The notes below the pieces were generated by a model that had not been told where the DNA came from, made no database searches, and saw nothing but the letters and a program-made list of their open reading frames with translations. From Frigoribacterium sp. CFBP 13712 (GTDB taxonomy: Bacteria > Actinomycetota > Actinomycetes > Actinomycetales > Microbacteriaceae), in NCBI RefSeq assembly GCF_014842255.1, contig NZ_JACYVH010000004.1:222399-286398 (forward strand): 64,000 bases of DNA, in the 5' to 3' direction. Positions 1-64,000 of the stretch are shown here, piece after piece. The position numbers and the translations under genes were made by a program. Within the stretch, counting starts at the first letter, position 1. Each line of letters opens with the position of its first letter.

Positions 1-746
1 GGGGCCCGCAGCGAGAGCCCCTTCACGACGTCGATCGACACGACCGCCGTGCCCTCCGCCTCGATGGCGACGAACGACGACTCGCCCTCGGCCATGATCG
101 CGTGCACGTCGCCGATCGAGAGGTACGCGCCCTCGACCATGACGGGCAGGTACACGGTCGAGCCGACGCGGTTCTCGGTGACGTCCATGTTGCCGCCCTG
201 CGCGTACGCCGGCATGATCGTCGAGTTCTCGCCGGTCGCCGGGGCGGTGCCCATGCAGCCGATCATCGGCCGCGGTGCGAACACGTGCCGGTCGGTCACG
301 TGCACCCCCTCGTCGTCGATGGGCACGCGGCGCGTGAACATCTCGTCGCCCATCACGTGCTGCAGTGCGCCCGACCCGGGCAATGCGACGGACCAGCCGT
401 GCGCCACGAGCCGGATCTCGTGCACGGTCACGGCGAGCGCGTCGCCGGGCATCGCACCTTCGACGTAGACGGGGCCGGTGACGGGGTTGATCGGCACCGA
501 CAGCTTCGCGAGGTCGCGGTGCTCGTGCAGCTCGGCGTAGACGGCGTCACTGGTCTCGAAGCCGATGCGCTCGCCCGTGCCGGGGGTGATCCGCAGGGCG
601 GGCTCGACGTCGGCGGTGAAGCCGGGGCGCCCATGCTCCTTGCCCAGGAAGTGGTCGACACCGTCGACACGTCCCGCCGAGGAGGCGCGGGTCGGGTCGC
701 CCGCGCCCCCGCCGGCCCCCGAGGCGGTCGCCTCCACCCCGCTCAT
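1..746 (-). CDS. Acetamidase/formamidase family protein (3' part missing at window edge)
   Basis: Hydrolyses short amides to the acid and ammonia in the family. The reverse-strand frame opens with ATG at 746-744 and stays open for 248 codons to the left edge. After about 25 low-complexity residues it reads like the FmdA/AmdA family: HFLGKEHGRPGF near residue 30, VEGAMPGDALAVTVHEI, and MIGCMGTAPATGE followed by MPAYAQGGNMD. The ATG overlaps the TGA of the upstream permease (ATGA, 743-746), so the two are translationally coupled. The N-terminal DPTRASSAG is encoded by a copy of the dispersed GGAGGCGCGG element (676-693). The C-terminal part lies outside the window. Family call is from recognition of motifs; substrate unknown. 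Confidence 0.85.
   Translation of the reverse strand, partial: MSGVEATASGAGGGAGDPTRASSAGRVDGVDHFLGKEHGRPGFTADVEPALRITPGTGERIGFETSDAVYAELHEHRDLAKLSVPINPVTGPVYVEGAMPGDALAVTVHEIRLVAHGWSVALPGSGALQHVMGDEMFTRRVPIDDEGVHVTDRHVFAPRPMIGCMGTAPATGENSTIMPAYAQGGNMDVTENRVGSTVYLPVMVEGAYLSIGDVHAIMAEGESSFVAIEAEGTAVVSIDVVKGLSLRA
676..693 (+). repeat. Dispersed GGAGGCGCGG element, long form, inside a CDS
   Basis: An exact copy of the 18-base long form GCCGAGGAGGCGCGGGTC lies within the acetamidase gene. Read on the gene strand it encodes DPTRASSA in the non-conserved N-terminus. The same 18-mer recurs at 7343, 9780 and 25780 and, reversed, at 27950. Confidence 0.8.
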
Positions 747-2206
747 GCGTCGTGCCGTTCGGAGTCGGCGGCGGGTGCGGCCGTGGCCGGCGTCGCACCG
801 TGGTCGGCACCGGACGGGATGACCGGCGCCGCGCCTCCTCGGCTCCGGTAGTAGAGGAACACGCCTGCGCCGAGCACGAGCCAGACGAGTCCGCCGATCT
901 TGGCCTCGGGGGCGGCGTTCACGAGCACGTAGCCGATGATGAGGAACCCGATGACGGGCACGACGAGGTGCAGCAGCCAGTTGCGCGACTTCCTCTTGAC
1001 GACGTAGTGCACGACGACCGAGACGTGCAGCAGCATGAAGCCGAACAGGGCGCCGAAGTTCACCAGTGACGCGATGAGGTCGATCTGTCCGACGAAGAAC
1101 AGCACGAGCACGGCCGACAGCGCCGAGACGAGCAGGATGGCGGCCTGCGGCACCTGGCGGCTGTTGATGGTGGACAGGAACGCGGGCAGCTGACGGTCGC
1201 GGCTCATCGAGAAGAGCAGACGCGAGGTGGCGGCCTGCGCGGCCATCGCGTTGGCGATGCCGATCGCGAGCACGTTGACGACCAGGAACGCCGTCGACCA
1301 GCCGCTGCTCGACGCCGCCTCGACCAGCGAGAAGAACGCGTTGCCGACCTCGTCCTTCCCGAAGGAGTCGCGACCGGCGGCGAGGGCGCTGGCGAGCCAG
1401 GTCTGCACGACGAAGAGCGTGGCGACGATCACCAGGGCGATGATCATGGCCTTGCCCGCTCCGCCGCGCTTGCCGGTGCTCTCCTCCGACAGCGTCGAGA
1501 TGCCGTCGAAGCCCAGGAAGCTCAGCACCGCGATCGACAGCGCCGACGCGAGGAGCGGCGCGGTGACCTTGCTGGAGTCCCAGATCGGGTCGGCGGTGAA
1601 CTCGGCGCCGGGGATCGTGCCGTCGTTCAGCGCGATGACCGCGATGATGACGAAGATCACGACGAAGACGACCTCGATGGCCAGGAACACCCGGTTCATC
1701 AGCTTGATCGAGCTGATGCCGAGCAGGTTGATCGCGGTGTTGATCGCGACGAAGATCAGCGCCCACATCCACCGGGCGCTCCCGGGGAAGATCCCGATCA
1801 TCGACTCGGCGGCGAAGACGTAGAGCAGCGTCGGCACGAGCAGGTAGTCGAGCAGGATCGCCCAGCCGGCGAAGAACCCGGCGATGGGGTGGATGCCGCG
1901 ACCGACGTACGAGAACACCGAACCGGCCAGCGGGATCGACTTCGCCATCTGCGCGTAGGCGAGCGCCGTGAAGATCATCGCGATGAGGCCGATCAGGTAG
2001 ACCAGCGGCACCATGCCCGACGACGCGTTGTAGACGGTGCCGAAGATGGCCCAGGGCGCGATCGGCACCATGAAGATCAGGCCGTAGATGAGCAGATCGA
2101 CGGTCGTGACCGACCGCTTCAGCTCCTGCTTGTAGCCGTACTGCTCGAGTTGCTGCTGGTTGCTCAGCTCGCCGCCGGGGGCGCCGGTCGTCGTTCCAGT
2201 GGACAT
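743..2206 (-). CDS. APC superfamily amino-acid permease
   Basis: A 487-residue inner-membrane transporter expected to import an amino acid, amine or amide by cation coupling. After a hydrophilic 30-residue N-terminus it shows about twelve hydrophobic segments, starting with LIYGLIFMVPIAPWAIFG and the family-typical MAKSIPLAGSVFSYVGRG region; an SEESTGKRGGAG loop follows mid-protein. The ATG at 2206 has a purine-rich GAGAGAG ribosome site upstream. It follows the hydrolase gene by 110 bases and overlaps the acetamidase start by 4 nt, so the three genes probably form one catabolic operon in which the permease brings in the amide or its product. The exact substrate cannot be read from sequence. 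Confidence 0.85.
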   Translation of the reverse strand: MSTGTTTGAPGGELSNQQQLEQYGYKQELKRSVTTVDLLIYGLIFMVPIAPWAIFGTVYNASSGMVPLVYLIGLIAMIFTALAYAQMAKSIPLAGSVFSYVGRGIHPIAGFFAGWAILLDYLLVPTLLYVFAAESMIGIFPGSARWMWALIFVAINTAINLLGISSIKLMNRVFLAIEVVFVVIFVIIAVIALNDGTIPGAEFTADPIWDSSKVTAPLLASALSIAVLSFLGFDGISTLSEESTGKRGGAGKAMIIALVIVATLFVVQTWLASALAAGRDSFGKDEVGNAFFSLVEAASSSGWSTAFLVVNVLAIGIANAMAAQAATSRLLFSMSRDRQLPAFLSTINSRQVPQAAILLVSALSAVLVLFFVGQIDLIASLVNFGALFGFMLLHVSVVVHYVVKRKSRNWLLHLVVPVIGFLIIGYVLVNAAPEAKIGGLVWLVLGAGVFLYYRSRGGAAPVIPSGADHGATPATAAPAADSERHDA

Positions 2207-2315
2207 GGTGTGCTCTCTCGCTCGGGTGGGATGCGGGGGTGGAGCCGGGGAGGTGCGGGTCGGGTCGGTCAGGAGGCGCGGGCCGGGAAGCGCGGCGCGG
2301 GAGGCGCGGTGCCGG

Positions 2316-3221
2316 TCAGGCCGCGTCGTGCGCCGCGAGGAACTGGCCGACGACGGCTCGGAACTCCTCGGGCTGCTCGAGGTGCGAGCAGTGGCTCGCG
2401 CCGGCGAAGACGTGCGAGCGCACGTCGGCGATGCCGTCGACGAACGGCTGCCAGGTGGCCGGGGTCGCCTCGTCGTGCTCGCCGGCGACCACGAGGGTGG
2501 GGGCGGTGACGCGGGGTAGCCGGTCGACGATGCTCCAGTCGCGCATCGTGCCGATGACGTGGAACTCGTTGGGCCCGTTCATCGTGTGATAGACGGTGGG
2601 CTCGGCCTCCATCTGCGCCTCGCTGTCGACGAAGTCCTGAGGCATGGGGACGACGCGGCAGACGTGCCGCTCGTAGAACACCTGCGTCGCGGCGAGGTAC
2701 TCCGGGTCCGTGGTGGTGCCCGCATCCTCGTGACGCTCCAGCGCCTCCTGCACGTCGACCGGCAGCAGCGCCCGCAGCTCGGCCGCGCCCTCGACCCAGA
2801 GCTGCATGGAGGCGGGCGAGTTGCAGATCGCGAGACCCGCGAGACCCGCGGGCTGGCGCACGGCGATCTCGGCGCCGAGCATGCCTCCCCACGACTGGCC
2901 GAGCACGTGGAACCGCTCGAACCCGAGGTGCGCGACGACCGCGTCGAACTCGGCGACGAACAGGGCGGGGCTCCAGGTCTCGACGGGGGCGTCGGGGCGG
3001 TGGCTGCTGCGGCCGCAGCCGAACTGGTCGTAGTGCACGACGGTGCGACCGGTCTCGTCGGCGAGCGCCGCGAGGTTGCGGAGGTAGTCGTGGGCCATGC
3101 CCGGGCCGCCGTGCAGCACGATCAGGGGCAGCGCGCCCGGCGTCGGGCGGTCGGGGGTCGTGACCTGGTACCAGGTGACGCCGTCGCGGAACGGGAGGGT
3201 GGAGGAGGTGCTCGTCGACAT
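2316..3221 (-). CDS. Alpha/beta hydrolase of the proline iminopeptidase / amino-acid amidase family
   Basis: A 301-residue cytoplasmic serine hydrolase of peptidase family S33 type. Visible features are the oxyanion motif HGGPGMAHDYL (residues 37-47), HYDQFGCGRS (63-71), the nucleophile elbow GQSWGG with Ser110, Asp250 in AGEHD and His277 in GASHCSH. The family releases N-terminal proline from peptides or hydrolyses amino-acid amides; with a permease and an acetamidase downstream, amide catabolism is a fair inference. First gene of the leftward operon. The promoter region is shared with the divergent GntR-type regulator. Two GGAGGCGCGG cores (2272-2281, 2300-2309) lie in the gap after it. Confidence 0.88.
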   Translation of the reverse strand: MSTSTSSTLPFRDGVTWYQVTTPDRPTPGALPLIVLHGGPGMAHDYLRNLAALADETGRTVVHYDQFGCGRSSHRPDAPVETWSPALFVAEFDAVVAHLGFERFHVLGQSWGGMLGAEIAVRQPAGLAGLAICNSPASMQLWVEGAAELRALLPVDVQEALERHEDAGTTTDPEYLAATQVFYERHVCRVVPMPQDFVDSEAQMEAEPTVYHTMNGPNEFHVIGTMRDWSIVDRLPRVTAPTLVVAGEHDEATPATWQPFVDGIADVRSHVFAGASHCSHLEQPEEFRAVVGQFLAAHDAA

Positions 3222-3242
3222 GCGGGACAGTGTGCGTCACGT

Positions 3243-3265
3243 AAAGGTCTCGCGCCTAGACCTTT
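3243..3265. promoter_or_regulatory. Palindromic operator between amidase operon and its divergent FadR-type regulator
   Basis: AAAGGTCT (3243-3250) and AGACCTTT (3258-3265) are a perfect 8-bp inverted repeat around a 7-base spacer. The site sits between two divergent starts and abuts the predicted -35 box of the regulator. GntR/FadR dimers bind short palindromes of this sort, so this is probably the autoregulatory and operon operator. The assignment is positional inference. Confidence 0.65.
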
Positions 3266-3292
3266 GCCGATGACTTAACGTGGGTGTAACAA
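3264..3292 (+). promoter_or_regulatory. Candidate promoter of the FadR-type regulator
   Basis: TTGCCG (3264-3269), a 17-base spacer and TAACAA (3287-3292) resemble a housekeeping sigma promoter. Transcription would begin near 3299, after the GTG at 3280 and just before GGGAGG at 3302-3307. This favours the ATG at 3316 as the true start. The -35 box overlaps the end of the palindrome at 3243-3265. Confidence 0.45.
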
Positions 3293-3315
3293 ACGCCGCT
3301 CGGGAGGGTCGACGC

Positions 3316-4119
3316 ATGACGCCACGCGAGGCCGCCGACGCCGGGGCGCCCGGGGCGTCCGGGGCGTCCGACAGCGCCCCCTCCGCCCCCGCCGGCGCCC
3401 TCGCCGCGCCCGTCGAGTCGTCGAGCCGCGTCGACGACGTGACCGACCGGCTGGTGACCGCCATCGCGACCGGCGAGTACCTGCCCGGCCAGCGCCTCCC
3501 TCCCGAGCGCGACCTCGCCGCATCGCTGCGCGCCGGGCGCATGACCGTCCGGGCCGCGCTCGCCCGACTCGTCGAGCAGGGCATGATCGAGACCCAGCGC
3601 GGGCGCGGTGGCGGGTCGTTCGTCCGCGAGCAGCACACGACGTCGTCCGACGCCATCGCGCAGCGGACCCTCGGGGCGCGCTGGGCGGACCTCAGCGACA
3701 CGAGCGAGGCGATCGGGCGACTGCACGGGACGATCGCCGAGGCCGCCGCCGAGAACCACACGCCCGCCGACGCCGCCGAGCTGCGCGAGCGCCTCGAGGG
3801 CTACCGCGAAGCCGAGTCGGGCCGGGCGTCGCAGCGGGCCGACGCCCTGCTGCACGTGGCGATCGCCGAGGCGGCGCACAACACGACGCTGCGCGAGGTC
3901 CTCTTCGCCCTGGAGGCGCGGGTCAGCATCGCGGCGCCGGCCCACCTCTGGGGCGGCCCCGACGGCATGCGCGAGATGGAGCTGCGGGCGCTCGGCGATC
4001 ACGAGGCGCTGGTCGACGCGATCTGCGGCGGTCGGGCGACGGAGGCGGCGGGCATCGCGCGCGAGCACGTCAAGATCGACCTCGAGCTGCTCGAGCGGGT
4101 GCTGCACCGCCGCGACTGA
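3316..4119 (+). CDS. GntR/FadR family transcriptional regulator
   Basis: A 267-residue DNA-binding regulator. An Ala/Pro-rich N-terminus of about 40 residues is followed by the winged helix (GEYLPGQRLPPERDLAASLR, then MTVRAALARLVEQGMIETQR and GRGGGSFV), and an all-helical C-terminal ligand domain of FCD/FadR type with regularly spaced acidic and His residues (HVAIAEAAHNTTL, GDHEALVDAI). I chose ATG 3316 over the GTG at 3280 because GGGAGG sits 8 bases upstream and the predicted promoter lies between the two. Divergent from the hydrolase-permease-acetamidase operon, which it most likely controls through the palindrome at 3243-3265. The effector is unknown. Confidence 0.85.
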   Translation: MTPREAADAGAPGASGASDSAPSAPAGALAAPVESSSRVDDVTDRLVTAIATGEYLPGQRLPPERDLAASLRAGRMTVRAALARLVEQGMIETQRGRGGGSFVREQHTTSSDAIAQRTLGARWADLSDTSEAIGRLHGTIAEAAAENHTPADAAELRERLEGYREAESGRASQRADALLHVAIAEAAHNTTLREVLFALEARVSIAAPAHLWGGPDGMREMELRALGDHEALVDAICGGRATEAAGIAREHVKIDLELLERVLHRRD

Positions 4120-4360
4120 CGCCCGCCTCTCGCGGGCTCGCAGCGTCGAGTGAGGGTGTGCGGCGCCGCCGAGCGGGTGGGTAAGGCCCTTCTCGGCGGC
4201 GACCGCCACGGACGGCGAGTGCCCGTCGATCCGAACTCACGACCTCGCGGGGGTTCGAGGGTCGTGCAGATCGTCGGGCGGGCGTCACGCAGGGGGAGGA
4301 CATCCGGTTCGGGCCGGATATCCGCGTGGCTACACCGCCGTCGGTTCAGAAGATAGCAGT

Positions 4361-4378
4361 CGATACTCACGAGTATCG
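4361..4378. promoter_or_regulatory. Palindromic operator upstream of alpha-galactosidase
   Basis: CGATACTCACGAGTATCG is a perfect 8+2+8 inverted repeat ending 48 bases before the predicted -35 box. Size and symmetry suit a dimeric sugar regulator such as a LacI-type protein; none is encoded in the window, so the regulator must be elsewhere. Function is inferred. Confidence 0.55.
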
Positions 4379-4426
4379 AGTCCCCCTTATGGGGGACGAG
4401 ACGTGCGACGAACCTGCCCTCGTGAC

Positions 4427-4456
4427 TTGACACGCCTATTCGTTTCGCCATAGAAA
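4427..4456 (+). promoter_or_regulatory. Promoter giving a leaderless alpha-galactosidase mRNA
   Basis: TTGACA (4427-4432), an 18-base spacer and TAGAAA (4451-4456) are followed by exactly six bases before the ATG at 4463. Transcription should start at or within a base of the A of the start codon. No Shine-Dalgarno sequence is present, which agrees. Confidence 0.65.
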
Positions 4457-4462
4457 TAATCC

Positions 4463-6643
4463 ATGCGACGACGCGACGACGACTCGACCCCTGCCCTGCA
4501 CCTCCGGCTCGGCGGCACGAGCGTCGTGCTCGACGTCCCCCGTGGCGCCTTGCCCGGCTTCGTCTACTGGGGCCCCGATCTCGGCGACATCTCGGAGGAG
4601 GCGCTGGTCGGCCTGGTCGCAGCGGCCCGCCCCCAGCGCGTCTCGGGTGGTCTCGACCACCCCGCGCGCCTGACGGTGCTGCCGCTCGAGCACGAGGGCT
4701 GGCAGGGCACTCCGGGCCTGATCGGCAGTCGCGCGGGTGCGGCGTTCGCTCCGGCCTTCACCGTCACCGAGACCGCCACCGACACCGACGCCGACGCCGC
4801 CTCCGTCGGCGCGGCGCCCACCGTCACCGCGCTCACCATCACCGCCGACGACGACGACGCGGGCCTCCGTCTGGGCGTCGATCTGCGGCTCGACGAGCAC
4901 GGCCTGCTGCACCAGACCCTCCGCCTGACGAACACCGGCGACGACGTCTACGACCTGCACGAGCTCGCCGCGAGCTTCCCGCTGCCGCACAACGCCAGCG
5001 AAGTGCTCGACACCACGGGTCGGCACCTGCGCGAGCGCACCCCCCAGCGCCACGCGCTGACCGTCGGGCGCTACGACCGCGAGAGCCGCCGCGGTCGCCC
5101 CGGGGCCGACGCCACCCTCGTGCTCGCCGCCGGCACCCCCGGCTTCGGCTTCGAGCGCGGTCTCGTCCACGCCGTCCACCTCGCCTGGAGCGGCAACCAC
5201 CGTGTCGGCGTCGAGAAGACGATCGCCGGCGCGGTCGTCACCCGGGTGTCCGAGCTGCTCGCCCCCGGCGAGGTCCGACTCGGCCCGGGCGAGAGCTACG
5301 AGACCCCCGAGGCGCTCGGCTCGTGGGGCGACGGGCTGACCGAGCTCTCGGGTCGGTACCACCGCCTCCTGCGCTCCCGTCCGCAGCATCCGTCGTCGAC
5401 GCGGCCCGTCACCCTAAACACCTGGGAGGCCGTCTACTTCGACCACGACCTCGCCCGCCTGAGCGCCCTGGCCGACGCCGGGGCGCGGGTCGGCGCCGAG
5501 CGCTTCGTGCTCGACGACGGCTGGTTCCGCGGTCGCCGCGACGACACGTCGGCGCTCGGCGACTGGTACGTCGACGACGAGGTCTGGCCCGACGGCCTCG
5601 CCCCGATCATCGAGCACGTCACCGGACTCGGTCTGCAGTTCGGCCTGTGGGTCGAGCCCGAGATGGTCAGCCCCGACTCCGACCTGGCCCGTGCGCACCC
5701 CGAGTGGATCCTCGGGCCGGGCCCGCGCCTCCCGATGTCCGGGCGCCAGCAGCAGGTGCTCGACCTGTCGAACCCCGACGTGTCGGCCTACCTGCTCGAG
5801 CGCCTCGACTCGCTGCTGCGCGAGAACGACATCGCCTACCTGAAGTGGGATCACAACCGGGACCTGATGGAGGCGGGGGCCGGGTCGCCCGCGCACCCCG
5901 CGGTCCACGAGAACGTCGTCGCGCTGTACGCACTGCTCGACGAGCTGCGCCGCCGGCACCCTGCGGTCGAGATCGAGAGCTGCGCATCGGGTGGAGCGCG
6001 GGTCGACCTCGGGATCCTCGCCCGGACCGATCGGATCTGGGCGAGCGACTGCATCGACCCGATCGAGCGCCTGACGATCCAGAAGTACACGAACCTGCTG
6101 GTGCCCTACGAGCTGATGGGCGCCCATGTCAGCGGCCCCAGGTCGCACTCGACCGGACGCCGCCACGACCTGTCGCTGCGCGCGGGCGTCGCGCTGCCCG
6201 GGCACTTCGGCATCGAGTGGGACATCTCGAGCCTCGACCCCGAGGTCGAGGCGGAGCTGACGAGCTGGGTGGCGACCCACAAGCGCCACCGCGAGCTGCT
6301 GCACCACGGCACCGCCGTGCACGCCGACCTGCCCGACGCGTCGATGGACCTGCGCGGCGTCGTGTCGCCCGACCGGCGGCATGCGCTCTACACGTTCACG
6401 CAGGTGACGGCGAGCGCCAGCTACCCGCCCGGGCCGATGACCCTGCCCGGCCTCGACGACGAGCGGATGTACCGCGTCGCGCTGGCCGAGCCGACCGGAG
6501 CCCTCGGCGGGCCCGGGCAGTCGGCGCTGACGTGGGCCGTCGAGGGCGTGGTCGTGCCGGGGCGCGCCCTCCGCCTCGGCGGGGTGCAGGCGCCGGTGCT
6601 GTTCCCCGAGAGCCTCGTGCTGCTGGAGGTCACAGCCGTCTGA
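4463..6643 (+). CDS. GH36 alpha-galactosidase
   Basis: A 726-residue enzyme releasing terminal alpha-1,6-galactose from melibiose, raffinose or galactomannans. The N-terminal beta-sandwich covers roughly residues 1-320; the (beta/alpha)8 barrel follows with LDDGWFRGRRDD, GLWVEPEMVSPDSDL, the nucleophile Asp463 in YLKWDHNRD and the acid/base Asp529 in IWASDCID; the C-terminal sandwich starts near 640. The 66-residue nucleophile to acid/base spacing is what I recall for bacterial GH36 enzymes. No signal peptide is visible, so it is likely cytoplasmic. It stands alone with a predicted leaderless promoter and an upstream palindrome; no sugar transporter is adjacent. Length fits the family. Confidence 0.92.
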   Translation: MRRRDDDSTPALHLRLGGTSVVLDVPRGALPGFVYWGPDLGDISEEALVGLVAAARPQRVSGGLDHPARLTVLPLEHEGWQGTPGLIGSRAGAAFAPAFTVTETATDTDADAASVGAAPTVTALTITADDDDAGLRLGVDLRLDEHGLLHQTLRLTNTGDDVYDLHELAASFPLPHNASEVLDTTGRHLRERTPQRHALTVGRYDRESRRGRPGADATLVLAAGTPGFGFERGLVHAVHLAWSGNHRVGVEKTIAGAVVTRVSELLAPGEVRLGPGESYETPEALGSWGDGLTELSGRYHRLLRSRPQHPSSTRPVTLNTWEAVYFDHDLARLSALADAGARVGAERFVLDDGWFRGRRDDTSALGDWYVDDEVWPDGLAPIIEHVTGLGLQFGLWVEPEMVSPDSDLARAHPEWILGPGPRLPMSGRQQQVLDLSNPDVSAYLLERLDSLLRENDIAYLKWDHNRDLMEAGAGSPAHPAVHENVVALYALLDELRRRHPAVEIESCASGGARVDLGILARTDRIWASDCIDPIERLTIQKYTNLLVPYELMGAHVSGPRSHSTGRRHDLSLRAGVALPGHFGIEWDISSLDPEVEAELTSWVATHKRHRELLHHGTAVHADLPDASMDLRGVVSPDRRHALYTFTQVTASASYPPGPMTLPGLDDERMYRVALAEPTGALGGPGQSALTWAVEGVVVPGRALRLGGVQAPVLFPESLVLLEVTAV

Positions 6644-6749
6644 CCCCGTGCGCACCCCTTCGTCGCCCTTTCGGAGGACATCACCTGAACCCCTGATCAT
6701 GAGCCGGTTTCATCATCCCGCGACACGCCGCAGCAGCCGCACCCCGCGC

Positions 6750-6778
6750 TTGACACTTAGGTGAGCCTTACCTAACCT
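6750..6778 (+). promoter_or_regulatory. Iron-regulated promoter with DtxR/IdeR box
   Basis: TTGACA (6750-6755), 17 bases, TAACCT (6773-6778). The spacer contains TTAGGTGAGCCTTACCTAA (6757-6775), a 19-bp near-palindrome matching the known DtxR/IdeR iron-box consensus (TTAGGTTAGGCTAACCTAA) at most positions. A bound repressor would cover the whole promoter, so the siderophore operon should be shut off when iron is sufficient. Box by consensus match, regulation by inference. Confidence 0.85.
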
Positions 6779-6829
6779 GGGCGGCGCCGTCAGAGAGCCT
6801 GGCGGCGTCCACGCACCACCGGGAGCCCC

Positions 6830-8380
6830 GTGTCCGATCTGCTGAACGCCTCCACCGCCGATGCCTACGCCGCCGAGACGACCGCCGTCGTCGACCGTCT
6901 CGCGCACCGCTTCCGCACGACCCGGCAGCCCTTCTCGGGCGAGAGCCGCGCCGAGCTGCAGAGCCGCGTCGACGCGGTCGACCTCGACGCCCCCGGCACC
7001 GGCACGGCCGACGCCCTCCGCGAGGTCGACGAGCTCTTCGCCGCGAACGCCGTCTGGTTCCACGACCCGGCCTACCAGTCGCATCTCAACTGCCCGGTCG
7101 CGATCCCCGCGGTCGCCGCCGAGGCGGTGCTCGCCGCGATCAACCCGTCGGTCGACACCTACGACCAGTCCGCCGTCGGCACCCTGATCGAGCGCCGACT
7201 CGTCGACTGGACCGCGGGCCGCATCGGCTTCGACCCGGCGACCCGAGACGGCGTCTTCACCTCGGGGGGCACGCAGTCGAACCTGCACGCGCTCCTCCTC
7301 GCCCGTGAGCGCGCCACCGCGACGGCCCGAGCCGAGGCCCGAGCCGAGGAGGCGCGGGTCCAGCAGCAGGAGGCCCCCGGCCGCCGCTCCGCCCCGCGCT
7401 CCCCGTCGCTGCACGATCTGCTGGCCCGCATGGTCGTGATCGCCACGGCCGAGAGCCACTTCAGCGTGCAGAAGTCGACGCGTCTGCTCGGTCTCGGCGA
7501 CGACGCCGTGGTCACCGTCCCCACCGATGGAGCCGGGCGGATGCGCCCCGACGCCCTCGACGTCACGGTCGATGCGCTCGTGCAGGCCGGGCATCTGCCG
7601 ATCGCCGTCGTCGCGACGGCCGGCACCACCGACCGCGGCTGCATCGACCCGCTCGCGGCCATCGCCGACGTCTGCGACCGCACCGGCGTCTGGCTGCACG
7701 TCGACGCCGCCTACGGCGGGGGCCTGCTGGTGTCGCCCACCCGTCGGCGGCTGCTCGACGGCATCGAGCGCGCCCGCTCGGTGACGGTCGACTTCCACAA
7801 GACGTTCTTCCAGCCGGTGTCGTCGAGCGCGATCGTCGTGCGAGACGGCCGCGACCTCGACCCGGTCGCCTGGCACGCCGACTACCTCAACCCGCTCGCC
7901 GACCCCGAGCCGAACCAGGTCGCGAAGTCTCTGCAGACCACCCGTCGCTTCGACGCGCTGAAGCTCTGGGCGACCCTCCGTGCCCTCGGCGCCGACGAGG
8001 TCGGCGCGCTGGTCGATCGCGTCGTCGACCTGGCCGCCGAGGTGCACGGGGTCCTCCGCGACGACGACGAGTTCGATCTGCTCGCCGAGACCCAGCTCAG
8101 CACGGTGCTGTTCCGCTGGCAGCCGTCGCACGTCGACGACGAGACCGCCGACCGGCTCGTGCCGCTCGTCCGTCGGGTGCTGTTCGAGTCGGGTCGGGCC
8201 GTCGCCGCCAAGACCGTCGTCGACGGGCGCCCCTGCCTCAAGCTGACGCTGCTGGATCCCGAGTCGCGTCTCACCGACGTGACGGACGTGCTCGACCTGA
8301 TCCGCGCCTCCTCGGCCGCCCTGCTCGAGAGCGACGACCTCGCCGCCACCGCGCCGACCACCGAGGGGTCGGCCCGATGA
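6830..8380 (+). CDS. PLP-dependent decarboxylase of hydroxamate siderophore synthesis (DesA-like)
   Basis: A 516-residue group II PLP decarboxylase. In desferrioxamine-type pathways this enzyme turns lysine into cadaverine; related members act on diaminobutyrate, so the substrate is inferred. Motifs include TSGGTQSNLHAL, HVDAAYGGGLL and the PLP lysine K324 in VDFHKTFFQP. The GTG at 6830 follows GGGAG and lies downstream of the iron box. The stop overlaps the next start (ATGA). A non-conserved 30-residue insertion around residues 165-190, rich in Arg/Ala/Glu, carries AEEARV encoded by the dispersed element (7343-7360), and the tail LIRASSAALLE carries another reversed copy (8302-8316). First gene of a three-gene operon. 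Confidence 0.88.
   Translation: MSDLLNASTADAYAAETTAVVDRLAHRFRTTRQPFSGESRAELQSRVDAVDLDAPGTGTADALREVDELFAANAVWFHDPAYQSHLNCPVAIPAVAAEAVLAAINPSVDTYDQSAVGTLIERRLVDWTAGRIGFDPATRDGVFTSGGTQSNLHALLLARERATATARAEARAEEARVQQQEAPGRRSAPRSPSLHDLLARMVVIATAESHFSVQKSTRLLGLGDDAVVTVPTDGAGRMRPDALDVTVDALVQAGHLPIAVVATAGTTDRGCIDPLAAIADVCDRTGVWLHVDAAYGGGLLVSPTRRRLLDGIERARSVTVDFHKTFFQPVSSSAIVVRDGRDLDPVAWHADYLNPLADPEPNQVAKSLQTTRRFDALKLWATLRALGADEVGALVDRVVDLAAEVHGVLRDDDEFDLLAETQLSTVLFRWQPSHVDDETADRLVPLVRRVLFESGRAVAAKTVVDGRPCLKLTLLDPESRLTDVTDVLDLIRASSAALLESDDLAATAPTTEGSAR
7343..7360 (+). repeat. Dispersed GGAGGCGCGG element inside the decarboxylase
   Basis: Exact GCCGAGGAGGCGCGGGTC read in frame as AEEARV, within a hydrophilic insertion not expected in the family. 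A reversed copy lies near the end of the same gene (8302-8316, RASSA). Both sit in segments that tolerate insertion. Confidence 0.8.
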
Positions 8381-9753
8381 CCGCCGCACGCACCGCCGAC
8401 CGAGCACAGGCCGACGCCGCACGCACCCCCGACCACGTCCACGACCTCGTCGGCATCGGCATCGGCCCCTTCGGTCTCGGTCTCGCCGCGCTCACCGATC
8501 CGCTCGACGATCTCGACGCGGTCTTCGTCGACGCCGCCGACGGGTTCCGCTGGCATCCCGGGATGATGATCGAGGGCGCGACGATCCAGGTGCCGTTCCT
8601 GGCCGATCTCGTGACGATGGCCGATCCGACCTCGCGCTTCTCGTTCCTGGCGTTCCTCAAGGCGACCGGCCGCCTCTACGCGTTCTACATCCGCGAGAGC
8701 TTCTACCCGCTGCGTGCCGAGTACGACGCCTACTGCCGCTGGGTCGCCGATCAGCTCGACACCCTGCGCTGGGGGCGGCGCGTCACCGCGGTCACCGAGC
8801 TCGACGACGGCACCCTGCTGGTCGAGGCCGAGCGCACCGCGACCGGAGAGCGCGAGGCGTGGCGCACCCGGCACGTCGTGCTCGGCATCGGCACCGAGCC
8901 GCGCCTCCCCGACGCCGTCCGCGGGCTGGAGGGCCCCGTCGTGCACAGCGCCGGCTACCTCCGCGAGCGCGAGCGGCTGCGCGACGCCGACTCGGTCACG
9001 ATCGTCGGCAGCGGGCAGTCCGCCGCCGAGATCTACCGCGACCTCCTCGACACGACCCGAGGAGGCGCGGCGTCCGCGCCGCAGACCGGTCACCGCCTCG
9101 ACTGGGTCACCCGCTCGCCCCGGTTCTTCCCGATGGAGTACACGAAGCTCACGCTCGAGCTGACCAGCCCCGAGTACACCGACCACTTCCACGCCCTGCC
9201 GGCCGACGAGCGCGAGCGGCTGGGTCGCGAGCAGCGCAGCCTCTACAAGGGCATCAGCGGCGAGCTGGTCGACGACATCCACGAGACGCTCTACCGGCTC
9301 ACCCTCGACGGCCCGCTCGACACGACCCTGCTGACCGAGACCGAGCTCGTCGCCGCCGAGTGGCACGCCGACCGCGAGGTCTTCACCCTGACCCTGCGGC
9401 ACGCCCAGCTCGGCACGACGACCCTGCGCGAGACCGCCGCGCTCGTGCTCGCGACGGGGTACGCGCCGCGCGTGCCGGGGTTCCTTGATCCGCTCGGCGA
9501 CCGGGTGGCCCGCGACGGGCGGGGCCGCCTCGCCGTCGCCCGCGACTACTCGATCGACGCCAGCGGCGCCGGTCGCCTCCTCGTCATGAACGCCGAGGAG
9601 CACACGCACGGCCTCACCGCCCCCGACCTCGGCTTCGCGGCCTGGCGCGCCTCGAGCATCATCGAGTCGATCACCGGTCGCGAGGTCTACGCCGTCGAAC
9701 GCCGCACGGTCTTCCAGACCTTCGGCCTGCCCACCGGGGAGGTCGCCCGATGA
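8377..9753 (+). CDS. FAD-dependent lysine/diamine N-hydroxylase (DesB/IucD-like)
   Basis: A 458-residue flavin monooxygenase that N-hydroxylates the terminal amine of the decarboxylated amino acid with NADPH and oxygen, giving the hydroxylamine of a hydroxamate. Visible are the FAD site GIGIGPFGLGLAAL (residues 26-39), the family segment WHPGMMIEGATIQVPFLADL, the NADPH site IVGSGQSAAEIYRDLL near 210, and the ATGY motif (LATGYAPRVPGFL) near 360. Its ATG overlaps the decarboxylase stop and its TGA overlaps the next start, both as ATGA. A GGAGGCGCGG core at 9061-9070 encodes part of TRGGAASAP after the NADPH motif. Substrate cadaverine versus lysine is inferred from the neighbouring decarboxylase. 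Confidence 0.9.
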   Translation: MTAARTADRAQADAARTPDHVHDLVGIGIGPFGLGLAALTDPLDDLDAVFVDAADGFRWHPGMMIEGATIQVPFLADLVTMADPTSRFSFLAFLKATGRLYAFYIRESFYPLRAEYDAYCRWVADQLDTLRWGRRVTAVTELDDGTLLVEAERTATGEREAWRTRHVVLGIGTEPRLPDAVRGLEGPVVHSAGYLRERERLRDADSVTIVGSGQSAAEIYRDLLDTTRGGAASAPQTGHRLDWVTRSPRFFPMEYTKLTLELTSPEYTDHFHALPADERERLGREQRSLYKGISGELVDDIHETLYRLTLDGPLDTTLLTETELVAAEWHADREVFTLTLRHAQLGTTTLRETAALVLATGYAPRVPGFLDPLGDRVARDGRGRLAVARDYSIDASGAGRLLVMNAEEHTHGLTAPDLGFAAWRASSIIESITGREVYAVERRTVFQTFGLPTGEVAR

Positions 9754-12134
9754 GCGCCCTCACCGCCCCGCCCGTCGTCGCCGAGGAGGCGCGGGTCGCG
9801 CCGTTCTCGCACCGCGCCTCCTGCGGTCTGGTCACCCTCGAGCCGTTCGACCCCGAGCCGTTCGCCGTGCCGCTGCGTCGCTGGCTGTCGCACCCGGCGT
9901 CGGAGTCGTGGGGCATGGTCGGGGTCAGCACCGACGAGGTGCGCCGGTACGTCGCCGCGGTGACCGCCGACCCGCACCAGGACGCCTGGCTCGGCCGCGT
10001 CGACGGCGAGCCGATGTTCTTCGTCGAGACCTACGATCCGGCCCACGTGCTGCTGACCGAGGTGCATGACGCCGAGCCGGGCGATGTGGGGATGCACCTG
10101 CTCGTCGCACCGGCGCCGCCGCCCGAGCAGCGGGTGCCGGGTCTCACGTCGGCGATCATGGCGACGGTGGTGCGCTTCGTCTTCGAGCGGCTCGACGCGC
10201 GGCGCATCGTGGTGGAGCCCGACGTCGAGAACATCCGCATCGCCGCCAAGAACGACGAGGTCGGATTCCGCGCGGTCGGCGACGTCGATCTGCCCGACAA
10301 GCGCGCACGGCTGTCGGTGCTCACCCGCGACGACGCCGCGGCCGCCCACCTCGCACCCGGGCCGATGGGCTGGGCCCACCGGCATCTGGTCGCCAAGTCG
10401 CTGTCGGAGTTCTCGCACGAGCGACTCGTCGCCCCGCACGACGAGGGCGGCGGGTGGTGGTCGCTGACCGTCGAGGGGGTGGGCGGCCCCGGCGACCCGA
10501 CCCGCGCCTCCTCGGTGGGGGCGGCGTCGACGCGCCCGGTCGTCGTCTACCGGTTCCGCGCCCGGGTGCACGAGCTCGAGCACTGGGTGGTCGACGAGCC
10601 GAGCGTCGCGCGCGAGATCGACGGAGCACCCGCCGAGCTCGACGCGCTCGAGCTGATCGCCGAGCTGCAGAGCGTGCTGGGGCTGCCCGACGAGCTGATG
10701 GCCGTCTACCTCGAGGAGCTCTCGTCGACGCTCACGAGCGCGGCCGCGAAGCGCCTGCAGGGCGGCCCCACGGCCGAGCAGCTGACCACGGCCGACTTCC
10801 AGACCATCGAGGCGGCGATGACGGAGGGCCACCCGGCGTTCGTCGCCGCGAACGGCCGGATCGGCTTCGGGCTCGACGAGTTCCGCGCCTACGCCCCCGA
10901 GACCGCGGCCCCGATCCGCCTCGTCTGGCTGGCCGCCCGCCGGTCGGGCACGCATCTCGCGCTCGGCGACGGGCTCGACGAGCAGACGCTGCTCGGCGCC
11001 GAGCTCGGCGAGCGGACCCTCGCGCGGTTCGCCGCGACCCTGGCCGCCAAGGGCCTCGATCCGGTCGACTACCACTACCTGCCGGTGCACCCGTGGCAGT
11101 GGCAGCACCGCGTCGCGATCACGTTCGCGCCCGACGTCGCCCGGCGCGACCTCGTGCTGCTCGGCGAAGGCGACGACGACTACCAGGCGCAGCAGTCGAT
11201 CCGCACGCTCGCGAACCGGTCGCACCCCGAGCGGGCCTACGTGAAGACGGCGCTGGCGATCCAGAACATGGGGTTCCTCCGGGGGCTGTCGCCCGCCTAC
11301 ATGCGGCCGACGCCCGCGATCAACGACTGGGTGCACGGGCTCGTCGCCGACGATGCGACCCTGCAGGAGGCGCGGTTCCGGATCCTGAGGGAGCGCGCCT
11401 CCGTCGGCTACACCGGCGACGCCTACCACCGCACCACGACCCCGTCGCCGCAGCGCAAGATGATCGCGGCGCTCTGGCGGGAGAGCCCGGTGCCGCTGAC
11501 CGCCCCGGGCGAGAGGCTCATGACGATGGCGGGGCTGCTGCACCGCGATGCGGCGGGCGGGCTGCTGGCGTCGGCGCTCGTCCGGGCGTCGGGGATGCGC
11601 GCCGCGGACTGGGTGCGCTCGTATCTGCACGCGTACCTGCGACCGGTCGTGCACTGCCTCCGCGCCCACGAGCTGGCGTTCATGCCGCACGGCGAGAATC
11701 TCATCCTGGTGCTCGAGAGGCACGTGCCGACGGCGGTGTTCATGAAGGACATCGGCGAGGAGGTCGTGCTGCTGGCTCCCCGCGACGTGCCGCCCCTGGT
11801 CGAGCGCATCGTGCAGCCCGTCGACGACCGCGAGAAGGCGCTGGCCGTGTTCACCGACGTCTTCGACGGGGTGTTCCGCTACCTAGCGGCGGCCCTCGAC
11901 GACGACGGGGTGCTGCCGGCCCGCGAGTTCTGGCGGCTCGTCGCGGAGTGCGTCGACCGGCACGCCGACGAGCACCCGGCGCTGGCCGACGCGCTCGACC
12001 TGCGCGTCGACCGGTTCGACCACTCGTGCCTCAACCGGCTGCAGCTGCGCGACGCCCGGCAGATGGTCGATCTGGCGGCGCAGTCGTCGTCGCTGATCTA
12101 CGCGGGCACGCTGGCGAACCCGATCGCTCGGTGA
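9750..12134 (+). CDS. Fused GNAT acyltransferase / IucA-IucC siderophore synthetase (DesC-DesD fusion)
   Basis: A 794-residue two-domain enzyme. Residues about 25-195 are a GNAT acyltransferase of the AlcE/RhbD/DesC type (WLGRVDGEPMFFVETYDPA, VGMHLLVAP, RRIVVEPDVENIRIAAKNDE) that would acylate the N-hydroxyamine. Residues about 205-794 are an NRPS-independent synthetase (HPWQWQHRVA, QSIRTLANR, KTALAIQNMGFLRGL, FMPHGENLILVLERH) that condenses the hydroxamates using ATP. In Streptomyces these are two proteins, DesC and DesD; here there is one open frame with no stop or restart. Element copies encode AEEARV at residues 11-16 and DPTRASSV near 250. Last gene of the iron-regulated operon; siderophore export and uptake genes are not in the window. 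Confidence 0.9.
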   Translation: MSALTAPPVVAEEARVAPFSHRASCGLVTLEPFDPEPFAVPLRRWLSHPASESWGMVGVSTDEVRRYVAAVTADPHQDAWLGRVDGEPMFFVETYDPAHVLLTEVHDAEPGDVGMHLLVAPAPPPEQRVPGLTSAIMATVVRFVFERLDARRIVVEPDVENIRIAAKNDEVGFRAVGDVDLPDKRARLSVLTRDDAAAAHLAPGPMGWAHRHLVAKSLSEFSHERLVAPHDEGGGWWSLTVEGVGGPGDPTRASSVGAASTRPVVVYRFRARVHELEHWVVDEPSVAREIDGAPAELDALELIAELQSVLGLPDELMAVYLEELSSTLTSAAAKRLQGGPTAEQLTTADFQTIEAAMTEGHPAFVAANGRIGFGLDEFRAYAPETAAPIRLVWLAARRSGTHLALGDGLDEQTLLGAELGERTLARFAATLAAKGLDPVDYHYLPVHPWQWQHRVAITFAPDVARRDLVLLGEGDDDYQAQQSIRTLANRSHPERAYVKTALAIQNMGFLRGLSPAYMRPTPAINDWVHGLVADDATLQEARFRILRERASVGYTGDAYHRTTTPSPQRKMIAALWRESPVPLTAPGERLMTMAGLLHRDAAGGLLASALVRASGMRAADWVRSYLHAYLRPVVHCLRAHELAFMPHGENLILVLERHVPTAVFMKDIGEEVVLLAPRDVPPLVERIVQPVDDREKALAVFTDVFDGVFRYLAAALDDDGVLPAREFWRLVAECVDRHADEHPALADALDLRVDRFDHSCLNRLQLRDARQMVDLAAQSSSLIYAGTLANPIAR
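9780..9797 (+). repeat. Dispersed element at the start of the DesC-DesD fusion gene
   Basis: Exact GCCGAGGAGGCGCGGGTC, in frame as AEEARV at residues 11-16. A reversed core follows 14 bases later (9812-9821), making a loose inverted pair, and another reversed copy (10499-10515) encodes DPTRASS near residue 250. Confidence 0.8.
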
Positions 12135-12210
12135 GGCGGGGCGGGTGCGGAGGCGGGGCGCGGTGAGGTGGGGGCGGCGCCCGGGTCGACGCATAGGGGT
12201 CGTGATGTTA

Positions 12211-12222
12211 TAGCCTGACGGG
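12211..12222 (+). promoter_or_regulatory. Leaderless -10 element of the acyltransferase
   Basis: TAGCCT (12211-12216) is followed by six bases and the ATG at 12223. The same TAGNNT plus 6 arrangement occurs before several unrelated genes here. No ribosome site is visible. Confidence 0.55.
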
Positions 12223-14322
12223 ATGCACGTCTCCGCCGCACACCCTCGTCGCGCCGACATCCAGGGGCTCCGGGCGGTGGCCGTCATCGCGGTGCTCCTG
12301 TACCACTTCGGGGTGCCCGGGCTCTCGGGCGGGTACGCGGGGGTCGACGTGTTCTTCGTCGTCTCGGGGTTCCTCATCACCGGCAATCTGCTGCGCGAGC
12401 ACGCCCGGACGGGCCGGGTGTCGCTCGCGAAGTTCTGGTCGCGGCGGGTGGCCCGGCTCGCGCCGCCGGCTCTGCTGGTGGTCGCGGCCACGGTCGCCGC
12501 GTGCGTCGTCTGGATGCCGCCGCTGCTCTGGCGGTCGACCGCCCGCGAGGCGCTCCTGGCGACCGTCGGGGTCGCGAACATCGACTTCGCCCGCTCGGGC
12601 ACCCGGTACCTGAGCGCGAGCGAGCCCTCGGTCTTCCAGCACTTCTGGTCGCTCGGCGTCGAAGAGCAGTTCTACCTGGTCTGGCCCCTGGCGCTCGTCG
12701 CCGTGCTCGCGGTGGCGGGGCGGCGCCTGCTCGCCGTCGTCCTGGGGGTGGCGACCGCCGCCTCCTTCGTGCTCTGCCTCTGGCTGGTCACGGTGTCGCA
12801 GCCCTGGGCCTTCTTCGCGCTGCCGTCGCGCGCGTGGGAGCTCGGGGCCGGGGCGCTGCTCGCCGTCGGCGCCGGACGGCTGGGCGGGGTGCCCCGGTTG
12901 GGCGGGATGCCCCGACTGGGCGCGGTACCCCGGTTGGGCGGGGTGCCCCGGTTGCTCGCGACGGTCACGGGGTGGCTCGGGCTCGCCGCGATCGCCTCGG
13001 CCGTCGTGCTGCTCGACGAGTCGACGGTGTTCCCCGGGGCGGCGGCGCTGCTGCCGGTGCTGGGCACGGCCGCGGTGATCGCCGCGGGCTCGGTCGGGGC
13101 GGGCTCGGTCGCCGCCGCGGACTCGGACGCGGCGGACTCGGTCGCGGCGGATCGTCTGCCGATGGTCTCGAGCGTGCTCTCGTGGCGGCCGCTGACCAGG
13201 GTCGGCGACATCTCCTATCCGCTCTATCTATGGCACTGGCCGCTGCTCGTCGTCCCGACTCTCGCGCTCGGACGCGACATCCGCCCGGGCGAGGTCGTCG
13301 CGGCCGCGGTCTGCTCCGTCGTCCTGGCGGCGCTCACCCACGTCACCCTCGAGAACCGTCTGACTCCCCGCCTGGCGACCCGCCGCCCACGGACCATCGC
13401 CGTCGCGGGCCTGACCACCGCCGCCCTGGTCGCCGGAGTCTCGGGTGCGGCTCTGGCGGACCCGGTGCTGTCCACGGACGTCGTGCTGGCCTCCCCGACG
13501 GCCGACGACGTCCGGGCCGGGCCGGTCGCGGCGACGGTCGTGCCCGCCGATCTCTCCCCCGGGCTCGCGGACGTCGACGAGTCGATCCCGACGATCTACG
13601 CCGACGGCTGCCACGCCGACTACCAGGTCGTCGCGGCGCTCGGCTGCTCGTTCGGCGACCCCGACGGGCCGACGACGGCCCTGGTCGGCGACTCGCACGC
13701 CGCGCAGTGGTTCACGCCGCTGCGCGACCGGGTCGAGCGACGGGGCGAAGAGCTGATCGTGCACACGAAGCTGGCGTGCCCGGTGGTCGAGCTCGTGCTC
13801 GAGCATCCGCACGCCGCCCGCGACTACACCGAGTGCGCGAGCTGGCGGGACGACGTCGTGGCGACGCTCGTCGAAGAGCCCGTCGACACGGTCGTGGTCT
13901 CGCACGCCGTCAGCGGGTACCGGCTGGTCGCGCGGTCGCCCGACGACTTCGAACGCGAGTGGGCGACGGGGCTCGAACGGTTCGTCGACGCCCTCCCCGA
14001 CTCGACGCGCGTCGTCGTGCTGGGCGACGTCCCGCGGTGGCCCGATCGCCCCCCGCTCTGCCTCTCGTCCCATCTCGACGACGTCGCCGCCTGTTCGGCA
14101 CCGGTGGAGGCGCTCGTCGACGCGCCGGCGACGGCGGCGGACCGGGGTGCGGCCGAGCGGTCGCGGGTTCGCTACGTCCCGACGCTCGACTGGATGTGCA
14201 CCGAGACGTGCTCGCCCGTGGTCTGGAACTCGCTCGCCTTCCGCGACACGAACCACCTCACCGACGGCTTCGCGCGAGTGCTCGGGCCCCGACTCGACGA
14301 GGTGCTCGACGCCGCCCGCTGA
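12223..14322 (+). CDS. Membrane O-acyltransferase with C-terminal SGNH domain (OafB/acyltransferase-3 type)
   Basis: A 699-residue envelope protein that probably moves an acyl group (often acetyl) from the cytoplasm onto a cell-surface polysaccharide or lipid. The N-terminal acyltransferase-3 domain shows RADIQGLRAVAVIAVLLYHF (His in LYHF), YAGVDVFFVVSGFLITGNLL and about ten membrane segments to residue 410. The C-terminal extracytoplasmic SGNH-like domain has LVGDSHAAQWF near 490 and DTNHLTDGF near 680. A Gly/Pro loop contains four tandem RLGGVP-type hexapeptides (residues 219-242). It is separated from the siderophore operon by 88 bases with its own predicted promoter, so it need not belong to that pathway. 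Target glycan unknown. Confidence 0.87.
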   Translation: MHVSAAHPRRADIQGLRAVAVIAVLLYHFGVPGLSGGYAGVDVFFVVSGFLITGNLLREHARTGRVSLAKFWSRRVARLAPPALLVVAATVAACVVWMPPLLWRSTAREALLATVGVANIDFARSGTRYLSASEPSVFQHFWSLGVEEQFYLVWPLALVAVLAVAGRRLLAVVLGVATAASFVLCLWLVTVSQPWAFFALPSRAWELGAGALLAVGAGRLGGVPRLGGMPRLGAVPRLGGVPRLLATVTGWLGLAAIASAVVLLDESTVFPGAAALLPVLGTAAVIAAGSVGAGSVAAADSDAADSVAADRLPMVSSVLSWRPLTRVGDISYPLYLWHWPLLVVPTLALGRDIRPGEVVAAAVCSVVLAALTHVTLENRLTPRLATRRPRTIAVAGLTTAALVAGVSGAALADPVLSTDVVLASPTADDVRAGPVAATVVPADLSPGLADVDESIPTIYADGCHADYQVVAALGCSFGDPDGPTTALVGDSHAAQWFTPLRDRVERRGEELIVHTKLACPVVELVLEHPHAARDYTECASWRDDVVATLVEEPVDTVVVSHAVSGYRLVARSPDDFEREWATGLERFVDALPDSTRVVVLGDVPRWPDRPPLCLSSHLDDVAACSAPVEALVDAPATAADRGAAERSRVRYVPTLDWMCTETCSPVVWNSLAFRDTNHLTDGFARVLGPRLDEVLDAAR
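12877..12948 (+). repeat. In-frame 18-bp tandem repeat, four units
   Basis: Four consecutive 18-base units (12877, 12895, 12913, 12931) plus a partial fifth encode RLGGVP, RLGGMP, RLGAVP, RLGGVP in a loop between membrane segments of the acyltransferase. Changes in unit number would keep the reading frame. Confidence 0.8.
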
Positions 14323-14363
14323 GAGAGCGGATGCGCTCGCCCGTCCACTCTCGCCCACCACGG

Positions 14364-14425
14364 GATCGAGTGGTCAGAACATGCTCTTCCTCTCGCGTCG
14401 AAGAGCATCTTCCGACCACTCGATC
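14364..14425. terminator. Long inverted repeat between convergent genes
   Basis: A 25-base left arm (from 14364) and right arm (14401-14425) match at 23 of 25 positions around an 11- to 12-base loop. It lies between the stop of the + acyltransferase (14322) and the stop of the - CorA gene (14447), fitting a bidirectional terminator. There is no T-run, and the stem is longer than usual. Confidence 0.65.
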
Positions 14426-14446
14426 GCGCGACGGGGCGCGAGAGCG

Positions 14447-15430
14447 CTAGAGCCAGCGCTTCCAGCGGAACGCCCCGAACAGCCCGCCCGCGATGGCGAC
14501 CATCAGACCCAACGCGAACGGGTACCCCCAGGCCCAGTGCAGCTCGGGCATGACGTCGAAGTTCATGCCGTAGATCGCGCCGACCAGCGTCGGGGCGAAC
14601 AGGATCGCGGCCCACGCCGAGATGCGCTTCGTGACCTCGTTCGAGTCCTGGGCGACGAGGGTGGCGTTCAGCGCCAGCGCGTTCTGCAGCACGGCACGGA
14701 ACGTGTCGGCGCGGTCGACGACGCGGATCACGTGGTCCTGCACGTCGCGCAGTCGGCGCTCGAGCTCGGTGCCGACCCGGTACTTCTCGCCGCCGCGCAG
14801 CAGCCCGTCGAGCATCGCGATCAGCGGGCGCGACGCCTTCTGGAAGTCGGCGACCTCGCCGAACAGCTCGTAGATGCGCCGCGAGACGCCCGGCTCGCCG
14901 GCGAACAGCTGCTGCTCGATCTCGTCGATGTCGTTCTCGAGGCCGTCGATGACGGGCTTGTAGGCGTCGACGACGGCGTCGAGCAGTGCCCACAGCATGG
15001 CCTGCGGCCCGGCGCCGAGCAGGTCGGGCTTCGATCGCAGGCGGGCGACCCCGCGGCTGACGTGGCGGGCGTCGATGTGCGACACGTGGTTGATGCCGAC
15101 GAAGAAGTTCTCGCCGACGAAGCCGTGGATCTCGCCGAACGCCACGGTCTCCTCGTCGTCGAGGTAGACCGCCGGGCGGACGACGACGAAGAGCGTCGCC
15201 CCGTACCGCTCGAGCTTGGCGCGCTGATGCCCAGACCCGGCGTCCTCGATGGCGAGCTCGTGCAGGTCGAACTGGCGGGCCAGCGAGTCGAGCTCGGCGG
15301 CGTCCGGCTCCGAGAGGACGACCCATGCCGTGCCGCCGGTGTCGGCGAGTGCGGCGTACGTGTCGTCGAGCGTCTCGGGCGAGACGTGCAGGCGGCCGTC
15401 GACGTAGACGTCGTTGATCTGAAGGGGCAT
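14447..15430 (-). CDS. CorA-family divalent cation transporter
   Basis: A 327-residue inner-membrane protein expected to take up Mg2+ (or Co2+/Ni2+, possibly Zn2+) as a pentamer. The long N-terminal cytoplasmic domain starts MPLQINDVYVDG; a helical stretch with IYELFGEVADFQKASRPLIA leads to two C-terminal membrane segments joined by the signature YGMNFDVMPE, and a basic RWKRWL tail. I use the ATG at 15430 because upstream codons in the frame show no family similarity. Convergent with the acyltransferase across the hairpin at 14364-14425. Length and topology are normal for CorA. Confidence 0.9.
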   Translation of the reverse strand: MPLQINDVYVDGRLHVSPETLDDTYAALADTGGTAWVVLSEPDAAELDSLARQFDLHELAIEDAGSGHQRAKLERYGATLFVVVRPAVYLDDEETVAFGEIHGFVGENFFVGINHVSHIDARHVSRGVARLRSKPDLLGAGPQAMLWALLDAVVDAYKPVIDGLENDIDEIEQQLFAGEPGVSRRIYELFGEVADFQKASRPLIAMLDGLLRGGEKYRVGTELERRLRDVQDHVIRVVDRADTFRAVLQNALALNATLVAQDSNEVTKRISAWAAILFAPTLVGAIYGMNFDVMPELHWAWGYPFALGLMVAIAGGLFGAFRWKRWL

Positions 15431-15465
15431 GCGTCGAGTCTCGCAGGGTGGGGCGAGGCGGCGCG

Positions 15466-17055
15466 TCAGTGCCCGGCGGCGAACCGGGACTGCACGGTCG
15501 CGGCCGTCTGGGCCGAGTTGTTGTAGATCGTGGTGCCGTCGACCTGCCCTGCGAAGAACGCGCTGGTCGGGGCTCCCGTGTAGTTGCCGAGCGGGCCGTA
15601 GCCGACACGCCAGAAACCCGTCGCGCTCTGCGCCGTGCGCGACGTCGAGTCGCTGGCGACGGCGGTGCCGTCGACGTACACGACCGCACCCGTGCTGCTC
15701 GAGAGGGTGGCGACGACGTGGTGCCAGGCGCCGTCGTTGTACGCGGCGGGGGTCGTCAGCGTCTTGACCGTCGAGGTCGTGGGGCGGACGCCGAAGGCGA
15801 TCCTGCCCGCGTTCGTCACGAACAGCGCGCGGTCGGCGCTGGTGGCCGTGCCGGTCTGGTTGGGCGTGAACGAGGCGAGCGCACCGCCACGGGTCGAGGT
15901 CGTCTTGAACCAGGTCTCGACGGTGAACGACGCCTGACCGGTGAGGTTCACGGCCGTGGTGACCTGGCCGGCCGATCCGTCGAGCAGCAGCGAGGGGCTG
16001 TCGTTCCTCGCGCACGAGCCGGTCACGAACGAGGCACCCGAGGTCAGCGTGCCGACACGGGCGAAGGTGCTGCCGTCGGTGGTGGTCGTGCCCGAGAGCT
16101 CGTTGTACGGGAACCCGTACGAGGTCTCGCTGCTGTACGACTCCTTGAGGCAGTCGTAGCTGCTGCCCGCGGTGTAGCTCGAGGTCGGGTTCGCGACGGG
16201 CGCCGAGTACGCGGCACCGGCGCCGCCGCCGACCACGAGGGTGAGGGCGAGACCCGAGGCCGCACCCACGACGGCGAGCGCACCGGCGGCACCGCGCAGT
16301 CGGCGGAGACGACGCTCGCGGCGGCGGACGGCCCGACGGGTCGCCGCAGAAGAGGACGCGGCAGGCACGGAGGCGCCGACCGGGTGCACGGCCACCGAGG
16401 AGGCGCTGGTGGCGGACCCGGAAGCCGGGAACCACCTGCGGGTGGCCGTGATCGACGGGACCCGCGCCTCCTTGGCGTCACGGTGCAGGTCGCGGTCGAG
16501 ACGCGAGGCTCCGACGAGCAGGAGCAGCAGGCTGCCGACGACGATCAGGTGACCGTACTGCCCGCCGGCCGCCCAGACGAACGGCATGCCGAGGTACGGC
16601 ACGCGGAGGAACCCCACGCCGACGACGGCGCTCCGAGCGATCGGGGTCGAGTCGGCCGCCGGGTTGGCGTCGCCCTTCGTGACGATCTCGGCACCCGTGC
16701 CGTTCTCGAGGTAGCGGTGCAGACGCAGGTGGTCGGCCTTGTCGGGGTCGTCGAACAGCAGCACCTGGCCGCGGTGGATGTCGGTCTCGGCGACCGGCTT
16801 GGCCACGACGATGTCGCCGGGGCTGATGCGGGGCTCCATGCTGCCGGTCATCACGGTGGTGGGGGTCCAGCCGATGATGGCGGGGCCGGCGGCCCAGAGC
16901 AGCAGGCCGATCAGCGTGCCGAGCACGGTGCGCGCCAGCGTCGCGAGCAGGAGTCGGACCCAGTGCGGCCACGAGCCGGAGGCGCCCCGGGGGACCGTCA
17001 TCGACGCGGCCGCCGCGGCCCGGGAGGGGCGCAGCTTCAGGTCGATCGAGGTCAC
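15466..17055 (-). CDS. SipW-type signal peptidase I fused to a LamG domain behind an internal signal segment
   Basis: A 529-residue protein in two parts. Residues 1-185 are a signal peptidase I of the ER/SipW class: membrane segment about 34-62, catalytic Ser72 in TGSMEP, His113 in LRLHRY replacing the usual bacterial lysine, Asp129 in KGDANP, second membrane segment 168-183. After a low-complexity linker and an Arg-rich block (239-254) comes a third hydrophobic segment (257-277) ending in AYSAPVANPTSSYTAG, very like the N-terminus of the neighbouring secreted protein (SYSAFSSTTVNPTSNWTAG). The remainder (about 310-529) is a LamG/concanavalin-like domain. Start is GTG with GAGAGG upstream. 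The enzyme may cleave its own C-terminal half; that is inference. Confidence 0.85.
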   Translation of the reverse strand: MTSIDLKLRPSRAAAAASMTVPRGASGSWPHWVRLLLATLARTVLGTLIGLLLWAAGPAIIGWTPTTVMTGSMEPRISPGDIVVAKPVAETDIHRGQVLLFDDPDKADHLRLHRYLENGTGAEIVTKGDANPAADSTPIARSAVVGVGFLRVPYLGMPFVWAAGGQYGHLIVVGSLLLLLVGASRLDRDLHRDAKEARVPSITATRRWFPASGSATSASSVAVHPVGASVPAASSSAATRRAVRRRERRLRRLRGAAGALAVVGAASGLALTLVVGGGAGAAYSAPVANPTSSYTAGSSYDCLKESYSSETSYGFPYNELSGTTTTDGSTFARVGTLTSGASFVTGSCARNDSPSLLLDGSAGQVTTAVNLTGQASFTVETWFKTTSTRGGALASFTPNQTGTATSADRALFVTNAGRIAFGVRPTTSTVKTLTTPAAYNDGAWHHVVATLSSSTGAVVYVDGTAVASDSTSRTAQSATGFWRVGYGPLGNYTGAPTSAFFAGQVDGTTIYNNSAQTAATVQSRFAAGH

Positions 17056-17466
17056 GGGGCGCCTCTCTCGGCGGGACTGTCGGGTGGGGGTGGTGGTGCG
17101 GTGGTGCGGTGGTGCGGGTGGAGCGGATGGTGCAGGAGGTGCGGTGCGGGTGGAACGGTGCGGGTAGCGGTGGTGCCGGAGCGGGTCGTGCCTGGTGCGG
17201 GTGGTGCGTGTGGTGCTGCGGCGCGGCGGTTCGGGCCGCCGCGCTCGGGGTGGTGCTGCGGCGCGGCGGTTCGGGCCGCCGCGCTCGGGGTGGTCTCGGC
17301 GGTTCGGGCCGCCGTGACCGGAGTGGCCTCGGCGGTTCGGGCCGCCGTGGCCGGGGTCGATCCGACCGGTTCGGGGTGTCGGATCGTGTGCCCCGCCGTC
17401 GACCTACCCGGGGGGGGGGAGGTCGGTCGGCGGCGGGAGCCTGACGAGCTCGGGAGAGCTCGGAGA
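17056..17466. other. Repeat-filled gap in the SipW locus
   Basis: This 410-base gap separates the secreted-protein gene from the signal-peptidase gene, both on the - strand. It contains GGTGCGG-type short repeats (17090-17215), the hairpin array at 17211-17354 and a run of nine G at 17410-17418. No credible coding frame was seen. Whether one transcript reads through is unclear; the hairpins could lower expression of the downstream peptidase. Confidence 0.6.
17211..17354. repeat. Tandem hairpin array (40-bp exact duplication plus two shorter units)
   Basis: Bases 17211-17250 are repeated exactly at 17251-17290. Each unit holds GCGCGGCGG, TTCGGG loop, CCGCCGCGC. Two further shorter stems (GGCGG, TTCGGG, CCGCC) lie at 17298-17313 and 17331-17346. 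All four share the same six-base loop. Confidence 0.85.
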
Positions 17467-18066
17467 TCAGCTGTTCTGGGCTTCCCAGGTCAGGCCGAGG
17501 GCCGCGGTGCCGCCCTGGGTGCTGTTGGGGGCCGACGGGCTGACCGTGTAGGTCACCTGGTAGACGCGGGTCTCGGCGGCGGTGCCGGTGGGGGCCCAGT
17601 TGCCGACTCCGTTGGAGAAGTTGGTCGACGAGGTGCCGAACGCGGCGAGCGTGCCCGAGTAGAGCGACGAACCGGCGGCCGAGGGGGTGAAGCCGGCGCA
17701 GGTGCCGAAGCCGCCGCCCGTGCCCTGGACGACGCTCAGCGTGATGTTCGAGGCGAGGTTGTTGGTGGTGCTGGCGTTCGTGCCGTAGAGCTTGACGGTC
17801 GAGGCGAGCGATCCGGACGACGTGACGGCGATGCAGTTGCTGCCCGTCGAGCCCGGCTTCAGGTTCGAGGCGGTGAACAGCGCGGTGTTGCTGTCGTCGT
17901 CGGTGAGGGCGACGCTGCCCGCGGTCCAGTTGCTGGTGGGGTTGACGGTGGTCGACGAGAAGGCCGAGTACGAGGCCTGCGAGACGACGACGCCGCTGGC
18001 GACGAGGGCGGCGGGGATGGCGATCCAGGCGGCGAGGCGGGTCATGCGGGGGGTGGGACGGGACAT
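17467..18066 (-). CDS. Secreted protein with SipW-dependent-type signal peptide
   Basis: A 199-residue exported protein. The N-terminus is MSRPTPRMTRLAAWIAIPAA followed by LVASGVVVSQASYSAFSSTT, with the YSAFSSTTVNPTSNWTAG motif typical of TasA/CalY-like proteins processed by SipW-type peptidases. The mature part is Thr/Ser/Asn-rich with an expected beta-sandwich (VALTDDDSNTALF, LKPGSTGSNCIAV) and two cysteines. I use ATG 18066 because GGAG lies 8 bases upstream; a TTG 12 bases earlier is possible. It is immediately upstream of the signal peptidase gene on the same strand, so it is the natural substrate. Members of this group can form surface fibres or matrix; the role here is unknown. Confidence 0.82.
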   Translation of the reverse strand: MSRPTPRMTRLAAWIAIPAALVASGVVVSQASYSAFSSTTVNPTSNWTAGSVALTDDDSNTALFTASNLKPGSTGSNCIAVTSSGSLASTVKLYGTNASTTNNLASNITLSVVQGTGGGFGTCAGFTPSAAGSSLYSGTLAAFGTSSTNFSNGVGNWAPTGTAAETRVYQVTYTVSPSAPNSTQGGTAALGLTWEAQNS

Positions 18067-18129
18067 CGTGTGCTCCAAGTGGTCAGCGGGAAGTGTCGGT
18101 GTGAGTCGGGGTGGGATGTGCTCGGAATC

Positions 18130-18225
18130 CGAGTAATACGAGATTCGAGTAGTTCGTTACCCGAGTTGTTCGCTTCCCAAGTGGTACGACAATCAAGATA
18201 CTTGCGCATCAAAGCGTGTGCAAGT
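18130..18225. repeat. Degenerate 16-base-period direct repeats in a divergent promoter region
   Basis: Units starting at 18130, 18146, 18162, 18178, 18194 and 18210 all begin C(G/A)A. The first four resemble CGAGTNNTNCG; the last two drift to CAAGAT and CAAAGC. A 16-base step is about one and a half helical turns, suggesting an array of protein-binding sites between the secreted-protein gene and the MarR gene. Function is inferred. Confidence 0.55.
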
Positions 18226-18270
18226 CGCGTGCCGACCCCAGAGCGGGGGGTATCTTGATGAGTGAGATAC
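18191..18270. promoter_or_regulatory. Candidate MarR operator region
   Basis: ATCAAGATAC (18191-18200) is repeated inverted as GTATCTTGAT (18250-18259), and GTATCT (18250-18255) pairs with AGATAC (18265-18270). These overlapping palindromes lie just upstream of the MarR gene, where MarR-family repressors usually bind to regulate themselves and the divergent gene. Confidence 0.55.
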
Positions 18271-18310
18271 TTGACCTCCGTACCAACGACCCGACGAGCG
18301 GCGCACGACC

Positions 18311-18814
18311 ATGACCGATGTCTCTCCCCAGCCCGAGCGCGGCTCGACGCCGCCGCGCGACGACGACGGCCGGGTCGACGTGACCGCAGCCGTCCGCGCC
18401 TTCAGTCGACTCGAGCAGAGCAACACCGCGGTGATCAAGCTCGTGGCGGCCCAGCTCGGTCTCGGCGTCACCGACATCCGCGCCCTCGTGTTCCTCGCGA
18501 GCACCGATGAGGTCACGCCCAAGATGGTCACCGAGTACGTCGATCTCTCGACAGGCGCGACCACGAGCCTCATCGACCGGCTCGACACGGGCGGTTACGT
18601 GCGACGTGTCGCGCACCCCACCGACCGGCGCAGCACCGTCCTCGAGCTGGCGCCGCGGGGCGAGAAGGCCATCGCCGACGTCGCGCAGGTCTACCGGCTC
18701 GCCTTCCGCGAGGCGATCGACCCCCACTTCCTCGAGTTCTACGCGACCGTGACGAACGCCCTCGCCGACTCGCTGCGCAACCGCGCGAGCACCGGGCTCG
18801 ACGAACTGCACTGA
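18311..18814 (+). CDS. MarR family transcriptional regulator
   Basis: A 167-residue winged-helix regulator. The DNA-binding core spans about residues 55-115: LGVTDIRALVFLASTDEVTP, MVTEYVDLSTGATTSLIDRL as recognition helix, and the wing GGYVRRVAHPTDRRSTVLEL with the MarR-typical DRRS. Flanking helices give the dimer interface. The first 25 residues are low complexity. The ATG at 18311 has only a weak purine stretch upstream. It is divergent from the SipW-type secreted protein, with palindromes and a 16-base repeat array between, so it probably controls itself and perhaps the secretion genes. The ligand is unknown. Confidence 0.88.
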   Translation: MTDVSPQPERGSTPPRDDDGRVDVTAAVRAFSRLEQSNTAVIKLVAAQLGLGVTDIRALVFLASTDEVTPKMVTEYVDLSTGATTSLIDRLDTGGYVRRVAHPTDRRSTVLELAPRGEKAIADVAQVYRLAFREAIDPHFLEFYATVTNALADSLRNRASTGLDELH

Positions 18815-18835
18815 CCGCGGTCCGCCCTCGGCTCG

Positions 18836-18847
18836 TAGCCTGGGGCG
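18836..18847 (+). promoter_or_regulatory. Leaderless -10 element of the DinB-like gene
   Basis: TAGCCT (18836-18841), six bases, then the ATG at 18848. It lies 22 bases after the MarR stop, so the DinB-like gene probably has its own start of transcription. Confidence 0.5.
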
Positions 18848-19354
18848 ATGACTCCGTCCGACGTCCTCATCGAAGCCTTCGACCGCCTCCCCGCAATCGC
18901 CCGTGAGGCGGTGACCGGGCTCACCGTCGACGACCTGGCGTGGCGCCCCGACGCGGAGGCGAACTCGATCGCCTGGCTCGTCTGGCACACCGCCCGCGGG
19001 CAGGACGTCCAGATCGCCGACCTCGCCGCGGGCGAGCAGGTCTGGGCGGTCGACGGCTGGGTCGACGCCTTCGCGCTGCCCTTCGCGCCCGGCGAGATGG
19101 GCTACGGGCAGAGCGCAGCCGAGGCGGGCGAGGTCCGTGTCGAGGCCGAGCTGCTGGTGGGCTACCTCGAGGCGGTGACGCTGCGGACCCGCGGCTACCT
19201 CGAGGGCCTCGACGCCGCGTCGTACACCGACGTGGTCGACGACCAGTGGGATCCCCCCGTCACCGCCGGAGCCCGCCTCGTCAGCATCCTCGGCGACTGC
19301 AGCCAGCACATCGGGCAGGCCTCGTACGTGCGCGGCCTCCTCGACCGCCGCTGA
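18848..19354 (+). CDS. DinB-family / DUF664 protein (mycothiol-dependent-transferase fold)
   Basis: A 168-residue four-helix-bundle protein of the DinB/YfiT superfamily, whose actinobacterial members include mycothiol S-transferases and maleylpyruvate isomerase-like enzymes. Conserved positions seen are WRPDAEANSIAWLVWHTARG with the first metal-binding His near 48, and the C-terminal LGDCSQHIGQASYVRGLL with His in QHIGQ near 155; these would bind a divalent metal together with a third ligand I cannot place surely. The gene follows MarR by 33 bases with a predicted leaderless promoter. The partner substrate is unknown. Convergent with the helicase gene across two strong hairpins. Confidence 0.8.
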   Translation: MTPSDVLIEAFDRLPAIAREAVTGLTVDDLAWRPDAEANSIAWLVWHTARGQDVQIADLAAGEQVWAVDGWVDAFALPFAPGEMGYGQSAAEAGEVRVEAELLVGYLEAVTLRTRGYLEGLDAASYTDVVDDQWDPPVTAGARLVSILGDCSQHIGQASYVRGLLDRR

Positions 19355-19382
19355 CCCGGCCCCCGTGGCTCCGGCCCCAGGG

Positions 19383-19450
19383 TGCGGCGGGTTCCCGTCA
19401 TCCCGGGCGGGTCAGCGCTGACCCGCCGCCGATGACGCGGACCCGCCGCA
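19383..19450. terminator. Large imperfect inverted repeat with a perfect 22-bp palindromic core
   Basis: The core at 19406-19427 is a perfect 22-base palindrome centred on AGCGCT. Outer arms (TGCGGCGGGT, then GTCATC) are mirrored on the right (GATGAC, then ACCCGCCGCA), giving a 68-base fold-back between the convergent DinB and helicase genes. It could act as a terminator on both strands or extrude as a cruciform. Confidence 0.6.
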
Positions 19451-19470
19451 GGGGGCGCCGTGACGCAGAA

Positions 19471-19513
19471 GAGCCGAGGAGGCGCGGGTACCTGCCCCGC
19501 GCCTCCTCGGCTC
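19471..19513. terminator. Perfect 18-bp hairpin made of two inverted dispersed elements
   Basis: GAGCCGAGGAGGCGCGGG (19471-19488), a 7-base loop, and its exact reverse complement (19496-19513). It lies 12 bases past the helicase stop, between convergent genes. This is the clearest case of the dispersed GGAGGCGCGG element forming a terminator. Confidence 0.8.
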
Positions 19514-19525
19514 CGTGCGCTCCTC

Positions 19526-21553
19526 TTACGCCTGCGCGGCGGCGAGCTGGTCGATCAGACGGTCGCCGGGGCGCGTCTCGATCATCTCGGCCTCGATCTC
19601 GGCACGATCGAGCAGCTCCTCCATGCGGCGACGGCGCGGACGCGTGATGAGCGTCACGACGGTGCCCTGCTTGCCCGCGCGACCCGTGCGACCGGAGCGG
19701 TGCATGTAGGTCTTGTACTCGTCGGGCATGTCCGCCTGAACGACGAGGCTGATGTCGTCGACGTGGATGCCGCGGGCGGCGACGTCGGTCGCGACGAGCA
19801 CGTTGACCCGGCCGCTCGTGAGCATCTGCAGGTTGCGCGTGCGGCGGGCCTGGTTCAGGTCGCCGTGCAGGCTCGTCGAGCGGATGCCCGCGTCTTCGAG
19901 CTGGTCGGCGAGCTGCTCGGCGAAGGCGCGCGTTCGGGCGAAGACCAGGGTCTTGCCCTCGCCCGAGGCGAGCTGCTCGATGACGGCCGTCTTGTCGCGC
20001 TGCTCGATGACGAGCACGCGGTGGTCGATGGTGGCGCTGGCCTGGTCCTCGCCGGCGACCTCGTGCACGGCGGGGTTCACCAGGAACTCGTCGACGAGCT
20101 TCGCGACGCCCTTGTCGAGCGTGGCGCTGAAGAGCAGCTTCTGAGCGCGGGTGCCGTCGCGCTTGACCGTGGCGGTCTCGCGGATGATGCGCTGCACCGG
20201 CTCGAGGAACCCGAGGTCGCACATGTGGTCGGCCTCGTCGAGCACCGTGATGACGACCTCGCTGAGGTCGAGTCGGCCCTGGTCGATGAGGTCCTCGATG
20301 CGGCCGGGCGTGCCGATGATGATGTCGACGCCGCGGTTGATCGCACCGACCTGACGGGCCTGGGGCACACCGCCGTAGACCTGCGTGGTGAAGAGGCCGA
20401 CCGAGCGGGCGATGGGCTGCACGGTGCGGTCGATCTGCATCGCGAGCTCGCGCGTCGGGGCGAGGATGAGCGCGCGGGGCTTGCGACCCGGCTTGCGACC
20501 CTTGGCGCCGTTGTTCTCCATCAGCTTCTCGACGAGCGGGGCGCCGAAGGCGATGGTCTTGCCCGAGCCGGTGCGACCGCGGCCGAGGACGTCGCGGCCC
20601 TTCAGCACGTCGGGGATCGTCGCCGCCTGGATGGCGAACGGCGCCGCGGCGCCCATCGACGCGAGCTGGCGCTCGATGTTGTCGCCGAGACCGAGGTCGC
20701 CGAAGCTCACACCCTCGACGTCGGCCGCCGTGACGACCTCGGCCTGCAGCTTCTCGAGCTTGACGTCGTCTTCGGGCGAGTAGTGCGGGCCCGCCGCGGA
20801 GTTCCGCTTGGGGTAGAAGTCGCTGGGACGCTCGGAGCGCGAGTCGCGGTCGGCGCGGTCGAACGAGCGCGGGGCGCGATCGGTGCGCGTGGGGCGGTCG
20901 CCGCGGTCGTTGCGCGTGGGGCGGTCGCTGCGGTCGTACGAACGAGGAGCGCGATCGTCGCGAGCCGGGCGGTCGCTACGGTCGTACGAGCGGGGTGCGC
21001 GATCGTCGCGGTCGTACGAACGGGGGGCGCGATCGTCACGCGCCGGTCGGTCGCTGCGGGTCGGACGGTCGTACGAACGGGGTGCACGATCGTCGCGGGC
21101 GGGGCGGTCGCCGCGGTCGTACGAACGGGGCGCTCGATCGTCGCGAGCCGGGCGGTCGTCGCGGTCGTACGAGCGGGGGGCGCGGTCGTAGCCGCGCGAG
21201 GGGCGGTTGTCGCGCCCGGCGCGGGCGGCCTCCTTGCCCCCGTCACGGCCCCAGCCGCGGGCGGCGTCGCGTCCGCCGTCACGACCGCGCTCACCGTTGC
21301 GGGCGTCGTGGTCGCGGGGGGCGAAGCGGCTGTTGCCGGTCTTCTCGCGGGGCTCCCAGTTGGGGCGGCCGGCGCCGGCGCCGCGGGGGGCGTCGCCGAG
21401 TCGTTCGGCGCGGGAGTCGGCGTTCCAGCGCTGCTTGCGCTCGGGGGCGCCGGCCTCGTCGGCGCGGTGGCCGCGGTGCTTGGGGCTCTTCGAGCCGGTG
21501 CCGCGCGAGTCGTTGCTCTTGCCGCGCGAGGGGGTCTTGTCGTAAGGGGGCAT
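19526..21553 (-). CDS. DEAD-box RNA helicase with long Arg/Asp-rich N-terminal tail
   Basis: A 675-residue ATP-dependent RNA helicase, likely for ribosome assembly or RNA decay in the cold. The first ~260 residues are disordered and basic, including about ten RAPRSYDR / DRPARDD repeats. The helicase core has GRTGSGKT (near 325, Walker A), PTRELAMQ, TPGRIEDL, VLDEADHM (near 440), LLFSATL, FARTRAF, ATDVAARGIHVDD and HRSGRTGRAGKQG. Many DEAD-box proteins carry such a tail at the C-terminus; here it is N-terminal and the protein ends soon after the core. The mRNA has a long leader (21554-21780) with a small open frame and a hairpin. The start ATG at 21553 has a GGAAAG ribosome site about 8 bases upstream. 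Confidence 0.92.
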   Translation of the reverse strand: MPPYDKTPSRGKSNDSRGTGSKSPKHRGHRADEAGAPERKQRWNADSRAERLGDAPRGAGAGRPNWEPREKTGNSRFAPRDHDARNGERGRDGGRDAARGWGRDGGKEAARAGRDNRPSRGYDRAPRSYDRDDRPARDDRAPRSYDRGDRPARDDRAPRSYDRPTRSDRPARDDRAPRSYDRDDRAPRSYDRSDRPARDDRAPRSYDRSDRPTRNDRGDRPTRTDRAPRSFDRADRDSRSERPSDFYPKRNSAAGPHYSPEDDVKLEKLQAEVVTAADVEGVSFGDLGLGDNIERQLASMGAAAPFAIQAATIPDVLKGRDVLGRGRTGSGKTIAFGAPLVEKLMENNGAKGRKPGRKPRALILAPTRELAMQIDRTVQPIARSVGLFTTQVYGGVPQARQVGAINRGVDIIIGTPGRIEDLIDQGRLDLSEVVITVLDEADHMCDLGFLEPVQRIIRETATVKRDGTRAQKLLFSATLDKGVAKLVDEFLVNPAVHEVAGEDQASATIDHRVLVIEQRDKTAVIEQLASGEGKTLVFARTRAFAEQLADQLEDAGIRSTSLHGDLNQARRTRNLQMLTSGRVNVLVATDVAARGIHVDDISLVVQADMPDEYKTYMHRSGRTGRAGKQGTVVTLITRPRRRRMEELLDRAEIEAEMIETRPGDRLIDQLAAAQA
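20877..21190 (-). repeat. DNA repeats encoding the Arg/Asp tail of the helicase
   Basis: About ten related 24- to 42-base units encode DDRAPRSYDR and SDRPARDD. Units differ by third-position changes as well as length, so the array is old but still repetitive enough to slip. All unit lengths keep the frame. Confidence 0.75.
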
Positions 21554-21860
21554 GGGTTTCTTTCCGGGCTTGCGGATGACGCGAAGAAATACCCGGGCAG
21601 CCGTTGACCAGGACCGTTCACCATCGTGAATTCATCCCGTCGAGATCCGACGGGAATCCGGCCCACAAGACTTACAAACCCTCATGCGCACCCCCGTCGT
21701 GACGAGCGGGTGGTGCAGTCGCGCCACAGGCGCGGTGTCTTGAGCCGACCGGTCTACGATACCCGACCCGCGCCTCCGGCAAAAGCCCCCTCTACGCGCC
21801 GCCGCGCGCCCCGTTTCGAGAAGACGGGCCCCGTGGGTCAAGACACCGTGCGCCCGCAGC
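21554..21860. other. Long 5' leader region of the helicase gene
   Basis: On the - strand the helicase ATG is preceded by roughly 200 bases without another gene. It contains a hairpin at 21635-21655 (TCCCGTC pairing with GACGGGA) and the 17-codon frame at 21632-21685. A GGAGGCGCGG core (21768-21777, reversed) lies at the far end. Long structured leaders are known for cold-regulated DEAD-box helicase mRNAs; regulation here is inference. Confidence 0.45.
21632..21685 (-). CDS. Possible 17-residue leader peptide upstream of the helicase
   Basis: ATG at 21685 with GGGGG about 6 bases upstream opens MRVCKSCGPDSRRISTG and stops at 21632, beside the leader hairpin. It contains CKSC. It could be an upstream regulatory frame or chance; conservation in relatives would decide. 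Low confidence. Confidence 0.25.
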   Translation of the reverse strand: MRVCKSCGPDSRRISTG

Positions 21861-21890
21861 GCGTCTCCCCCGCACCAGGGCGGTGGCGGT

Positions 21891-22480
21891 GCTTCGCGGC
21901 CCACTCCGGGCGACTCCGTCGCCACCGGACGCCCCCGCACGCCCACCCCCGCCGAACACGCCCGCAAACACCGAACCGCCCACCCTGACCCCACACACAA
22001 CGCGCCCCCACCCGCCGAGCGCATCTCCTCCACACCACAGCAACGGCGCTTCGCGGCCCACTCCGGGCGACTCCGTCGCCACCGGACGCCCCCACACGCC
22101 CACCCCCGCCGAACACGCCCGCAAACGCCGAACCGCCCACCCCGACCCCACACACAACGCGCCCCACCCGCCGAGCGCATCTCCCCCGCACCAGGGCTGT
22201 GGCGGCGCTTCGCGGCCCACTCCGGGCGACTCCGTCGCCACCGGGCGCCCCCACACGCCCACCCCCGCCGAACACGCCCGCAAACGCCGAACCGCCCACC
22301 CCGACCCCACACACAACGCGCCCCACCCGCCGAGCGCATCTCCCCCGCACCACAGCAACGGCGCTTCGCGGCCCACTCCGGGCGACTCCGTCGCCACCGG
22401 GCGCCCCCGCACGCCCACCCCCGCCGAACACGCCCGCAAACACCGAACCGCCCACCCCAGCGCAGGCGCCTGCGCCTGCG
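21891..22480. repeat. Minisatellite of four ~157-bp tandem units
   Basis: The landmark GCTTCGCGGCCCACTCCGGG begins at 21891, 22048, 22207 and 22363, so unit lengths are 157, 159 and 156. Units are nearly identical, differing by single bases and small indels (CACCAGGGC versus CACCACAGCAACGGC junction types, GGACGCC versus GGGCGCC). The array fills the gap between the RND exporter stop (22504) and the helicase leader. Frames are open on both strands only because of extreme GC and strong base bias; no start, ribosome site or protein-like composition supports coding. Confidence 0.9.
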
Positions 22481-22503
22481 CCCCAGGGCCTGCGTAACTG
22501 CAC

Positions 22504-25500
22504 CTACCCCGCGCGCCGCTCCGCCCGGCGCTCGCGCGCACCCTCGACCAGGAAGTACAGCACCGGCAGCACGACCAGCGTCAGCACGGTCGACGACACG
22601 AGCCCGCCGATGACGACGATGGCGAGCGGCTGCGAGATGAAGCCGCCGTGCCCCGTGATGCCGAGCGCCATGGGCAGCAGCGCGAAGATCGTCGCGGTCG
22701 CCGTCATGAGGATGGGTCGCAGTCGGCGCGACGCGCCTTCGAGCAGCGCCTCGCGCACCCGCAGCCCTCGGGTGCGGTACTGGTTCACGAGGTCGATCAG
22801 CACGATCGCGTTGGTGACCACGATGCCCACCAGCATCAGCACGCCGATCAGCGATGCGACGCCCAGCGGGATCCCCGAGGCGATCTGCAGCAGGATCGCA
22901 CCGGTCGCCGCGAACGGGATCGACACCAGCAGGAGGAACGGCTGCAGCAGGCTGCGGAAGGTCGCCACCATCACGATGTAGACGATGAGGATGGCGATCA
23001 GCACGGCCAGACCCAGCTGAGAGAACGCGTTCGCCTGGTCGGCCGTGACGCCGCCGATCTCGGTGTCGGCGCCGGTCGGCAGGTCGATGCCGTCGAGGGC
23101 GTCGGTCACCTCGGTGCTGGCCGTCGAGAGGTCGTCGCCCGACGGGGTGACGGTGACGGTCGCCGTGCGGACTGCGTCGGAGGTGGTGACCGAGGTCGGC
23201 CCGGTCGTCTCGTCGATCGTGGCGATCGAGTCGAGTCGCACGGGGCCGGTCGGGCCGGGCAGCTCGACGGCGCGGAGCTCGTCGAGACTCGCCGGCGGCG
23301 TCGGGGCGACGGTGTAGACGTCGATCGAGCTGTTGTCGATCTCGATCGAGCCGACCTGCAGCGGCTGCACGGCCTGCGACACGATCGCGCCGACGGCGAC
23401 CTCGCTCAGTCCGAGCGCCGCCGCCTCGTCGCGGTCGATCTGCACGCCGATGATGGGCTGCGCCGAGGCGAGGTTCGAGCTGGCCTCGGCGGTGCCGGGC
23501 AGTTCGCGCACGGTCGACAGCACGCTGTCGGTCGCCGTCTGGAGCGTGTCGGGGTCGGGTGCGGAGACGTCGATGGTGATGTCGTTGCTCGTGCCGAACC
23601 CGCTCGAGGCGGTCACCTCGATGTCCCCGACGTCGCCGAGCCCGTCGAGACGGTCGCGTACGTCCGTCTGGACGACGTCCTGGTCGGCGCTCTCGTCGGT
23701 CGTGATCGAGTAGGTGACGGTGCTGTCGCCCGAGCCGCCGAAGAAGCTGGCGATCGACGTGCCGCTCGAGCCGATGGTCAACTGCACGGTCTCGATGCCG
23801 TCGACGCCCTCGAGGGCCTCCTCGACCTGCGTCGCCGCGTCGGACTGCGCGTCGAGACTCGTCGCCGGGGCGAGGGTCTGGGTGACGCTGAAGGTGTTCT
23901 GCCCGCTGGCGCCCAGGAAGTTCGTCTTCATGAACGGCACCGCGGCGGCCGTGCCGCCGAGCACCAGCACGGCGACCAGGATCGTGACGACGGGTCGGCG
24001 CAGCGTGCCGCGCAGCACCGGCACGTAGATGCGGCGCAGTCGGTCGAGCGGGGCCCCGGCGGTGGGGTCGGAGGCGCGGGTCGTCAGCTCTTCGGCGGGC
24101 GCACCTCCCGAGACGGCGCCGTCGGAGCCGTCCGCACCGGCACCCGCAGCCGCGGCACCCCGGGCGCTCCCCGCGTGCTTGTGCGCCTTCGGCGCCCGGA
24201 GGAACCAGTACGCCAGCACCGGCACGATCGTCAGCGCGACGAACAGCGACGCGATGAGGGCGATCGTGACCGTCAGGGCGAACGGCCTGAACAGCTCGCC
24301 GGTGATGTTGCCCACGAAGGCGAGCGGCAGGAACACGACGACGGTGGTCACGGTCGACGCGGTGATGGCGCCGGCGACCTCGCGCACGCCGGTCGTGATG
24401 GCCTGGAGGCGGTCGGCACCCGAGGTCAGGTGCCGCTTGATGTTCTCGATGACGACGATGGAGTCGTCGACCACGCGCCCGATGGCGATGGTCAGGGCGC
24501 CGAGCGTGAGGATGTTCAGCGTGTAGCCCGACGCCTGCAACCCGATGAACGTGATGAGCACGCTGGTCGGGATGCTGATCGCCGTGACGATCGTCGAGCG
24601 GATCGACAGCAGGAACACCAGGATGACGATCACCGCGAAGGCGAGACCGAGCAGCCCCTCTTCGGCGAGCGCGTCGATCGACTGCTGGATGAAGGGCGCC
24701 TGGTCGAAGACGACGGTGAGGTCGACGTCGTCGCCGAGGTCGGTGGCGAGTGCGGGGATGGCGTCGCGGACCGTCTCGGAGACGTCGACCGTGTTGGCGT
24801 CGAGCGTCTTCGTCACCGCGACCGTCAGGGCGGGCTCGCCGTTCACCCGGCTGATCGAGGTGACCGGGGCCGAGGTGAGCGCCACGTCGGCGACGTCGTC
24901 GATCGTGACGGCGGAGCTGCCGCCGAGCAGGGGCAGCGCGGCGATCTGGTCGGCGCCCGTCAGTCGCGACCCGGCCTGGATCGACAGCGTCTGGCCGTCC
25001 TGGGTGATGGTGCCGCCGGGGATCAGCTGCCCGTTGGCGTCGAGCGCGTCCTGGAACGCCTGCGTCGTGAGGCCTGCTGCGGCGAGCGCGTCGCGGTCGG
25101 GCGTGATGGTGACGCGCTGACCCGCGTCGCCGAAGACGGAGGCCTCGCGGACGCCGTCGAGCTTCTGCAGGTCGGGGACGGTCGTGTCCGACAGGCGGTC
25201 GACGAGCTGCTGCGCCTCGGAGTCGTCGTACCCGGTGACGGCGATCTGGATGATCGGCAGGTCGTCGAGGCTGCCGGTGACGACCTGGGTGTCGACGGCG
25301 TCGGGCAGGCTCAGACGGTTGACGGCCGACTGGATCTTCTGCTCGGCGTTGTCGAGGTCGGTGCCGTAGGTGAACTCGGCCGAGACGGTGCTGGTCGAGG
25401 TGCTCGAGGTCGCGGTCGTGCCCTCGAGACCCGGGATGATCTGCACCGCCTGCTCGATGGGGGTCGAGACGTCGTCGTTCACGACCTCGGGGGTGGCCCC

Positions 25501-25659
25501 CGGGTACGAGCTGACGATGGCGATCTGCGGGAACTGGACGTTGGGCGCCAGCTCCTGCTTGAGCGACGTGAGCGCGACCCCGCCGAACACGGCGACGACG
25601 ATGGTGACGAGGGCGATCAGCGCGCGGTTGCGGAGGCTGAAGACGGACAGCAGATGCAC
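22504..25659 (-). CDS. RND family efflux transporter (HAE1/AcrB-type, SwrC-like)
   Basis: A 1051-residue proton-driven exporter of drugs, lipids or surfactants. It has the AcrB layout: TM1 at residues 12-32 (LIALVTIVVAVFGGVAL), a first large extracytoplasmic loop from FPQIAIVSSYPGATPEVV, TM2-6 around 340-500 with the charged helix TIAIGRVVDDSIVVIENI, a second loop, and TM7-12 ending VIGGLVSSTVLTLVVLPVLY. Without an adaptor or outer channel, as usual in Gram-positive bacteria. A cytoplasmic loop near 505-560 is Ala/Gly-rich and carries LTTRASDPT, encoded by a reversed dispersed element (24070-24079). It is preceded by a 13-bp hairpin at 25688-25722. Substrate unknown. Confidence 0.9.
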   Translation of the reverse strand: MHLLSVFSLRNRALIALVTIVVAVFGGVALTSLKQELAPNVQFPQIAIVSSYPGATPEVVNDDVSTPIEQAVQIIPGLEGTTATSSTSTSTVSAEFTYGTDLDNAEQKIQSAVNRLSLPDAVDTQVVTGSLDDLPIIQIAVTGYDDSEAQQLVDRLSDTTVPDLQKLDGVREASVFGDAGQRVTITPDRDALAAAGLTTQAFQDALDANGQLIPGGTITQDGQTLSIQAGSRLTGADQIAALPLLGGSSAVTIDDVADVALTSAPVTSISRVNGEPALTVAVTKTLDANTVDVSETVRDAIPALATDLGDDVDLTVVFDQAPFIQQSIDALAEEGLLGLAFAVIVILVFLLSIRSTIVTAISIPTSVLITFIGLQASGYTLNILTLGALTIAIGRVVDDSIVVIENIKRHLTSGADRLQAITTGVREVAGAITASTVTTVVVFLPLAFVGNITGELFRPFALTVTIALIASLFVALTIVPVLAYWFLRAPKAHKHAGSARGAAAAGAGADGSDGAVSGGAPAEELTTRASDPTAGAPLDRLRRIYVPVLRGTLRRPVVTILVAVLVLGGTAAAVPFMKTNFLGASGQNTFSVTQTLAPATSLDAQSDAATQVEEALEGVDGIETVQLTIGSSGTSIASFFGGSGDSTVTYSITTDESADQDVVQTDVRDRLDGLGDVGDIEVTASSGFGTSNDITIDVSAPDPDTLQTATDSVLSTVRELPGTAEASSNLASAQPIIGVQIDRDEAAALGLSEVAVGAIVSQAVQPLQVGSIEIDNSSIDVYTVAPTPPASLDELRAVELPGPTGPVRLDSIATIDETTGPTSVTTSDAVRTATVTVTPSGDDLSTASTEVTDALDGIDLPTGADTEIGGVTADQANAFSQLGLAVLIAILIVYIVMVATFRSLLQPFLLLVSIPFAATGAILLQIASGIPLGVASLIGVLMLVGIVVTNAIVLIDLVNQYRTRGLRVREALLEGASRRLRPILMTATATIFALLPMALGITGHGGFISQPLAIVVIGGLVSSTVLTLVVLPVLYFLVEGARERRAERRAG

Positions 25660-25687
25660 GGGACTCCGGTGGTGACGAGGAGAGCGG

Positions 25688-25722
25688 AGGAGGCGCGGTG
25701 CACGACGTCCACCGCGCCTCCT
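25688..25722. terminator. 13-bp perfect hairpin from paired dispersed elements
   Basis: AGGAGGCGCGGTG (25688-25700), 9-base loop, CACCGCGCCTCCT (25710-25722). It lies between two - strand genes and probably terminates the MocR transcript before the RND gene. A further single copy (25780-25797) lies just past the MocR stop. Confidence 0.7.
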
Positions 25723-25804
25723 ATTGTCACCACTCTCTCTGGGAACTGGCGGCCCTCTCTCATGCCCTGTGGAGAACCCGCCGAGGAGGCGCGGGTCGGC
25801 CCCC

Positions 25805-27262
25805 TCAGACCACCTCGGCCAGCAGCGGCGAGGCCGGCCCCTGCACGCCGTCGATGCCGTCCCAGGCGGCGCGCAGGGCGGTGAGCGCCCGGTCGGTCTC
25901 GTCGTCGCCGTACGAGAACGGCACGCGGAGGAACCGCTCGAACGCCCCGTCGACGCCGAACACGGGGCCGGCGGCGAGCAGCAGCCCCTCGCGCCGGGCG
26001 GCGAGGGTCAGCTGCGAGCTGACGGGGGCGCCGAGCCCCACCCAGGTGCTGAGCCCGCCCGCGGGCGACGGGACGTCCCACGAGGGGAACGCGGTGCGGA
26101 GGCCGGTCACGACGCGGTCGCGACCCCGTCTCAGGTGGGCGGCCCGCGCCTCCAGCACGCCGTCGAGGTCGGCGAGCAGCTCGGCGACGACCAGCTGCTC
26201 GAGCACGGGCGTGCCGAGGTCGCCGGCCGAGCGGGCGCGGACGAGGCGGTCGACGAGGGGGAGGTCGGCGCGGATCCAGCCGATCCGCAGCCCGCCCCAG
26301 AGCGACTTGCCCACCGACCCGATCGAGACGGCGGGCCCGTATGCCGCCATCGGCGACGGCCGACCGGCCGCCGCGCCGGCACCCGCGCCCCCGTCGATCG
26401 CCAGCTCCGCCATCGTCTCGTCGACGATCACGACGGTCCCCTCCGCCGCGGCCGCGTCCAGCACCCGCGCGCGCTGATCGGCCGGCATGGTCGCGCCCGT
26501 CGGGTTGTGGAAGTCGGGCATGAGGTACGCGACCGGCGGGCTCGTGCGCCGCAGCGTCTGCATCAGCGCCGCCTCGTCCCACCCGTCGCCGACGGTCACG
26601 CTGACCGGGACCAGCCGAGCGCCGGCGACCCGGAGCGCCTCGAACGCGTGCGGGTACCCGGGCGCCTCGACGACGGCGCGGTCGCCGCGGCCGACCAGCA
26701 CCCGCGCGAGCAGGGCGATGGCGTGCTGCGCGCCGAGGGTGACGACGATCTGGTCGGCGCTCGTCTCGAGCCCGCGGCGCCGGTACCGTTCGGCGATCGC
26801 CTCGCGCAGCACGGGTCGGCCGATCTTGTCGTAGCCCGAGTCGCCGAGGTAGGCGCCCAGTCGTCCGGCCGCGCGCTGGGCCGCCTCGGCGATGCCGTCG
26901 GCCGCGGGCAGGGCGGCCTTCGTCAGGTCGAGCAGCCCCTCGGTCGAGGCCGGTCGGGGCAGAGCGACGCGGGTCGGCAGCCGCACGACGCTGCCGCTCC
27001 CCCGCACGCTGTCGATGTGTCCGCCGTCGCGCAGCGTCGCGTAGGCGGCCGTGACCGTCGTGCGACTGACCCCGAGGTGGGTGCTGAGATCGCGTTCCGA
27101 CGGCAGGCGGGTGCCGACCGGCAGTCGTCCGTCGAGCACGAGCAGCCGGATCCGGTCGGCGAGCGCCAGATAACCGGGAGCCGAGGAGGCGCGCCACGAG
27201 TCGAGCAGCACCCCCAGCGCTCGCGACGAGACAGCAGTGGCACCGGGGTCGACGTTCGTCAC
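25805..27262 (-). CDS. yczR: MocR-type regulator: GntR winged helix fused to aminotransferase-like domain (YczR)
   Basis: A 485-residue PLP-binding transcription factor. Residues about 15-85 are a GntR winged helix (YLALADRIRLLVLDGRLPVG, SERDLSTHLGVSRTTVTAAY, RGSGSVVRLP). A fold-type I aminotransferase domain follows with PDFHNPTGATMP, IVDETMAELAIDGG and the PLP lysine in SIGSVGKSLWGGLRIGW. It is divergent from a YczE-type membrane gene, the arrangement known for YczR in several bacteria. The GTG at 27262 follows TAGGGT by six bases, so the mRNA may be leaderless. WRASSAPGY near residue 30 is encoded by a variant of the dispersed element (27179-27195). Symbol assigned by context and domain type. 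Confidence 0.85.
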   Translation of the reverse strand: MTNVDPGATAVSSRALGVLLDSWRASSAPGYLALADRIRLLVLDGRLPVGTRLPSERDLSTHLGVSRTTVTAAYATLRDGGHIDSVRGSGSVVRLPTRVALPRPASTEGLLDLTKAALPAADGIAEAAQRAAGRLGAYLGDSGYDKIGRPVLREAIAERYRRRGLETSADQIVVTLGAQHAIALLARVLVGRGDRAVVEAPGYPHAFEALRVAGARLVPVSVTVGDGWDEAALMQTLRRTSPPVAYLMPDFHNPTGATMPADQRARVLDAAAAEGTVVIVDETMAELAIDGGAGAGAAAGRPSPMAAYGPAVSIGSVGKSLWGGLRIGWIRADLPLVDRLVRARSAGDLGTPVLEQLVVAELLADLDGVLEARAAHLRRGRDRVVTGLRTAFPSWDVPSPAGGLSTWVGLGAPVSSQLTLAARREGLLLAAGPVFGVDGAFERFLRVPFSYGDDETDRALTALRAAWDGIDGVQGPASPLLAEVV

Positions 27263-27276
27263 GGTGCCACCCTAGG

Positions 27277-27315
27277 TCGATTGGCCTCTTGCCACCAGGC
27301 CACCTCGACGATTGG
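27277..27315. promoter_or_regulatory. Candidate YczR operator in the yczR-yczE divergent promoter
   Basis: CGATTGG occurs at 27278-27284 and again at 27309-27315, a 31-base step or about three helical turns. TGGCCT (27282-27287) is mirrored by AGGCCA (27297-27302). MocR proteins are known to bind such combined direct and inverted repeats. The site overlaps the predicted promoters of both genes. Confidence 0.6.
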
Positions 27316-27324
27316 ATCGGAGTC

Positions 27325-27951
27325 ATGCCCCTGATCCATCGCCTCCTCCGTCTCGCCGTCGGCCTGTTCGCCTACGGCTTCGCCATCGCCCTGATGGTGC
27401 GGGCCGGCATCGGGGTCGCACCGTGGGACGTCCTGACGCAGGGGCTCGCGAAGCACACGGGGCTCAGCTTCGGGCTCGTGACGTTCCTGACGAGCCTCGT
27501 CGTGCTGCTGCTCTGGATCCCGTTGAAGCAGCGACCGCGCTTCGGCACGGTCGCCAACACCCTGTCGATCGGGCCGGTCGCCGACTTCGGGCTGCATGTG
27601 CTGCCGCAGCAGAGCGTGTGGTGGGCGCAGGGGCTGACCTTCGCGGGCGGGCTGCTGCTGCTCGCCGTCGCGAGCGGGCTCTACATCGGCGCCGACTTCG
27701 GGCCCGGGCCGCGCGACGGTCTGATGCTCGGCATCCACCGGCGGTTCGGCTGGCGGGTGGGCGTGGCCCGCACCGCCATCGAGGTGTCCGTGCTGGCGGG
27801 CGGCTGGCTGCTCGGCGGGCAGGTCGGCATCGGCACGGCCGCCGAGGCTCTGCTGATCGGGCCGCTGGTCGCCGTCACCCTGCCGCTCTTCGCGCGTCGC
27901 CGGGCGGTGGCGGCGACCACGGGATCGACGCCTGCAGCCGTCGCGACGTGA
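27325..27951 (+). CDS. yczE: YczE/YitT-family integral membrane protein
   Basis: A 208-residue membrane protein with about five hydrophobic segments beginning LIHRLLRLAVGLFAYGFAIA, plus the family-typical RAGIGVAPWDVLTQGL and GADFGPGPRDGLMLGI motifs. The biochemical role of YczE proteins is not settled; the conserved divergent pairing with a PLP-binding MocR regulator suggests an amine or vitamin B6-related transport or signalling task. I use ATG 27325 because GGAG precedes it closely and the upstream codons are hydrophilic and unlike the family. The TGA stop (27949-27951) touches a long-form dispersed element at 27950-27967. Confidence 0.82.
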   Translation: MPLIHRLLRLAVGLFAYGFAIALMVRAGIGVAPWDVLTQGLAKHTGLSFGLVTFLTSLVVLLLWIPLKQRPRFGTVANTLSIGPVADFGLHVLPQQSVWWAQGLTFAGGLLLLAVASGLYIGADFGPGPRDGLMLGIHRRFGWRVGVARTAIEVSVLAGGWLLGGQVGIGTAAEALLIGPLVAVTLPLFARRRAVAATTGSTPAAVAT

Positions 27952-27967
27952 CCCGCGCCTCCTCGGC
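27950..27967 (-). repeat. Dispersed GGAGGCGCGG element, long form, after yczE
   Basis: Exact reverse copy of GCCGAGGAGGCGCGGGTC overlapping the last bases of the yczE stop codon. It is unpaired here, so it cannot form the hairpin seen elsewhere. Confidence 0.8.
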
Positions 27968-28059
27968 TCCCGCCCCGCCCTTGTCCACCTGCAGCACACA
28001 GAACGAGACGGTTCGGTGAACACGCGCGTGACCGGGGAATAACCGCGGCGCCGCAGTAG

Positions 28060-28087
28060 TTGACAGGCCCTCGGCACGGAGTAGAGT
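28060..28087 (+). promoter_or_regulatory. Promoter of the KimA-like permease
   Basis: TTGACA (28060-28065), 16 bases, TAGAGT (28082-28087), then eight bases to the GTG at 28096. The mRNA should start at or very near the start codon, leaving no room for a riboswitch. Confidence 0.6.
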
Positions 28088-28095
28088 CGCCGCTC

Positions 28096-30360
28096 GTGAC
28101 CAACGACACCCGGTCGCCGAAGCGGTGGCTGATCGGCGAACCGCTGCCCTCCGAGAAGCTCGACGGGCAGCTCCTCCCCAAGCACCTCGCGCTCCCCATC
28201 TTCGCGAGCGACCCGCTCAGCTCCGTGGCCTACGCGCCGCAGGAGCTGCTGATGATCCTGCTGATCGGCGGGCTCGGGTTCCTGACGCTCGCGCCGTGGG
28301 TCGCGGTCGCGGTGGTCGTGCTGCTGCTGGTCGTGGTCGCGTCGTACCGTCAGCTGATCAAGGCCTACCCCTCAGGAGGCGGTGATTACGAGGTCGCGCA
28401 CCGCAACCTCGGCGAGAAGGCCGGCCTGGTCGTCGCGTCCGCCCTGCTGGTCGACTACGTCATGACGGTGGCCGTCTCGGTGGCCTCGGGCGTCGACAAC
28501 ATCATCTCGGCCGTGCCCGAGCTCGCGCCGATCCGGGTCGAGCTGGCCATCTTCTTCGTCATCGCTCTGGCGGCGGTCAACCTGCGCGGCGTCCGCGAGT
28601 CGAGCAAGGCGTTCGCGATCCCCACCTACCTCTTCGTGTCGAGCGTCTTCGTGATGATCGTCATCGCGCTGGTGCGCACGGCCCTCGGCGACCCGCCCGT
28701 GGCCGAGAGCGCCGACTACACGGTGCAGGCCGATCAGCTGACGCAGGCGGCGTTCATCCTGCTGCTGCTGCGCGCGTTCTCGAGCGGCTGCTCGGCGCTG
28801 ACCGGCGTCGAGGCGATCGCGAACGGCGTGCCCGCCTTCCGTCGCCCCAAGGTCCAGAACGCTCAGAAGACGCTCGTGCTGATGGGCGGCATCGCGATCG
28901 TGCTGTTCGCCGGCCTCGTCGCCGTGGCGCTGATCGCGAAGGTGCACTACGCCGAAGACGCCTGCGATCTGCAGGGCTTCGTCGACTGCGAGGGCACGCC
29001 GCAGCGCAGCCTGATCGCGCAGATCGCGGCGTCGGTCTTCGGCGGCGCGCTCTTCGGAATCCCGTTCTATCTCATCCAGGCCTGCACGGCGGCGGTGCTG
29101 CTGCTGGCGGCGAACACGGCGTTCAACGGGTTCCCGCTGCTGGGGTCGATCCTCGCCCGCGACCAGTACGCGCCCAAGGCGCTGAACACCCGCGGCGACC
29201 GCCTGATCTACTCGAACGGCGTGATCGTGCTGGCCCTGGTCGCCTGCGCCATCCTGCTCGTCTACCAGGCGAGCGTCACCGGGCTGATCCAGCTGTACAT
29301 CATCGGGGTCTTCGTGTCGTTCACGCTCGGGCAGACCGGCATGGTCGTGCACTGGACGCGGATGCTGCGCGAGGGCTGCGCCGATCGGGGTGCGGTCTAC
29401 CGTGCGCGCGGCATCAACGCGTTCGGCGCGCTGCTGACGGCCTCGGTGCTGATCGTCGTGACCGTGACGAAGTTCACGCACGGCGCCTGGCTGGTGTTCG
29501 TCATCATGCCGATCCTGTTCACGCTGATGCTCGGGGTGAACCGCTACTACCGCGACGTGCTGGTCGAGATCGAGCCCGACGCGACGACGCAGTTCGGCTC
29601 GCACGGCGATCACGCGATCGTGCTGGTCGGCACGATGCAGAAGCCGGTGCTGAAGGCCCTCGACTACGCGATCGCGGCGCGGCACGAGTCGCTCGAGGCG
29701 ATCCACGTGGGCATCGACGACGAGGCGACGGCGCTGCTGCAGCGGCAGTGGGCCGAGCAGAACATCGAGGTGCCGCTGCGGATCGTGCCGTCGCCGTACC
29801 GCGACATCAGCATGCCGTTGATCAAGTACATCAAGGCGCATCGCGACGAGCACGGCAGCGAGGTCGTGACGGTCTACACGCCGATCTACATCGTCGGCCA
29901 CTGGTGGGAGTCGCTGCTGCACAACCACAAGAGCCGGCGCATCCGTCAGCGACTGATGCTCGTGCACGGCGTGACGATCTCGCTCGTGCCGTGGCTGCTC
30001 GACTCGTCTGAGGTGCTCTACGGACGCCGCTCGCGGCCGATCCCCGGGCAGGACCGCCGCGGCGAGCCGATCCGTCCCACGCCGGTGCAGCGCCGTCCGC
30101 TCGAGCCGGCCGGTCGTCGGTCGGAGGCCGCCGGTGGTTCGCTCGGCGCCGACGCGGGCCCGTCGGGGCGTGCCGGAGCCGCGATCGAAGGAGGCGCGGT
30201 GCAGCGCGGACTCGACGCGCAGCCCTCGAAGACGGCCCCGTCGCAGACCCCGGGCGCTCCCGGTTCGGCGAAGAGCAGGCGCGGCGGAGGCTCCGCGGCC
30301 CGGAAGGCCCGATCGGCCGCCCGCAACTCGACCGGAGCCGCGCCGCGCAAGCGGAAGTAG
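28096..30360 (+). CDS. APC-superfamily permease resembling the potassium importer KimA
   Basis: A 754-residue membrane transporter. The N-terminus WLIGEPLPSEKLDGQLLPKH, then LALPIFASDPLSSVAYAPQE and the stretch GEKAGLVVASALLVDYVMTV, resembles Bacillus KimA (YdaO), a c-di-AMP-controlled K+ importer; other APC amino-acid permeases share parts of this. About twelve membrane segments run to residue 475, then a cytoplasmic universal-stress-like domain (HAIVLVGTMQKPVLKALDYA, YTPIYIVGHWWESLLHN) and a 110-residue basic, disordered tail ending APRKRK. I use the GTG at 28096 because the promoter ends eight bases before it. Potassium as substrate is inferred from resemblance only. A GGAGGCGCGG core (30190-30199) lies in the tail. 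Confidence 0.7.
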   Translation: MTNDTRSPKRWLIGEPLPSEKLDGQLLPKHLALPIFASDPLSSVAYAPQELLMILLIGGLGFLTLAPWVAVAVVVLLLVVVASYRQLIKAYPSGGGDYEVAHRNLGEKAGLVVASALLVDYVMTVAVSVASGVDNIISAVPELAPIRVELAIFFVIALAAVNLRGVRESSKAFAIPTYLFVSSVFVMIVIALVRTALGDPPVAESADYTVQADQLTQAAFILLLLRAFSSGCSALTGVEAIANGVPAFRRPKVQNAQKTLVLMGGIAIVLFAGLVAVALIAKVHYAEDACDLQGFVDCEGTPQRSLIAQIAASVFGGALFGIPFYLIQACTAAVLLLAANTAFNGFPLLGSILARDQYAPKALNTRGDRLIYSNGVIVLALVACAILLVYQASVTGLIQLYIIGVFVSFTLGQTGMVVHWTRMLREGCADRGAVYRARGINAFGALLTASVLIVVTVTKFTHGAWLVFVIMPILFTLMLGVNRYYRDVLVEIEPDATTQFGSHGDHAIVLVGTMQKPVLKALDYAIAARHESLEAIHVGIDDEATALLQRQWAEQNIEVPLRIVPSPYRDISMPLIKYIKAHRDEHGSEVVTVYTPIYIVGHWWESLLHNHKSRRIRQRLMLVHGVTISLVPWLLDSSEVLYGRRSRPIPGQDRRGEPIRPTPVQRRPLEPAGRRSEAAGGSLGADAGPSGRAGAAIEGGAVQRGLDAQPSKTAPSQTPGAPGSAKSRRGGGSAARKARSAARNSTGAAPRKRK

Positions 30361-30362
30361 CC

Positions 30363-30423
30363 ATCGAGACGACCCGAACGGGGCAGCCCCACCCGCCGAG
30401 GGCCCGTTTCGAGTCATCTCGAT
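30363..30423. terminator. Inverted repeat directly after the KimA-like gene
   Basis: A 20-base left arm from 30363 (ATCGAGACGACCCGAACGGG) is mirrored with three differences at 30403-30423. It begins two bases past the stop codon, fitting a factor-independent terminator without T-run. Confidence 0.6.
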
Positions 30424-30566
30424 GCTTGCGACCCGGGTCGCTGCGCGGGGCGCTCGACCCCCGAACAGGGGGCGGCCCGCCTTCTGGCCCCGCACCTCCT
30501 CCGGTTAGGCTCATCGGACGCCAACACCGGGCGACCTACCGATCGCCGCCCCTGGGAGCCCCACAC

Positions 30567-31628
30567 ATGACCGACATCTTCGACTTCGGCCCTGACGAGC
30601 AGAACAAGCGCGGTGACGAGCCCGAGACCCGTCGTGGGCGCAAGAAGCGCATGTCCCGTCCGGTGAAGACGCTGATTGTCGTGGCATCGGTCCTGGTCGG
30701 CATCCTTGTGATCGTCGGCGTGGCCGGGGGTCTCTACGCGATGAACCTCGCGCGCACCTTCGACGACCGCACGACGACGCTGCCCGAAGCGTTCCCCGAG
30801 GAGTCGACTCGCCCCACGGCCTCGGCCACCGGCGCCATGAACATCCTCCTGATGGGCTCGGACTCCCGAGGCGACGAGACCAACCTCGAAGACGCGTCGT
30901 CGTCCGACCAGCGCACCGACACGATGATGCTGATGCACATCGACGCCGACCGGAAGAATGTCTACGTCATGTCGATCATGCGCGACCTCTACGTACCCAT
31001 CCCGGGCAATGGCGAGAACAAGATCAACGCGGCCTTCGCCTACGGCGGGTCCCCGCTGACCGTGCAGACGATCGAGCAGCTCACCGGCGCCCGCATCGAC
31101 CACGTCGCGATCATCGACTTCGAGGGCTTCTCGGGCATGACCACGGCCATCGGCGGCGTCGACGTCGTGAGCGACAAGGCCTTCACTGCACGCGGCACGC
31201 AGATCCAGGTGGGCACGAACCACCTCGAGGGTGAGGACGCCCTGAACTTCGTGCGCGAGCGCTACTCGTTCACCGACGGCGACTACACCCGCGTCGAGAA
31301 CCAGCAGCGCTTCCTCCAGGCGGTCGCCGACAAGCTGATCTCGCGCGACACCCTGACCAACCCCGGGGCGATCACGAACTTCGTCGGCTCGGTCTCGGAC
31401 TACCTCACGATCGACGACACTCTCGATGCAGGGGCAATCGCGTCGCTCGGCGTCAGCCTGCGAGACGTGAAGAACGACAACATCAAGTTCTTCACGATTC
31501 CGACGTCGGGCACGGGGATGATCGGCGGACAGTCGGTCGTGCTGCAGGCCGAGGGTCAGATGCCGGGCCTCCGCGACGCGCTGGCCAACGACACCCTCGA
31601 CGCGTACCTGCCGACGCTGCAGGGCTGA
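30567..31628 (+). CDS. LytR-CpsA-Psr (LCP) family cell-wall polymer ligase
   Basis: A 353-residue membrane-anchored enzyme that transfers lipid-linked polymers onto peptidoglycan (or arabinogalactan-like targets) outside the cell. A basic cytoplasmic N-terminus (ETRRGRKKRMSRPVK) precedes one membrane segment (about 35-60). The LCP domain shows MNILLMGSDSRGDE, RTDTMMLMHIDADRKNVYVM, SIMRDLYVPIPG, NKINAAFAYGG, GGVDVV and LNFVRERYSF plus the conserved arginines. ATG 30567 with GGAG upstream is preferred over the long open frame before it; a TAGGCT box at 30506-30511 implies a leader of about 50 bases. It precedes the exopolysaccharide genes, so it may attach that polymer to the wall. Confidence 0.92.
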   Translation: MTDIFDFGPDEQNKRGDEPETRRGRKKRMSRPVKTLIVVASVLVGILVIVGVAGGLYAMNLARTFDDRTTTLPEAFPEESTRPTASATGAMNILLMGSDSRGDETNLEDASSSDQRTDTMMLMHIDADRKNVYVMSIMRDLYVPIPGNGENKINAAFAYGGSPLTVQTIEQLTGARIDHVAIIDFEGFSGMTTAIGGVDVVSDKAFTARGTQIQVGTNHLEGEDALNFVRERYSFTDGDYTRVENQQRFLQAVADKLISRDTLTNPGAITNFVGSVSDYLTIDDTLDAGAIASLGVSLRDVKNDNIKFFTIPTSGTGMIGGQSVVLQAEGQMPGLRDALANDTLDAYLPTLQG

Positions 31629-31863
31629 TCTCGATGGCCGAGGAAGCGCGCGCGGCCCTTCCGCTCGCGTCCCCCTTTCGCAGGACTGGGAAGCTGTACC
31701 CCACTCATGTCGTTGCATGTAAACGACGAGGAATCATTACTATTAGTGACTTAGGGCGTTGATGCCGCTGCCACGACCCGGTGGTTCGCGCGTGCGTCCG
31801 GCACTGATCCGTGCTCATACCCGTTTGTGCTGACTCGAAGACTGCCCGAGGGGGACAGGACTG

Positions 31864-33354
31864 TTGACGACTGCTTCCTCTGAATCGACTTTGCGACATG
31901 GGCTCGTAGGTGACGCCCCGGCGCCCTGGGCTCGAAACTACGCTCGGCGCCTGACACTGACCGACACTATCGTCGTCCTCTTCGCCGTCGCGGCGGGCGA
32001 GTTGACCTGGTACGCGATGAACGTCGGTTCGCTGGCGGATCGGCTGGCCTGGGGTGACCTCGCCACGAGGCACACCGTGGTGAGCGTCCTCCTGCTCGCC
32101 GCTTGGCTGCTCGTCCTCACCGCCTACGGCACCCGTGACTCCCGCATCATCGGGCAGGGCACCCTCGAGTACAAGCGGGTCCTCGAGTCGTCGCTGATGC
32201 TCTTCGGCGTGTTCGCGATCTTCGCCGTCGTCTTCCGGCTCGATCTGGGGCGCAGTTTCGTGCTGACGTCGTTCCCGGTCGCCGCGGTCGGCCTCGTGCT
32301 CACGCGGTGGGGATGGCGGCAGTGGCTCGTCGCGCAGCGTCGCGTCGGACAGTACTCGGCCAAGGCCCTCCTCGTCGGCTCACGCCACTCCGTCGAGCAT
32401 CTGGCCGACAATCTCTCGGGCCAGCCGTCCGCCGGCTACCGTCCGGTTCTAGCCTGCGTGCCGCACGGCACGTCAGGCAGCACGATCGGCACGGCGGGCG
32501 TCCCCATTGCGGGCGGCCTCAACGATGTGACGGCCGTCCTCGCCCGGCAGCCCGTCGACTGCGTCATCGTCACGAGCAGCGACGAGCTCTCGCCTCTCGC
32601 GGTGAGGCAACTCGGATGGTCGCTGGAGGAGTCGGGTACGCAGCTGATCGTGGCCCCCGCACTGACCGATATCGCGGGGCCGCGGATGCACACCCGCCCC
32701 GTGGCCGGCCTGCCGTTGATCCACGTGGAGTCACCGGTGTTCGCCGGTCGCAAGGCGTGGACGAAGACGGCCATGGACCGGGTGGCGGCCGGGCTGGCCG
32801 TCGTCCTGTTGTCACCTGTCCTGCTGGCGATCACGATCGCAGTGGCGTCGACCTCGAGCGGGCCGATCATCTTCCGTCAGCAACGGGTGGGCCTCGGCGG
32901 CGAGACCTTCACGATGTTCAAGTTCCGATCCATGCGGGTGGACGCCGAGGCGCAGTTGGCGAAGCTCCAGGCGGAGCAGCGCGATGCCGGCAACCAGGTC
33001 CTCTTCAAGATGAAGAACGATCCGCGGGTCACGCGTGTCGGGGCGTTCCTCCGTCGCTACAGCCTCGACGAGCTGCCGCAGCTGTTCAACGTGCTAAACG
33101 GCACGATGTCGCTGGTGGGCCCGCGCCCGCCCCTCGACGCCGAGACGAAGGCCTACGAGAAGCACAACTTCCGCCGATTCCTCGTCCGCCCCGGCATCAC
33201 CGGGCTGTGGCAGGTCAGTGGCCGGAGCGACCTCTCCTGGGAGGACTCGGTCCGTCTGGACCTCTACTACGTCGAGAACTGGTCCGTCCTCAACGATCTG
33301 ATCCTACTCGGACGCACGGCACGCGCCGTCTTCCTTGGAAGCGGTGCCTACTAA
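31864..33354 (+). CDS. Polyprenyl-phosphate sugar-1-phosphate transferase (exopolysaccharide initiating enzyme)
   Basis: A 496-residue WbaP/CpsE-type membrane enzyme that starts repeat-unit synthesis by placing a sugar-1-phosphate (often glucose or galactose) on undecaprenyl phosphate. Four membrane segments occupy residues about 30-160, then a Rossmann-like domain ([13 protein letters not shown]). The catalytic end has a re-entrant helix ([20 protein letters not shown]), [44 protein letters not shown] and [14 protein letters not shown]. The start is TTG at 31864 behind a GAGGGGGA ribosome site. It is still GC-rich like the native genome. First gene of the + half of the locus; the next gene's ATG follows its stop with no gap. 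Confidence 0.92.
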
Positions 33355-34500
33355 ATGCCTCGGCTAAAATCAACCAATCCCTCCGTCGCAATCATTGGAA
33401 CCAGGGGGTACCCCAGTTACTACGGGGGCTTCGAGACTGCGGTTCGGAAGCTCGCGCCGTACCTGGTCGACGAGGGGTGGGACGTAACCGTCTACGGACG
33501 CTCCGGTTCTACACGCAATGATGATCCTGATCGAGATCTTCGCGTAAGGACCAAGGTGACCCGCGGTCTGGAAACCAAGTCACTCAGCACGCTTTCCTAT
33601 GGCTTGAGCGCAATTATCGACACCGTCATACAGAAACCAGACGTCGTTCTCATCATGAACGTCGCGAACGGTTTCTGGCTGCCACTCCTTAAACTCCGCG
33701 GGATCCCGACCCTCGTCAATGTCGATGGCATCGAATGGGAACGCGCCAAATGGGGACGACTGGCCAAGGCAGTCTTCCGTTGGGGCGCCAAGACGACGGC
33801 CTGGTGGGCCACACAGTTGGTCTTCGACGCCCATGAGATCGGAAGAAGGTGGAAAACCGCTTTTGGACGAGACGGTGTGTTCATTCCCTACGGCGGAGAC
33901 AAAGCGGCCGCGCTTGCCCTCGAGCCAGCTCTCTCGCACCGTGGGTACGCGCTCGTCGTTGCCCGCTTTGTACCGGAGAACACCATCCTGGAATTCATTT
34001 CTGCCGCTTCGCAGGTTGCCGAATTGCATGACGTCGTCATCGTCGGCTCGAGCGGCTACGGAGGAGAAATCGACGACCGCGTTGCTGCACTCGCAGAGTC
34101 AAATTCACGCGTTCATTGGCTGGGACATGTCAGCGACGACCAGCGTCTTTTCGCGTTGTGGCAGCATGCCGGCGTCTACTTCCACGGTCACAGCGTAGGT
34201 GGAACCAATCCTGCCCTCGTCCAGGCAATGAGGCTCGGAGCCCCCGTGGTCGCGCGAGACACGCCATACAACCGCGAAGTGCTCGGGACCGAGGGCCGCT
34301 TCGTCCCCGCCGAACCGATTTCGATCGCCGAAACCCTCCTGGCTGTCATGGACTCGGTGCAAGAACAGGAACGCCTCAGTCGGGCCTCCTCACGACGCGC
34401 GGACACCGATTACACGTGGGAGAAAGTTCTCGAAAGCTACCGAAACAGTCTCTCCACACTCGTCCACTCAGGCGTTCAAAGGCATTCGACGTATGACTGA
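33355..34500 (+). CDS. Glycosyltransferase with DUF1972 N-terminus
   Basis: A 381-residue GT-B fold enzyme. The N-terminus VAIIGTRGYPSYYGGFETAV is the DUF1972 signature, found in rhamnosyltransferase-like enzymes of surface polysaccharide loci. Later motifs are VARFVPENTILEFI and VHWLGHVSDDQRLFALWQHA, then YFHGHSVGGTNPALVQAMRL with the donor-binding acidic/Gly pattern of family GT4. It begins at the base after the previous stop. Base composition falls sharply from this gene onward (more A/T at third positions), the first sign of foreign ancestry. Sugar donor and acceptor are unknown. Confidence 0.88.
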   Translation: MPRLKSTNPSVAIIGTRGYPSYYGGFETAVRKLAPYLVDEGWDVTVYGRSGSTRNDDPDRDLRVRTKVTRGLETKSLSTLSYGLSAIIDTVIQKPDVVLIMNVANGFWLPLLKLRGIPTLVNVDGIEWERAKWGRLAKAVFRWGAKTTAWWATQLVFDAHEIGRRWKTAFGRDGVFIPYGGDKAAALALEPALSHRGYALVVARFVPENTILEFISAASQVAELHDVVIVGSSGYGGEIDDRVAALAESNSRVHWLGHVSDDQRLFALWQHAGVYFHGHSVGGTNPALVQAMRLGAPVVARDTPYNREVLGTEGRFVPAEPISIAETLLAVMDSVQEQERLSRASSRRADTDYTWEKVLESYRNSLSTLVHSGVQRHSTYD

Positions 34501-35587
34501 TCGGCATGCCGACCCCGGCGCGCTCATGGTCATCCCTGAAGCCCGATCGGCACATCTCGAACGCCTCCGAGAGCGCCCAGCGGACAAGATGTTGTATCTT
34601 GCCAGCAAACCTGACTTCGACGCTGATCTCGCTACCGGTCAGGCGAACAAGGTGACCCTGCTGTCGGCCTGTTGGAGAGTCGCACTGACGAGGAGCCTCG
34701 TGCTCGAAATGCCTGAACCTCTGTGGCTCAGATTCTTCCCCAAGTTCGCCCTGTTGGGGTTGATTTACAAGGCCACGAACCCTCTACGTCGCGGCCGGGG
34801 CAGGGTCGTCGTTTACGCCATCGAAAACAACGGACTGGACCAGTTGCTGAGCCCTGACGCGAGCCGAGGTAAGCGAGTCGTCGGTCCGGCTCTCCGCATG
34901 GCAATAAGGACCATTTCCAACCTCGTCCTAGACCGGATCTGCTTCGGCAGCCCCGGAAGCGAGGCCACCTACGCGCAACTCCGATTGACGCCTCGGCTCG
35001 ACAAGACAACAATCCTAGAGCTTCCGGCCGCAGCGGACGAGACCACGACCGGGGCTGACCAGGCGGTACTCTTCGTCGGTGCATTGGAAGAGAGAAAAGG
35101 TGTTCGCCAGTTAATGGAGGCCTGGGAAGGCGTAGAACGTCTCTGCTCGGACGCCCACCTGACTATCGTCGGAGACGGCCCCCTCCGCGCCGCTGTCGAG
35201 GCGTGGCAGGGCGTCCGCCCGCAGACTCGACGATATGAGGGACAGCTCGACCGGCGTGAACTGGACATCGTCTACAGACGCCATTCTGTCCTGGCCGCCC
35301 CGTCGATCCGGGAAGGGCGTTGGCGCGAGCAGATTGGGCTTCCCATCAAGGAGGGGCTCGCGCGAGGCTTGCACGTAGTAACGACGTCGGAGACAGGCCT
35401 CGCGCCGTGGCTCTCGCAACACGGACACGGCGTACTCCAAGGATCTCAGGAACCGGATATGCAACTGCGCCTCATGAGCTCTATCTTGAACGCGCTATCA
35501 ATTACACGAGATCCTCGGCTGATCACGTCTGACCTGCCCCGGCTCGATGGTCGGACAGCCGCTCGAGAATGGCTGCACTACGTATGA
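34493..35587 (+). CDS. Family 4-type glycosyltransferase
   Basis: A 364-residue GT-B enzyme. The C-terminal half is recognisable: VLFVGALEERKGVRQLMEAW (the GT4 R-K-G helix), LTIVGDGPLRAAVEAW, GQLDRRELDIVYRRHSVLAA and GLPIKEGLARGLHVVTTSET. The N-terminal acceptor domain has two hydrophobic helices (RFFPKFALLGLIYKA) that may touch the membrane. The ATG lies 8 bases inside the previous gene. The stop overlaps the next start (ATGA at 35584). The sugar specificity cannot be read. Confidence 0.82.
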   Translation: MTDRHADPGALMVIPEARSAHLERLRERPADKMLYLASKPDFDADLATGQANKVTLLSACWRVALTRSLVLEMPEPLWLRFFPKFALLGLIYKATNPLRRGRGRVVVYAIENNGLDQLLSPDASRGKRVVGPALRMAIRTISNLVLDRICFGSPGSEATYAQLRLTPRLDKTTILELPAAADETTTGADQAVLFVGALEERKGVRQLMEAWEGVERLCSDAHLTIVGDGPLRAAVEAWQGVRPQTRRYEGQLDRRELDIVYRRHSVLAAPSIREGRWREQIGLPIKEGLARGLHVVTTSETGLAPWLSQHGHGVLQGSQEPDMQLRLMSSILNALSITRDPRLITSDLPRLDGRTAAREWLHYV

Positions 35588-36627
35588 CTGATCCCTTTTC
35601 CAAACCCCGCGTGGCCATCATTAACCCACTTGCGGGTGCACTGTCGCATTACGCTGGCGCCCTGCATGAGACGCTCCAGCGCGAGTCAGAAGTCCGAGTT
35701 TACAAGTTTGCCGAGCCATCCGTCAGTGGGCACTCGCGCGTGCGGTGGATTATCGACTACGGAACCACCGCCCTTCGGGCTCGACGGTGGGCAATGTCTG
35801 GCCGTTCACAGGACGGGCGCGTGATTGTCACGTGGCCTGTACTTGGGCACGTGGACCGCATCGCTCTAGCCTGGCTCGCGAGTTCACGGTTGCGAACAGC
35901 TCTGGTCATCCACGACCCAACCCCACTAGTCAGAGCTCTGGGATACAGCAAATTCACGACACGCGCCGCATCGCTCCTTGGCTCACGGGCTGAAGTCATC
36001 GTTCATTCGGCGGCAGCCGAACGCGACTTCCGCGAAAGCACAGGAGATAGCCCGACCCAGTTGCCTCATCCCCTTAGCTCCATAAAACCGGTAAGGCGGG
36101 GCCACAAACCGGAAGGACCAATCGTGCGGGTAATCGGGCAGTGGAAGAAGGATCGCGACCTCGACCTAATGGCTAAATTGGCGTCGACAAATCCACGGGT
36201 TCAATTCGAGGTCCTTGGCCGCGGTTGGCCCGACGTTCCAGGCTGGCAAACGACCTCTCGGTTCCTCTCAGAAGAAGAGCTTGAGGAGGCTGTCACGTCT
36301 AGTTCTGCGGTACTCATCCCATACAAGCGGTTCTACCAGAGCGGCATCGCTATTCGATGCCTTGAGGCCGGCGTCCCCTTTGTGGGGTACAGAGACAGCA
36401 GTCTCGAAGATCTCTATGGCGACGAGTCTCCTTACCTGGTCGCCCCTCCGGCTCCTGGCGCCGAGGTGCCCTTGGGCCAATGGCGTGCAGCCCTGGAGAA
36501 GGCCTTGTCCTCCGTGCCGCTCGAATTATCGGCCTTACGCACGAAGGCGATCGACACAGCGAAAACCAAATGGTCGTGCTGGGTGCCGGCTGCTGCAAGC
36601 CAGACGGACTTTGAGGCTAGATCTTGA
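35584..36627 (+). CDS. Glycosyltransferase-like protein
   Basis: A 347-residue GT-B-type protein by general pattern: VAIINPLAGALSHYAGALHE at the N-terminus, a mid segment ALVIHDPTPLVRALGYSKF, the linker region GPIVRVIGQWKKDRDLDLMA and a C-terminal YKRFYQSGIAIRCLEAGVPF that matches the EAxAxGxP-like donor loop. The family is less clear than for its neighbours. I use ATG 35584, which overlaps the previous stop as ATGA, over the ATG 15 bases earlier. Its own TGA overlaps the TTG start of the next gene. Confidence 0.75.
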   Translation: MTDPFSKPRVAIINPLAGALSHYAGALHETLQRESEVRVYKFAEPSVSGHSRVRWIIDYGTTALRARRWAMSGRSQDGRVIVTWPVLGHVDRIALAWLASSRLRTALVIHDPTPLVRALGYSKFTTRAASLLGSRAEVIVHSAAAERDFRESTGDSPTQLPHPLSSIKPVRRGHKPEGPIVRVIGQWKKDRDLDLMAKLASTNPRVQFEVLGRGWPDVPGWQTTSRFLSEEELEEAVTSSSAVLIPYKRFYQSGIAIRCLEAGVPFVGYRDSSLEDLYGDESPYLVAPPAPGAEVPLGQWRAALEKALSSVPLELSALRTKAIDTAKTKWSCWVPAAASQTDFEARS

Positions 36628-37535
36628 CGACAGGACGACAAGACCGAGAAGACGCAGCGCACTGCGTCGTGGTTATCGTTAATTACAACTCGTCCGAGTT
36701 GATCGGTGAACTCCTCACCGACATTTCCCCCACTTGGTGTGCCCGCGTGGTCATTGTCGACAACAGCGATGACGCTAATGAGTTTGAACGTGTACAAAGG
36801 CTCTGCGCATTAGTGAAAGTAGATGCGCTGCAAGCTCCTGGAAACATCGGATTTGGGGCGGGTGTGAACTTAGGCGTTGAGCACGCCCTAGCTGATCGGA
36901 ACATCGAGTACGTGTGGGTACTAAACCCGGACACTCGTGTTCGAGCCAATGCTCCAACCGTCCTCATCAACCACCTTAGGGCGCACCACTGCGACGTTGT
37001 CTCTCCCGCTGTCACAACGGGCGCTCGCGATGAAGTTATCTGGTTCGCCGGCGGCAGCATTGACCCCCGTCACGGGACGGTGAGGCATTGGCGCTACGAC
37101 GAACCTTCCACAAGCCTGCCTAGCGATCCTTTTGCTACGATCTTCATGTGCGGGGCCGCTCCGCTCTTCAGACGTGAAGCGTGGCAACAACTACACGGCT
37201 TCGATGAGTCACTTTTTCTCTACTGGGAAGATGCAGAATTATCTCTACGCGCGGCTGACCTCGGCCTTCGAATGGAAATTCTCCCTACCGCTCGCGTCTG
37301 GCACGCCGTCGGCGGAACGAGCGCCGAGACAGGCCAGAGCCGCGCGTTCTATTACTATTCTGCGCGCAATAGAGTTCGGGTCATGAGAAAGCGATCGGGT
37401 ATATGGGCCATCGCGAGTCCGGTGGGCATACTCGCGACCGCCAAATTTACCCTTCGACCCCTCCGACGGGAATCGGCGAGTCCTGTGGCTAAATCATGGG
37501 CGGCCTTACGCGGCCACATCTCAGGACTTCTCTGA
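36624..37535 (+). CDS. Family 2 glycosyltransferase (rhamnosyltransferase-like)
   Basis: A 303-residue GT-A enzyme. Residues 15-120 give the nucleotide-binding fold: VVVIVNYNSSELIGELLTDI, VVIVDNSDD, NIGFGAGVNLGVEHA and the metal-binding VWVLNPDTRV (DxD-like). MCGAAPLFRREAWQQLHGFD and LFLYWEDAELSLRAADLGLR (ED-x-E/D catalytic region) follow. This layout is common in rhamnosyl- and galactofuranosyltransferases. TTG start overlapping the previous stop (TTGA). A small stem at 37528-37544 (TTCTCT, AGAGAA) straddles the stop codon and may end the + transcript. Confidence 0.88.
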   Translation: MTTGRQDREDAAHCVVVIVNYNSSELIGELLTDISPTWCARVVIVDNSDDANEFERVQRLCALVKVDALQAPGNIGFGAGVNLGVEHALADRNIEYVWVLNPDTRVRANAPTVLINHLRAHHCDVVSPAVTTGARDEVIWFAGGSIDPRHGTVRHWRYDEPSTSLPSDPFATIFMCGAAPLFRREAWQQLHGFDESLFLYWEDAELSLRAADLGLRMEILPTARVWHAVGGTSAETGQSRAFYYYSARNRVRVMRKRSGIWAIASPVGILATAKFTLRPLRRESASPVAKSWAALRGHISGLL

Positions 37536-37886
37536 GTCAGAGAAACGGCCCTTACGAGAGAAGGATACAACCCCTTTTAGGGTAATTCGTGTGAAGCCAG
37601 CCCCTGAGGGCAGCTTCCTCGCCCGAACGGGCGGGCATGCACCCTCTCGCAACGCCCTGCGCAATTTCCACTGCGCTGTGAATGACTAACCCCCTTCCCC
37701 CCCAAAATACAGGCAAAAGAGGGTGCTACCACTAACAGCCTGTTTCCCCAAGAGTCACACTCTGCCCGGAAACTTAGATACAACGTGATAAGCGGCACCC
37801 ACCGAAGCAGACCTGGGTGTCGGTGAGATCGAAACTGGGCAGTTGTGCCGGTCGAAAAGTGAGCACTTGAATCCACGATTGGATGG
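37536..37886. other. Intergenic stretch before the IS21 remnant; no gene seen
   Basis: About 350 bases of mixed composition after the last + glycosyltransferase. Apart from the stem at the preceding stop codon, it contains short pyrimidine runs (37690-37700) and, from about 37816, sequence resembling the lead-in of IS21-type elements. No supported reading frame. Confidence 0.4.
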
Positions 37887-39058
37887 GTGGTCACTTTCGA
37901 GAATTTGGCGTTGATTCATCGGCTTCGCCATAGCGAGAAGGTCACGAAGGCTGTGATCGCCAGACAGCTCGGGATCCCGCGAAACACGGTCGTGAAGGCG
38001 TTGGCAGCGAACTTGCCGCAGCGGTATCACCGGCCGTTAGCGGGGACGGCGTTCGACGCCGTCGAGCAGCAAGTCCGGGCGCTGTTGGCCAAGCCGCCGT
38101 TGATGCCGGCGACGCTCCTTGCGGAGCGGCTCGGCTGGGTCGGGTCCCCGTCGTGGTTCCTTGGCCAGATCCGGATGGACGGCCCGCATTATGCGCCCAA
38201 GGATGCCGCGTCGCGGTTGCGGCATGTTCCGGGTGATCCGTGTGATCAGGTGCAGTGCGATCTCTGGTTCCGCCGCCCGGATTCGCGTGGGTGACGGGCA
38301 AGTGGCGTCCCCGCCGGCGCTGGTGATGGTCGCGCCGCATTCGCTGTTCATCACCGGGGTGATGCTGCCGTCGAGAACGACACCGGATCTGCTGGCCGGC
38401 ATGCGGTTCCTCCCTAGCAGCAGCTGGGGGCGGATCCGCGTAGGCTGGGTTAGGACAGCGAAGTCGGCATCGGTCGGCGTTTTCGTTTGGCTTCCGGGGC
38501 GACGGAGTTCGTCGGTGGCCTGGCGAGGCGGTTGGTGCAGTTCAGGCCGTTCGATCCGGAGTTTAAGGGCATCGTCCAACGGGCTAACCAGTTCTTTAAG
38601 ACATCGTTCATGCCAGGGCGGGCGTTCACCTCGCCGTCGGACTTTAACGCATAACTCGCCTCGCTGCCCCCGCGCGAACGCCAGGACGGTCCGGAGCGTG
38701 AAGGCGAGACAGGTCGACCTGATTGGGCGAGACCGAGCCGGAATGCTGCAGCGGCCGCCGGTCGTGCCGACGGCGGGCTTTGCCGACCAGGTTCGATTGC
38801 CGCGTGAGTACTACGTCCGCGTTCTCTCGAATGGCTAGTCCGTCGCCCCGGCTGCATGGCGAACATCACAGCCAATCTGCCCCGGCCCGAGGTCACCCCG
38901 CGGGGCCGCTTGGTTGTCTCCCACAAACGAACCTCGTCGACCGGCGCCACGATCACTGATCCGGCCCACGTGAACCTAGCCGACGAGATGAGGGAGCTGT
39001 TCCAGAACTCGAGGGCCGTTCCGGCGCAGGACGACCCGGTCCGGGACGTGGGCGACTA
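37887..39058 (+). pseudogene. istA: istA transposase pseudogene (IS21 family)
   Basis: The intact 5' part (37887-38290) reads VTFENLALIHRLRHSEKVTK, the helix-turn-helix VIARQLGIPRNTVVKALA and later PGDPCDQVQCDLWF. After about 38280 the frame shifts: ASPPALVMVAPHSLFITGVM in a second frame, then VGIGRRFRLASGATEFVGGL and KGIVQRANQFFKTSFMPGR in a third with internal stops, then RANARTVRSVKARQVDLIGR in the second again, and finally SSTGATITDPAHVNLADEM. The catalytic Glu of the usual GIVER motif is Gln here and the WDNE motif is degraded. The product cannot be active. Confidence 0.82.
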
Positions 39059-39099
39059 GGACGCCGCGTTCGGAGACGACTTCAATACTGAGGCCGCCT

Positions 39100-39790
39100 C
39101 GTGACCGCCGCCACCGACACCTTGAAGCACGTCGACTTTCTCGCCCGAGCCTTTATAGCTCCGCGGATGCGTGACGCGTCTAGCGTCTTGGCCACCAGGC
39201 CAGGGCCGTCGGGTGGTCGCACAAGCAATACCTCATGCCGTTTGGGACCGGGAACTCCCAGCCGTCGCTGCCTCCGGCAGGCTGCTGCGAATTAAAGCGG
39301 CCGGGTTCCCGACGAGGAAGACAATCGAGAATTTCACCTTCGACCACCAACCGTCCCTCAAACGCCACGAGATCGCCCACCTCGCCCAGGGCACCTACCC
39401 CCTAACGCGCAGAATGTCGTCCCTGTCGACCCTCCGGGCACCAGGAAAACACATCTCACGACCGGGCTCGGAATCAAAGCTGCCCAGACCGGCCACCGGG
39501 TGTTGGTCGCCACCGTGGTCGAGCGGGTCGCCAAGCCGCAAGCGGTCACCAGCACTGCTGGCTCGCGACGGAGTTCATGAGGCTGCGCCGATACGGGCTG
39601 ATCATCGTCGACGAAGTGGGCTGAATGTCGCTCGAACAGGACGCCGCAAACCTGTTCTTTCAACTCGTCTCGAGTCGTTGCGAGCACACGTCGCTGATCC
39701 TCCAGCAACCTGCCCTTCGCTCGCTGGGGCGATGTCTTCGGCGACCAATTCGTCGCATGATCCCAGCCTTGCCTGGTAACCGCATTCTTC
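39100..39790 (+). pseudogene. istB: istB helper ATPase pseudogene (IS21 family)
   Basis: Remnants in order: LKHVDFLARAFIAPRMRDAS, then AGFPTRKTIENFTFDHQPSL in another frame, LKRHEIAHLAQGT, a damaged Walker A (PPGTRKTHLTTGLGIKAAQT with Arg for the second Gly), LRRYGLIIVDEVG, and EQDAANLFFQLVSSRCEHTS. At least three frameshifts and a stop after DEVG. It follows the istA remnant by about 40 bases as in complete IS21 elements. Confidence 0.8.
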
Positions 39791-39843
39791 TACCTCGGCC
39801 AATTCTCGAGCCAGTAGTGAAGATTACAACCGAGAAGAGTAGC

Positions 39844-41991
39844 TCAAGATCTAATCTCGGCCATTTCCGCGGACAGAAGCGGGGCCAATGTTGCAGTAAA
39901 AAGACCGACCATATGAATACCATCGACTCGCACAGGGTGATTTGATATCACTGGCGGGCATTGATTCTCAAAACATACCCAATCGCGGGTGTTAATGTAT
40001 CGGACATTTGGGCCCTCGAACTCAGATACAGCCCGCTCTTCTGCTTTAGCCACAGCACCCCAGTGCCTGGAGGGTGATTCCGTGCAGAAACTCGGGGTAC
40101 TTCCCGGCACAACACAGTCATTGAGTTTAGGCCCTCGCGGGGGCACTCCCAGAACTATAGCTTTCGTCTCCGTAGGAAGCTGCTTTAGAAGATCCTGAGC
40201 ACTACTTCCCCAAGCATCGTAACCCGAAAGCCCTGCAGGCTCGTCCATATACCCGACCGTGTCCAGATTCGAGACGATAATAAGATCGGGCCGCATTGCA
40301 TCGACTTCCGACAAGGCCCAATCACGATGAGAGTTACAAGCCGCCCTGTTTTCATTTGACAGCGAAACGACAAAGGCAGGACACCCGGACATCGTCAGCA
40401 TCTGGATGCGGTAGCCATCCGGTTCCAGCGAGGCCCGAATTGCCGGCATCCACGACGCCGCCATGCTGTCACCCAGAACTACGGCACTTTTGTCGGCGTC
40501 CATTTCACCGTAGCTGCATGCTGATAGGTTCTCTTGGCTAACAGTCAAGCACTTGTCTTGGTACACCTCTGGCGCCCAAGCAGAATAATCGAGAGCGTCA
40601 AGCGAGGGGGTTATACCATCGGGCAAATCCGACAGAGACAAACCAGCGAGAACAGCCGCAGATTGGATACCCGCGGGTGTGTTGTCAGCAATTTTGGGCC
40701 CTTCCGCTGCATCCGCATCAAACGTTCCGAGGAAGGCAGAAACAGGTGCGTCCCGCGGAGTCACTGCGATCGCTACGACAGCAAGCGTTCCCACGGCGAG
40801 TAGGGCGGTAAAGGGATACACGAACTTTGAGTAGTCGACACGCCTCGCATCTCGATTTCGGACAGCCTGAGACCCAGCAACTTTTCGCGGACGACTCTTG
40901 TGAATAGGCTTTTCGTAAAGGTGATAGGCCGTGATAGCAAGCAGGAACATCACGCATATTGCGAAAATGAAAAGGGTTAGACCATCCAGGTAAAGGTCCG
41001 CGAAGATGATAACCGGGAAATGCCACAGGTATAGCGAGAAAGAAATGTCACCAATGTAAGAACTTACTCGGTTGGTCAAAATCCCCACGTGCCGCGGTTC
41101 GACCCCAACGCCACCCGATATGACGAGTGCGGAACCGAGAACTGGAAGCAGCGCCCATGGTGCGGGGAAGGGTGAGCTTGTTTGGATAGCAAACAATGAC
41201 CCGAAAATCAAAATGAGACCAACCCACGACAAGACCGTGCGCACATGAGCCCGCATATCCGACAAGATCGGAGTCACGACCGCGAGGAGCGCTCCTACGC
41301 CAAGCTCCCAAGCGCGCGAAAAAGTGGAGAAGTATGCCCAAGTCGAGCTCGCTGCGGTTTCATAGAATGCCCAAACAAGCGAAAGCACAATTATGCAAGA
41401 AATCGCTATCCCAATGGCTCGACGAGCCTGCTGGCGTCCGCCACTTCGACGGCGATCTACTGTCACGAAAACGAGAGCCATGATGACGGGCCACACGAAG
41501 TAAAATTGTTCTCCTACTGCGAGCGACCAGAAGTGTTGCAATGGCGAGGACGGACCCTCGCCTTGTAGATAATCAGTACCAGCTGCTGCAAAATTCCAGT
41601 TTGCTGAAAATACGACGGCGAAAAGCGCATCTCGTATTGTGCTCGTCGCCCTCGCTGTTGTGAAGAAGAAAGTAGCTGCAGCTGCTGTCACAACCAGAAC
41701 AAGCAGGGACGCAGGCAAGATTCTACGAATTCGACGCTGGTAAAACTTCTTGAAAGAGATCCCTCCCGTGTTCTCATACTCCCGCAACAAGAGCCCCGTT
41801 ATTAGGAATCCGGAGAGAACGAAAAAGACATCGACACCTATGAATCCACCCGTGGGCCAACCAAACAAGTGATCAGCTACTACTGCGAGAACGGCCAGTG
41901 CTCGGAGCCCCTGGATGTCGCGTCGTGGGCCTTGTCGGGCAACGGCCGCCAACGGGTTTGTGGTTGAGCCGGAGGCGGCGTCTCTCTTCAT
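39844..41991 (-). CDS. Membrane O-acyltransferase with SGNH domain (polysaccharide modification)
   Basis: A 715-residue acyltransferase-3/SGNH protein, same architecture as the one at 12223 but with lower GC. RRDIQGLRALAVLAVVADHL, FIGVDVFFVLSGFLITGLLL and FYQRRIRRILPAS mark the membrane domain (about 11 segments to residue 400); the external SGNH-like part has AVVLGDSMAASWMPAIRASL near 500 and DGIHMVGLFT near 695. It probably O-acetylates the exopolysaccharide made by this locus. Last gene of the - half, 52 bases after the pyruvyltransferase. It ends next to the IS21 remnant. Confidence 0.88.
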   Translation of the reverse strand: MKRDAASGSTTNPLAAVARQGPRRDIQGLRALAVLAVVADHLFGWPTGGFIGVDVFFVLSGFLITGLLLREYENTGGISFKKFYQRRIRRILPASLLVLVVTAAAATFFFTTARATSTIRDALFAVVFSANWNFAAAGTDYLQGEGPSSPLQHFWSLAVGEQFYFVWPVIMALVFVTVDRRRSGGRQQARRAIGIAISCIIVLSLVWAFYETAASSTWAYFSTFSRAWELGVGALLAVVTPILSDMRAHVRTVLSWVGLILIFGSLFAIQTSSPFPAPWALLPVLGSALVISGGVGVEPRHVGILTNRVSSYIGDISFSLYLWHFPVIIFADLYLDGLTLFIFAICVMFLLAITAYHLYEKPIHKSRPRKVAGSQAVRNRDARRVDYSKFVYPFTALLAVGTLAVVAIAVTPRDAPVSAFLGTFDADAAEGPKIADNTPAGIQSAAVLAGLSLSDLPDGITPSLDALDYSAWAPEVYQDKCLTVSQENLSACSYGEMDADKSAVVLGDSMAASWMPAIRASLEPDGYRIQMLTMSGCPAFVVSLSNENRAACNSHRDWALSEVDAMRPDLIIVSNLDTVGYMDEPAGLSGYDAWGSSAQDLLKQLPTETKAIVLGVPPRGPKLNDCVVPGSTPSFCTESPSRHWGAVAKAEERAVSEFEGPNVRYINTRDWVCFENQCPPVISNHPVRVDGIHMVGLFTATLAPLLSAEMAEIRS

Positions 41992-42043
41992 ATGTAAGGC
42001 CCTAGGGTTTTGTGGCTGAACTACTACGGGAAAAAGCCGATAG

Positions 42044-43063
42044 TTATAGAGTTGTCATATCCTTGAGTTTTTGATGAGCGATAGCCGCGCCTTCCTCAGG
42101 ACTCCTAGCGAAGTAGACATCATCTAAACTGCCAAGGTAGTCCCGCACTATAGCCTCCACTTTGCCATTTGCATTTGCCAAAGCTACAACCGGAATGCCA
42201 AGGAGTCCGGCCATGACTGTTGCGTGCAGGCGGTCGGTAATTACCAAACGCCCCTGACTCAACAGACTAAGGGCGTATCTTACGTTGTTGAAAGCCAGCG
42301 CCTTGTAGCATCGCTGCTGAAGGGGCTGAAGAAGTGTGGCGAGTTGCGGGACCCGCTTGTTGAGTGCCCCCGGCGCACGAAGAAGCCGCGCCCAAACTCT
42401 TCTCCATCCCGTCAGGCGCCAATCTCTGTCGATTCGCGACCATGGCATCGCCAACTCGAAGACGCCTTTTCCGTGATCGGCCTCAGAGTCCTTTCGACGC
42501 AAAACGACGGCATCGACCCGTTCCGCATTCGGTCTCTTTTGCTCGCCCACCCCAAACGCCATGTCCGGACAGAACCTCACGTTGGTGGAAGGGAAGAGAG
42601 AACGCGTGCGGTTGACGCCGACAAGGTCCCGGATCAGGACGGTCAGATCGGGATGAGCCCCAAAGATCCTCTGCGCCCGTTCGAGCCTGGCTCCCTCGGT
42701 AAAGTCGATCGTTTGAGGAAGTTGAATTACGCGCCTGTCCGGGAAATCTTGAATGACACGCTCTCGGAAATCTTGAAACTCCGTCCATCTGTCCCCCAAA
42801 TTGCCACCACCGTGAATCAAAACTGGCCCGGCGGGAGCGAGCAGTCTTAGATCCTGGGCACGATAGCGACTCGCGTCTGCAACGTAGCGAATACTCACGC
42901 CCAGCTTTTTTAGATATGCGAGTTCGCCAAGATAGATAAGAGAGTCCCCAGCATTCTCATGGTTAGGAAAATCGACGAGCGAAACAGTATCGTTTGGCCC
43001 CAGAAACTCACTCAAAATCATTAAGGTTCGGTCTTGAATTAAAGCAATAGACATTGGACTCAC
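42044..43063 (-). CDS. Polysaccharide pyruvyl transferase family protein
   Basis: A 339-residue enzyme that would place a pyruvate ketal from PEP on a sugar of the repeat unit, giving the polymer negative charge. Typical parts are LVDFPNHENAGDSLIYLGEL, the Gly-rich VLIHGGGNLGDRW, VIQLPQTIDF, and the C-terminal ITDRLHATVMAGLLGIPVVA then NANGKVEAIVRDY. The GTG at 43063 overlaps the preceding TGA (GTGA); an ATG three codons in (43054) is the alternative. Acceptor sugar unknown. Confidence 0.88.
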   Translation of the reverse strand: MSPMSIALIQDRTLMILSEFLGPNDTVSLVDFPNHENAGDSLIYLGELAYLKKLGVSIRYVADASRYRAQDLRLLAPAGPVLIHGGGNLGDRWTEFQDFRERVIQDFPDRRVIQLPQTIDFTEGARLERAQRIFGAHPDLTVLIRDLVGVNRTRSLFPSTNVRFCPDMAFGVGEQKRPNAERVDAVVLRRKDSEADHGKGVFELAMPWSRIDRDWRLTGWRRVWARLLRAPGALNKRVPQLATLLQPLQQRCYKALAFNNVRYALSLLSQGRLVITDRLHATVMAGLLGIPVVALANANGKVEAIVRDYLGSLDDVYFARSPEEGAAIAHQKLKDMTTL

Positions 43064-44661
43064 TTTCTGATCGCCGGCGCAACGGTTTCCATGGATGCCG
43101 CCCCGCGGCAGTCAGATTCGACTTCGAGCACGGTCAGCGGCTCTACCACACTGTCCGCGAGCGAATCATCAATAGGCTTGCCCTGGGCGGCGGCCACACT
43201 TGCGCCTAAAGCAAGACCAAAGAGCATGCACGAGGTCGTACCCAAAGGCACTGGGGCCACGAATGAAATCACGACGTAGCTGATTAGGGGTGTCGCTGCG
43301 GCCAGGAGGATAACGCTAGAGGTGCGGAGCAACCGAAGAGTTACCATGACAACTGGCAGGAAGAATAGGAGCGCCCCGACAATCCCTGACTTCACGAGGA
43401 CCCAAAAAGGAAAGTTATGTGAATAGTATGGTGCATAATCTTCCTGGAACGCATTCGCAGTAAGAGAAGGCTTATAGGCGTATCCGAATCCGTGCCCAAT
43501 GGCAGGCCGCTCTGAGAACGCCAGGCTGAGGTAGCGGGCCTCGAATTCTCGGAACTGAATCGAGCTGTCAGAGGCAAGAGCGTCGGGTCGGAGCCCTCCA
43601 ACTACGCGTTCGGTGTAACTAGCCACTTGATTATTTACGAATGTCCCTCCAGGAAGGTCGGCTAGAACGGGCGCTGCCACAGACAACAAAAAGGCCAACG
43701 AGACCACGCCGACCAGACTGACGAAAGCGACCAGGAATGGCTTGATCCGACGAGAGGAGAGAAGGCCCACGAGCACGGCTACAGCAAGCGCGAGCAGGGC
43801 GTTTCGGGAGAAGCTGAGCGTGACAATTATCAGGCTCGGAATCCAAAACATGGCACTCGAACGAATTGTGACACACTGGATGAGAATGAGCACCACCGTC
43901 ACGCACAAAACTGCCAAGGCTAGGTAGTACGAACTCGTAAGAAGCCTTGTCGCGTTACCCTCGTCGATAGTTGGTGTCAACGACGCCTGCTCGGTCCGAC
44001 CATTTAGAGCAAGTCCCGTGGTGGCACTGATCAACGTGAGTAGGGCCGACAGAGCGAGACTCCAGCGAATGGTTGCGAGCAATGCTCGAATGACCTTCGG
44101 GGACCTGATCACAACAGTTCCCAATACTGCCGCTGCTACAACCCAGACTAGAGGCCGGACGTCGTAAATGATCTTGTCTATGGTGTTTCCGCTGACGAAT
44201 CCGACGATGCAGCCTAAAGCAGCAAAGACGGCTAAACCAAATATAGGCAGCGCCACGCGCCACGATGTCCGCCACGTCAGTAGACCGTGCACCGCCGCGA
44301 TGATTAGGAACGGCTCGAACAAGTACAGACTGAAATTGCCCACCGGAATGCGGTCCGGCACAAGCGCGGGTAGTGTCGTTCCGCCTAGGGCGACGGCCAA
44401 GATGATCATCCAGGATGGTTTTGCGACCACGAGTGGCACGATAAAAAGAAGCACGAGAAGACTAACAGCAGCGGTGGGTGACTTCGCATTGAGAAGAACG
44501 ATCGTTGCGCACAGCACGATCGCTGCCGGAAGAAGCAGTTGAAGTCGGGTCTCGGGGGCGAAACGTTCCCATAATGTCGTTGCGTAGTGCCTCACTCGCA
44601 ATGACATCCGGCTTTCGGCCTGGCCGGCGTATTCATCCTCCGCCGATACCGACCTGGTCAC
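43060..44661 (-). CDS. O-antigen ligase / polysaccharide polymerase-like membrane protein (Wzy-type)
   Basis: A 533-residue protein with a 40-residue cytoplasmic N-terminus and about twelve hydrophobic segments, including LLLPAAIVLCATIVLL, VVWVVAAAVLGTVVI and VALSFSRNALLALAVAVLVG-like helices. A large external loop near 340-410 carries ERPAIGHGFGYAYKP, the G-H-G type motif of the Wzy_C/O-antigen ligase family. In a Wzx/Wzy locus this is the repeat-unit polymerase. GTG start overlapping the previous stop (GTGA). Such proteins diverge fast, so the call rests on topology, the loop motif and context. Confidence 0.8.
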   Translation of the reverse strand: MTRSVSAEDEYAGQAESRMSLRVRHYATTLWERFAPETRLQLLLPAAIVLCATIVLLNAKSPTAAVSLLVLLFIVPLVVAKPSWMIILAVALGGTTLPALVPDRIPVGNFSLYLFEPFLIIAAVHGLLTWRTSWRVALPIFGLAVFAALGCIVGFVSGNTIDKIIYDVRPLVWVVAAAVLGTVVIRSPKVIRALLATIRWSLALSALLTLISATTGLALNGRTEQASLTPTIDEGNATRLLTSSYYLALAVLCVTVVLILIQCVTIRSSAMFWIPSLIIVTLSFSRNALLALAVAVLVGLLSSRRIKPFLVAFVSLVGVVSLAFLLSVAAPVLADLPGGTFVNNQVASYTERVVGGLRPDALASDSSIQFREFEARYLSLAFSERPAIGHGFGYAYKPSLTANAFQEDYAPYYSHNFPFWVLVKSGIVGALLFFLPVVMVTLRLLRTSSVILLAAATPLISYVVISFVAPVPLGTTSCMLFGLALGASVAAAQGKPIDDSLADSVVEPLTVLEVESDCRGAASMETVAPAIRK

Positions 44662-45689
44662 GAGACCTCCCCGTTCATTATGCTGCTTAATTTGGCAGCC
44701 ATGAGTGCCGATGTGAACCGCTCCTCGACCCGAACACGACCCTTGATCCCGACGTCACGGGCTCCACTCGTGTCCGACAGGAGTCGAAGCGACGCCGCAG
44801 CCATAGCGCGTGAGTCGCCAGCTTGAACTAGAGAGCCCGTCACGCCATCGACAATGTAGTCGTCGATTCCTGGCGTCTTCGTCATCACCACCGGTCGAGC
44901 TGTTGCCATCGACTCTAGAGAAACCGTCATGCCCGAAGCGTGCTCATTTGGTTGTGTTGCGATTAGGACGACTGATGACTTCGCATACATGTCCTTCAAC
45001 TCGACGTGGGATAGGTAAGGGACCTTGCGAACACCAGGAGGCGGCGCCAGTTCTGACCTACTCTGAACAACCACCTCGACGTCCGGCCGACTCTGGACAA
45101 TCTGGGCCAACGCCGCGAAGAGGGTCTCGGGGTCACGATCGCGATCTCCGCCCGCGCTGAATACCAGGGGTTGTTGAGGGTACGGCTGGGGTGCATAGAA
45201 GGTGGAGTCAACACCAAAGGGGAGGTAGGACACAGGAGGCGTGCCTCGCCCTAACCACTGTCGGACAAGAGGCACCTGCGTCCTACTCAGACACCAAAGG
45301 CCCGACATCCTGCGGAGAACGTGAGCAAGAAGCAGGTCTTTTGCCTTGGCAGGTCGCCCGTGCAAACGGTCCGTTGCCCAGATAACACCAGCGAACTGCC
45401 TGGTTGCTCGCGACTGCGTGAACATACGCAAAGCTAGGTCTTCTTCCCAAGCAAGGGCAGTCGACACCTCTCGCGCTGGCAGTTTCTTTGACTTTGCTAA
45501 GGCCTTCAGGAGATCGGTACCTCGCAGCAGTGCCGCTTCAACAGCAACGGGAACTTCGCCCGAAGCGCTGACACGGTCTAAGCCGTATGGCCATGAGTCA
45601 GGGTGCTTGCCCTCGGCATGCCCCCTTTCCCAACCCGCGACGTCCCGGCCGTGCTGGAAGAAGATTTCGAGACGTGCGTCTAGATGCAT
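44658..45689 (-). CDS. Glycosyltransferase, GT4-like
   Basis: A 343-residue GT-B enzyme. The donor half shows VSYLPFGVDSTFYAPQPYPQ, LVFSAGGDRDRDPETLFAAL (in place of the more common G-R-x-x-x-K-G), VPYLSHVELKDMYAKSSVVL and MTVSLESMATARPVVMTKTP with the E-x7-E donor motif, then GIDDYIVDGVTGSLV. I chose ATG 45689, which shares a base with the flippase stop (TGATG); the open frame upstream of it is in-frame noise over the flippase gene. Sugar specificity unknown. Confidence 0.85.
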   Translation of the reverse strand: MHLDARLEIFFQHGRDVAGWERGHAEGKHPDSWPYGLDRVSASGEVPVAVEAALLRGTDLLKALAKSKKLPAREVSTALAWEEDLALRMFTQSRATRQFAGVIWATDRLHGRPAKAKDLLLAHVLRRMSGLWCLSRTQVPLVRQWLGRGTPPVSYLPFGVDSTFYAPQPYPQQPLVFSAGGDRDRDPETLFAALAQIVQSRPDVEVVVQSRSELAPPPGVRKVPYLSHVELKDMYAKSSVVLIATQPNEHASGMTVSLESMATARPVVMTKTPGIDDYIVDGVTGSLVQAGDSRAMAAASLRLLSDTSGARDVGIKGRVRVEERFTSALMAAKLSSIMNGEVS

Positions 45690-47215
45690 CACAGTTCCGC
45701 CCTTAACGAGGCCCGAATGGCTGCCCAAGGGGCCTTCCTTCTGGTAATGAATGCTGACGCGACACAGCCCGACAAAAACAGGCCACCAGCCCCCCAACCG
45801 TTGATTGCAACGTCCGCCAGCGACGCTCCTACGCTTGCAGATGCCACGAGCATTGCTCCCGCGGCCACCACAAGGGCGGCTGGCAGCAGAGCGAATCGGG
45901 CCCAATATGCCAAATCCAGGCCGAGACTACGGCGGGCGATAATCAGGTAGAGAGGCTCCACGACGGCGAGCGGCGCCGTGAGCGCGATCGCGAGTCCGAC
46001 GATCCCGAAAGTTGTTGCGAGCGCGACTCCGCCACCCACGTATAGAACCAGCCACAGAAGCTGGGCCGGAAAGAAAACACCAGGTCTCCCGGCAGCATCA
46101 CCGGCGGGTATTAGAGCGAGATGAATTGCGTTGAGCATTAACCCGCCCACGAGAATCTGCATGCACAGAGCGACCTCCCGCGTCGGCACATCACTGCCCA
46201 ACCAAAGCACGGTCACCTCGTGCGCCGAAAGCAGAAGGACGCCACATCCGACGCCGACCATGGTGAGGCACAGGAATGAAAGGGCTTGGACAACCTGATC
46301 CGCCTTGTCTCGAGAACCGACATTGAGCCGGCTGAGGAGAGAGCGGAACGGATCGACGACCCAACCGAGGAGTTGGCGGATGCTGGAGTAGATGCGAAAA
46401 GCAGCGTTGAAGTACGTGGCTTGGGCTGGACCGAGCGCCGCACCGGCCATGACCGTTCCACTCTGAAGAATTAACGTCCCCACCAAGCTGACGGCGAACG
46501 ACTTCGTGCTGTAGCCCAGCATGAAGCGGATATCGCTGACAATTCCTCTGCGAAAAGCGAGACGTGCGATTCGGCGGCGAAACACCTGCACGACGGCGAC
46601 CAGGAGCGGCACGATGAGCGCAGCGGCCTCGGCCATTGCGACACCAACGACGCCGAACCCTCCCAAGCAGGCCACGAGGGTACCGACGAAGCGCAGCCCG
46701 ACGCCGACGGCTTGGTTTGCCCGTTCGGTGGGGAGCATGCCCGAACCGATGAGCGCACTGGCGAAAGGTTTAAGCAGAAGGCTCAGGGTCGTGGCGGCGC
46801 TCAGCCCAAGGAGGCACGCAGATTCAGTCGCTGACAACGACGCCTGGTCCGAGTGCCAGTCGAGGTACAGAGCAGCTAGGGCGATGAACCCGGGCACAAT
46901 CACGAGGAACGCAGCCGTGTTCCATGTCATGGCGGCGGACAGCAAATCGGACATGCCCCGGCGTTCACCGCCAGCCCGCGCGCGACTACCGAAATGCACG
47001 ATGGCCGTGCCCACTCCCAGGTCTGAATAGTTCAGGTAGGAGGCTCCAGCGAAAAGCACCAGCCAAACCCCGTACGGTGCTGCACCAATGGTGTTCAGAA
47101 TGATCGGCAACAGAACTATTCCAGCGATCAGGCTAACGACGCCGGTACCGCCACTACTCAGGACACCCGAAAGCCCAGACCGCGACTTGTGCACCAGAGG
47201 GGGCCTCCCCGTCAT
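45689..47215 (-). CDS. Polysaccharide flippase (Wzx-like, MOP superfamily)
   Basis: A 508-residue membrane protein expected to flip lipid-linked repeat units across the membrane. About fourteen hydrophobic segments are visible, starting with GGTGVVSLIAGIVLLPIILN after a 15-residue N-terminus; SYLNYSDLGVGTAIVHFGSR and TERANQAVGVGLRFVGTLVA fit the oligosaccharide-flippase family. The size and topology suit Wzx. It follows the BNR-type gene by 4 bases. Confidence 0.85.
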   Translation of the reverse strand: MTGRPPLVHKSRSGLSGVLSSGGTGVVSLIAGIVLLPIILNTIGAAPYGVWLVLFAGASYLNYSDLGVGTAIVHFGSRARAGGERRGMSDLLSAAMTWNTAAFLVIVPGFIALAALYLDWHSDQASLSATESACLLGLSAATTLSLLLKPFASALIGSGMLPTERANQAVGVGLRFVGTLVACLGGFGVVGVAMAEAAALIVPLLVAVVQVFRRRIARLAFRRGIVSDIRFMLGYSTKSFAVSLVGTLILQSGTVMAGAALGPAQATYFNAAFRIYSSIRQLLGWVVDPFRSLLSRLNVGSRDKADQVVQALSFLCLTMVGVGCGVLLLSAHEVTVLWLGSDVPTREVALCMQILVGGLMLNAIHLALIPAGDAAGRPGVFFPAQLLWLVLYVGGGVALATTFGIVGLAIALTAPLAVVEPLYLIIARRSLGLDLAYWARFALLPAALVVAAGAMLVASASVGASLADVAINGWGAGGLFLSGCVASAFITRRKAPWAAIRASLRAEL

Positions 47216-47219
47216 AGAC

Positions 47220-48200
47220 TCACCAGGTCACGCCACCGTCGACAGAGACGACCGTCGCATCGCCCGCGGACAGCCAGACGGAACCTGAACTCGCAGCGAG
47301 AGTTACGTTCTCACCGGCTGAGGTCGGCAAGGTCTCGTTTCCGGCGCAGCCAATCGGAACACCTTCCTCGTTGGTCACCGAACTCGGGATCTCAGAGATC
47401 GCAAGACCCTGGCAGTCGGCAAGTCCCTCAGAGGCTAAGACATACTCGCCACTGGAGTCTGTGATGGCGACAGCGCCTGGTACGGCCAGGCTGTCACTCC
47501 AACTGGCACCTGCATCGATTGTCTGGAACAAAGTGCGATCGGCGCACAATACGGCCGCGGACGTGTCACTAGCTGGCGCAAGCGACACGGCTGTGCTCGC
47601 CGAACAAGGCGAAACACGATCGCCTGAAGGCGAGTGAATCGTCGTCGGCACTGCGGGGTTCAGATACCACGCTGCCGCTACCCGGTCCGGATACGTTTGA
47701 AACCCGGCACCGGACGAGTAAGTAGCAGTAAGACCCGTGTCACAGGTCACGCCACCAGAACCCACAATGAATGCATACGAAGAGTCGATGGCCTGGAGAC
47801 GGAACGCGCTCACCAAGTCCGTCGTCACTGGGAACGTAGCCCAGGTTGCGCCGCCGTCGATCGTCTTCTCGAGTTCCAACGCCGCCCCGGCTTCACAGAC
47901 GCCCGCCTTGACGCGAAAAGCTTCCGCCGAGTTCACAGCCGACAGGTATAGGGAGGGCGCTTGCAATGCCGAGGCTTTCCGTTCCGAACTCGCTTCTGCG
48001 CTCGGTGCTGCAGTTGCCTCAGGGCTCGGCGAAGGAAGCGGTTGAGTCGACGCCACCGGCTTAGAGCTGGCTGTGGCATCCGGTCTGAGGAGCGCGTAAC
48101 CCACAAGACCGGCATCGACGATGATGAACGCCGCTAATCCGGCTATCAGGAGAGGACGCTTCGTCCGTGAACCACGCCGACGGCGTCTGTCTGCGGCCAT
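47220..48200 (-). CDS. Membrane-anchored BNR/Asp-box repeat protein
   Basis: A 326-residue protein of unknown role. A basic start (MAADRRRRRGSRTKR), one membrane segment (about 16-39: PLLIAGLAAFIIVDAGLVGY), a Pro/Ser/Ala spacer to about residue 80, then an external domain with at least three Asp-box motifs: TIDGGATWATF, TIDAGASWSDS and SVDGGVTW at the very C-terminus. Asp boxes mark beta-propellers as in sialidases or photosystem assembly factors. There are several cysteines that may pair. It lies inside the exopolysaccharide operon between phosphatase and flippase, where such a protein is unusual; a glycan-binding or assembly role is possible but unproven. The protein ends on its last Asp box, so it may be one blade short. 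Confidence 0.72.
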   Translation of the reverse strand: MAADRRRRRGSRTKRPLLIAGLAAFIIVDAGLVGYALLRPDATASSKPVASTQPLPSPSPEATAAPSAEASSERKASALQAPSLYLSAVNSAEAFRVKAGVCEAGAALELEKTIDGGATWATFPVTTDLVSAFRLQAIDSSYAFIVGSGGVTCDTGLTATYSSGAGFQTYPDRVAAAWYLNPAVPTTIHSPSGDRVSPCSASTAVSLAPASDTSAAVLCADRTLFQTIDAGASWSDSLAVPGAVAITDSSGEYVLASEGLADCQGLAISEIPSSVTNEEGVPIGCAGNETLPTSAGENVTLAASSGSVWLSAGDATVVSVDGGVTW

Positions 48201-48202
48201 GA

Positions 48203-48862
48203 TTACTGCTCCCCGGTCGGTGCGGTCAGCGCCGCGGCCGATGCTAGAACGCGCACGACTACATCAGCGGCGGGCACTAGCTGACGGCCTGACTCTGCGA
48301 AAACGGAGTCGTCGAGGCGGTAGGGGTCAACGACGTCGTCGTCGTCCGCGTGCATAGCTGCGTCGACTAAACCTCGTCGAGAGGCGACCGCGGCCACCGC
48401 GGCACGTAAACGGCCGCTCGTGTCGGAGAGAGGAAGGGCAGCAGCTCCGGCAAGATCTAGATCTGTGACACCGTCTGCCAGACGAGCAAACTCACGCAGC
48501 GTGAATGAGTATCGAGACGCCCGTGGGTACATCGACACCACGGCCCGGCGGTGCTCCCGCCCCATGCCGAACACGAGGTCTGACCCAGCGACATGACCCT
48601 CGAACAGATACCGTGCTTTATGGCCTTCAGGATCGGCGCCGTACTGACGGGCGAGGTTCTGAGCTTGGGGAGGCATCGTCTGCCCGTCTTGAGCCATCGT
48701 CCCGGCGCTATCTACACGGATGTCCACTACCCCCCTTTTTTCTAGTTCGGAGCGCAAGTACTGTTCCGCAAATGGGGATCGGCAGATGTTACCCGTGCAT
48801 ACGGTGAGGATCCGGAATGTCGGCGACGCCTGCGGCCGGTCGAAGCTGAAGGCCGTGCTCAC
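48203..48862 (-). CDS. Low-molecular-weight protein tyrosine phosphatase (Wzb-like)
   Basis: A 219-residue cytoplasmic phosphatase, expected to dephosphorylate the adjacent tyrosine autokinase. The P-loop is VCTGNICRSP with Cys22 and Arg28; Asp179 in VVDPYRLDDSVF is the general acid. FGMGREHRRAVVSMYP is also typical. It is longer than the usual ~150 residues because of an internal segment around 120-165 (YSFTLREFARLADGV and an Ala/Arg-rich stretch), a variant seen in actinobacterial members. GTG start overlapping the kinase stop (GTGA). Confidence 0.92.
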   Translation of the reverse strand: MSTAFSFDRPQASPTFRILTVCTGNICRSPFAEQYLRSELEKRGVVDIRVDSAGTMAQDGQTMPPQAQNLARQYGADPEGHKARYLFEGHVAGSDLVFGMGREHRRAVVSMYPRASRYSFTLREFARLADGVTDLDLAGAAALPLSDTSGRLRAAVAAVASRRGLVDAAMHADDDDVVDPYRLDDSVFAESGRQLVPAADVVVRVLASAAALTAPTGEQ

Positions 48863-50337
48863 CGGGTGCGTACCTGAGTCTTCGGTGCCGAACTCGGCAT
48901 GTCTCCGGGGCCGTTCACGGTGTCCTGTTCCATACCATAATATGCACCATAGTTACCGTAACCATAGGCGTCCGGTCCCTTGGTGGGCAGCATCGTCATG
49001 ACTACACCCAGCACACGTCCCCCAATGTGGTCCAAGGTGCGCATGGCGGACTGCAGCTCCTGACGCGTCGTTCTCCCAGCGGCAGCAACGAGAATCGCCC
49101 CGCCGGTCAGTTTGGCGAGAATGGCGGCGTCCGTCACAGGCAGAAGGGGCGGCGCATCAATCAGCACATAGTCAAAGCTCGACGTCAGGGACTCGATGAG
49201 GGTCACCATGGCCTTTGATCCGAGCAACTCGCTTGGGTTCGGGGGGATGCGGCCCGCGGGCAGCACGAACAGCGTCCCGCGACCCCAAGGCTGCAGGACA
49301 TCTTGGAGGTCCGCACGTCCGATGAGGACGTCAGTCAACCCCACGACCCCTTCAAGGCCCATCGTGTCAGCCAGACGAGGCAAGCGAAGGTCCCCATCAA
49401 TGACGGCGACACTGGCGCCGGTCTCGGCAAGCGCGATAGCGAGGTTGGAAGTAGTCGTCGTCTTCCCCTCTCCGGGCAATGATGACGTCATGACGAAGCA
49501 ACGCGACGTGGACTCGAGGTTGACGAACTGCAGGTTTGTGCGCAGAGACCTGAACGACTCGGCTCGTGGGGAGCGCGGGTCCGCGTGCACGATCAGAGGC
49601 CGTTTCTTCGCCCCAGGGTCGTAACTAATGCCGCCCAGGATGGGCGCTTCCGTCACTTGCTCGACATCGTGAGAACCGTGGATACGGGTGTCGAGCGTGC
49701 TGCGGAGAACTGCAGCGGCCACTCCGAGAACCAACCCGACGAGAAATCCAAGAACCAGATTGATGGTCGTTCTTGGTGATGAGGGAGATCCTGCCGTCAC
49801 CGCCGGCTCGATGGTAGCAATTTTGACAAGGCTTGGCCCCCCACCTGTCGGCGATTCAAGGTCGTCCACGACTACGGCGGCAAAGCTCTGGCTCACGGCG
49901 TTGGCGATCGCTGCCGCCCGCTGAGGCTCTGAGTCTTCGACCGTGATGTTGATGAGGACGGTACTGGTCGGGGACTCGGCTGTGATCTGCGAGGCGAGTC
50001 CCTTCGCGCTCGTGTCAAGACCGAGCTGCTCAATCACCGGCGTCAGAACCGCCGTACTCGTTACCACGTCGATGTATGACCGCACCTTTTGCTGCGCAGC
50101 GCTGCTGCCCTGAACGAGGTCTGTCGCGCTGCTGGCATCTGACGACTGCACACTGACAAACAGCTGCGTTGATGAGACGTATTTGGGTGTACTGAGGATC
50201 GATGACAGGGCGCCGGCGGCGACTCCCACCAGAGTTACTGCAACGATGAGGATCCATCCCTTACGGAGAATCCGGATGTAGTCACGCAGCTCCACGCGGC
50301 GGCCTCTTTCTGTCGTCGGTCGGGTACCCGGCGCCAT
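48859..50337 (-). CDS. Polysaccharide chain-length regulator and tyrosine autokinase (Wzz/Wzc-type)
   Basis: A 492-residue protein joining a Wzz domain and a BY-kinase. VELRDYIRILRKGWILIVAV leads into TM1, the external loop follows (YVSSTQLFVSVQSSDASS), TM2 near 195-215 (NLVLGFLVGLVLGVAAAV), then the kinase with Walker A SSLPGEGKTTTTSNLAIAL, Walker A' VAVIDGDLRLP and Walker B YVLIDAPPLLP. The C-terminal tyrosine cluster YGYGNYGAYYG is the autophosphorylation site. It controls polymer length with the downstream phosphatase. First gene of the - operon. ATG 50337 is used; GTG 50295 (VELRDY) with AGAGG 7 bases upstream is an equally good start. Confidence 0.92.
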   Translation of the reverse strand: MAPGTRPTTERGRRVELRDYIRILRKGWILIVAVTLVGVAAGALSSILSTPKYVSSTQLFVSVQSSDASSATDLVQGSSAAQQKVRSYIDVVTSTAVLTPVIEQLGLDTSAKGLASQITAESPTSTVLINITVEDSEPQRAAAIANAVSQSFAAVVVDDLESPTGGGPSLVKIATIEPAVTAGSPSSPRTTINLVLGFLVGLVLGVAAAVLRSTLDTRIHGSHDVEQVTEAPILGGISYDPGAKKRPLIVHADPRSPRAESFRSLRTNLQFVNLESTSRCFVMTSSLPGEGKTTTTSNLAIALAETGASVAVIDGDLRLPRLADTMGLEGVVGLTDVLIGRADLQDVLQPWGRGTLFVLPAGRIPPNPSELLGSKAMVTLIESLTSSFDYVLIDAPPLLPVTDAAILAKLTGGAILVAAAGRTTRQELQSAMRTLDHIGGRVLGVVMTMLPTKGPDAYGYGNYGAYYGMEQDTVNGPGDMPSSAPKTQVRTR

Positions 50338-50530
50338 GGCACGGCCCCCGAGAGCGGCCCAGATACGCAGCGAGAAGCCCTGAAACGGCTCTCGCCCCGC
50401 GAAGAATCGTCACGTTGGGCCGTCAACATCCTCACATAGGCGTCGGCCGTTTCCGAACTTTTGCCCGCAAGTGCGGACGCTTGGCCCCGCAACGAGGGCC
50501 GCAAGTTCATCCTTCAGGTGTATAACGCCG

Positions 50531-51040
50531 CTACGCCGACGCTCCCACCCGCTCGCGCGAGCGGCGGCGCTGGAGCCGCGCGCGCCTCCTCGCCATCCGG
50601 CTCGAGCGGCGCGCCCACAGGGCGACCACGCCGGCGATCGACCCGAGTAGCGCGCCCGCGGTGTTCGCGATGACGTCGTCGACGGTCGCGAAGCGCGACG
50701 GCAGGAAGAAGTGCTGCCCGAGCTCCACGACGACACTGCCCGAGAAGCCGACCAGCACTCCGAGCCACCACCGACGACCGCCGACCAGCAGCACGACGAT
50801 CAGACCGAACGGCACGAAGAAGGCGATGTTGGCCGCGAACTCGAGCGCGGCGTAGTCGAACGACTCCGGGACGCCTCGGCGGTGGAGCAGCGCCAGGCCG
50901 CGCATGATCAGCGGGCGGGCGCCCTGGTCGACGGGCGACGGCCAGAAGGCCACGAGCGCGACACCGAGGCCGTAGAAGACCAGGGCGACGAGCGCGATGG
51001 TCCGGCTCGCCCACGAAGCGCGCAGTGTCGCTGGGGTCAT
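50531..51040 (-). CDS. VanZ-family membrane protein
   Basis: A 169-residue membrane protein with four hydrophobic segments: TIALVALVFYGLGVALVAFW, NIAFFVPFGLIVVLL, LGVLVGFSGSVVVELGQHF and ANTAGALLGSIAGVVALWA. The NIxxFxPFG, VELxQ and DVxxNTxGxxxG motifs are those of the VanZ family, named for a teicoplanin-resistance accessory protein; the general function is unknown. The C-terminus is very Arg-rich. ATG 51040 is chosen because GAGAGG lies 7 bases upstream; a GTG two codons earlier exists. Composition is native GC-rich, so it lies outside the acquired block. A variant element (CGCGCCTCCTCG) overlaps its end near 50580. Confidence 0.88.
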   Translation of the reverse strand: MTPATLRASWASRTIALVALVFYGLGVALVAFWPSPVDQGARPLIMRGLALLHRRGVPESFDYAALEFAANIAFFVPFGLIVVLLVGGRRWWLGVLVGFSGSVVVELGQHFFLPSRFATVDDVIANTAGALLGSIAGVVALWARRSSRMARRRARLQRRRSRERVGASA

Positions 51041-51256
51041 GATCACGCCTCTCGTCGGGCGTCGTGAGCTTCGCTGACCCGACGGTGTCTCCTGACATCG
51101 TGACAGACCCCGACCGAGCCCACGAGAGCCCCCGCCCGACGCACAGTCGGCTCATGGGGTACATGCTAAGATCGGTCCAGTTTTGCAACTGTCATCAGTC
51201 GGCTGTACCCGGTTCGTCCGACACCGCTTCCGGGCCGAATTCAGAGGGGGTCACGC

Positions 51257-51454
51257 ATGGGGCGCGGCCGTCAAAAAGCCAAGCACACCAAGGTCGCCAG
51301 AGAGCTGAAGTACTTCAGCCCTGACACCAACTACGGTGCACTCGAAAAAGAGCTGGCTACCAAGAGCGACTCCGGCGACGAATACGTCGACAAGTGGGCC
51401 GACGACATCGACGACGAGTACGACGTCGATCACGACCAGAACAAGACCGCCTAG
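51257..51454 (+). CDS. DUF3073 family small protein
   Basis: A 65-residue hydrophilic protein, MGRGRQKAKHTKVARELKYF, then SPDTNYGALEKELA and an acidic C-terminus (DEYVDKWADDIDDEYDVDHD). DUF3073 proteins are conserved across Actinobacteria and sit next to purM, as here. The split basic N-terminus and acidic C-terminus suggest nucleic-acid or ribosome contact, but no role is established to my knowledge. A clear ribosome site (GAGGGGG) precedes the ATG. Confidence 0.88.
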   Translation: MGRGRQKAKHTKVARELKYFSPDTNYGALEKELATKSDSGDEYVDKWADDIDDEYDVDHDQNKTA

Positions 51455-51466
51455 GGTCGCCTGATC

Positions 51467-51910
51467 ATGACGATCGACGGATCCTCGGCGGACGACGGCA
51501 CGACGCCCGTCGACACGACGGGTTCGCCCGGCGGCACGATCGCGCGCCCGGCGCTCGAATGGGAGCAGGTCGTCGTCGACGCCCTCGAGCCGGCCACGCT
51601 CGCCCACTGGTGGGCCGACGCCCTCGGCTGGGTCGTCGTGTCGCCGAGCGGCGACGACGAACCCGAGATCCGCAGCAGCCCCGACTCCCTGCCGGGGCTG
51701 CTCTTCGTGCGCGTTCCCGAGGGCAAGACCCTCAAGAACCGCCTGCACCTCGATTTCCGACCCGACGATCAAGACGCCGAGGTCGCCCGCCTGCTCGAGC
51801 TCGGGGCCACCCGCTCCGACGTCGGCCAGACGTCCGACGTGTCGTGGGTCGTGCTCGCCGACCCCGAGGGCAACGAGTTCTGCGTGCTCGGCGAGCGCCG
51901 CGCCTCCTAG
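51467..51910 (+). CDS. VOC/glyoxalase-like domain protein
   Basis: A 147-residue protein of the vicinal-oxygen-chelate superfamily (glyoxalase-6 type). WEQVVVDALEPATLAHWWAD with LGW, then LPGLLFVRVPEGKTLKNRLH with HLDFRPDD, and the terminal WVVLADPEGNEFCVLGERRA are typical. No reaction can be assigned. It starts 12 bases after the DUF3073 stop and is probably co-transcribed. The last residues RRAS and the TAG stop are supplied by a dispersed element copy (51898-51907), suggesting the C-terminus was re-cut by the repeat. Confidence 0.82.
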   Translation: MTIDGSSADDGTTPVDTTGSPGGTIARPALEWEQVVVDALEPATLAHWWADALGWVVVSPSGDDEPEIRSSPDSLPGLLFVRVPEGKTLKNRLHLDFRPDDQDAEVARLLELGATRSDVGQTSDVSWVVLADPEGNEFCVLGERRAS

Positions 51911-51960
51911 GCTGACCGCTCGCCGCGCCTCCTAGGCTGCCCGGTCGCCGCGTCTCTCCC
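51889..51960 (+). repeat. Tandem copies of a CGCCGCGCCTCCTAGGCTG unit
   Basis: Units of about 25 bases at 51896 and 51921 share CGCCGCGCCTCCTAGGCTG; a third partial unit (CGCCGCGTCTC) follows near 51947. The first unit overlaps the end of the VOC gene and provides its stop codon. Confidence 0.75.
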
Positions 51961-51975
51961 TCGACACAGCACGAC

Positions 51976-52001
51976 GCCCGCCCCGCATCAGCGGAGCGGG
52001 C
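51976..52001. terminator. Bidirectional terminator between VOC gene and purM
   Basis: GCCCGCCCCGC (51976-51986), loop ATCA, GCGGAGCGGGC (51991-52001): an 11-bp stem with one mismatch, followed by GTTCGTCGT. It lies between convergent stops. Confidence 0.7.
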
Positions 52002-52061
52002 GTTCGTCGTCCAGCCGAGCGCGAACAGCGCGACCGGCGGGTCGGTCGGCGACCGGCCGGG

Positions 52062-53198
52062 TCAGCCGGCGTAGGCCCCGACCAGCCGCACCGCGCCTCC
52101 GTCGACGCCCTTCGCTCCCTGCTCGAAGCCCGACAGGTCGCGGACGGCCGTCGAGACCGTGCCGATCCGCCACGTGTCGATGCCGTCGGCGACCAGCGCG
52201 GCCGAGACCGCGGCCGCCTGCGAGGCCGAGACCACGGCGATCATCCCGATGCCGAGGTTCCAGGTGCCCTCGCTCGACTCGAGGGTCGAACCGGCCAGGT
52301 CGCTCAGCACGCGGAACACCGGTGCCGGCGACCAGGTCGCGCGATCGACGTCCGTCCACGAACCGCGGGGCAGCACACGCGCCAGGTTCGCCGCGATGCC
52401 GCCGCCGGTCACGTGACTGAGCGAGTGCACGGCCCCGGCGAGCGCCGGGTCGTCGAGCACCCGCAGCAGGGGCGACGTGTAGAGCAGGGTCGGTTCGAGC
52501 AGCGCCTCGCCGAGGGTGCCCGAGAGCTCGTCGACCGTGTCGGTGTAGCCGAGATCGCGCGACGCGAGGATGTGCCTGACCAGCGAGAAGCCGTTCGAAT
52601 GCAGCCCCGACGAGGCGAGGGCGAGCACGACGTCGCCGTCGCCGACCAGGTGCGGGCCGAGCTGGCGGTCGGCCTCGACCGCGCCGACCGCGGCACCCGC
52701 GACGTCGTAGTCGTCGGGGCCGAGCAGCCCGGGGTGCTCGGCCGTCTCGCCGCCGACCAGGGCGGTGCCCGTCTCGCTGCAGGCGCGGGCGATGCCCTCG
52801 ACGATGGCGGCGATGCGGGTGGGGACGACCCGGCCGCAGGCGATGTAGTCGGTCATGATCATGGGGCGGGCGCCGACCACGACGATGTCGTCGACGACCA
52901 TGCCCACGAGGTCCTGCCCGATGGTGTCGTGCTTGTCGAGGGCCTGCGCGATGGCGACCTTCGTGCCGACGCCGTCGGTCGAGGTGGCGAGCAGCGGGCG
53001 GTCGAACGATTTCAGGAACGAGACGTCGAACATGCCGGCGAATCCGCCGACGCCGCCGACCACGCCCGGGCCGTGCGTGGCGCTCACGGCGGCCTTCATC
53101 AGCTCGACTGCGCGGTCTCCCGCCGCCGTGTCGACACCTGCCGCGGCGTAGGAGGCGCTGGTCGAGGGGGCTTCGGAGGTCGCCATTCGTTCATCCAT
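52062..53198 (-). CDS. purM: Phosphoribosylformylglycinamidine cyclo-ligase
   Basis: A 378-residue AIR synthetase converting FGAM to AIR with ATP in purine synthesis. SYAAAGVDTAAGDRAVELMK at the N-terminus, then LATSTDGVGTKVAIAQALDK and MVVDDIVVVGARPMIMTDYI, ALVGGETAEHPGLL, and SHVTGGGIAANLARVLP are diagnostic. Divergent from purF with 59 bases between starts, forming a purine cluster. A GGAGGCGCGG core occurs near its 3' end (52091-52100, GAVRL). Length is normal. Confidence 0.97.
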   Translation of the reverse strand: MDERMATSEAPSTSASYAAAGVDTAAGDRAVELMKAAVSATHGPGVVGGVGGFAGMFDVSFLKSFDRPLLATSTDGVGTKVAIAQALDKHDTIGQDLVGMVVDDIVVVGARPMIMTDYIACGRVVPTRIAAIVEGIARACSETGTALVGGETAEHPGLLGPDDYDVAGAAVGAVEADRQLGPHLVGDGDVVLALASSGLHSNGFSLVRHILASRDLGYTDTVDELSGTLGEALLEPTLLYTSPLLRVLDDPALAGAVHSLSHVTGGGIAANLARVLPRGSWTDVDRATWSPAPVFRVLSDLAGSTLESSEGTWNLGIGMIAVVSASQAAAVSAALVADGIDTWRIGTVSTAVRDLSGFEQGAKGVDGGAVRLVGAYAG

Positions 53199-53257
53199 TC
53201 GGTGTCGCTCTAGACTGACGCGGTAACCCCAACTCTACGGTCTGGAGCCAGATCCGC

Positions 53258-54718
53258 ATGTGCGGCATCGTCGGTCTCGTCGCGCACGAGCCAGCAAATC
53301 AACTCGTCTACGATTCGCTCCTCCTGCTGCAGCACCGCGGCCAGGACAGCGCCGGCATCGCCACCGCCGAGCGCGGCATCTTCCACATCCACAAGACCAG
53401 GGGGCAGGTGCGCGAGGGCTTCCGCACCCGCGACATGCGCGCCCTGCTCGGCACGATGGGGCTCGGTCACGTGCGCTACGCGACGAAGGGCGCCGCGAGC
53501 AACGAGCAAGAGGCGCAGCCGTTCTACGTGAACGCCCCGTACGGCATCGTCCTCATCCACAACGGCAACCTGACGAACACGCGCGAGCTGACCAGCGAGC
53601 TGTTCCACGTCGACCGCCGTCACCTCAACACGAACAGCGACACCGAGCTGCTCGTCAACGTGCTGGCGCACGAGCTGCAGGAGCAGGTCAACGGCAGCGA
53701 CCTCGACCCCGATCAGATCTTCGCCGCGGTGTCGCGGGTGCACGAGCGCGTGCAGGGCTCGTACGCCGCGATCGCGATGATCGCCGGGCACGGTCTGCTC
53801 GCCTTCCGCGACCCGTTCGGCATCCGCCCGCTGGTGCTCGGTCGTCGTCTCGCGGCCGACGGCGTCCGCGAAGAGTGGATCACCGCCTCCGAGTCGCTGG
53901 TGCTCGAGTCGGGCGGCTACGAGATCGTCCGCGACGTCGCCCCCGGTGAGGCGATCTTCATCTCGCTCGACGGCGAGATGGTGTCGAAGCAGTGCCACGC
54001 GAGCCCCCGCCTGATCCCCTGCTCGTTCGAGTACGTCTACCTGGCGCGCCCCGACTCGATCATGAACGGCATCTCGGTCTACGACGCGCGCCTCCGACTC
54101 GGCAACCGCCTGGCCGACACGATCGCGACCTACGCGCCCACCGGCGACATCGACGTCGTCATGCCGATCCCCGACTCGTCGCGGCCCGCCGCCATGCAGG
54201 TCGCGCAGAAGCTCGGCATCGAGTACCGAGAGGGCTTCTACAAGAACCGCTACGTCGGCCGCACGTTCATCATGCCGGGGCAGGCCGAGCGCAAGCGCTC
54301 CGTGCGGCAGAAGCTGAACGCGATGTCGAGCGAGTTCAAGGGCAAGAACATCCTGATCGTCGACGACTCGATCGTGCGCGGCACCACCTCGCGAGAGATC
54401 GTCGAGATGGCGCGCGCCGCCGGGGCCAACGAGGTCACGTTCACCTCCGCCGCGCCTCCCGTGCGGTTCCCCCACGTGTACGGCATCAACATGCCGACTC
54501 GTCACGAGCTCGTCGCCCACGACCGCAAGATCCCCGAGATCGCGCGCGAGCTCGGCGCCGACCACCTCATCTACCAAGAGGTCGCCGACATGCAGGCCGC
54601 GATCATCGAGGGCAGCGACGTCACCGAGCTCGAGATGAGCTGCTTCACCGGCGAGTACGTCACCGGCACGGTCAGCCCCGAGTACCTCGCCTGGGTCGAG
54701 GCCAACCAGCTCAGCTAG
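53258..54718 (+). CDS. purF: Amidophosphoribosyltransferase
   Basis: A 486-residue enzyme for the first committed purine step (PRPP plus glutamine to phosphoribosylamine). The glutaminase nucleophile is Cys2 (MCGIVGLVAHEP), with LQHRGQDSAGIA, GHVRYATKG and HNGNLTNTREL; the PRPP site is ILIVDDSIVRGTTSREIVEM. The N-terminus carries no cleavable propeptide. A TAGACT box at 53211-53216 and GGTCTGGAG before the ATG give a short leader. It is followed by a strong terminator at 54741-54773. Confidence 0.97.
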   Translation: MCGIVGLVAHEPANQLVYDSLLLLQHRGQDSAGIATAERGIFHIHKTRGQVREGFRTRDMRALLGTMGLGHVRYATKGAASNEQEAQPFYVNAPYGIVLIHNGNLTNTRELTSELFHVDRRHLNTNSDTELLVNVLAHELQEQVNGSDLDPDQIFAAVSRVHERVQGSYAAIAMIAGHGLLAFRDPFGIRPLVLGRRLAADGVREEWITASESLVLESGGYEIVRDVAPGEAIFISLDGEMVSKQCHASPRLIPCSFEYVYLARPDSIMNGISVYDARLRLGNRLADTIATYAPTGDIDVVMPIPDSSRPAAMQVAQKLGIEYREGFYKNRYVGRTFIMPGQAERKRSVRQKLNAMSSEFKGKNILIVDDSIVRGTTSREIVEMARAAGANEVTFTSAAPPVRFPHVYGINMPTRHELVAHDRKIPEIARELGADHLIYQEVADMQAAIIEGSDVTELEMSCFTGEYVTGTVSPEYLAWVEANQLS

Positions 54719-54740
54719 TCGCCGGTCCCCGATCGCCCGC

Positions 54741-54773
54741 CCCGCGCCTCCTCCCCCATCGAGGAGGCGCGGG
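54741..54773. terminator. 13-bp perfect hairpin of paired dispersed elements after purF
   Basis: CCCGCGCCTCCTC (54741-54753), 7-base loop, GAGGAGGCGCGGG (54761-54773). Two more degenerate copies follow (54782-54811 and about 54818-54842), each a near-palindrome around CTCCCCC and GGGAGGCG, so the gap holds three hairpins in a row before the ABC genes. Confidence 0.75.
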
Positions 54774-54865
54774 TCGTCTTCACCCGCATCTCCCCCAGGG
54801 GAGGCGCGGGTCGTTCACCCCGCATCTCCCCCGGGAGGCGGTGGTCGCGACCCCGTCGGTCTCCC

Positions 54866-54877
54866 TAGGCTGACCGC
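54866..54877 (+). promoter_or_regulatory. Leaderless -10 element of the ABC exporter operon
   Basis: TAGGCT (54866-54871), six bases, ATG at 54878. No ribosome site. Same layout as at 12211, 18836 and 58519. Confidence 0.55.
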
Positions 54878-55750
54878 ATGACGGACGCCGTGCCTCCTCC
54901 CGTGCCCGATCCCGCCGTGCCCGCCGCTTCGGCCGTGCCCTCGTCGTCGGCTGTGCCCGCCGCCTCGGCCTCGCCGGGCGATCGGGCTCCGCAGGGCGGG
55001 GTCGCGCTGCAGATCAGCGGACTCCGCAAGGCCTTCGGCCAGAAGGTCGCGGTCGACGGCATCGACCTGACCGTGCCGAGGGGCTCGTTCTACGGGCTCG
55101 TGGGGCCGAACGGCGCCGGCAAGACCACGACGCTGTCGATGGCGACCGGTCTGCTGCGACCCGACGCCGGCACCATCGAGGTGCTCGGTCACGACGTGTG
55201 GAGCGACCCGACGCACGCCAAGGCGCTGGTCGGCGTGCTGAGCGACGGCGTCAAGCTCTTCGACCGCCTGACCGGCGAGCAGCTCGTCACGTACCACGGC
55301 CTGCTCAACGGGATGGATCGCGAGACGACCGCTCAGCGCGTCGGCGATCTGCTCGACCTGCTCGACCTCCGCGGCGCCGGGGGCACGCTCGTCGTCGACT
55401 ACTCCGCGGGCATGACCAAGAAGGTGGCGTTGGCCTGCGCACTGGTGCACGCACCGCGCCTCCTCGTGCTCGACGAGCCGTTCGAGTCGGTCGACCCGAT
55501 CTCGGCCGCCAACATCCGCGACATCCTGCAGGGCTACGTCGAGGGCGGCGGCACGGTGATCGTGTCGAGCCACTCGATGGACCTCGTGCAGCGCATGTGC
55601 GATCACGTCGCCGTCGTCGCGAACGGCCGCGTGCTGGCCGAGGGCACGATCGACGAGGTGCGGGGCGGTTCGACGCTCGAAGACCGTTTCGTCGAGCTCG
55701 TCGGCGGACGTCGCCACAACGAGGGGCCGTCGTGGTTGCGCACCTCCTGA
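54878..55750 (+). CDS. ABC transporter ATP-binding protein
   Basis: A 290-residue ATPase of an export-type ABC system. An Ala/Pro-rich N-terminus of about 40 residues precedes LQISGLRKAFGQKVAVDGID; Walker A GPNGAGKTTTLSMATGLL, a degenerate signature YSAGMTKKVALACALVHAP, Walker B LLVLDEPFESVDP and the H-loop IVSSHSMDLVQRM follow. It overlaps the permease gene by 19 bases. The dispersed-element core at 55454-55463 encodes part of APRLLV. Substrate unknown; pairs of this type export lipids, peptides or drugs. Confidence 0.92.
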   Translation: MTDAVPPPVPDPAVPAASAVPSSSAVPAASASPGDRAPQGGVALQISGLRKAFGQKVAVDGIDLTVPRGSFYGLVGPNGAGKTTTLSMATGLLRPDAGTIEVLGHDVWSDPTHAKALVGVLSDGVKLFDRLTGEQLVTYHGLLNGMDRETTAQRVGDLLDLLDLRGAGGTLVVDYSAGMTKKVALACALVHAPRLLVLDEPFESVDPISAANIRDILQGYVEGGGTVIVSSHSMDLVQRMCDHVAVVANGRVLAEGTIDEVRGGSTLEDRFVELVGGRRHNEGPSWLRTS

Positions 55751-57306
55751 GGCTCCGCTGGCGGGTGATGCTGAACGGCTTCAAGCGCAGCACCTGGCAG
55801 CTCGTCGCCGCGATCATCGGTCTCCTGTACGGCCTGGGCATCCTCGGCGTGGTCGTGGCCGGGCTCATCGCCCTGTCGTTCGCGCCCGAGGGCGTCGCGT
55901 GGACGACCGCGGTGCTCGGCGGCTCGGTGCTCGTGCTCGGCTGGGTGATCGTGCCGCTCGTGCTGCGCGGTCTCGATCAGACCCTCAGCGTCGAGAAGCT
56001 GCGCGCGTTCCCGATCCCGGCCGATCGTCTGCTCGTCGCTCTGCTGATCTGCGGCGTGCTGGGTGTGCCGGGTCTCGTGACCGCCATAGCCGGTGTCGCG
56101 ACCGCCCTCAGCTGGCTGCGCGACCCGGTGGCCCTGATCGCTGCGCCGTTCTGCGCCGTGATCGGCGTGCTGACCTGCATCGCCGCGTCGCGCACCGTCG
56201 AGTCGCTGACCTCGTCGCTGGGGTCGAAGCGTCGCTACCGCGAGCTGATGAGCGTGCTGGTCTTCATCCCGCTGATCCTCGCCGGGCCGATCATCGCCCT
56301 CGCCGGCACCGGGCTCGCCACCGTCGGCGACGACCTGCCCGAGATCGCGCGCTCCCTGTCGTTCACACCGCTCGGGGCGGCGTGGTCGATCCCGGGCGAC
56401 CTCGCCGCGGGGCGCGGTCTCGAGGCCCTCGCCAAGGTCGGGATCGCCCTCGCGACGCTGGCCGTGCTCCTCCTGCTCTGGAGGCGCGGGTTGGCCGCGG
56501 CCCTCATCGCCCCTCCGGCGTCGGACTCGGGTTCGACCGCGAAGGGTCTCGGGCCCTTCCGCTGGTTCCCGGCCACTCCCACCGGCGCCGTCGCCGCTCG
56601 CGCGGCCGTCTACTGGATGCGCGACCCCCGATACGGCGGGTCACTGATCGTCGTACCGCTCATCCCCGTGCTGGCGATCTTCATCTCGGTCACCACCGGC
56701 AGCGACTGGCTGCTGCTCGCGACGGGGCCGGCCATCGGCGCCCTGCTGATGATCACCCTCAGCGCCGAGATCTCGTACGACGGCACGGCGTTCGCCGCCC
56801 ACCTGTCGACGGGCCTCTCGGGTCGGGCGGACCGGGCCGGGCGCGTGCTGACGCTGTCGCTCTTCTCGGTGCCGATGGTGCTGATCGCGACCGTCGTGCC
56901 GCTCGCCGTGGTGGGTCGACTCGACCTCGTGCCGGTGATGCTCGGCCTGGGGCTCGGCGTGATGCTGACCGGGTACGGGGTCTCGAGCGTCGCGTCGACG
57001 AGGTTCCTGATGCCGGTGCCCGCAGCCGGCGAGAGCCCGTTCAAGTCGCCGCAGGGCTCGACGCTGACGACGGCGCTCATCACCTACCTCGTGTGGATCA
57101 TCGCGTTCGCCTTCGCCATCCCCGAGATCGCACTCGCCATCGCGGCGCTCGTCACCGGCAGCGCGCTGCTCGGCTGGTTGACGCTCGTGGTCGGGGTCGG
57201 GCTCGGCACGGCGCTGCTGTTCGTCGGCATCGACCGCGGGGGCAGGTCACTCGACGCCCGAGGGCCCGAGCTGCTCAGCAGCCTGCGTCGCGCGAGCGGC
57301 GGGTAG
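55732..57306 (+). CDS. ABC transporter permease
   Basis: A 524-residue membrane partner of the preceding ATPase. It starts VVAHLLRLRWRVMLNGFKRS, an N-terminal helix typical of this family, and has about twelve hydrophobic segments in two halves separated by a cytoplasmic stretch near 265-290 (SDSGSTAKGLGPFRWFPATP). GTG at 55732 is chosen because GAGGGG lies 5 bases upstream and the frame before it covers the ATPase gene. The unusual size, about double a single ABC-2 permease half, suggests a fused pair. A GGAGGCGCGG core (56480-56489) encodes WRRGL at a membrane border. Confidence 0.85.
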   Translation: MVAHLLRLRWRVMLNGFKRSTWQLVAAIIGLLYGLGILGVVVAGLIALSFAPEGVAWTTAVLGGSVLVLGWVIVPLVLRGLDQTLSVEKLRAFPIPADRLLVALLICGVLGVPGLVTAIAGVATALSWLRDPVALIAAPFCAVIGVLTCIAASRTVESLTSSLGSKRRYRELMSVLVFIPLILAGPIIALAGTGLATVGDDLPEIARSLSFTPLGAAWSIPGDLAAGRGLEALAKVGIALATLAVLLLLWRRGLAAALIAPPASDSGSTAKGLGPFRWFPATPTGAVAARAAVYWMRDPRYGGSLIVVPLIPVLAIFISVTTGSDWLLLATGPAIGALLMITLSAEISYDGTAFAAHLSTGLSGRADRAGRVLTLSLFSVPMVLIATVVPLAVVGRLDLVPVMLGLGLGVMLTGYGVSSVASTRFLMPVPAAGESPFKSPQGSTLTTALITYLVWIIAFAFAIPEIALAIAALVTGSALLGWLTLVVGVGLGTALLFVGIDRGGRSLDARGPELLSSLRRASGG

Positions 57307-57361
57307 CGCGGGGCGGGCTGCGCGTGGTGGGCTGACCCGCGCCTCCCGCCCGCCTGTGCAA

Positions 57362-57420
57362 ATCGCGACCTTCTCGCGCAGTTCAGGTCGCGACCGGTTC
57401 GTGCCGTGCAGATCGCGACC
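57362..57420. repeat. Three TCGCGACC boxes at an exact 25-base period
   Basis: (A/G)TCGCGACC occurs at 57362-57370, 57387-57395 and 57412-57420, each preceded by CA-type sequence. The gap is convergent (permease stop at 57306, hypothetical protein stop at 57466), so these are not promoter sites. The core contains the palindrome TCGCGA. Confidence 0.6.
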
Positions 57421-57465
57421 GGGCCACTGCACCGCGGCGTGCCGAACCCGTCCGACCGGGGCGGG

Positions 57466-57894
57466 TCAGGACTCGATGTCGCCCTCGACGGCCTCGTCCG
57501 GAGCGTCGACCCGGCTGCGCTCGGCGGTGACCGACTTCGCCCGACGGACCGACACGCGGTCGACGATGATCGCCACGAGCGAGCCGATCGCCCCGCCGAA
57601 GGTCAGCCCCCAGAGCGAGAAGTAGCCGTAGGTCGATGCGACGCCCTCCCCCTCCTGGAACGGGAAGAGCGAGGTCACGATCAGCGACACGATGACCCCG
57701 GCGAGCGCACCCATGATCAGGAAGACCGGGTACTTGGGCGCCCGGCGCACCGTGACCTCGTCATGCGTCGCGACCTCGACGGGCTCGGCGGGCTCGGCAG
57801 GCTCGGCGGGCTCGGTCGACCCGGCGGGCTCGGTCGACCCGGCGGGCTCGGCGGGGACGTCGGGCTGCTGCGAGTGGTCGGGAGCGTTGGTCAC
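57466..57894 (-). CDS. Hypothetical membrane protein with Glu/Pro/Ala repeats
   Basis: A 142-residue protein with no assigned function. The N-terminal 45 residues contain in-frame repeats EPAGST, EPAGST, EPAEPAEPAEP; then come two membrane segments (YPVFLIMGALAGVIVSLIVT and LWGLTFGGAIGSLVAIIVDR) separated by a short loop, and a charged C-terminus. I use the GTG at 57894 (VTNAPDHSQQPD) because upstream codons lack protein-like sequence. I know similar small proteins near purD in related genomes, but no function. Confidence 0.7.
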   Translation of the reverse strand: MTNAPDHSQQPDVPAEPAGSTEPAGSTEPAEPAEPAEPVEVATHDEVTVRRAPKYPVFLIMGALAGVIVSLIVTSLFPFQEGEGVASTYGYFSLWGLTFGGAIGSLVAIIVDRVSVRRAKSVTAERSRVDAPDEAVEGDIES

Positions 57895-58054
57895 CCGCCA
57901 AGTCTCCCAGACGGACGCCGCGCCGCCGTTCAGCATTCTCGGTGTCGAACCACACGACTCCCCGGTGTCGAAGCACACGACGCCAGATGCCGGACCCTGC
58001 TCCGGAGGCGCGGTACAGGAGGCGCAGCTCCTCGCCGACCACGCCCGCCCCGGC

Positions 58055-58444
58055 TCACTCCGAACGCAGCCCCGGCAGCCGCACGGGCACGTACCCGGTG
58101 AGATCCGCTCGACTGCCCGACGCGGAGACCAGCGCACCGGCGACCGCCTCGGGCCAGGTCAGACGACCGGTCGCGAGGCGGATGAAGGTGTCTGCGTCGG
58201 TCTCGACGACGTTCGGCGGCGTACCCCGGGTGTGACTCAGCCCCTCACGGAACTGGACGGCTCCGAACGGGGGGACCCGCACCTCCACGGTGGCCCCCGG
58301 CTCGGCATCGGCCATCACCTGGAGCAACCAGCGGACGGCGGTGGCCGTCACCATCCGGGGTGCCGTCTCGCCGCCGTCGAGCGCCGCCGACGCCTCCCGG
58401 ACGGCAGCCGCCCCCGCCCCGTCGTCGATCCGCGCCTTGGCCAT
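58055..58444 (-). CDS. Sterol-carrier-protein-like (SCP2-fold) protein
   Basis: A 129-residue cytoplasmic protein. The stretch VRVPPFGAVQFREGLSHTRG, PPNVVETDADTFIRLATGRL and WPEAVAGALVSASGSRADLT follows the pattern of bacterial sterol carrier family proteins, in which a beta sheet and helices enclose a lipid-binding pocket. It is divergent from purD with 86 bases between them, and such genes are found beside purine genes in relatives. Ligand and role are unknown. Confidence 0.8.
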   Translation of the reverse strand: MAKARIDDGAGAAAVREASAALDGGETAPRMVTATAVRWLLQVMADAEPGATVEVRVPPFGAVQFREGLSHTRGTPPNVVETDADTFIRLATGRLTWPEAVAGALVSASGSRADLTGYVPVRLPGLRSE

Positions 58445-58518
58445 CGGGCCACCGTACGCCCGGCCCCGACCGCCGGGCCCGCCCAGCGCACCCCCACCCG
58501 CCCGTCGGCGCTCGTCGC

Positions 58519-58530
58519 TAGGCTTGCCCC
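58519..58530 (+). promoter_or_regulatory. Leaderless -10 element of purD
   Basis: TAGGCT (58519-58524), six bases, GTG at 58531. The GTG is taken as the start because transcription should begin on it. Confidence 0.55.
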
Positions 58531-59799
58531 GTGCGAATCCTCGTCCTCGGTTCCGGTGCTCGCGAGCACGCCATCATCACCGCTCTGCTGCGCGAAGACG
58601 CGGGCCACGAGATCGTGGCGGCCCCCGGCAACGCCGGCATCGCCGCGCAGGTCGAGGTCGTGCACCTCGACCCGTCGAACGGCGCGGTCGTCGCCGAGTA
58701 CGCGCTCGAGAACGACGTCGAGCTGGTCGTCATCGGCCCCGAGGCCCCTCTGGTCGCCGGCGTGGCCGATGCGCTGCGGACTCGCGGCATCCCCGTCTTC
58801 GGGCCCGGCAAGAAGGCCGCCGCGCTCGAGGGCAGCAAGACCTTCGCCAAGCGCATCATGCAGGAGGCCGGCGTGCCGACCGGTCGCGCGACGCGCGTCG
58901 GCACCCTCGACGAGGCCATCGCGGTGCTCGACGACTTCGGCGCCCCGTACGTCGTCAAGGCCGACGGACTCGCGGCGGGCAAGGGCGTGCTCGTCACCGG
59001 GAGCCGCGACGCCGCGGTCGAGCACGCCACCTATTGGCTGCAGCACGGGCCGGTGCTCGTCGAAGAGCACCTCGACGGCCCCGAGGTCTCGTTGTTCTTC
59101 CTCAGCGACGGTCACACCGTCGTGCCGCTCAGCCCGGCGCAAGACTACAAACGACTGCTCGACGGCGACGAGGGGCCCAACACGGGCGGCATGGGCGCGT
59201 ACTCGCCCCTGCCGTGGCTGGCCGACCGGTTCGGCAGCGAGAAGGACTTCGTCGACGAGGTGCTCGACACGATCGCCACACCGACGGTCCGTCAGCTCGA
59301 GAGCGAGTCGACGCCGTTCATCGGCCTGCTCTACGCCGGGCTGATCCTCACCGAGCAGGGTGTGCGCGTCATCGAGTTCAACGCCCGGTTCGGCGATCCC
59401 GAGACGCAGGTCGTGCTGCCCCGGCTCATCACCCCCCTCAGCGGTCTGCTGCTCGCGGCGTCGACCGGCTCGCTGGGCAACCACGAATCGCCTCGGTTCG
59501 CGCCCACCTCTGCCGTCACGGTCGTCCTCGCCAGCGAGGGCTACCCCGAGGCTGCGGTCAGCGGTCGTCCGCTCACCGGGCTCGACGACGCCACGGCCGT
59601 CGCAGGAGTCCACATCGCGCACGCCGCCACGGCCCGGCTCGACGACCGCCTCATCGCGACCGGAGGCCGCGTGCTCAGCGTCGTCGCCGAAGGGGCCGAC
59701 TTCGGCGAGGCACGAGGCCGCGCCTACGACGCCCTGTCGCGCATCGGGCTCGAGGGCGGCCAGTACCGCCGCGACATCGCCGAGCGGGTCACCCGATGA
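58531..59799 (+). CDS. purD: Phosphoribosylamine-glycine ligase
   Basis: A 422-residue GAR synthetase that joins glycine to phosphoribosylamine with ATP. MRILVLGSGAREHAIITALL at the N-terminus, VIGPEAPLVAGVADALR, SKTFAKRIMQEAGVPT, YVVKADGLAAGKGV in the ATP-grasp domain, and NTGGMGAYSP plus FNARFGDPETQVVLPRL are diagnostic. Its stop overlaps the purC start (ATGA). Normal length. Confidence 0.97.
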   Translation: MRILVLGSGAREHAIITALLREDAGHEIVAAPGNAGIAAQVEVVHLDPSNGAVVAEYALENDVELVVIGPEAPLVAGVADALRTRGIPVFGPGKKAAALEGSKTFAKRIMQEAGVPTGRATRVGTLDEAIAVLDDFGAPYVVKADGLAAGKGVLVTGSRDAAVEHATYWLQHGPVLVEEHLDGPEVSLFFLSDGHTVVPLSPAQDYKRLLDGDEGPNTGGMGAYSPLPWLADRFGSEKDFVDEVLDTIATPTVRQLESESTPFIGLLYAGLILTEQGVRVIEFNARFGDPETQVVLPRLITPLSGLLLAASTGSLGNHESPRFAPTSAVTVVLASEGYPEAAVSGRPLTGLDDATAVAGVHIAHAATARLDDRLIATGGRVLSVVAEGADFGEARGRAYDALSRIGLEGGQYRRDIAERVTR

Positions 59800-60692
59800 G
59801 CACCCTCGGCACGCCCCCCGCCCTCGACGGATGGGCGCCCGTCTACTCGGGCAAGGTCCGCGACCTGTACGTCCCCGCCACGGACGGCGCCGCATCGCTC
59901 GACGACACCGAGTACGTGCTCGTCGTCGCCAGCGACCGGGTCAGCGCGTTCGACCAGGTGCTCGAGCCCGGCATCCCGGGCAAGGGCGCCCTCCTGACGC
60001 AGCTCAGCCTGTGGTGGTTCGACCAGCTCGAGACGGTGCCGAACCACCTGGTCGACCCGACGCGGGCGACGGTGTCGCTGCCCGGCGCCGTCCGCGACCG
60101 CGCCATGCTCGTGAAGCCGCTCGACATGTTCCCCGTCGAGTGCGTCGTGCGCGGCTACCTCGTCGGCAGCGGCTGGGTCGAGTACCAGGCGCACGGCACC
60201 GTCTGCGGCGTGCCGCTGCCCGAGGGCCTCGCGAGCGGCGATCGACTGCCCGAGCCGATCTACACGCCGGCGTTCAAGGCGCAGCTGGGCGATCACGACG
60301 AGAACATCAGCTTCGAGCGCACCGTCGAGCTGGTCGGGGCCGAGACGGCGGAGGCGCTCCGCGACCTCTCGCTCGACGTCTTCCGCCGTGCCTCCGCGGT
60401 GGCCGAGGCTCGTGGGGTGATCCTCGCCGACACGAAGTTCGAGTTCGGGGCCGATCGCGAGACCGGCGAGATCACCCTCGGCGACGAGGTGCTGACGAGC
60501 GACAGCAGTCGCTACTGGGACGCCGAGGTCTACGCCTCGGGCGATCGCACCGCGAGCTTCGACAAGCAGATCGTCCGCAACTGGCTGTCGACCAACTGGG
60601 ACGGCACGGGCACCCCGCCCGAGCTCCCCGCCGACGTGGTCGAGCAGACCGCTCTCCGATACCGGGAGCTCATCGAGCGCCTCACCGCCTGA
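59796..60692 (+). CDS. purC: Phosphoribosylaminoimidazole-succinocarboxamide synthase
   Basis: A 298-residue SAICAR synthase that condenses CAIR with aspartate using ATP. APVYSGKVRDLYVP (phosphate-binding start), VVASDRVSAFDQVLEPGIPG, KGALLTQLSLWWFDQL, VVRGYLVGSGWVEYQ, LADTKFEFG and LTSDSSRYWD are family signatures. The ATG at 59796 overlaps purD by 4 bases, so the two are coupled. Followed by a 9-bp tandem repeat. Confidence 0.97.
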   Translation: MSTLGTPPALDGWAPVYSGKVRDLYVPATDGAASLDDTEYVLVVASDRVSAFDQVLEPGIPGKGALLTQLSLWWFDQLETVPNHLVDPTRATVSLPGAVRDRAMLVKPLDMFPVECVVRGYLVGSGWVEYQAHGTVCGVPLPEGLASGDRLPEPIYTPAFKAQLGDHDENISFERTVELVGAETAEALRDLSLDVFRRASAVAEARGVILADTKFEFGADRETGEITLGDEVLTSDSSRYWDAEVYASGDRTASFDKQIVRNWLSTNWDGTGTPPELPADVVEQTALRYRELIERLTA

Positions 60693-60693
60693 C

Positions 60694-60729
60694 GCGCCGG
60701 TTGCGCCGGTTGCGCCGGTTGCGCCGGTT
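60694..60729 (+). repeat. GCGCCGGTT 9-bp tandem repeat, four units
   Basis: Four exact GCGCCGGTT units start immediately after the purC stop, with a partial fifth (GCGCC). Simple microsatellite in non-coding sequence. Confidence 0.85.
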
Positions 60730-60846
60730 GCGCCTGCGGCCAAGCCCCGTCGCGCGTCGGGAATGCCGCCTCCCGCCGACCGGTTAGGTCGATGACACGT
60801 CACCGACCTGTGACGCCCCATCGACATCGACCGTTCAGAGGACCCC

Positions 60847-61758
60847 ATGACCGACGCACCCGCCGCTCCCGACGCACCCCGCGCCTCCTCGGCCGATCTG
60901 CTCGCAGCCGACACGGGCATGGGTGCGGTCACCCTCCGCGTCGCCGATCTCGACGCGATGACCGCGTACTACCGCGACTCGGTCACGCTGCAGGTGCTGG
61001 CGAGCGAGCCGGCGGCAGGCCGGGTGACCCTGGGGCGCGGTGCGACGCCGATCGTGATCCTCGAGCACGCGCCCGAGCTGCGGCACGCCGGTCCGCGCGA
61101 GGCCGGGCTGTTCCACACGGCCATCCTGTTCGAGACGGAGGCCGATCTGGCCGCAGCGGTCTACTCGGTCGCGAGCCACCACCCGCAGTCGTTCACCGGC
61201 AGCGCCGACCACCTCGTCAGCAAGGCGTTCTACTTCACCGATCCCGAGGGCAACGGCATCGAGCTCTACTGGGACCGAGCCCGCACCGAGTGGTCGTGGA
61301 CGCACGGGCAGGTCGACATGGCGACGCTCGCGCTCGATCCGAACGGGTTCCTGCAGCAGAACGTCACCGAGGAGGCGCTGGCCGGCACCGCCCTCCGCCC
61401 CGCCTCCGTCGGGCACGTGCACCTCAGCGTGGGCGACGTCGATTCGGCCCAACGGTTCTACGTCGAGCAGCTCGGCTTCGAGACGACGACGCGATTCGGA
61501 CCGCAGGCCCTGTTCGTCAGCGCCGGCGGCTACCACCACCACATGGCGATGAACACGTGGAACAGCGCGGGCGCCGGGCGACGGCAGCTCGCCCTCGGGC
61601 TGGGACTCGTGCGGATCGAGGTGCCGGGCGGCGACGATCTCGGCGCACTCGGCGAGCGCCTCGGCCACTTCGGCGTGGCCACCCGCGACGACGGACGGGT
61701 GCTCGGCTTCGACGACCCCTGGTCGAACCGCATCGAAGTCACGACCCGCACCCGCTGA
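60847..61758 (+). CDS. Two-domain VOC protein resembling catechol 2,3-dioxygenase (CatE-like)
   Basis: A 303-residue protein with two vicinal-oxygen-chelate modules. The first (about 25-145) has VTLRVADLDAMTAYYRDSVT and FYFTDPEGNGIELYWDR; the second (about 165-295) has VGHVHLSVGDVDSAQRFYVE and YHHHMAMNTWNSAG. Candidate metal ligands are His in VGHVHL and Glu in IELYWD. Family members cleave aromatic rings or act on dicarbonyls; the substrate here is unknown. The N-terminal APRASSADLLA is encoded by a dispersed-element copy (60879-60893). GAGG lies upstream of the ATG. Confidence 0.82.
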   Translation: MTDAPAAPDAPRASSADLLAADTGMGAVTLRVADLDAMTAYYRDSVTLQVLASEPAAGRVTLGRGATPIVILEHAPELRHAGPREAGLFHTAILFETEADLAAAVYSVASHHPQSFTGSADHLVSKAFYFTDPEGNGIELYWDRARTEWSWTHGQVDMATLALDPNGFLQQNVTEEALAGTALRPASVGHVHLSVGDVDSAQRFYVEQLGFETTTRFGPQALFVSAGGYHHHMAMNTWNSAGAGRRQLALGLGLVRIEVPGGDDLGALGERLGHFGVATRDDGRVLGFDDPWSNRIEVTTRTR

Positions 61759-61855
61759 CGCAGGGCACGCCGACCGACGCGACCCACGACCGCCCTCCCC
61801 CGCCGCACCCCGCCAGCACCCCGCCGGCACCCCGCCGGCACGAGGCGGGGCGCGC

Positions 61856-61868
61856 TAGCGTCGACGTC
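61856..61868 (+). promoter_or_regulatory. -10 element of the NodA-like gene
   Basis: TAGCGT (61856-61861) and seven bases before the ATG at 61869, so the transcript should be leaderless or nearly so. Upstream are three short CCCCGCC(G/A)GCA repeats (about 61805-61845). Confidence 0.4.
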
Positions 61869-62456
61869 ATGTCCGACGCCGCAGCACCAGCCCCGATCTT
61901 CAGCCCCGTCGCCGAGGGCGACCTCACGCTCGACGATCACGAGGCCATCGCGTCGCTGCTCGCCCGGGCGTTCCCGAGCTACGACCACTGGTACCTCGGA
62001 GCCCGCAGCTGGGCGGGCATGCAACCCGAGCGCCGTGTCGTCGCACGGCTCGGCGACGTGGTCGTGGCGCATGCCGGAGTCCGCCGCCAGTTCGTCACCG
62101 TCGGCACGACCGACCTGCTCGTCGCCGCCGTGGGCATGGTCGCCGTCTCGCCCGAGGTGCAGAACACGGGGCTCGGCGCCGAGCTCCTGCGGCACGTCGA
62201 CGGCGTGCTGACCGATCTGCGCGTCCGCTTCGGCGTGCTCGAGTCGGGCGAGGGGGTCCAGGGCTTCTACCGCTCGGCCGGGTGGCGCCCGCTCGAGCAC
62301 GCCGGCGAACCGATCACCGGTCATTACACGGCGTTCAGCGCCGATGGCGCGGGCGTGCTCGTCACGCAGCAGGAGGGCTGGCTCGCCCGCGAGGGCACCT
62401 CGACCCTGGCCGAGTGGCCCGAGGGCGACCTGCACTGGAACGGGCAGATGGTCTGA
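61869..62456 (+). CDS. GNAT-fold acyltransferase resembling nodulation protein NodA
   Basis: A 195-residue protein. The general fold is GNAT (VAVSPEVQNTGLGAELLRHV is the acyl-CoA or acyl-carrier loop region). Beyond that, three segments line up with what I recall of rhizobial NodA: RSWAGMQPERRVVARLGD (46-63), HAGVRRQFVTVGTTDLLVAA (68-87) and the C-terminus EWPEGDLHWNGQMV (182-195). NodA is 196 residues and N-acylates a chitin oligomer. No other nod gene is nearby, so the acceptor is probably different. NodA kinship rests on memory of the family; a plain GNAT call is safe. Confidence 0.75.
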   Translation: MSDAAAPAPIFSPVAEGDLTLDDHEAIASLLARAFPSYDHWYLGARSWAGMQPERRVVARLGDVVVAHAGVRRQFVTVGTTDLLVAAVGMVAVSPEVQNTGLGAELLRHVDGVLTDLRVRFGVLESGEGVQGFYRSAGWRPLEHAGEPITGHYTAFSADGAGVLVTQQEGWLAREGTSTLAEWPEGDLHWNGQMV

Positions 62457-62462
62457 CCCGCT

Positions 62463-62523
62463 GTCGAGGAGTCACGACACGCCGCCGGCTCGCGAGCCCC
62501 ACGGCGCGTCGTGACTCCTCGAC
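62463..62523. terminator. 22-bp near-perfect hairpin after the NodA-like gene
   Basis: Arms 62463-62484 and 62502-62523 match at 21 of 22 positions around a 17-base loop. It starts 7 bases after the stop, without a T-run. Confidence 0.75.
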
Positions 62524-62533
62524 CCGGCAGACG

Positions 62534-62576
62534 GAAGGAGGCGCGGCTCCTGCAGAACAGGAACCGCGCCTCCTTC
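62534..62576. terminator. Paired dispersed elements forming a second hairpin before catalase end
   Basis: GAAGGAGGCGCGG (62534-62546) pairs with CCGCGCCTCCTTC (62564-62576); inside, TCCTG pairs with CAGGA across a 5-base loop. It lies 18 bases beyond the catalase stop and would terminate the leftward transcript. Confidence 0.8.
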
Positions 62577-62594
62577 AGTCACCAGACCGATCGA

Positions 62595-64000
62595 TCAGAC
62601 GCTGACGCCGACCGTCGCCGGGTCCTCGTTCGAACCGGGGGCCTCCGGCTCGACGCCCTTGCGGACGCGGAGACCGAGTGTCGGGTCGACGTTCGCCCAG
62701 TACTCGTAGACGCGCTCGCGCAGCTCGGGGCGGGTCACCTTCGAGACGTGACCGACGATGTTGGCGACCAGACGGTCGCGCTGCTCGTCGTCCATGACCT
62801 CGCGTACCAGCGTGCCGGCCTGCCCGAAGTCGTCGTCTTCGGCGTGGAGCGTCGCGGCCGAGCGCTGCAGCTCGCCGTCGCTCTCCCAGCCGCCCGTGTC
62901 ACCGGCGACCTGCGGGTCGGCGTGCGCGCCGCCCAGCGAGTTCGGTGCGTAGACGGGCACCTCGGCCTTCTGGAAGTCGAACCGCGCCGCACCGTCTTTC
63001 GAGTACGAGTGCACGGGCGACTTCGGCGCGTTGACCGGCAGCTGCGCGTGGTTGGTGCCCACACGGTAGCGGTGCGCGTCGGCGTAGCTGAAGATGCGGG
63101 CGAGCAGCATCTTGTCGGGGCTCGCGGCGATCCCGGGCACGAAGTTCGAGGGGGCGAACGCCGCCTGCTCGATCTGCGCGAAGTAGTTCTCGGGGTTGCG
63201 GTTGAGCTCCATCGAGCCGACCTCGATCAGCGGGTAGTCGGCGTGCGGCCAGACCTTGGTGAGATCGAACGGGTTGAAGCGGTAGGTCGCCGCGTCTTCG
63301 TAGGGCATGACCTGCACGGAGAGGGTCCAGGTCGGGAACTCCTCGCGCTCGATCGCGGCCGAGAGATCGCGGATGTGGAAGTCGGCGTCTTCGCCCGCGA
63401 TGCGGTCGGCGTCGGCCTGCTCGAGGATCTTGATGCCCTGGTCGCTCTTGAAGTGGTACTTGACCCAGAAGCGCTCGCCCTCGGCGTTGATCCACTGGTA
63501 GGTGTGCGACCCGAAGCCGTCCATGTTGCGCCACGAGGCGGGCAGACCCCGGTCGCCCATCAGCCAGGTCACCTGGTGAGCCGACTCGGGCGAGAGGGTC
63601 CAGAAGTCCCACTGCATGTCGTGGTCGCGCAGGTGCGTGCCGGGCAGTCGCTTCTGCGAACGGATGAAGTCGGGGAACTTGATGCCGTCGCGGATGAAGA
63701 ACACGGGTGTGTTGTTGCCGACGAGGTCGTAGTTGCCCTCGGTCGTGTAGAACTTCAGCGAGAACCCGCGGGGGTCGCGCCAGGTGTCGGGGCTGCCCTG
63801 CTCGCCGGCGACGGTCGAGAAGCGCGCGAGCATCTCGGTCTCGACGCCGGGCTGGAACAGCGCCGCCCGCGTGTACTTCGAGACGTCGCCGGTGGTCGTG
63901 AACGTGCCGAAGGCTCCGCCGCCCTTGGCGTGCACGACGCGCTCGGGGACTCGCTCGCGGTTGAACTGGGCGAGCTTCTCGACCAGGTAGTGGTCGTGCA
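62595..64000 (-). CDS. katA: Monofunctional heme catalase (5' end beyond the window)
   Basis: Converts hydrogen peroxide to water and oxygen. The frame runs from the right edge ([20 protein letters not shown]) to a stop at 62595, at least 468 residues. The distal His lies in [12 protein letters not shown], the distal Asn in [13 protein letters not shown], and the heme-ligand Tyr in the motif [37 protein letters not shown] and the NADPH-contact region are typical of small-subunit catalases. The N-terminal 20-30 residues are missing because of the window edge. The symbol katA is conventional for this type. Confidence 0.95.

Follow-up and report, generated by a model that had tools for sequence, protein, structure and literature searches.

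A SipW-type signal peptidase with a candidate substrate as its own C-terminus beside a TasA-like gene in Actinobacteria

A signal peptidase encoded in the window, a stretch of 64,000 nucleotides from Frigoribacterium sp. CFBP 13712 (host genome 3.16 Mb), continues into a LamG domain, and the question that this locus raises is what such an enzyme does with a cargo-like half behind an internal signal of its own. The initial annotation gave positions 15466–18066; the fused gene is present as it described, and this span takes in two genes. The fused gene itself (15466–17055; minus strand, as for all features below) encodes 529 amino acids from a GTG start and was defined by reading of the open reading frame, by profile matches and by the same fusion in relatives. 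Upstream of it on the same strand lies the gene for a TasA-like secreted protein of 199 amino acids, here called T (17467–18066, ATG start codon at 18066), and the two are separated by a structured intergenic stretch of 411 nt (17056–17466; z −5.5 against 100 shuffles) that contains repeats.

The catalytic region occupies residues 59–163 (16567–16881), where the proposed active site of Ser72, His113 and Asp129 was borne out. The protein scores 61.5 bits against NCBIfam TIGR02228 over residues 59–180 (cut-off 51.85), and each of the three residues is identical in all 65 distinct relatives, a subset of 115 peptidase matches selected at E < 1e-30 with duplicates dropped. SEC11A and SEC11C are the nearest solved peptidases. 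The score of 52 bits against the Bacillus SipW equivalog NF046067 falls below the cut-off of 190; the window peptidase may work like SipW and is not filed as that equivalog. The LamG domain, a ConA-like jelly roll (residues 359–520; 15496–15981), matches PF13385 at 70.7 bits (gathering cut-off 27.6), and Foldseek with the model of the fusion returns the common ConA-like jelly roll, with pentraxin, sialidases and clostridial neurotoxin binding domains among its neighbours (50 of 1288 matches). The neurotoxin-domain matches share only this jelly roll and no toxicity is read from them.

Between enzyme and cargo, the succession of an Arg-rich block, a third hydrophobic segment and LamG stood up as initially proposed. 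Hydropathy predicts three membrane helices, one on each side of the catalytic region and the third directly before AGAAYSA. The second (approximately residues 167–188; 16492–16557) is a helix at residues 167–198 in the AlphaFold2 model and is followed by a linker and Arg-rich block (residues 189–254; 16294–16491), which is predicted to be cytoplasmic and would form the n-region of the internal signal; the Arg-rich segment carries a positive net charge in 54 of the 65 relatives. The third helix (approximately residues 257–278; 16222–16287), modelled with low confidence at residues 236–278, would be the h-region. It leads into a predicted cleavage site, A279-G-A281^A282-Y283 (16207–16221), placed by the conserved columns 279 and 281, and then into the donor-strand-like peptide AYSAPVANPTSSYTAG (residues 282–297; 16165–16212), picked out by its matrix match to T, with a putative donor role taken from Bacillus (PMC9674648, PMC10151520). 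In an alignment of 18 sequences the active-site residues and Ala281 are invariant; the junction itself is conserved. The AlphaFold2 model of the fused protein (pLDDT 69.8, pTM 0.46) has helix up to residue 278 and values below 50 for residues 274–311, which fits an accessible site at low confidence, and is neither proof nor a firm guide to docking; its use as proof of self-docking was dropped, the model being too weak at the site.

Conservation at the junction points to a signal. Among the 65 relatives, column 279 is Ala in 61 and Ser in four, and column 281 is Ala in 62, such that Ala reaches 94% and 95% at −3 and −1, compared with a mean of 23% in the helix preceding the site. These two columns have the lowest entropy of the 92 few-gap columns between residues 165 and 301. 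An aromatic residue follows the site at P2′ in 24/65 relatives and at P3′ in 40/65, in the latter often preceded by proline or a small residue. The sole relative without an aromatic after the site, L096, is apparently frameshifted and was rejected as an intact fusion. The third helix thus looks like a signal and not merely an anchor, and the C-terminal half, with its Arg-rich n-region, hydrophobic segment, AxA and aromatic after the site, resembles a SipW-type substrate.

The internal motif also mirrors that of the neighbour, as the initial annotation had noticed by eye. With a 20-residue matrix built from the signal region of the T family, the best match in the window protein falls exactly at GAGAAYSAPVANPTSSYTAG. 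Since its score of 17.6 lies above the highest value, 15.1, among 1320 shuffled versions of the 66 test sequences, the likeness of the internal site to the motif of the neighbour is more than chance. The best match is the internal site in 46 of these 66 sequences (the window protein counted twice), lies elsewhere in 20, and scores above the 95% null in 41. None of 114 peptidases lacking both a T neighbour and a third helix scored above the 95% null.

The neighbour bears a predicted SipW-type signal, ASYS^AFSSTTVNPTSNWTAG, and its predicted mature N-terminus carries the same motif as AYSAPVANPTSSYTAG. Its model (pLDDT 76.3, pTM 0.69) matches the TasA fibre 8aur in Foldseek at E 5.2e-5, the only match below 0.001. 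In VIA, TasA structures score Z 8.7 (5of2) and 8.4 (5of1; 128 aligned residues, rmsd 3.0, for this pair), with a further one at 7.6, and the next unrelated protein, at Z 7.5, is approximately one Z unit under the top TasA. Folds of donor-strand pili (type 1 and the Pyrobaculum bundling pili) are also present in these lists. The profile of T against the PDB places TasA at the top as well, though at E 0.4 only. Of 27 aligned T members, 24 match the Pfam camelysin family PF12389 with E values of 1 or less (best 4.4e-6), and the window T itself reaches 15.7 bits, below the cut-off of 22.5; an NCBIfam search of T, including the SipW-dependent signal model TIGR04088, gave no matches. By fold, and weakly by profile, T therefore resembles the fibre subunit TasA, a likeness that the initial annotation had missed.

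Fusions of a peptidase to LamG behind an internal signal, for which the initial annotation had supplied one example, recur widely. A scan of one genome per species yielded 79 loci from the best 80 of 274 matches, and within these best 80 in-frame peptidase-LamG fusions are found in Frigoribacterium, Curtobacterium, Arthrobacter, Pseudarthrobacter, Schumannella, Metallococcus and an Intrasporangiaceae MAG. Wider single-protein searches covered 198 genomes for the order and 98 for the class, and pooling of the loci gave 31 distinct LamG fusions next to T; four further fusions beside T, three with LamG and one Ig-like by resemblance, come from other families of the class. The fused design is a recurrent family, of which the window locus is one member.

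Fusion and T are associated. In the Frigoribacterium genome itself, both T genes directly precede a peptidase with cargo. A family-wide census of 150 genomes, from which L170 and L288–L290 are left out, gave 151 distinct TIGR02228-type peptidases among the matches listed; within this set a third helix followed by at least 80 residues is present in 13 of 15 T-adjacent peptidases and in 13 of 136 others (Fisher p 5e-10). The two exceptions beside T are L279, which has an ice-binding cargo missed by the hydropathy rule, and L238, the one exception then left among the matches listed. Ten of the 13 fusions lacking T in the same census, again among the matches listed, belong to a second, separate fusion family with its own tail, one member of which (L261) has LPRTG near its C-terminus. 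Across the pooled loci, in which relatives of the query are over-represented, 86 distinct T-adjacent peptidases were compared; 77 are extended in this way at the C-terminus (eight of the 77 tails escaped the motif rule and were counted by length) and nine are not; one of the nine is apparently broken, which leaves eight without cargo.

What follows the signal is exchangeable. The tails beside TasA-like genes comprise LamG, a short beta domain, Ig repeats (PF17957), ice-binding domains (PF11999; L249, L278 and L279), a GH26 domain at a plasmid-borne locus, or a mere 17–20 residues. "Short beta (FN3-like) domain" is a label of this analysis for the tails of L085, L086 and L173, in which Pfam recognizes no domain, and the designation Ig-like for L310 is based solely on its resemblance to L336. 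Two fusions carry a peptide only: L301 ends 17 and L303 20 residues past the site, with no downstream cargo in any of the three frames. L114, which at first sight also ends after 17 residues, has its cargo in another frame and was not counted. In L291, which has no T gene directly upstream, the tail scores as TasA-like with the T profile (E 4e-23) and has no Pfam match of its own; by this profile, a protein of the substrate family appears to be fused to the peptidase.

The peptidase tree agrees with exchange of cargo: 83 of 85 T-type rows fall on one side of a branch with 98% SH-aLRT support, with the cargo kinds mixed inside, whereas the T-adjacent L191 and L238 lie outside this main clade. 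The C-terminal tail is thus modular, its cargo being exchanged within one peptidase clade. A separate clade of 11 rows (99%) contains peptidases with distinct LamG genes adjoining, and the LamG protein has its own N-terminal signal in all eight of the 11 that were read. Two genomes (L320 and L327) show the gene order T-like protein, unfused peptidase and LamG with its own hydrophobic signal; their T-like genes match the T profile at E 3.5e-6 and 2.6e-5, and the separate LamG of L327 is similar to the fused LamGs, with values down to 1.7e-33, and to that of the window, with 1.7e-18. Because such separate, signal-bearing LamG genes stand beside unfused peptidases, the same cargo exists both as an ordinary signal-bearing substrate and as a peptidase C-terminus. 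An Arthrobacter agilis plasmid locus (L339), where a RefSeq-named TasA family protein that passes PF12389 is accompanied by a peptidase without fusion and by a small protein with a signal, was rejected as a proven unfused counterpart: the T profile misses the TasA protein, and the small protein showed no match to any of the 74 fused tails tried.

The claim of a cargo-like half behind a SipW-type signal thereby gained support from the signal features, from the separate signal-bearing LamG genes and from exchanged cargo that is in one case TasA-like. Given that the same LamG elsewhere is a separate, signal-bearing protein in the order TasA-like protein, peptidase, LamG, the C-terminal half is, on the sequences, best interpreted as a substrate of SipW type joined to its own peptidase, making the locus a two-gene version of tapA-sipW-tasA.

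In Bacillus, TasA subunits are described as joining through an N-terminal strand given to the next subunit, while TapA, a complete Ig domain, cannot accept a strand and donates the first one (PMC9674648, PMC10151520). For biofilm formation, TapA residues 44–57 are sufficient on their own, and the overlapping tapA and sipW genes were taken as a hint of association, a fusion receiving no mention in the available portions of that source (PMC10151520). As described for Bacillus subtilis, the tapA-sipW-tasA system has, like the window locus, a TasA-fold subunit, a dedicated peptidase of the ER type (Ser-His) and a further substrate whose N-terminal strand is similar (PMC9674648, PMC10151520, PMC10269814). 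In the window locus, by contrast, a single polypeptide with an internal signal comprises both the peptidase and the second substrate, and T comes first. Moreover, the complete Ig V-set domain found behind the donor strand in TapA has no counterpart in the window cargo, which is LamG (PF13385), so that only the proposed role is alike. The Bacillus cereus sipW-tasA/calY genes with CapP and the Clostridium perfringens sipW-bsaA genes likewise associate SipW with filament-forming and accessory secreted proteins, but with peptidase and substrates encoded by separate genes, unlike in the window (PMC13082335, PMC7395162).

Strand donation between subunits is also shared with type 1 pili and the Pyrobaculum bundling pili (PMC9674648, PMC10151520). 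Chaperone-usher pili use other machinery than that of the window locus. We know of no peptidase-substrate fusion in donor-strand pili. Self-cleavage of signal peptidases has a precedent in E. coli LepB and Bacillus SipS, which cut their own chains, mainly in vitro and with inactivation; at the window locus, cleavage would yield a folded domain outside the cell. The initial annotation was aware of no described system of this kind, and no fusion of a signal peptidase to a substrate or to LamG is found in titles and abstracts among the matches listed, from a library with few subscription journals or preprints. As far as could be seen, the parts are of known kinds, and the fusion, its recurrence and its exchangeable cargo are apparently undescribed.

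We think it reasonably probable that the locus is a two-gene fibre operon, with the TasA-like T followed by a SipW-type peptidase fused to a second substrate, and that the LamG half, once released, caps or starts the fibre. The fused protein would sit in the membrane through its three helices and be cut after Ala281 by the same enzyme, either in cis or from a neighbouring molecule, freeing a 25-kDa LamG domain whose new N-terminus, AYSAPVANPTSSYTAG, would serve as a donor strand. We infer this donor role from Bacillus, and infer likewise the cleavage, its cis or trans mode, strand donation, capping and adhesion. The proposal is drawn from the position of the stretch after the cut, which in both T and the fused protein sits where the donor strand lies in TasA. 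LamG, having a complete fold of its own and no TasA groove, would give its strand to the first T subunit and accept none; because it could donate a strand and not accept one, its place would be that of TapA in Bacillus, as cap or starter of the fibre, with a surface-binding domain brought to that end. Peptide-only tails are the expected outcome if the strand is the essential part. To our knowledge, no LamG protein has been described as a cap for TasA. Also weighing against this reading are the 20 of 66 sequences whose best matrix match lies elsewhere, the shift of the aromatic to P3′ in 40/65 relatives, the eight T-adjacent peptidases without cargo, the position of L191 and L238 outside the main clade, and the window T score below the PF12389 cut-off. 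Joining cap to peptidase would tie the number of fibre starts to that of the processing enzyme and make the cap where T is released. It follows from the resemblance of T to TasA that SipW joined to a TapA-like cap is a better reading of the design than an adhesin that stands alone and releases itself.

A different arrangement, in which the third helix is a permanent anchor and nothing is released, would keep LamG attached to the peptidase at the cell surface, where its exposed strand would hold T fibres at the membrane. The topology, N-in and C-out, works without cleavage, and a tethered strand donor could hold a fibre, TapA itself having been discussed as an anchor (PMC9674648). An anchor, however, needs no Ala at −3 and −1, which are conserved far above the preceding helix; moreover, in the separate-gene counterparts that were read, a site of this kind belongs to a normal signal at the N-terminus, and the predicted chain past residue 278 is disordered, with the site unburied in the low-confidence model. 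We consider permanent anchoring unlikely. An artefact of gene calling or sequencing, by which a lost stop codon joins two genes, could appeal to the LamG genes that do adjoin peptidases, but this explanation is refuted because the in-frame fusion recurs in 31 distinct LamG cases across genera with the junction conserved, and we give it almost no weight.

Cutting of the internal site in trans is, in our view, rather improbable; a second SipW-type peptidase or the housekeeping enzyme would then do the cutting, the fused peptidase would serve T only, and the fusion would ensure no more than co-production. In favour of it, the same genome has five TIGR02228 matches (four of them located), two of which bring their own cargo, and AxA is tolerated by ordinary signal peptidase I. 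LepB-type enzymes are hindered by an aromatic at P2′, which disfavours the housekeeping enzyme here, and TasA, which has Phe at P2′, is a substrate of the ER-type SipW; the main block to LepB in TasA is described as Trp at P2 (PMC10269814). This Trp is absent from the internal site of the window protein, and LepB-type cleavage of that site may accordingly be possible. Against a purely trans mode, the active site is retained in 65/65 relatives across recurring fused architectures, even where the second helix and the site lie only 32 residues apart. Release of LamG by the fused peptidase itself, followed by capping of a T fibre, is the reading that we retain.

Taken one step further, and more doubtfully, the protein may be a self-processing secretion enzyme that carries the fibre starter on its C-terminus, each SipW::cap molecule releasing, or passing on in cis, a single donor strand whose end domain is exchangeable (LamG, Ig, ice-binding, glycoside hydrolase, TasA-like, or none beyond the strand). 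If this is true, fibre initiation would be physically coupled to subunit processing, and Actinobacteria would possess a general, modular route to deciding what a TasA-type fibre carries at its end. A cargo that is swappable, and that can shrink to 17–20 residues with the strand-like motif kept, isolates what is possibly the essential part and makes the question testable. The architecture also explains some actinobacterial genes publicly named "Ig-like domain-containing protein" or "glycosyl hydrolase", names that hide a signal peptidase.

The genome that carries the window encodes a second such operon (locus L173; C8, 85300-90800), in which a fused signal peptidase is accompanied by a paralogue of the TasA-like secreted protein T that is 63% identical, and where the fusion partner of the peptidase is a short beta domain. 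At L249, L278 and L279, the signal peptidase is joined to an ice-binding domain (PF11999), and each of these fusion genes is adjoined by a TasA-like gene. Fusions are also located on plasmids of Arthrobacter and Pseudarthrobacter (L336, L337 and L338), where the RefSeq names, Ig-like domain-containing protein and glycosyl hydrolase, describe the C-terminal cargo only and thereby hide the peptidase. On a plasmid of Arthrobacter agilis (L339), a gene annotated in RefSeq as TasA family stands in a row with one for a signal peptidase that lacks any fusion and one for a small protein that bears its own signal.

A distinct family of signal peptidases is found at L233, L236, L237, L240, L241, L252, L261, L263, L276 and L281, where the proteins have a third hydrophobic helix, an additional domain and a helix at the C-terminus, with the member at L261 containing an LPRTG motif. 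A T neighbour is absent at all ten of these loci.

Elsewhere in the window, the G+C content drops from about 0.72 to 0.54–0.65 across ~18 kb (32001-50000), as in an acquired island, and block repeats at 21632-22541 are visible as recurring peptides in several ORF frames.

Within the window operon, the gene for T is separated from the fused gene by a hairpin-rich intergenic stretch of 411 nt (17056-17466, minus strand), which contains four copies of GGCGGCCCGAACCGCC and folds much better than shuffled sequences (z -5.5). This hairpin-rich gap might lower read-through from the subunit gene into the peptidase.
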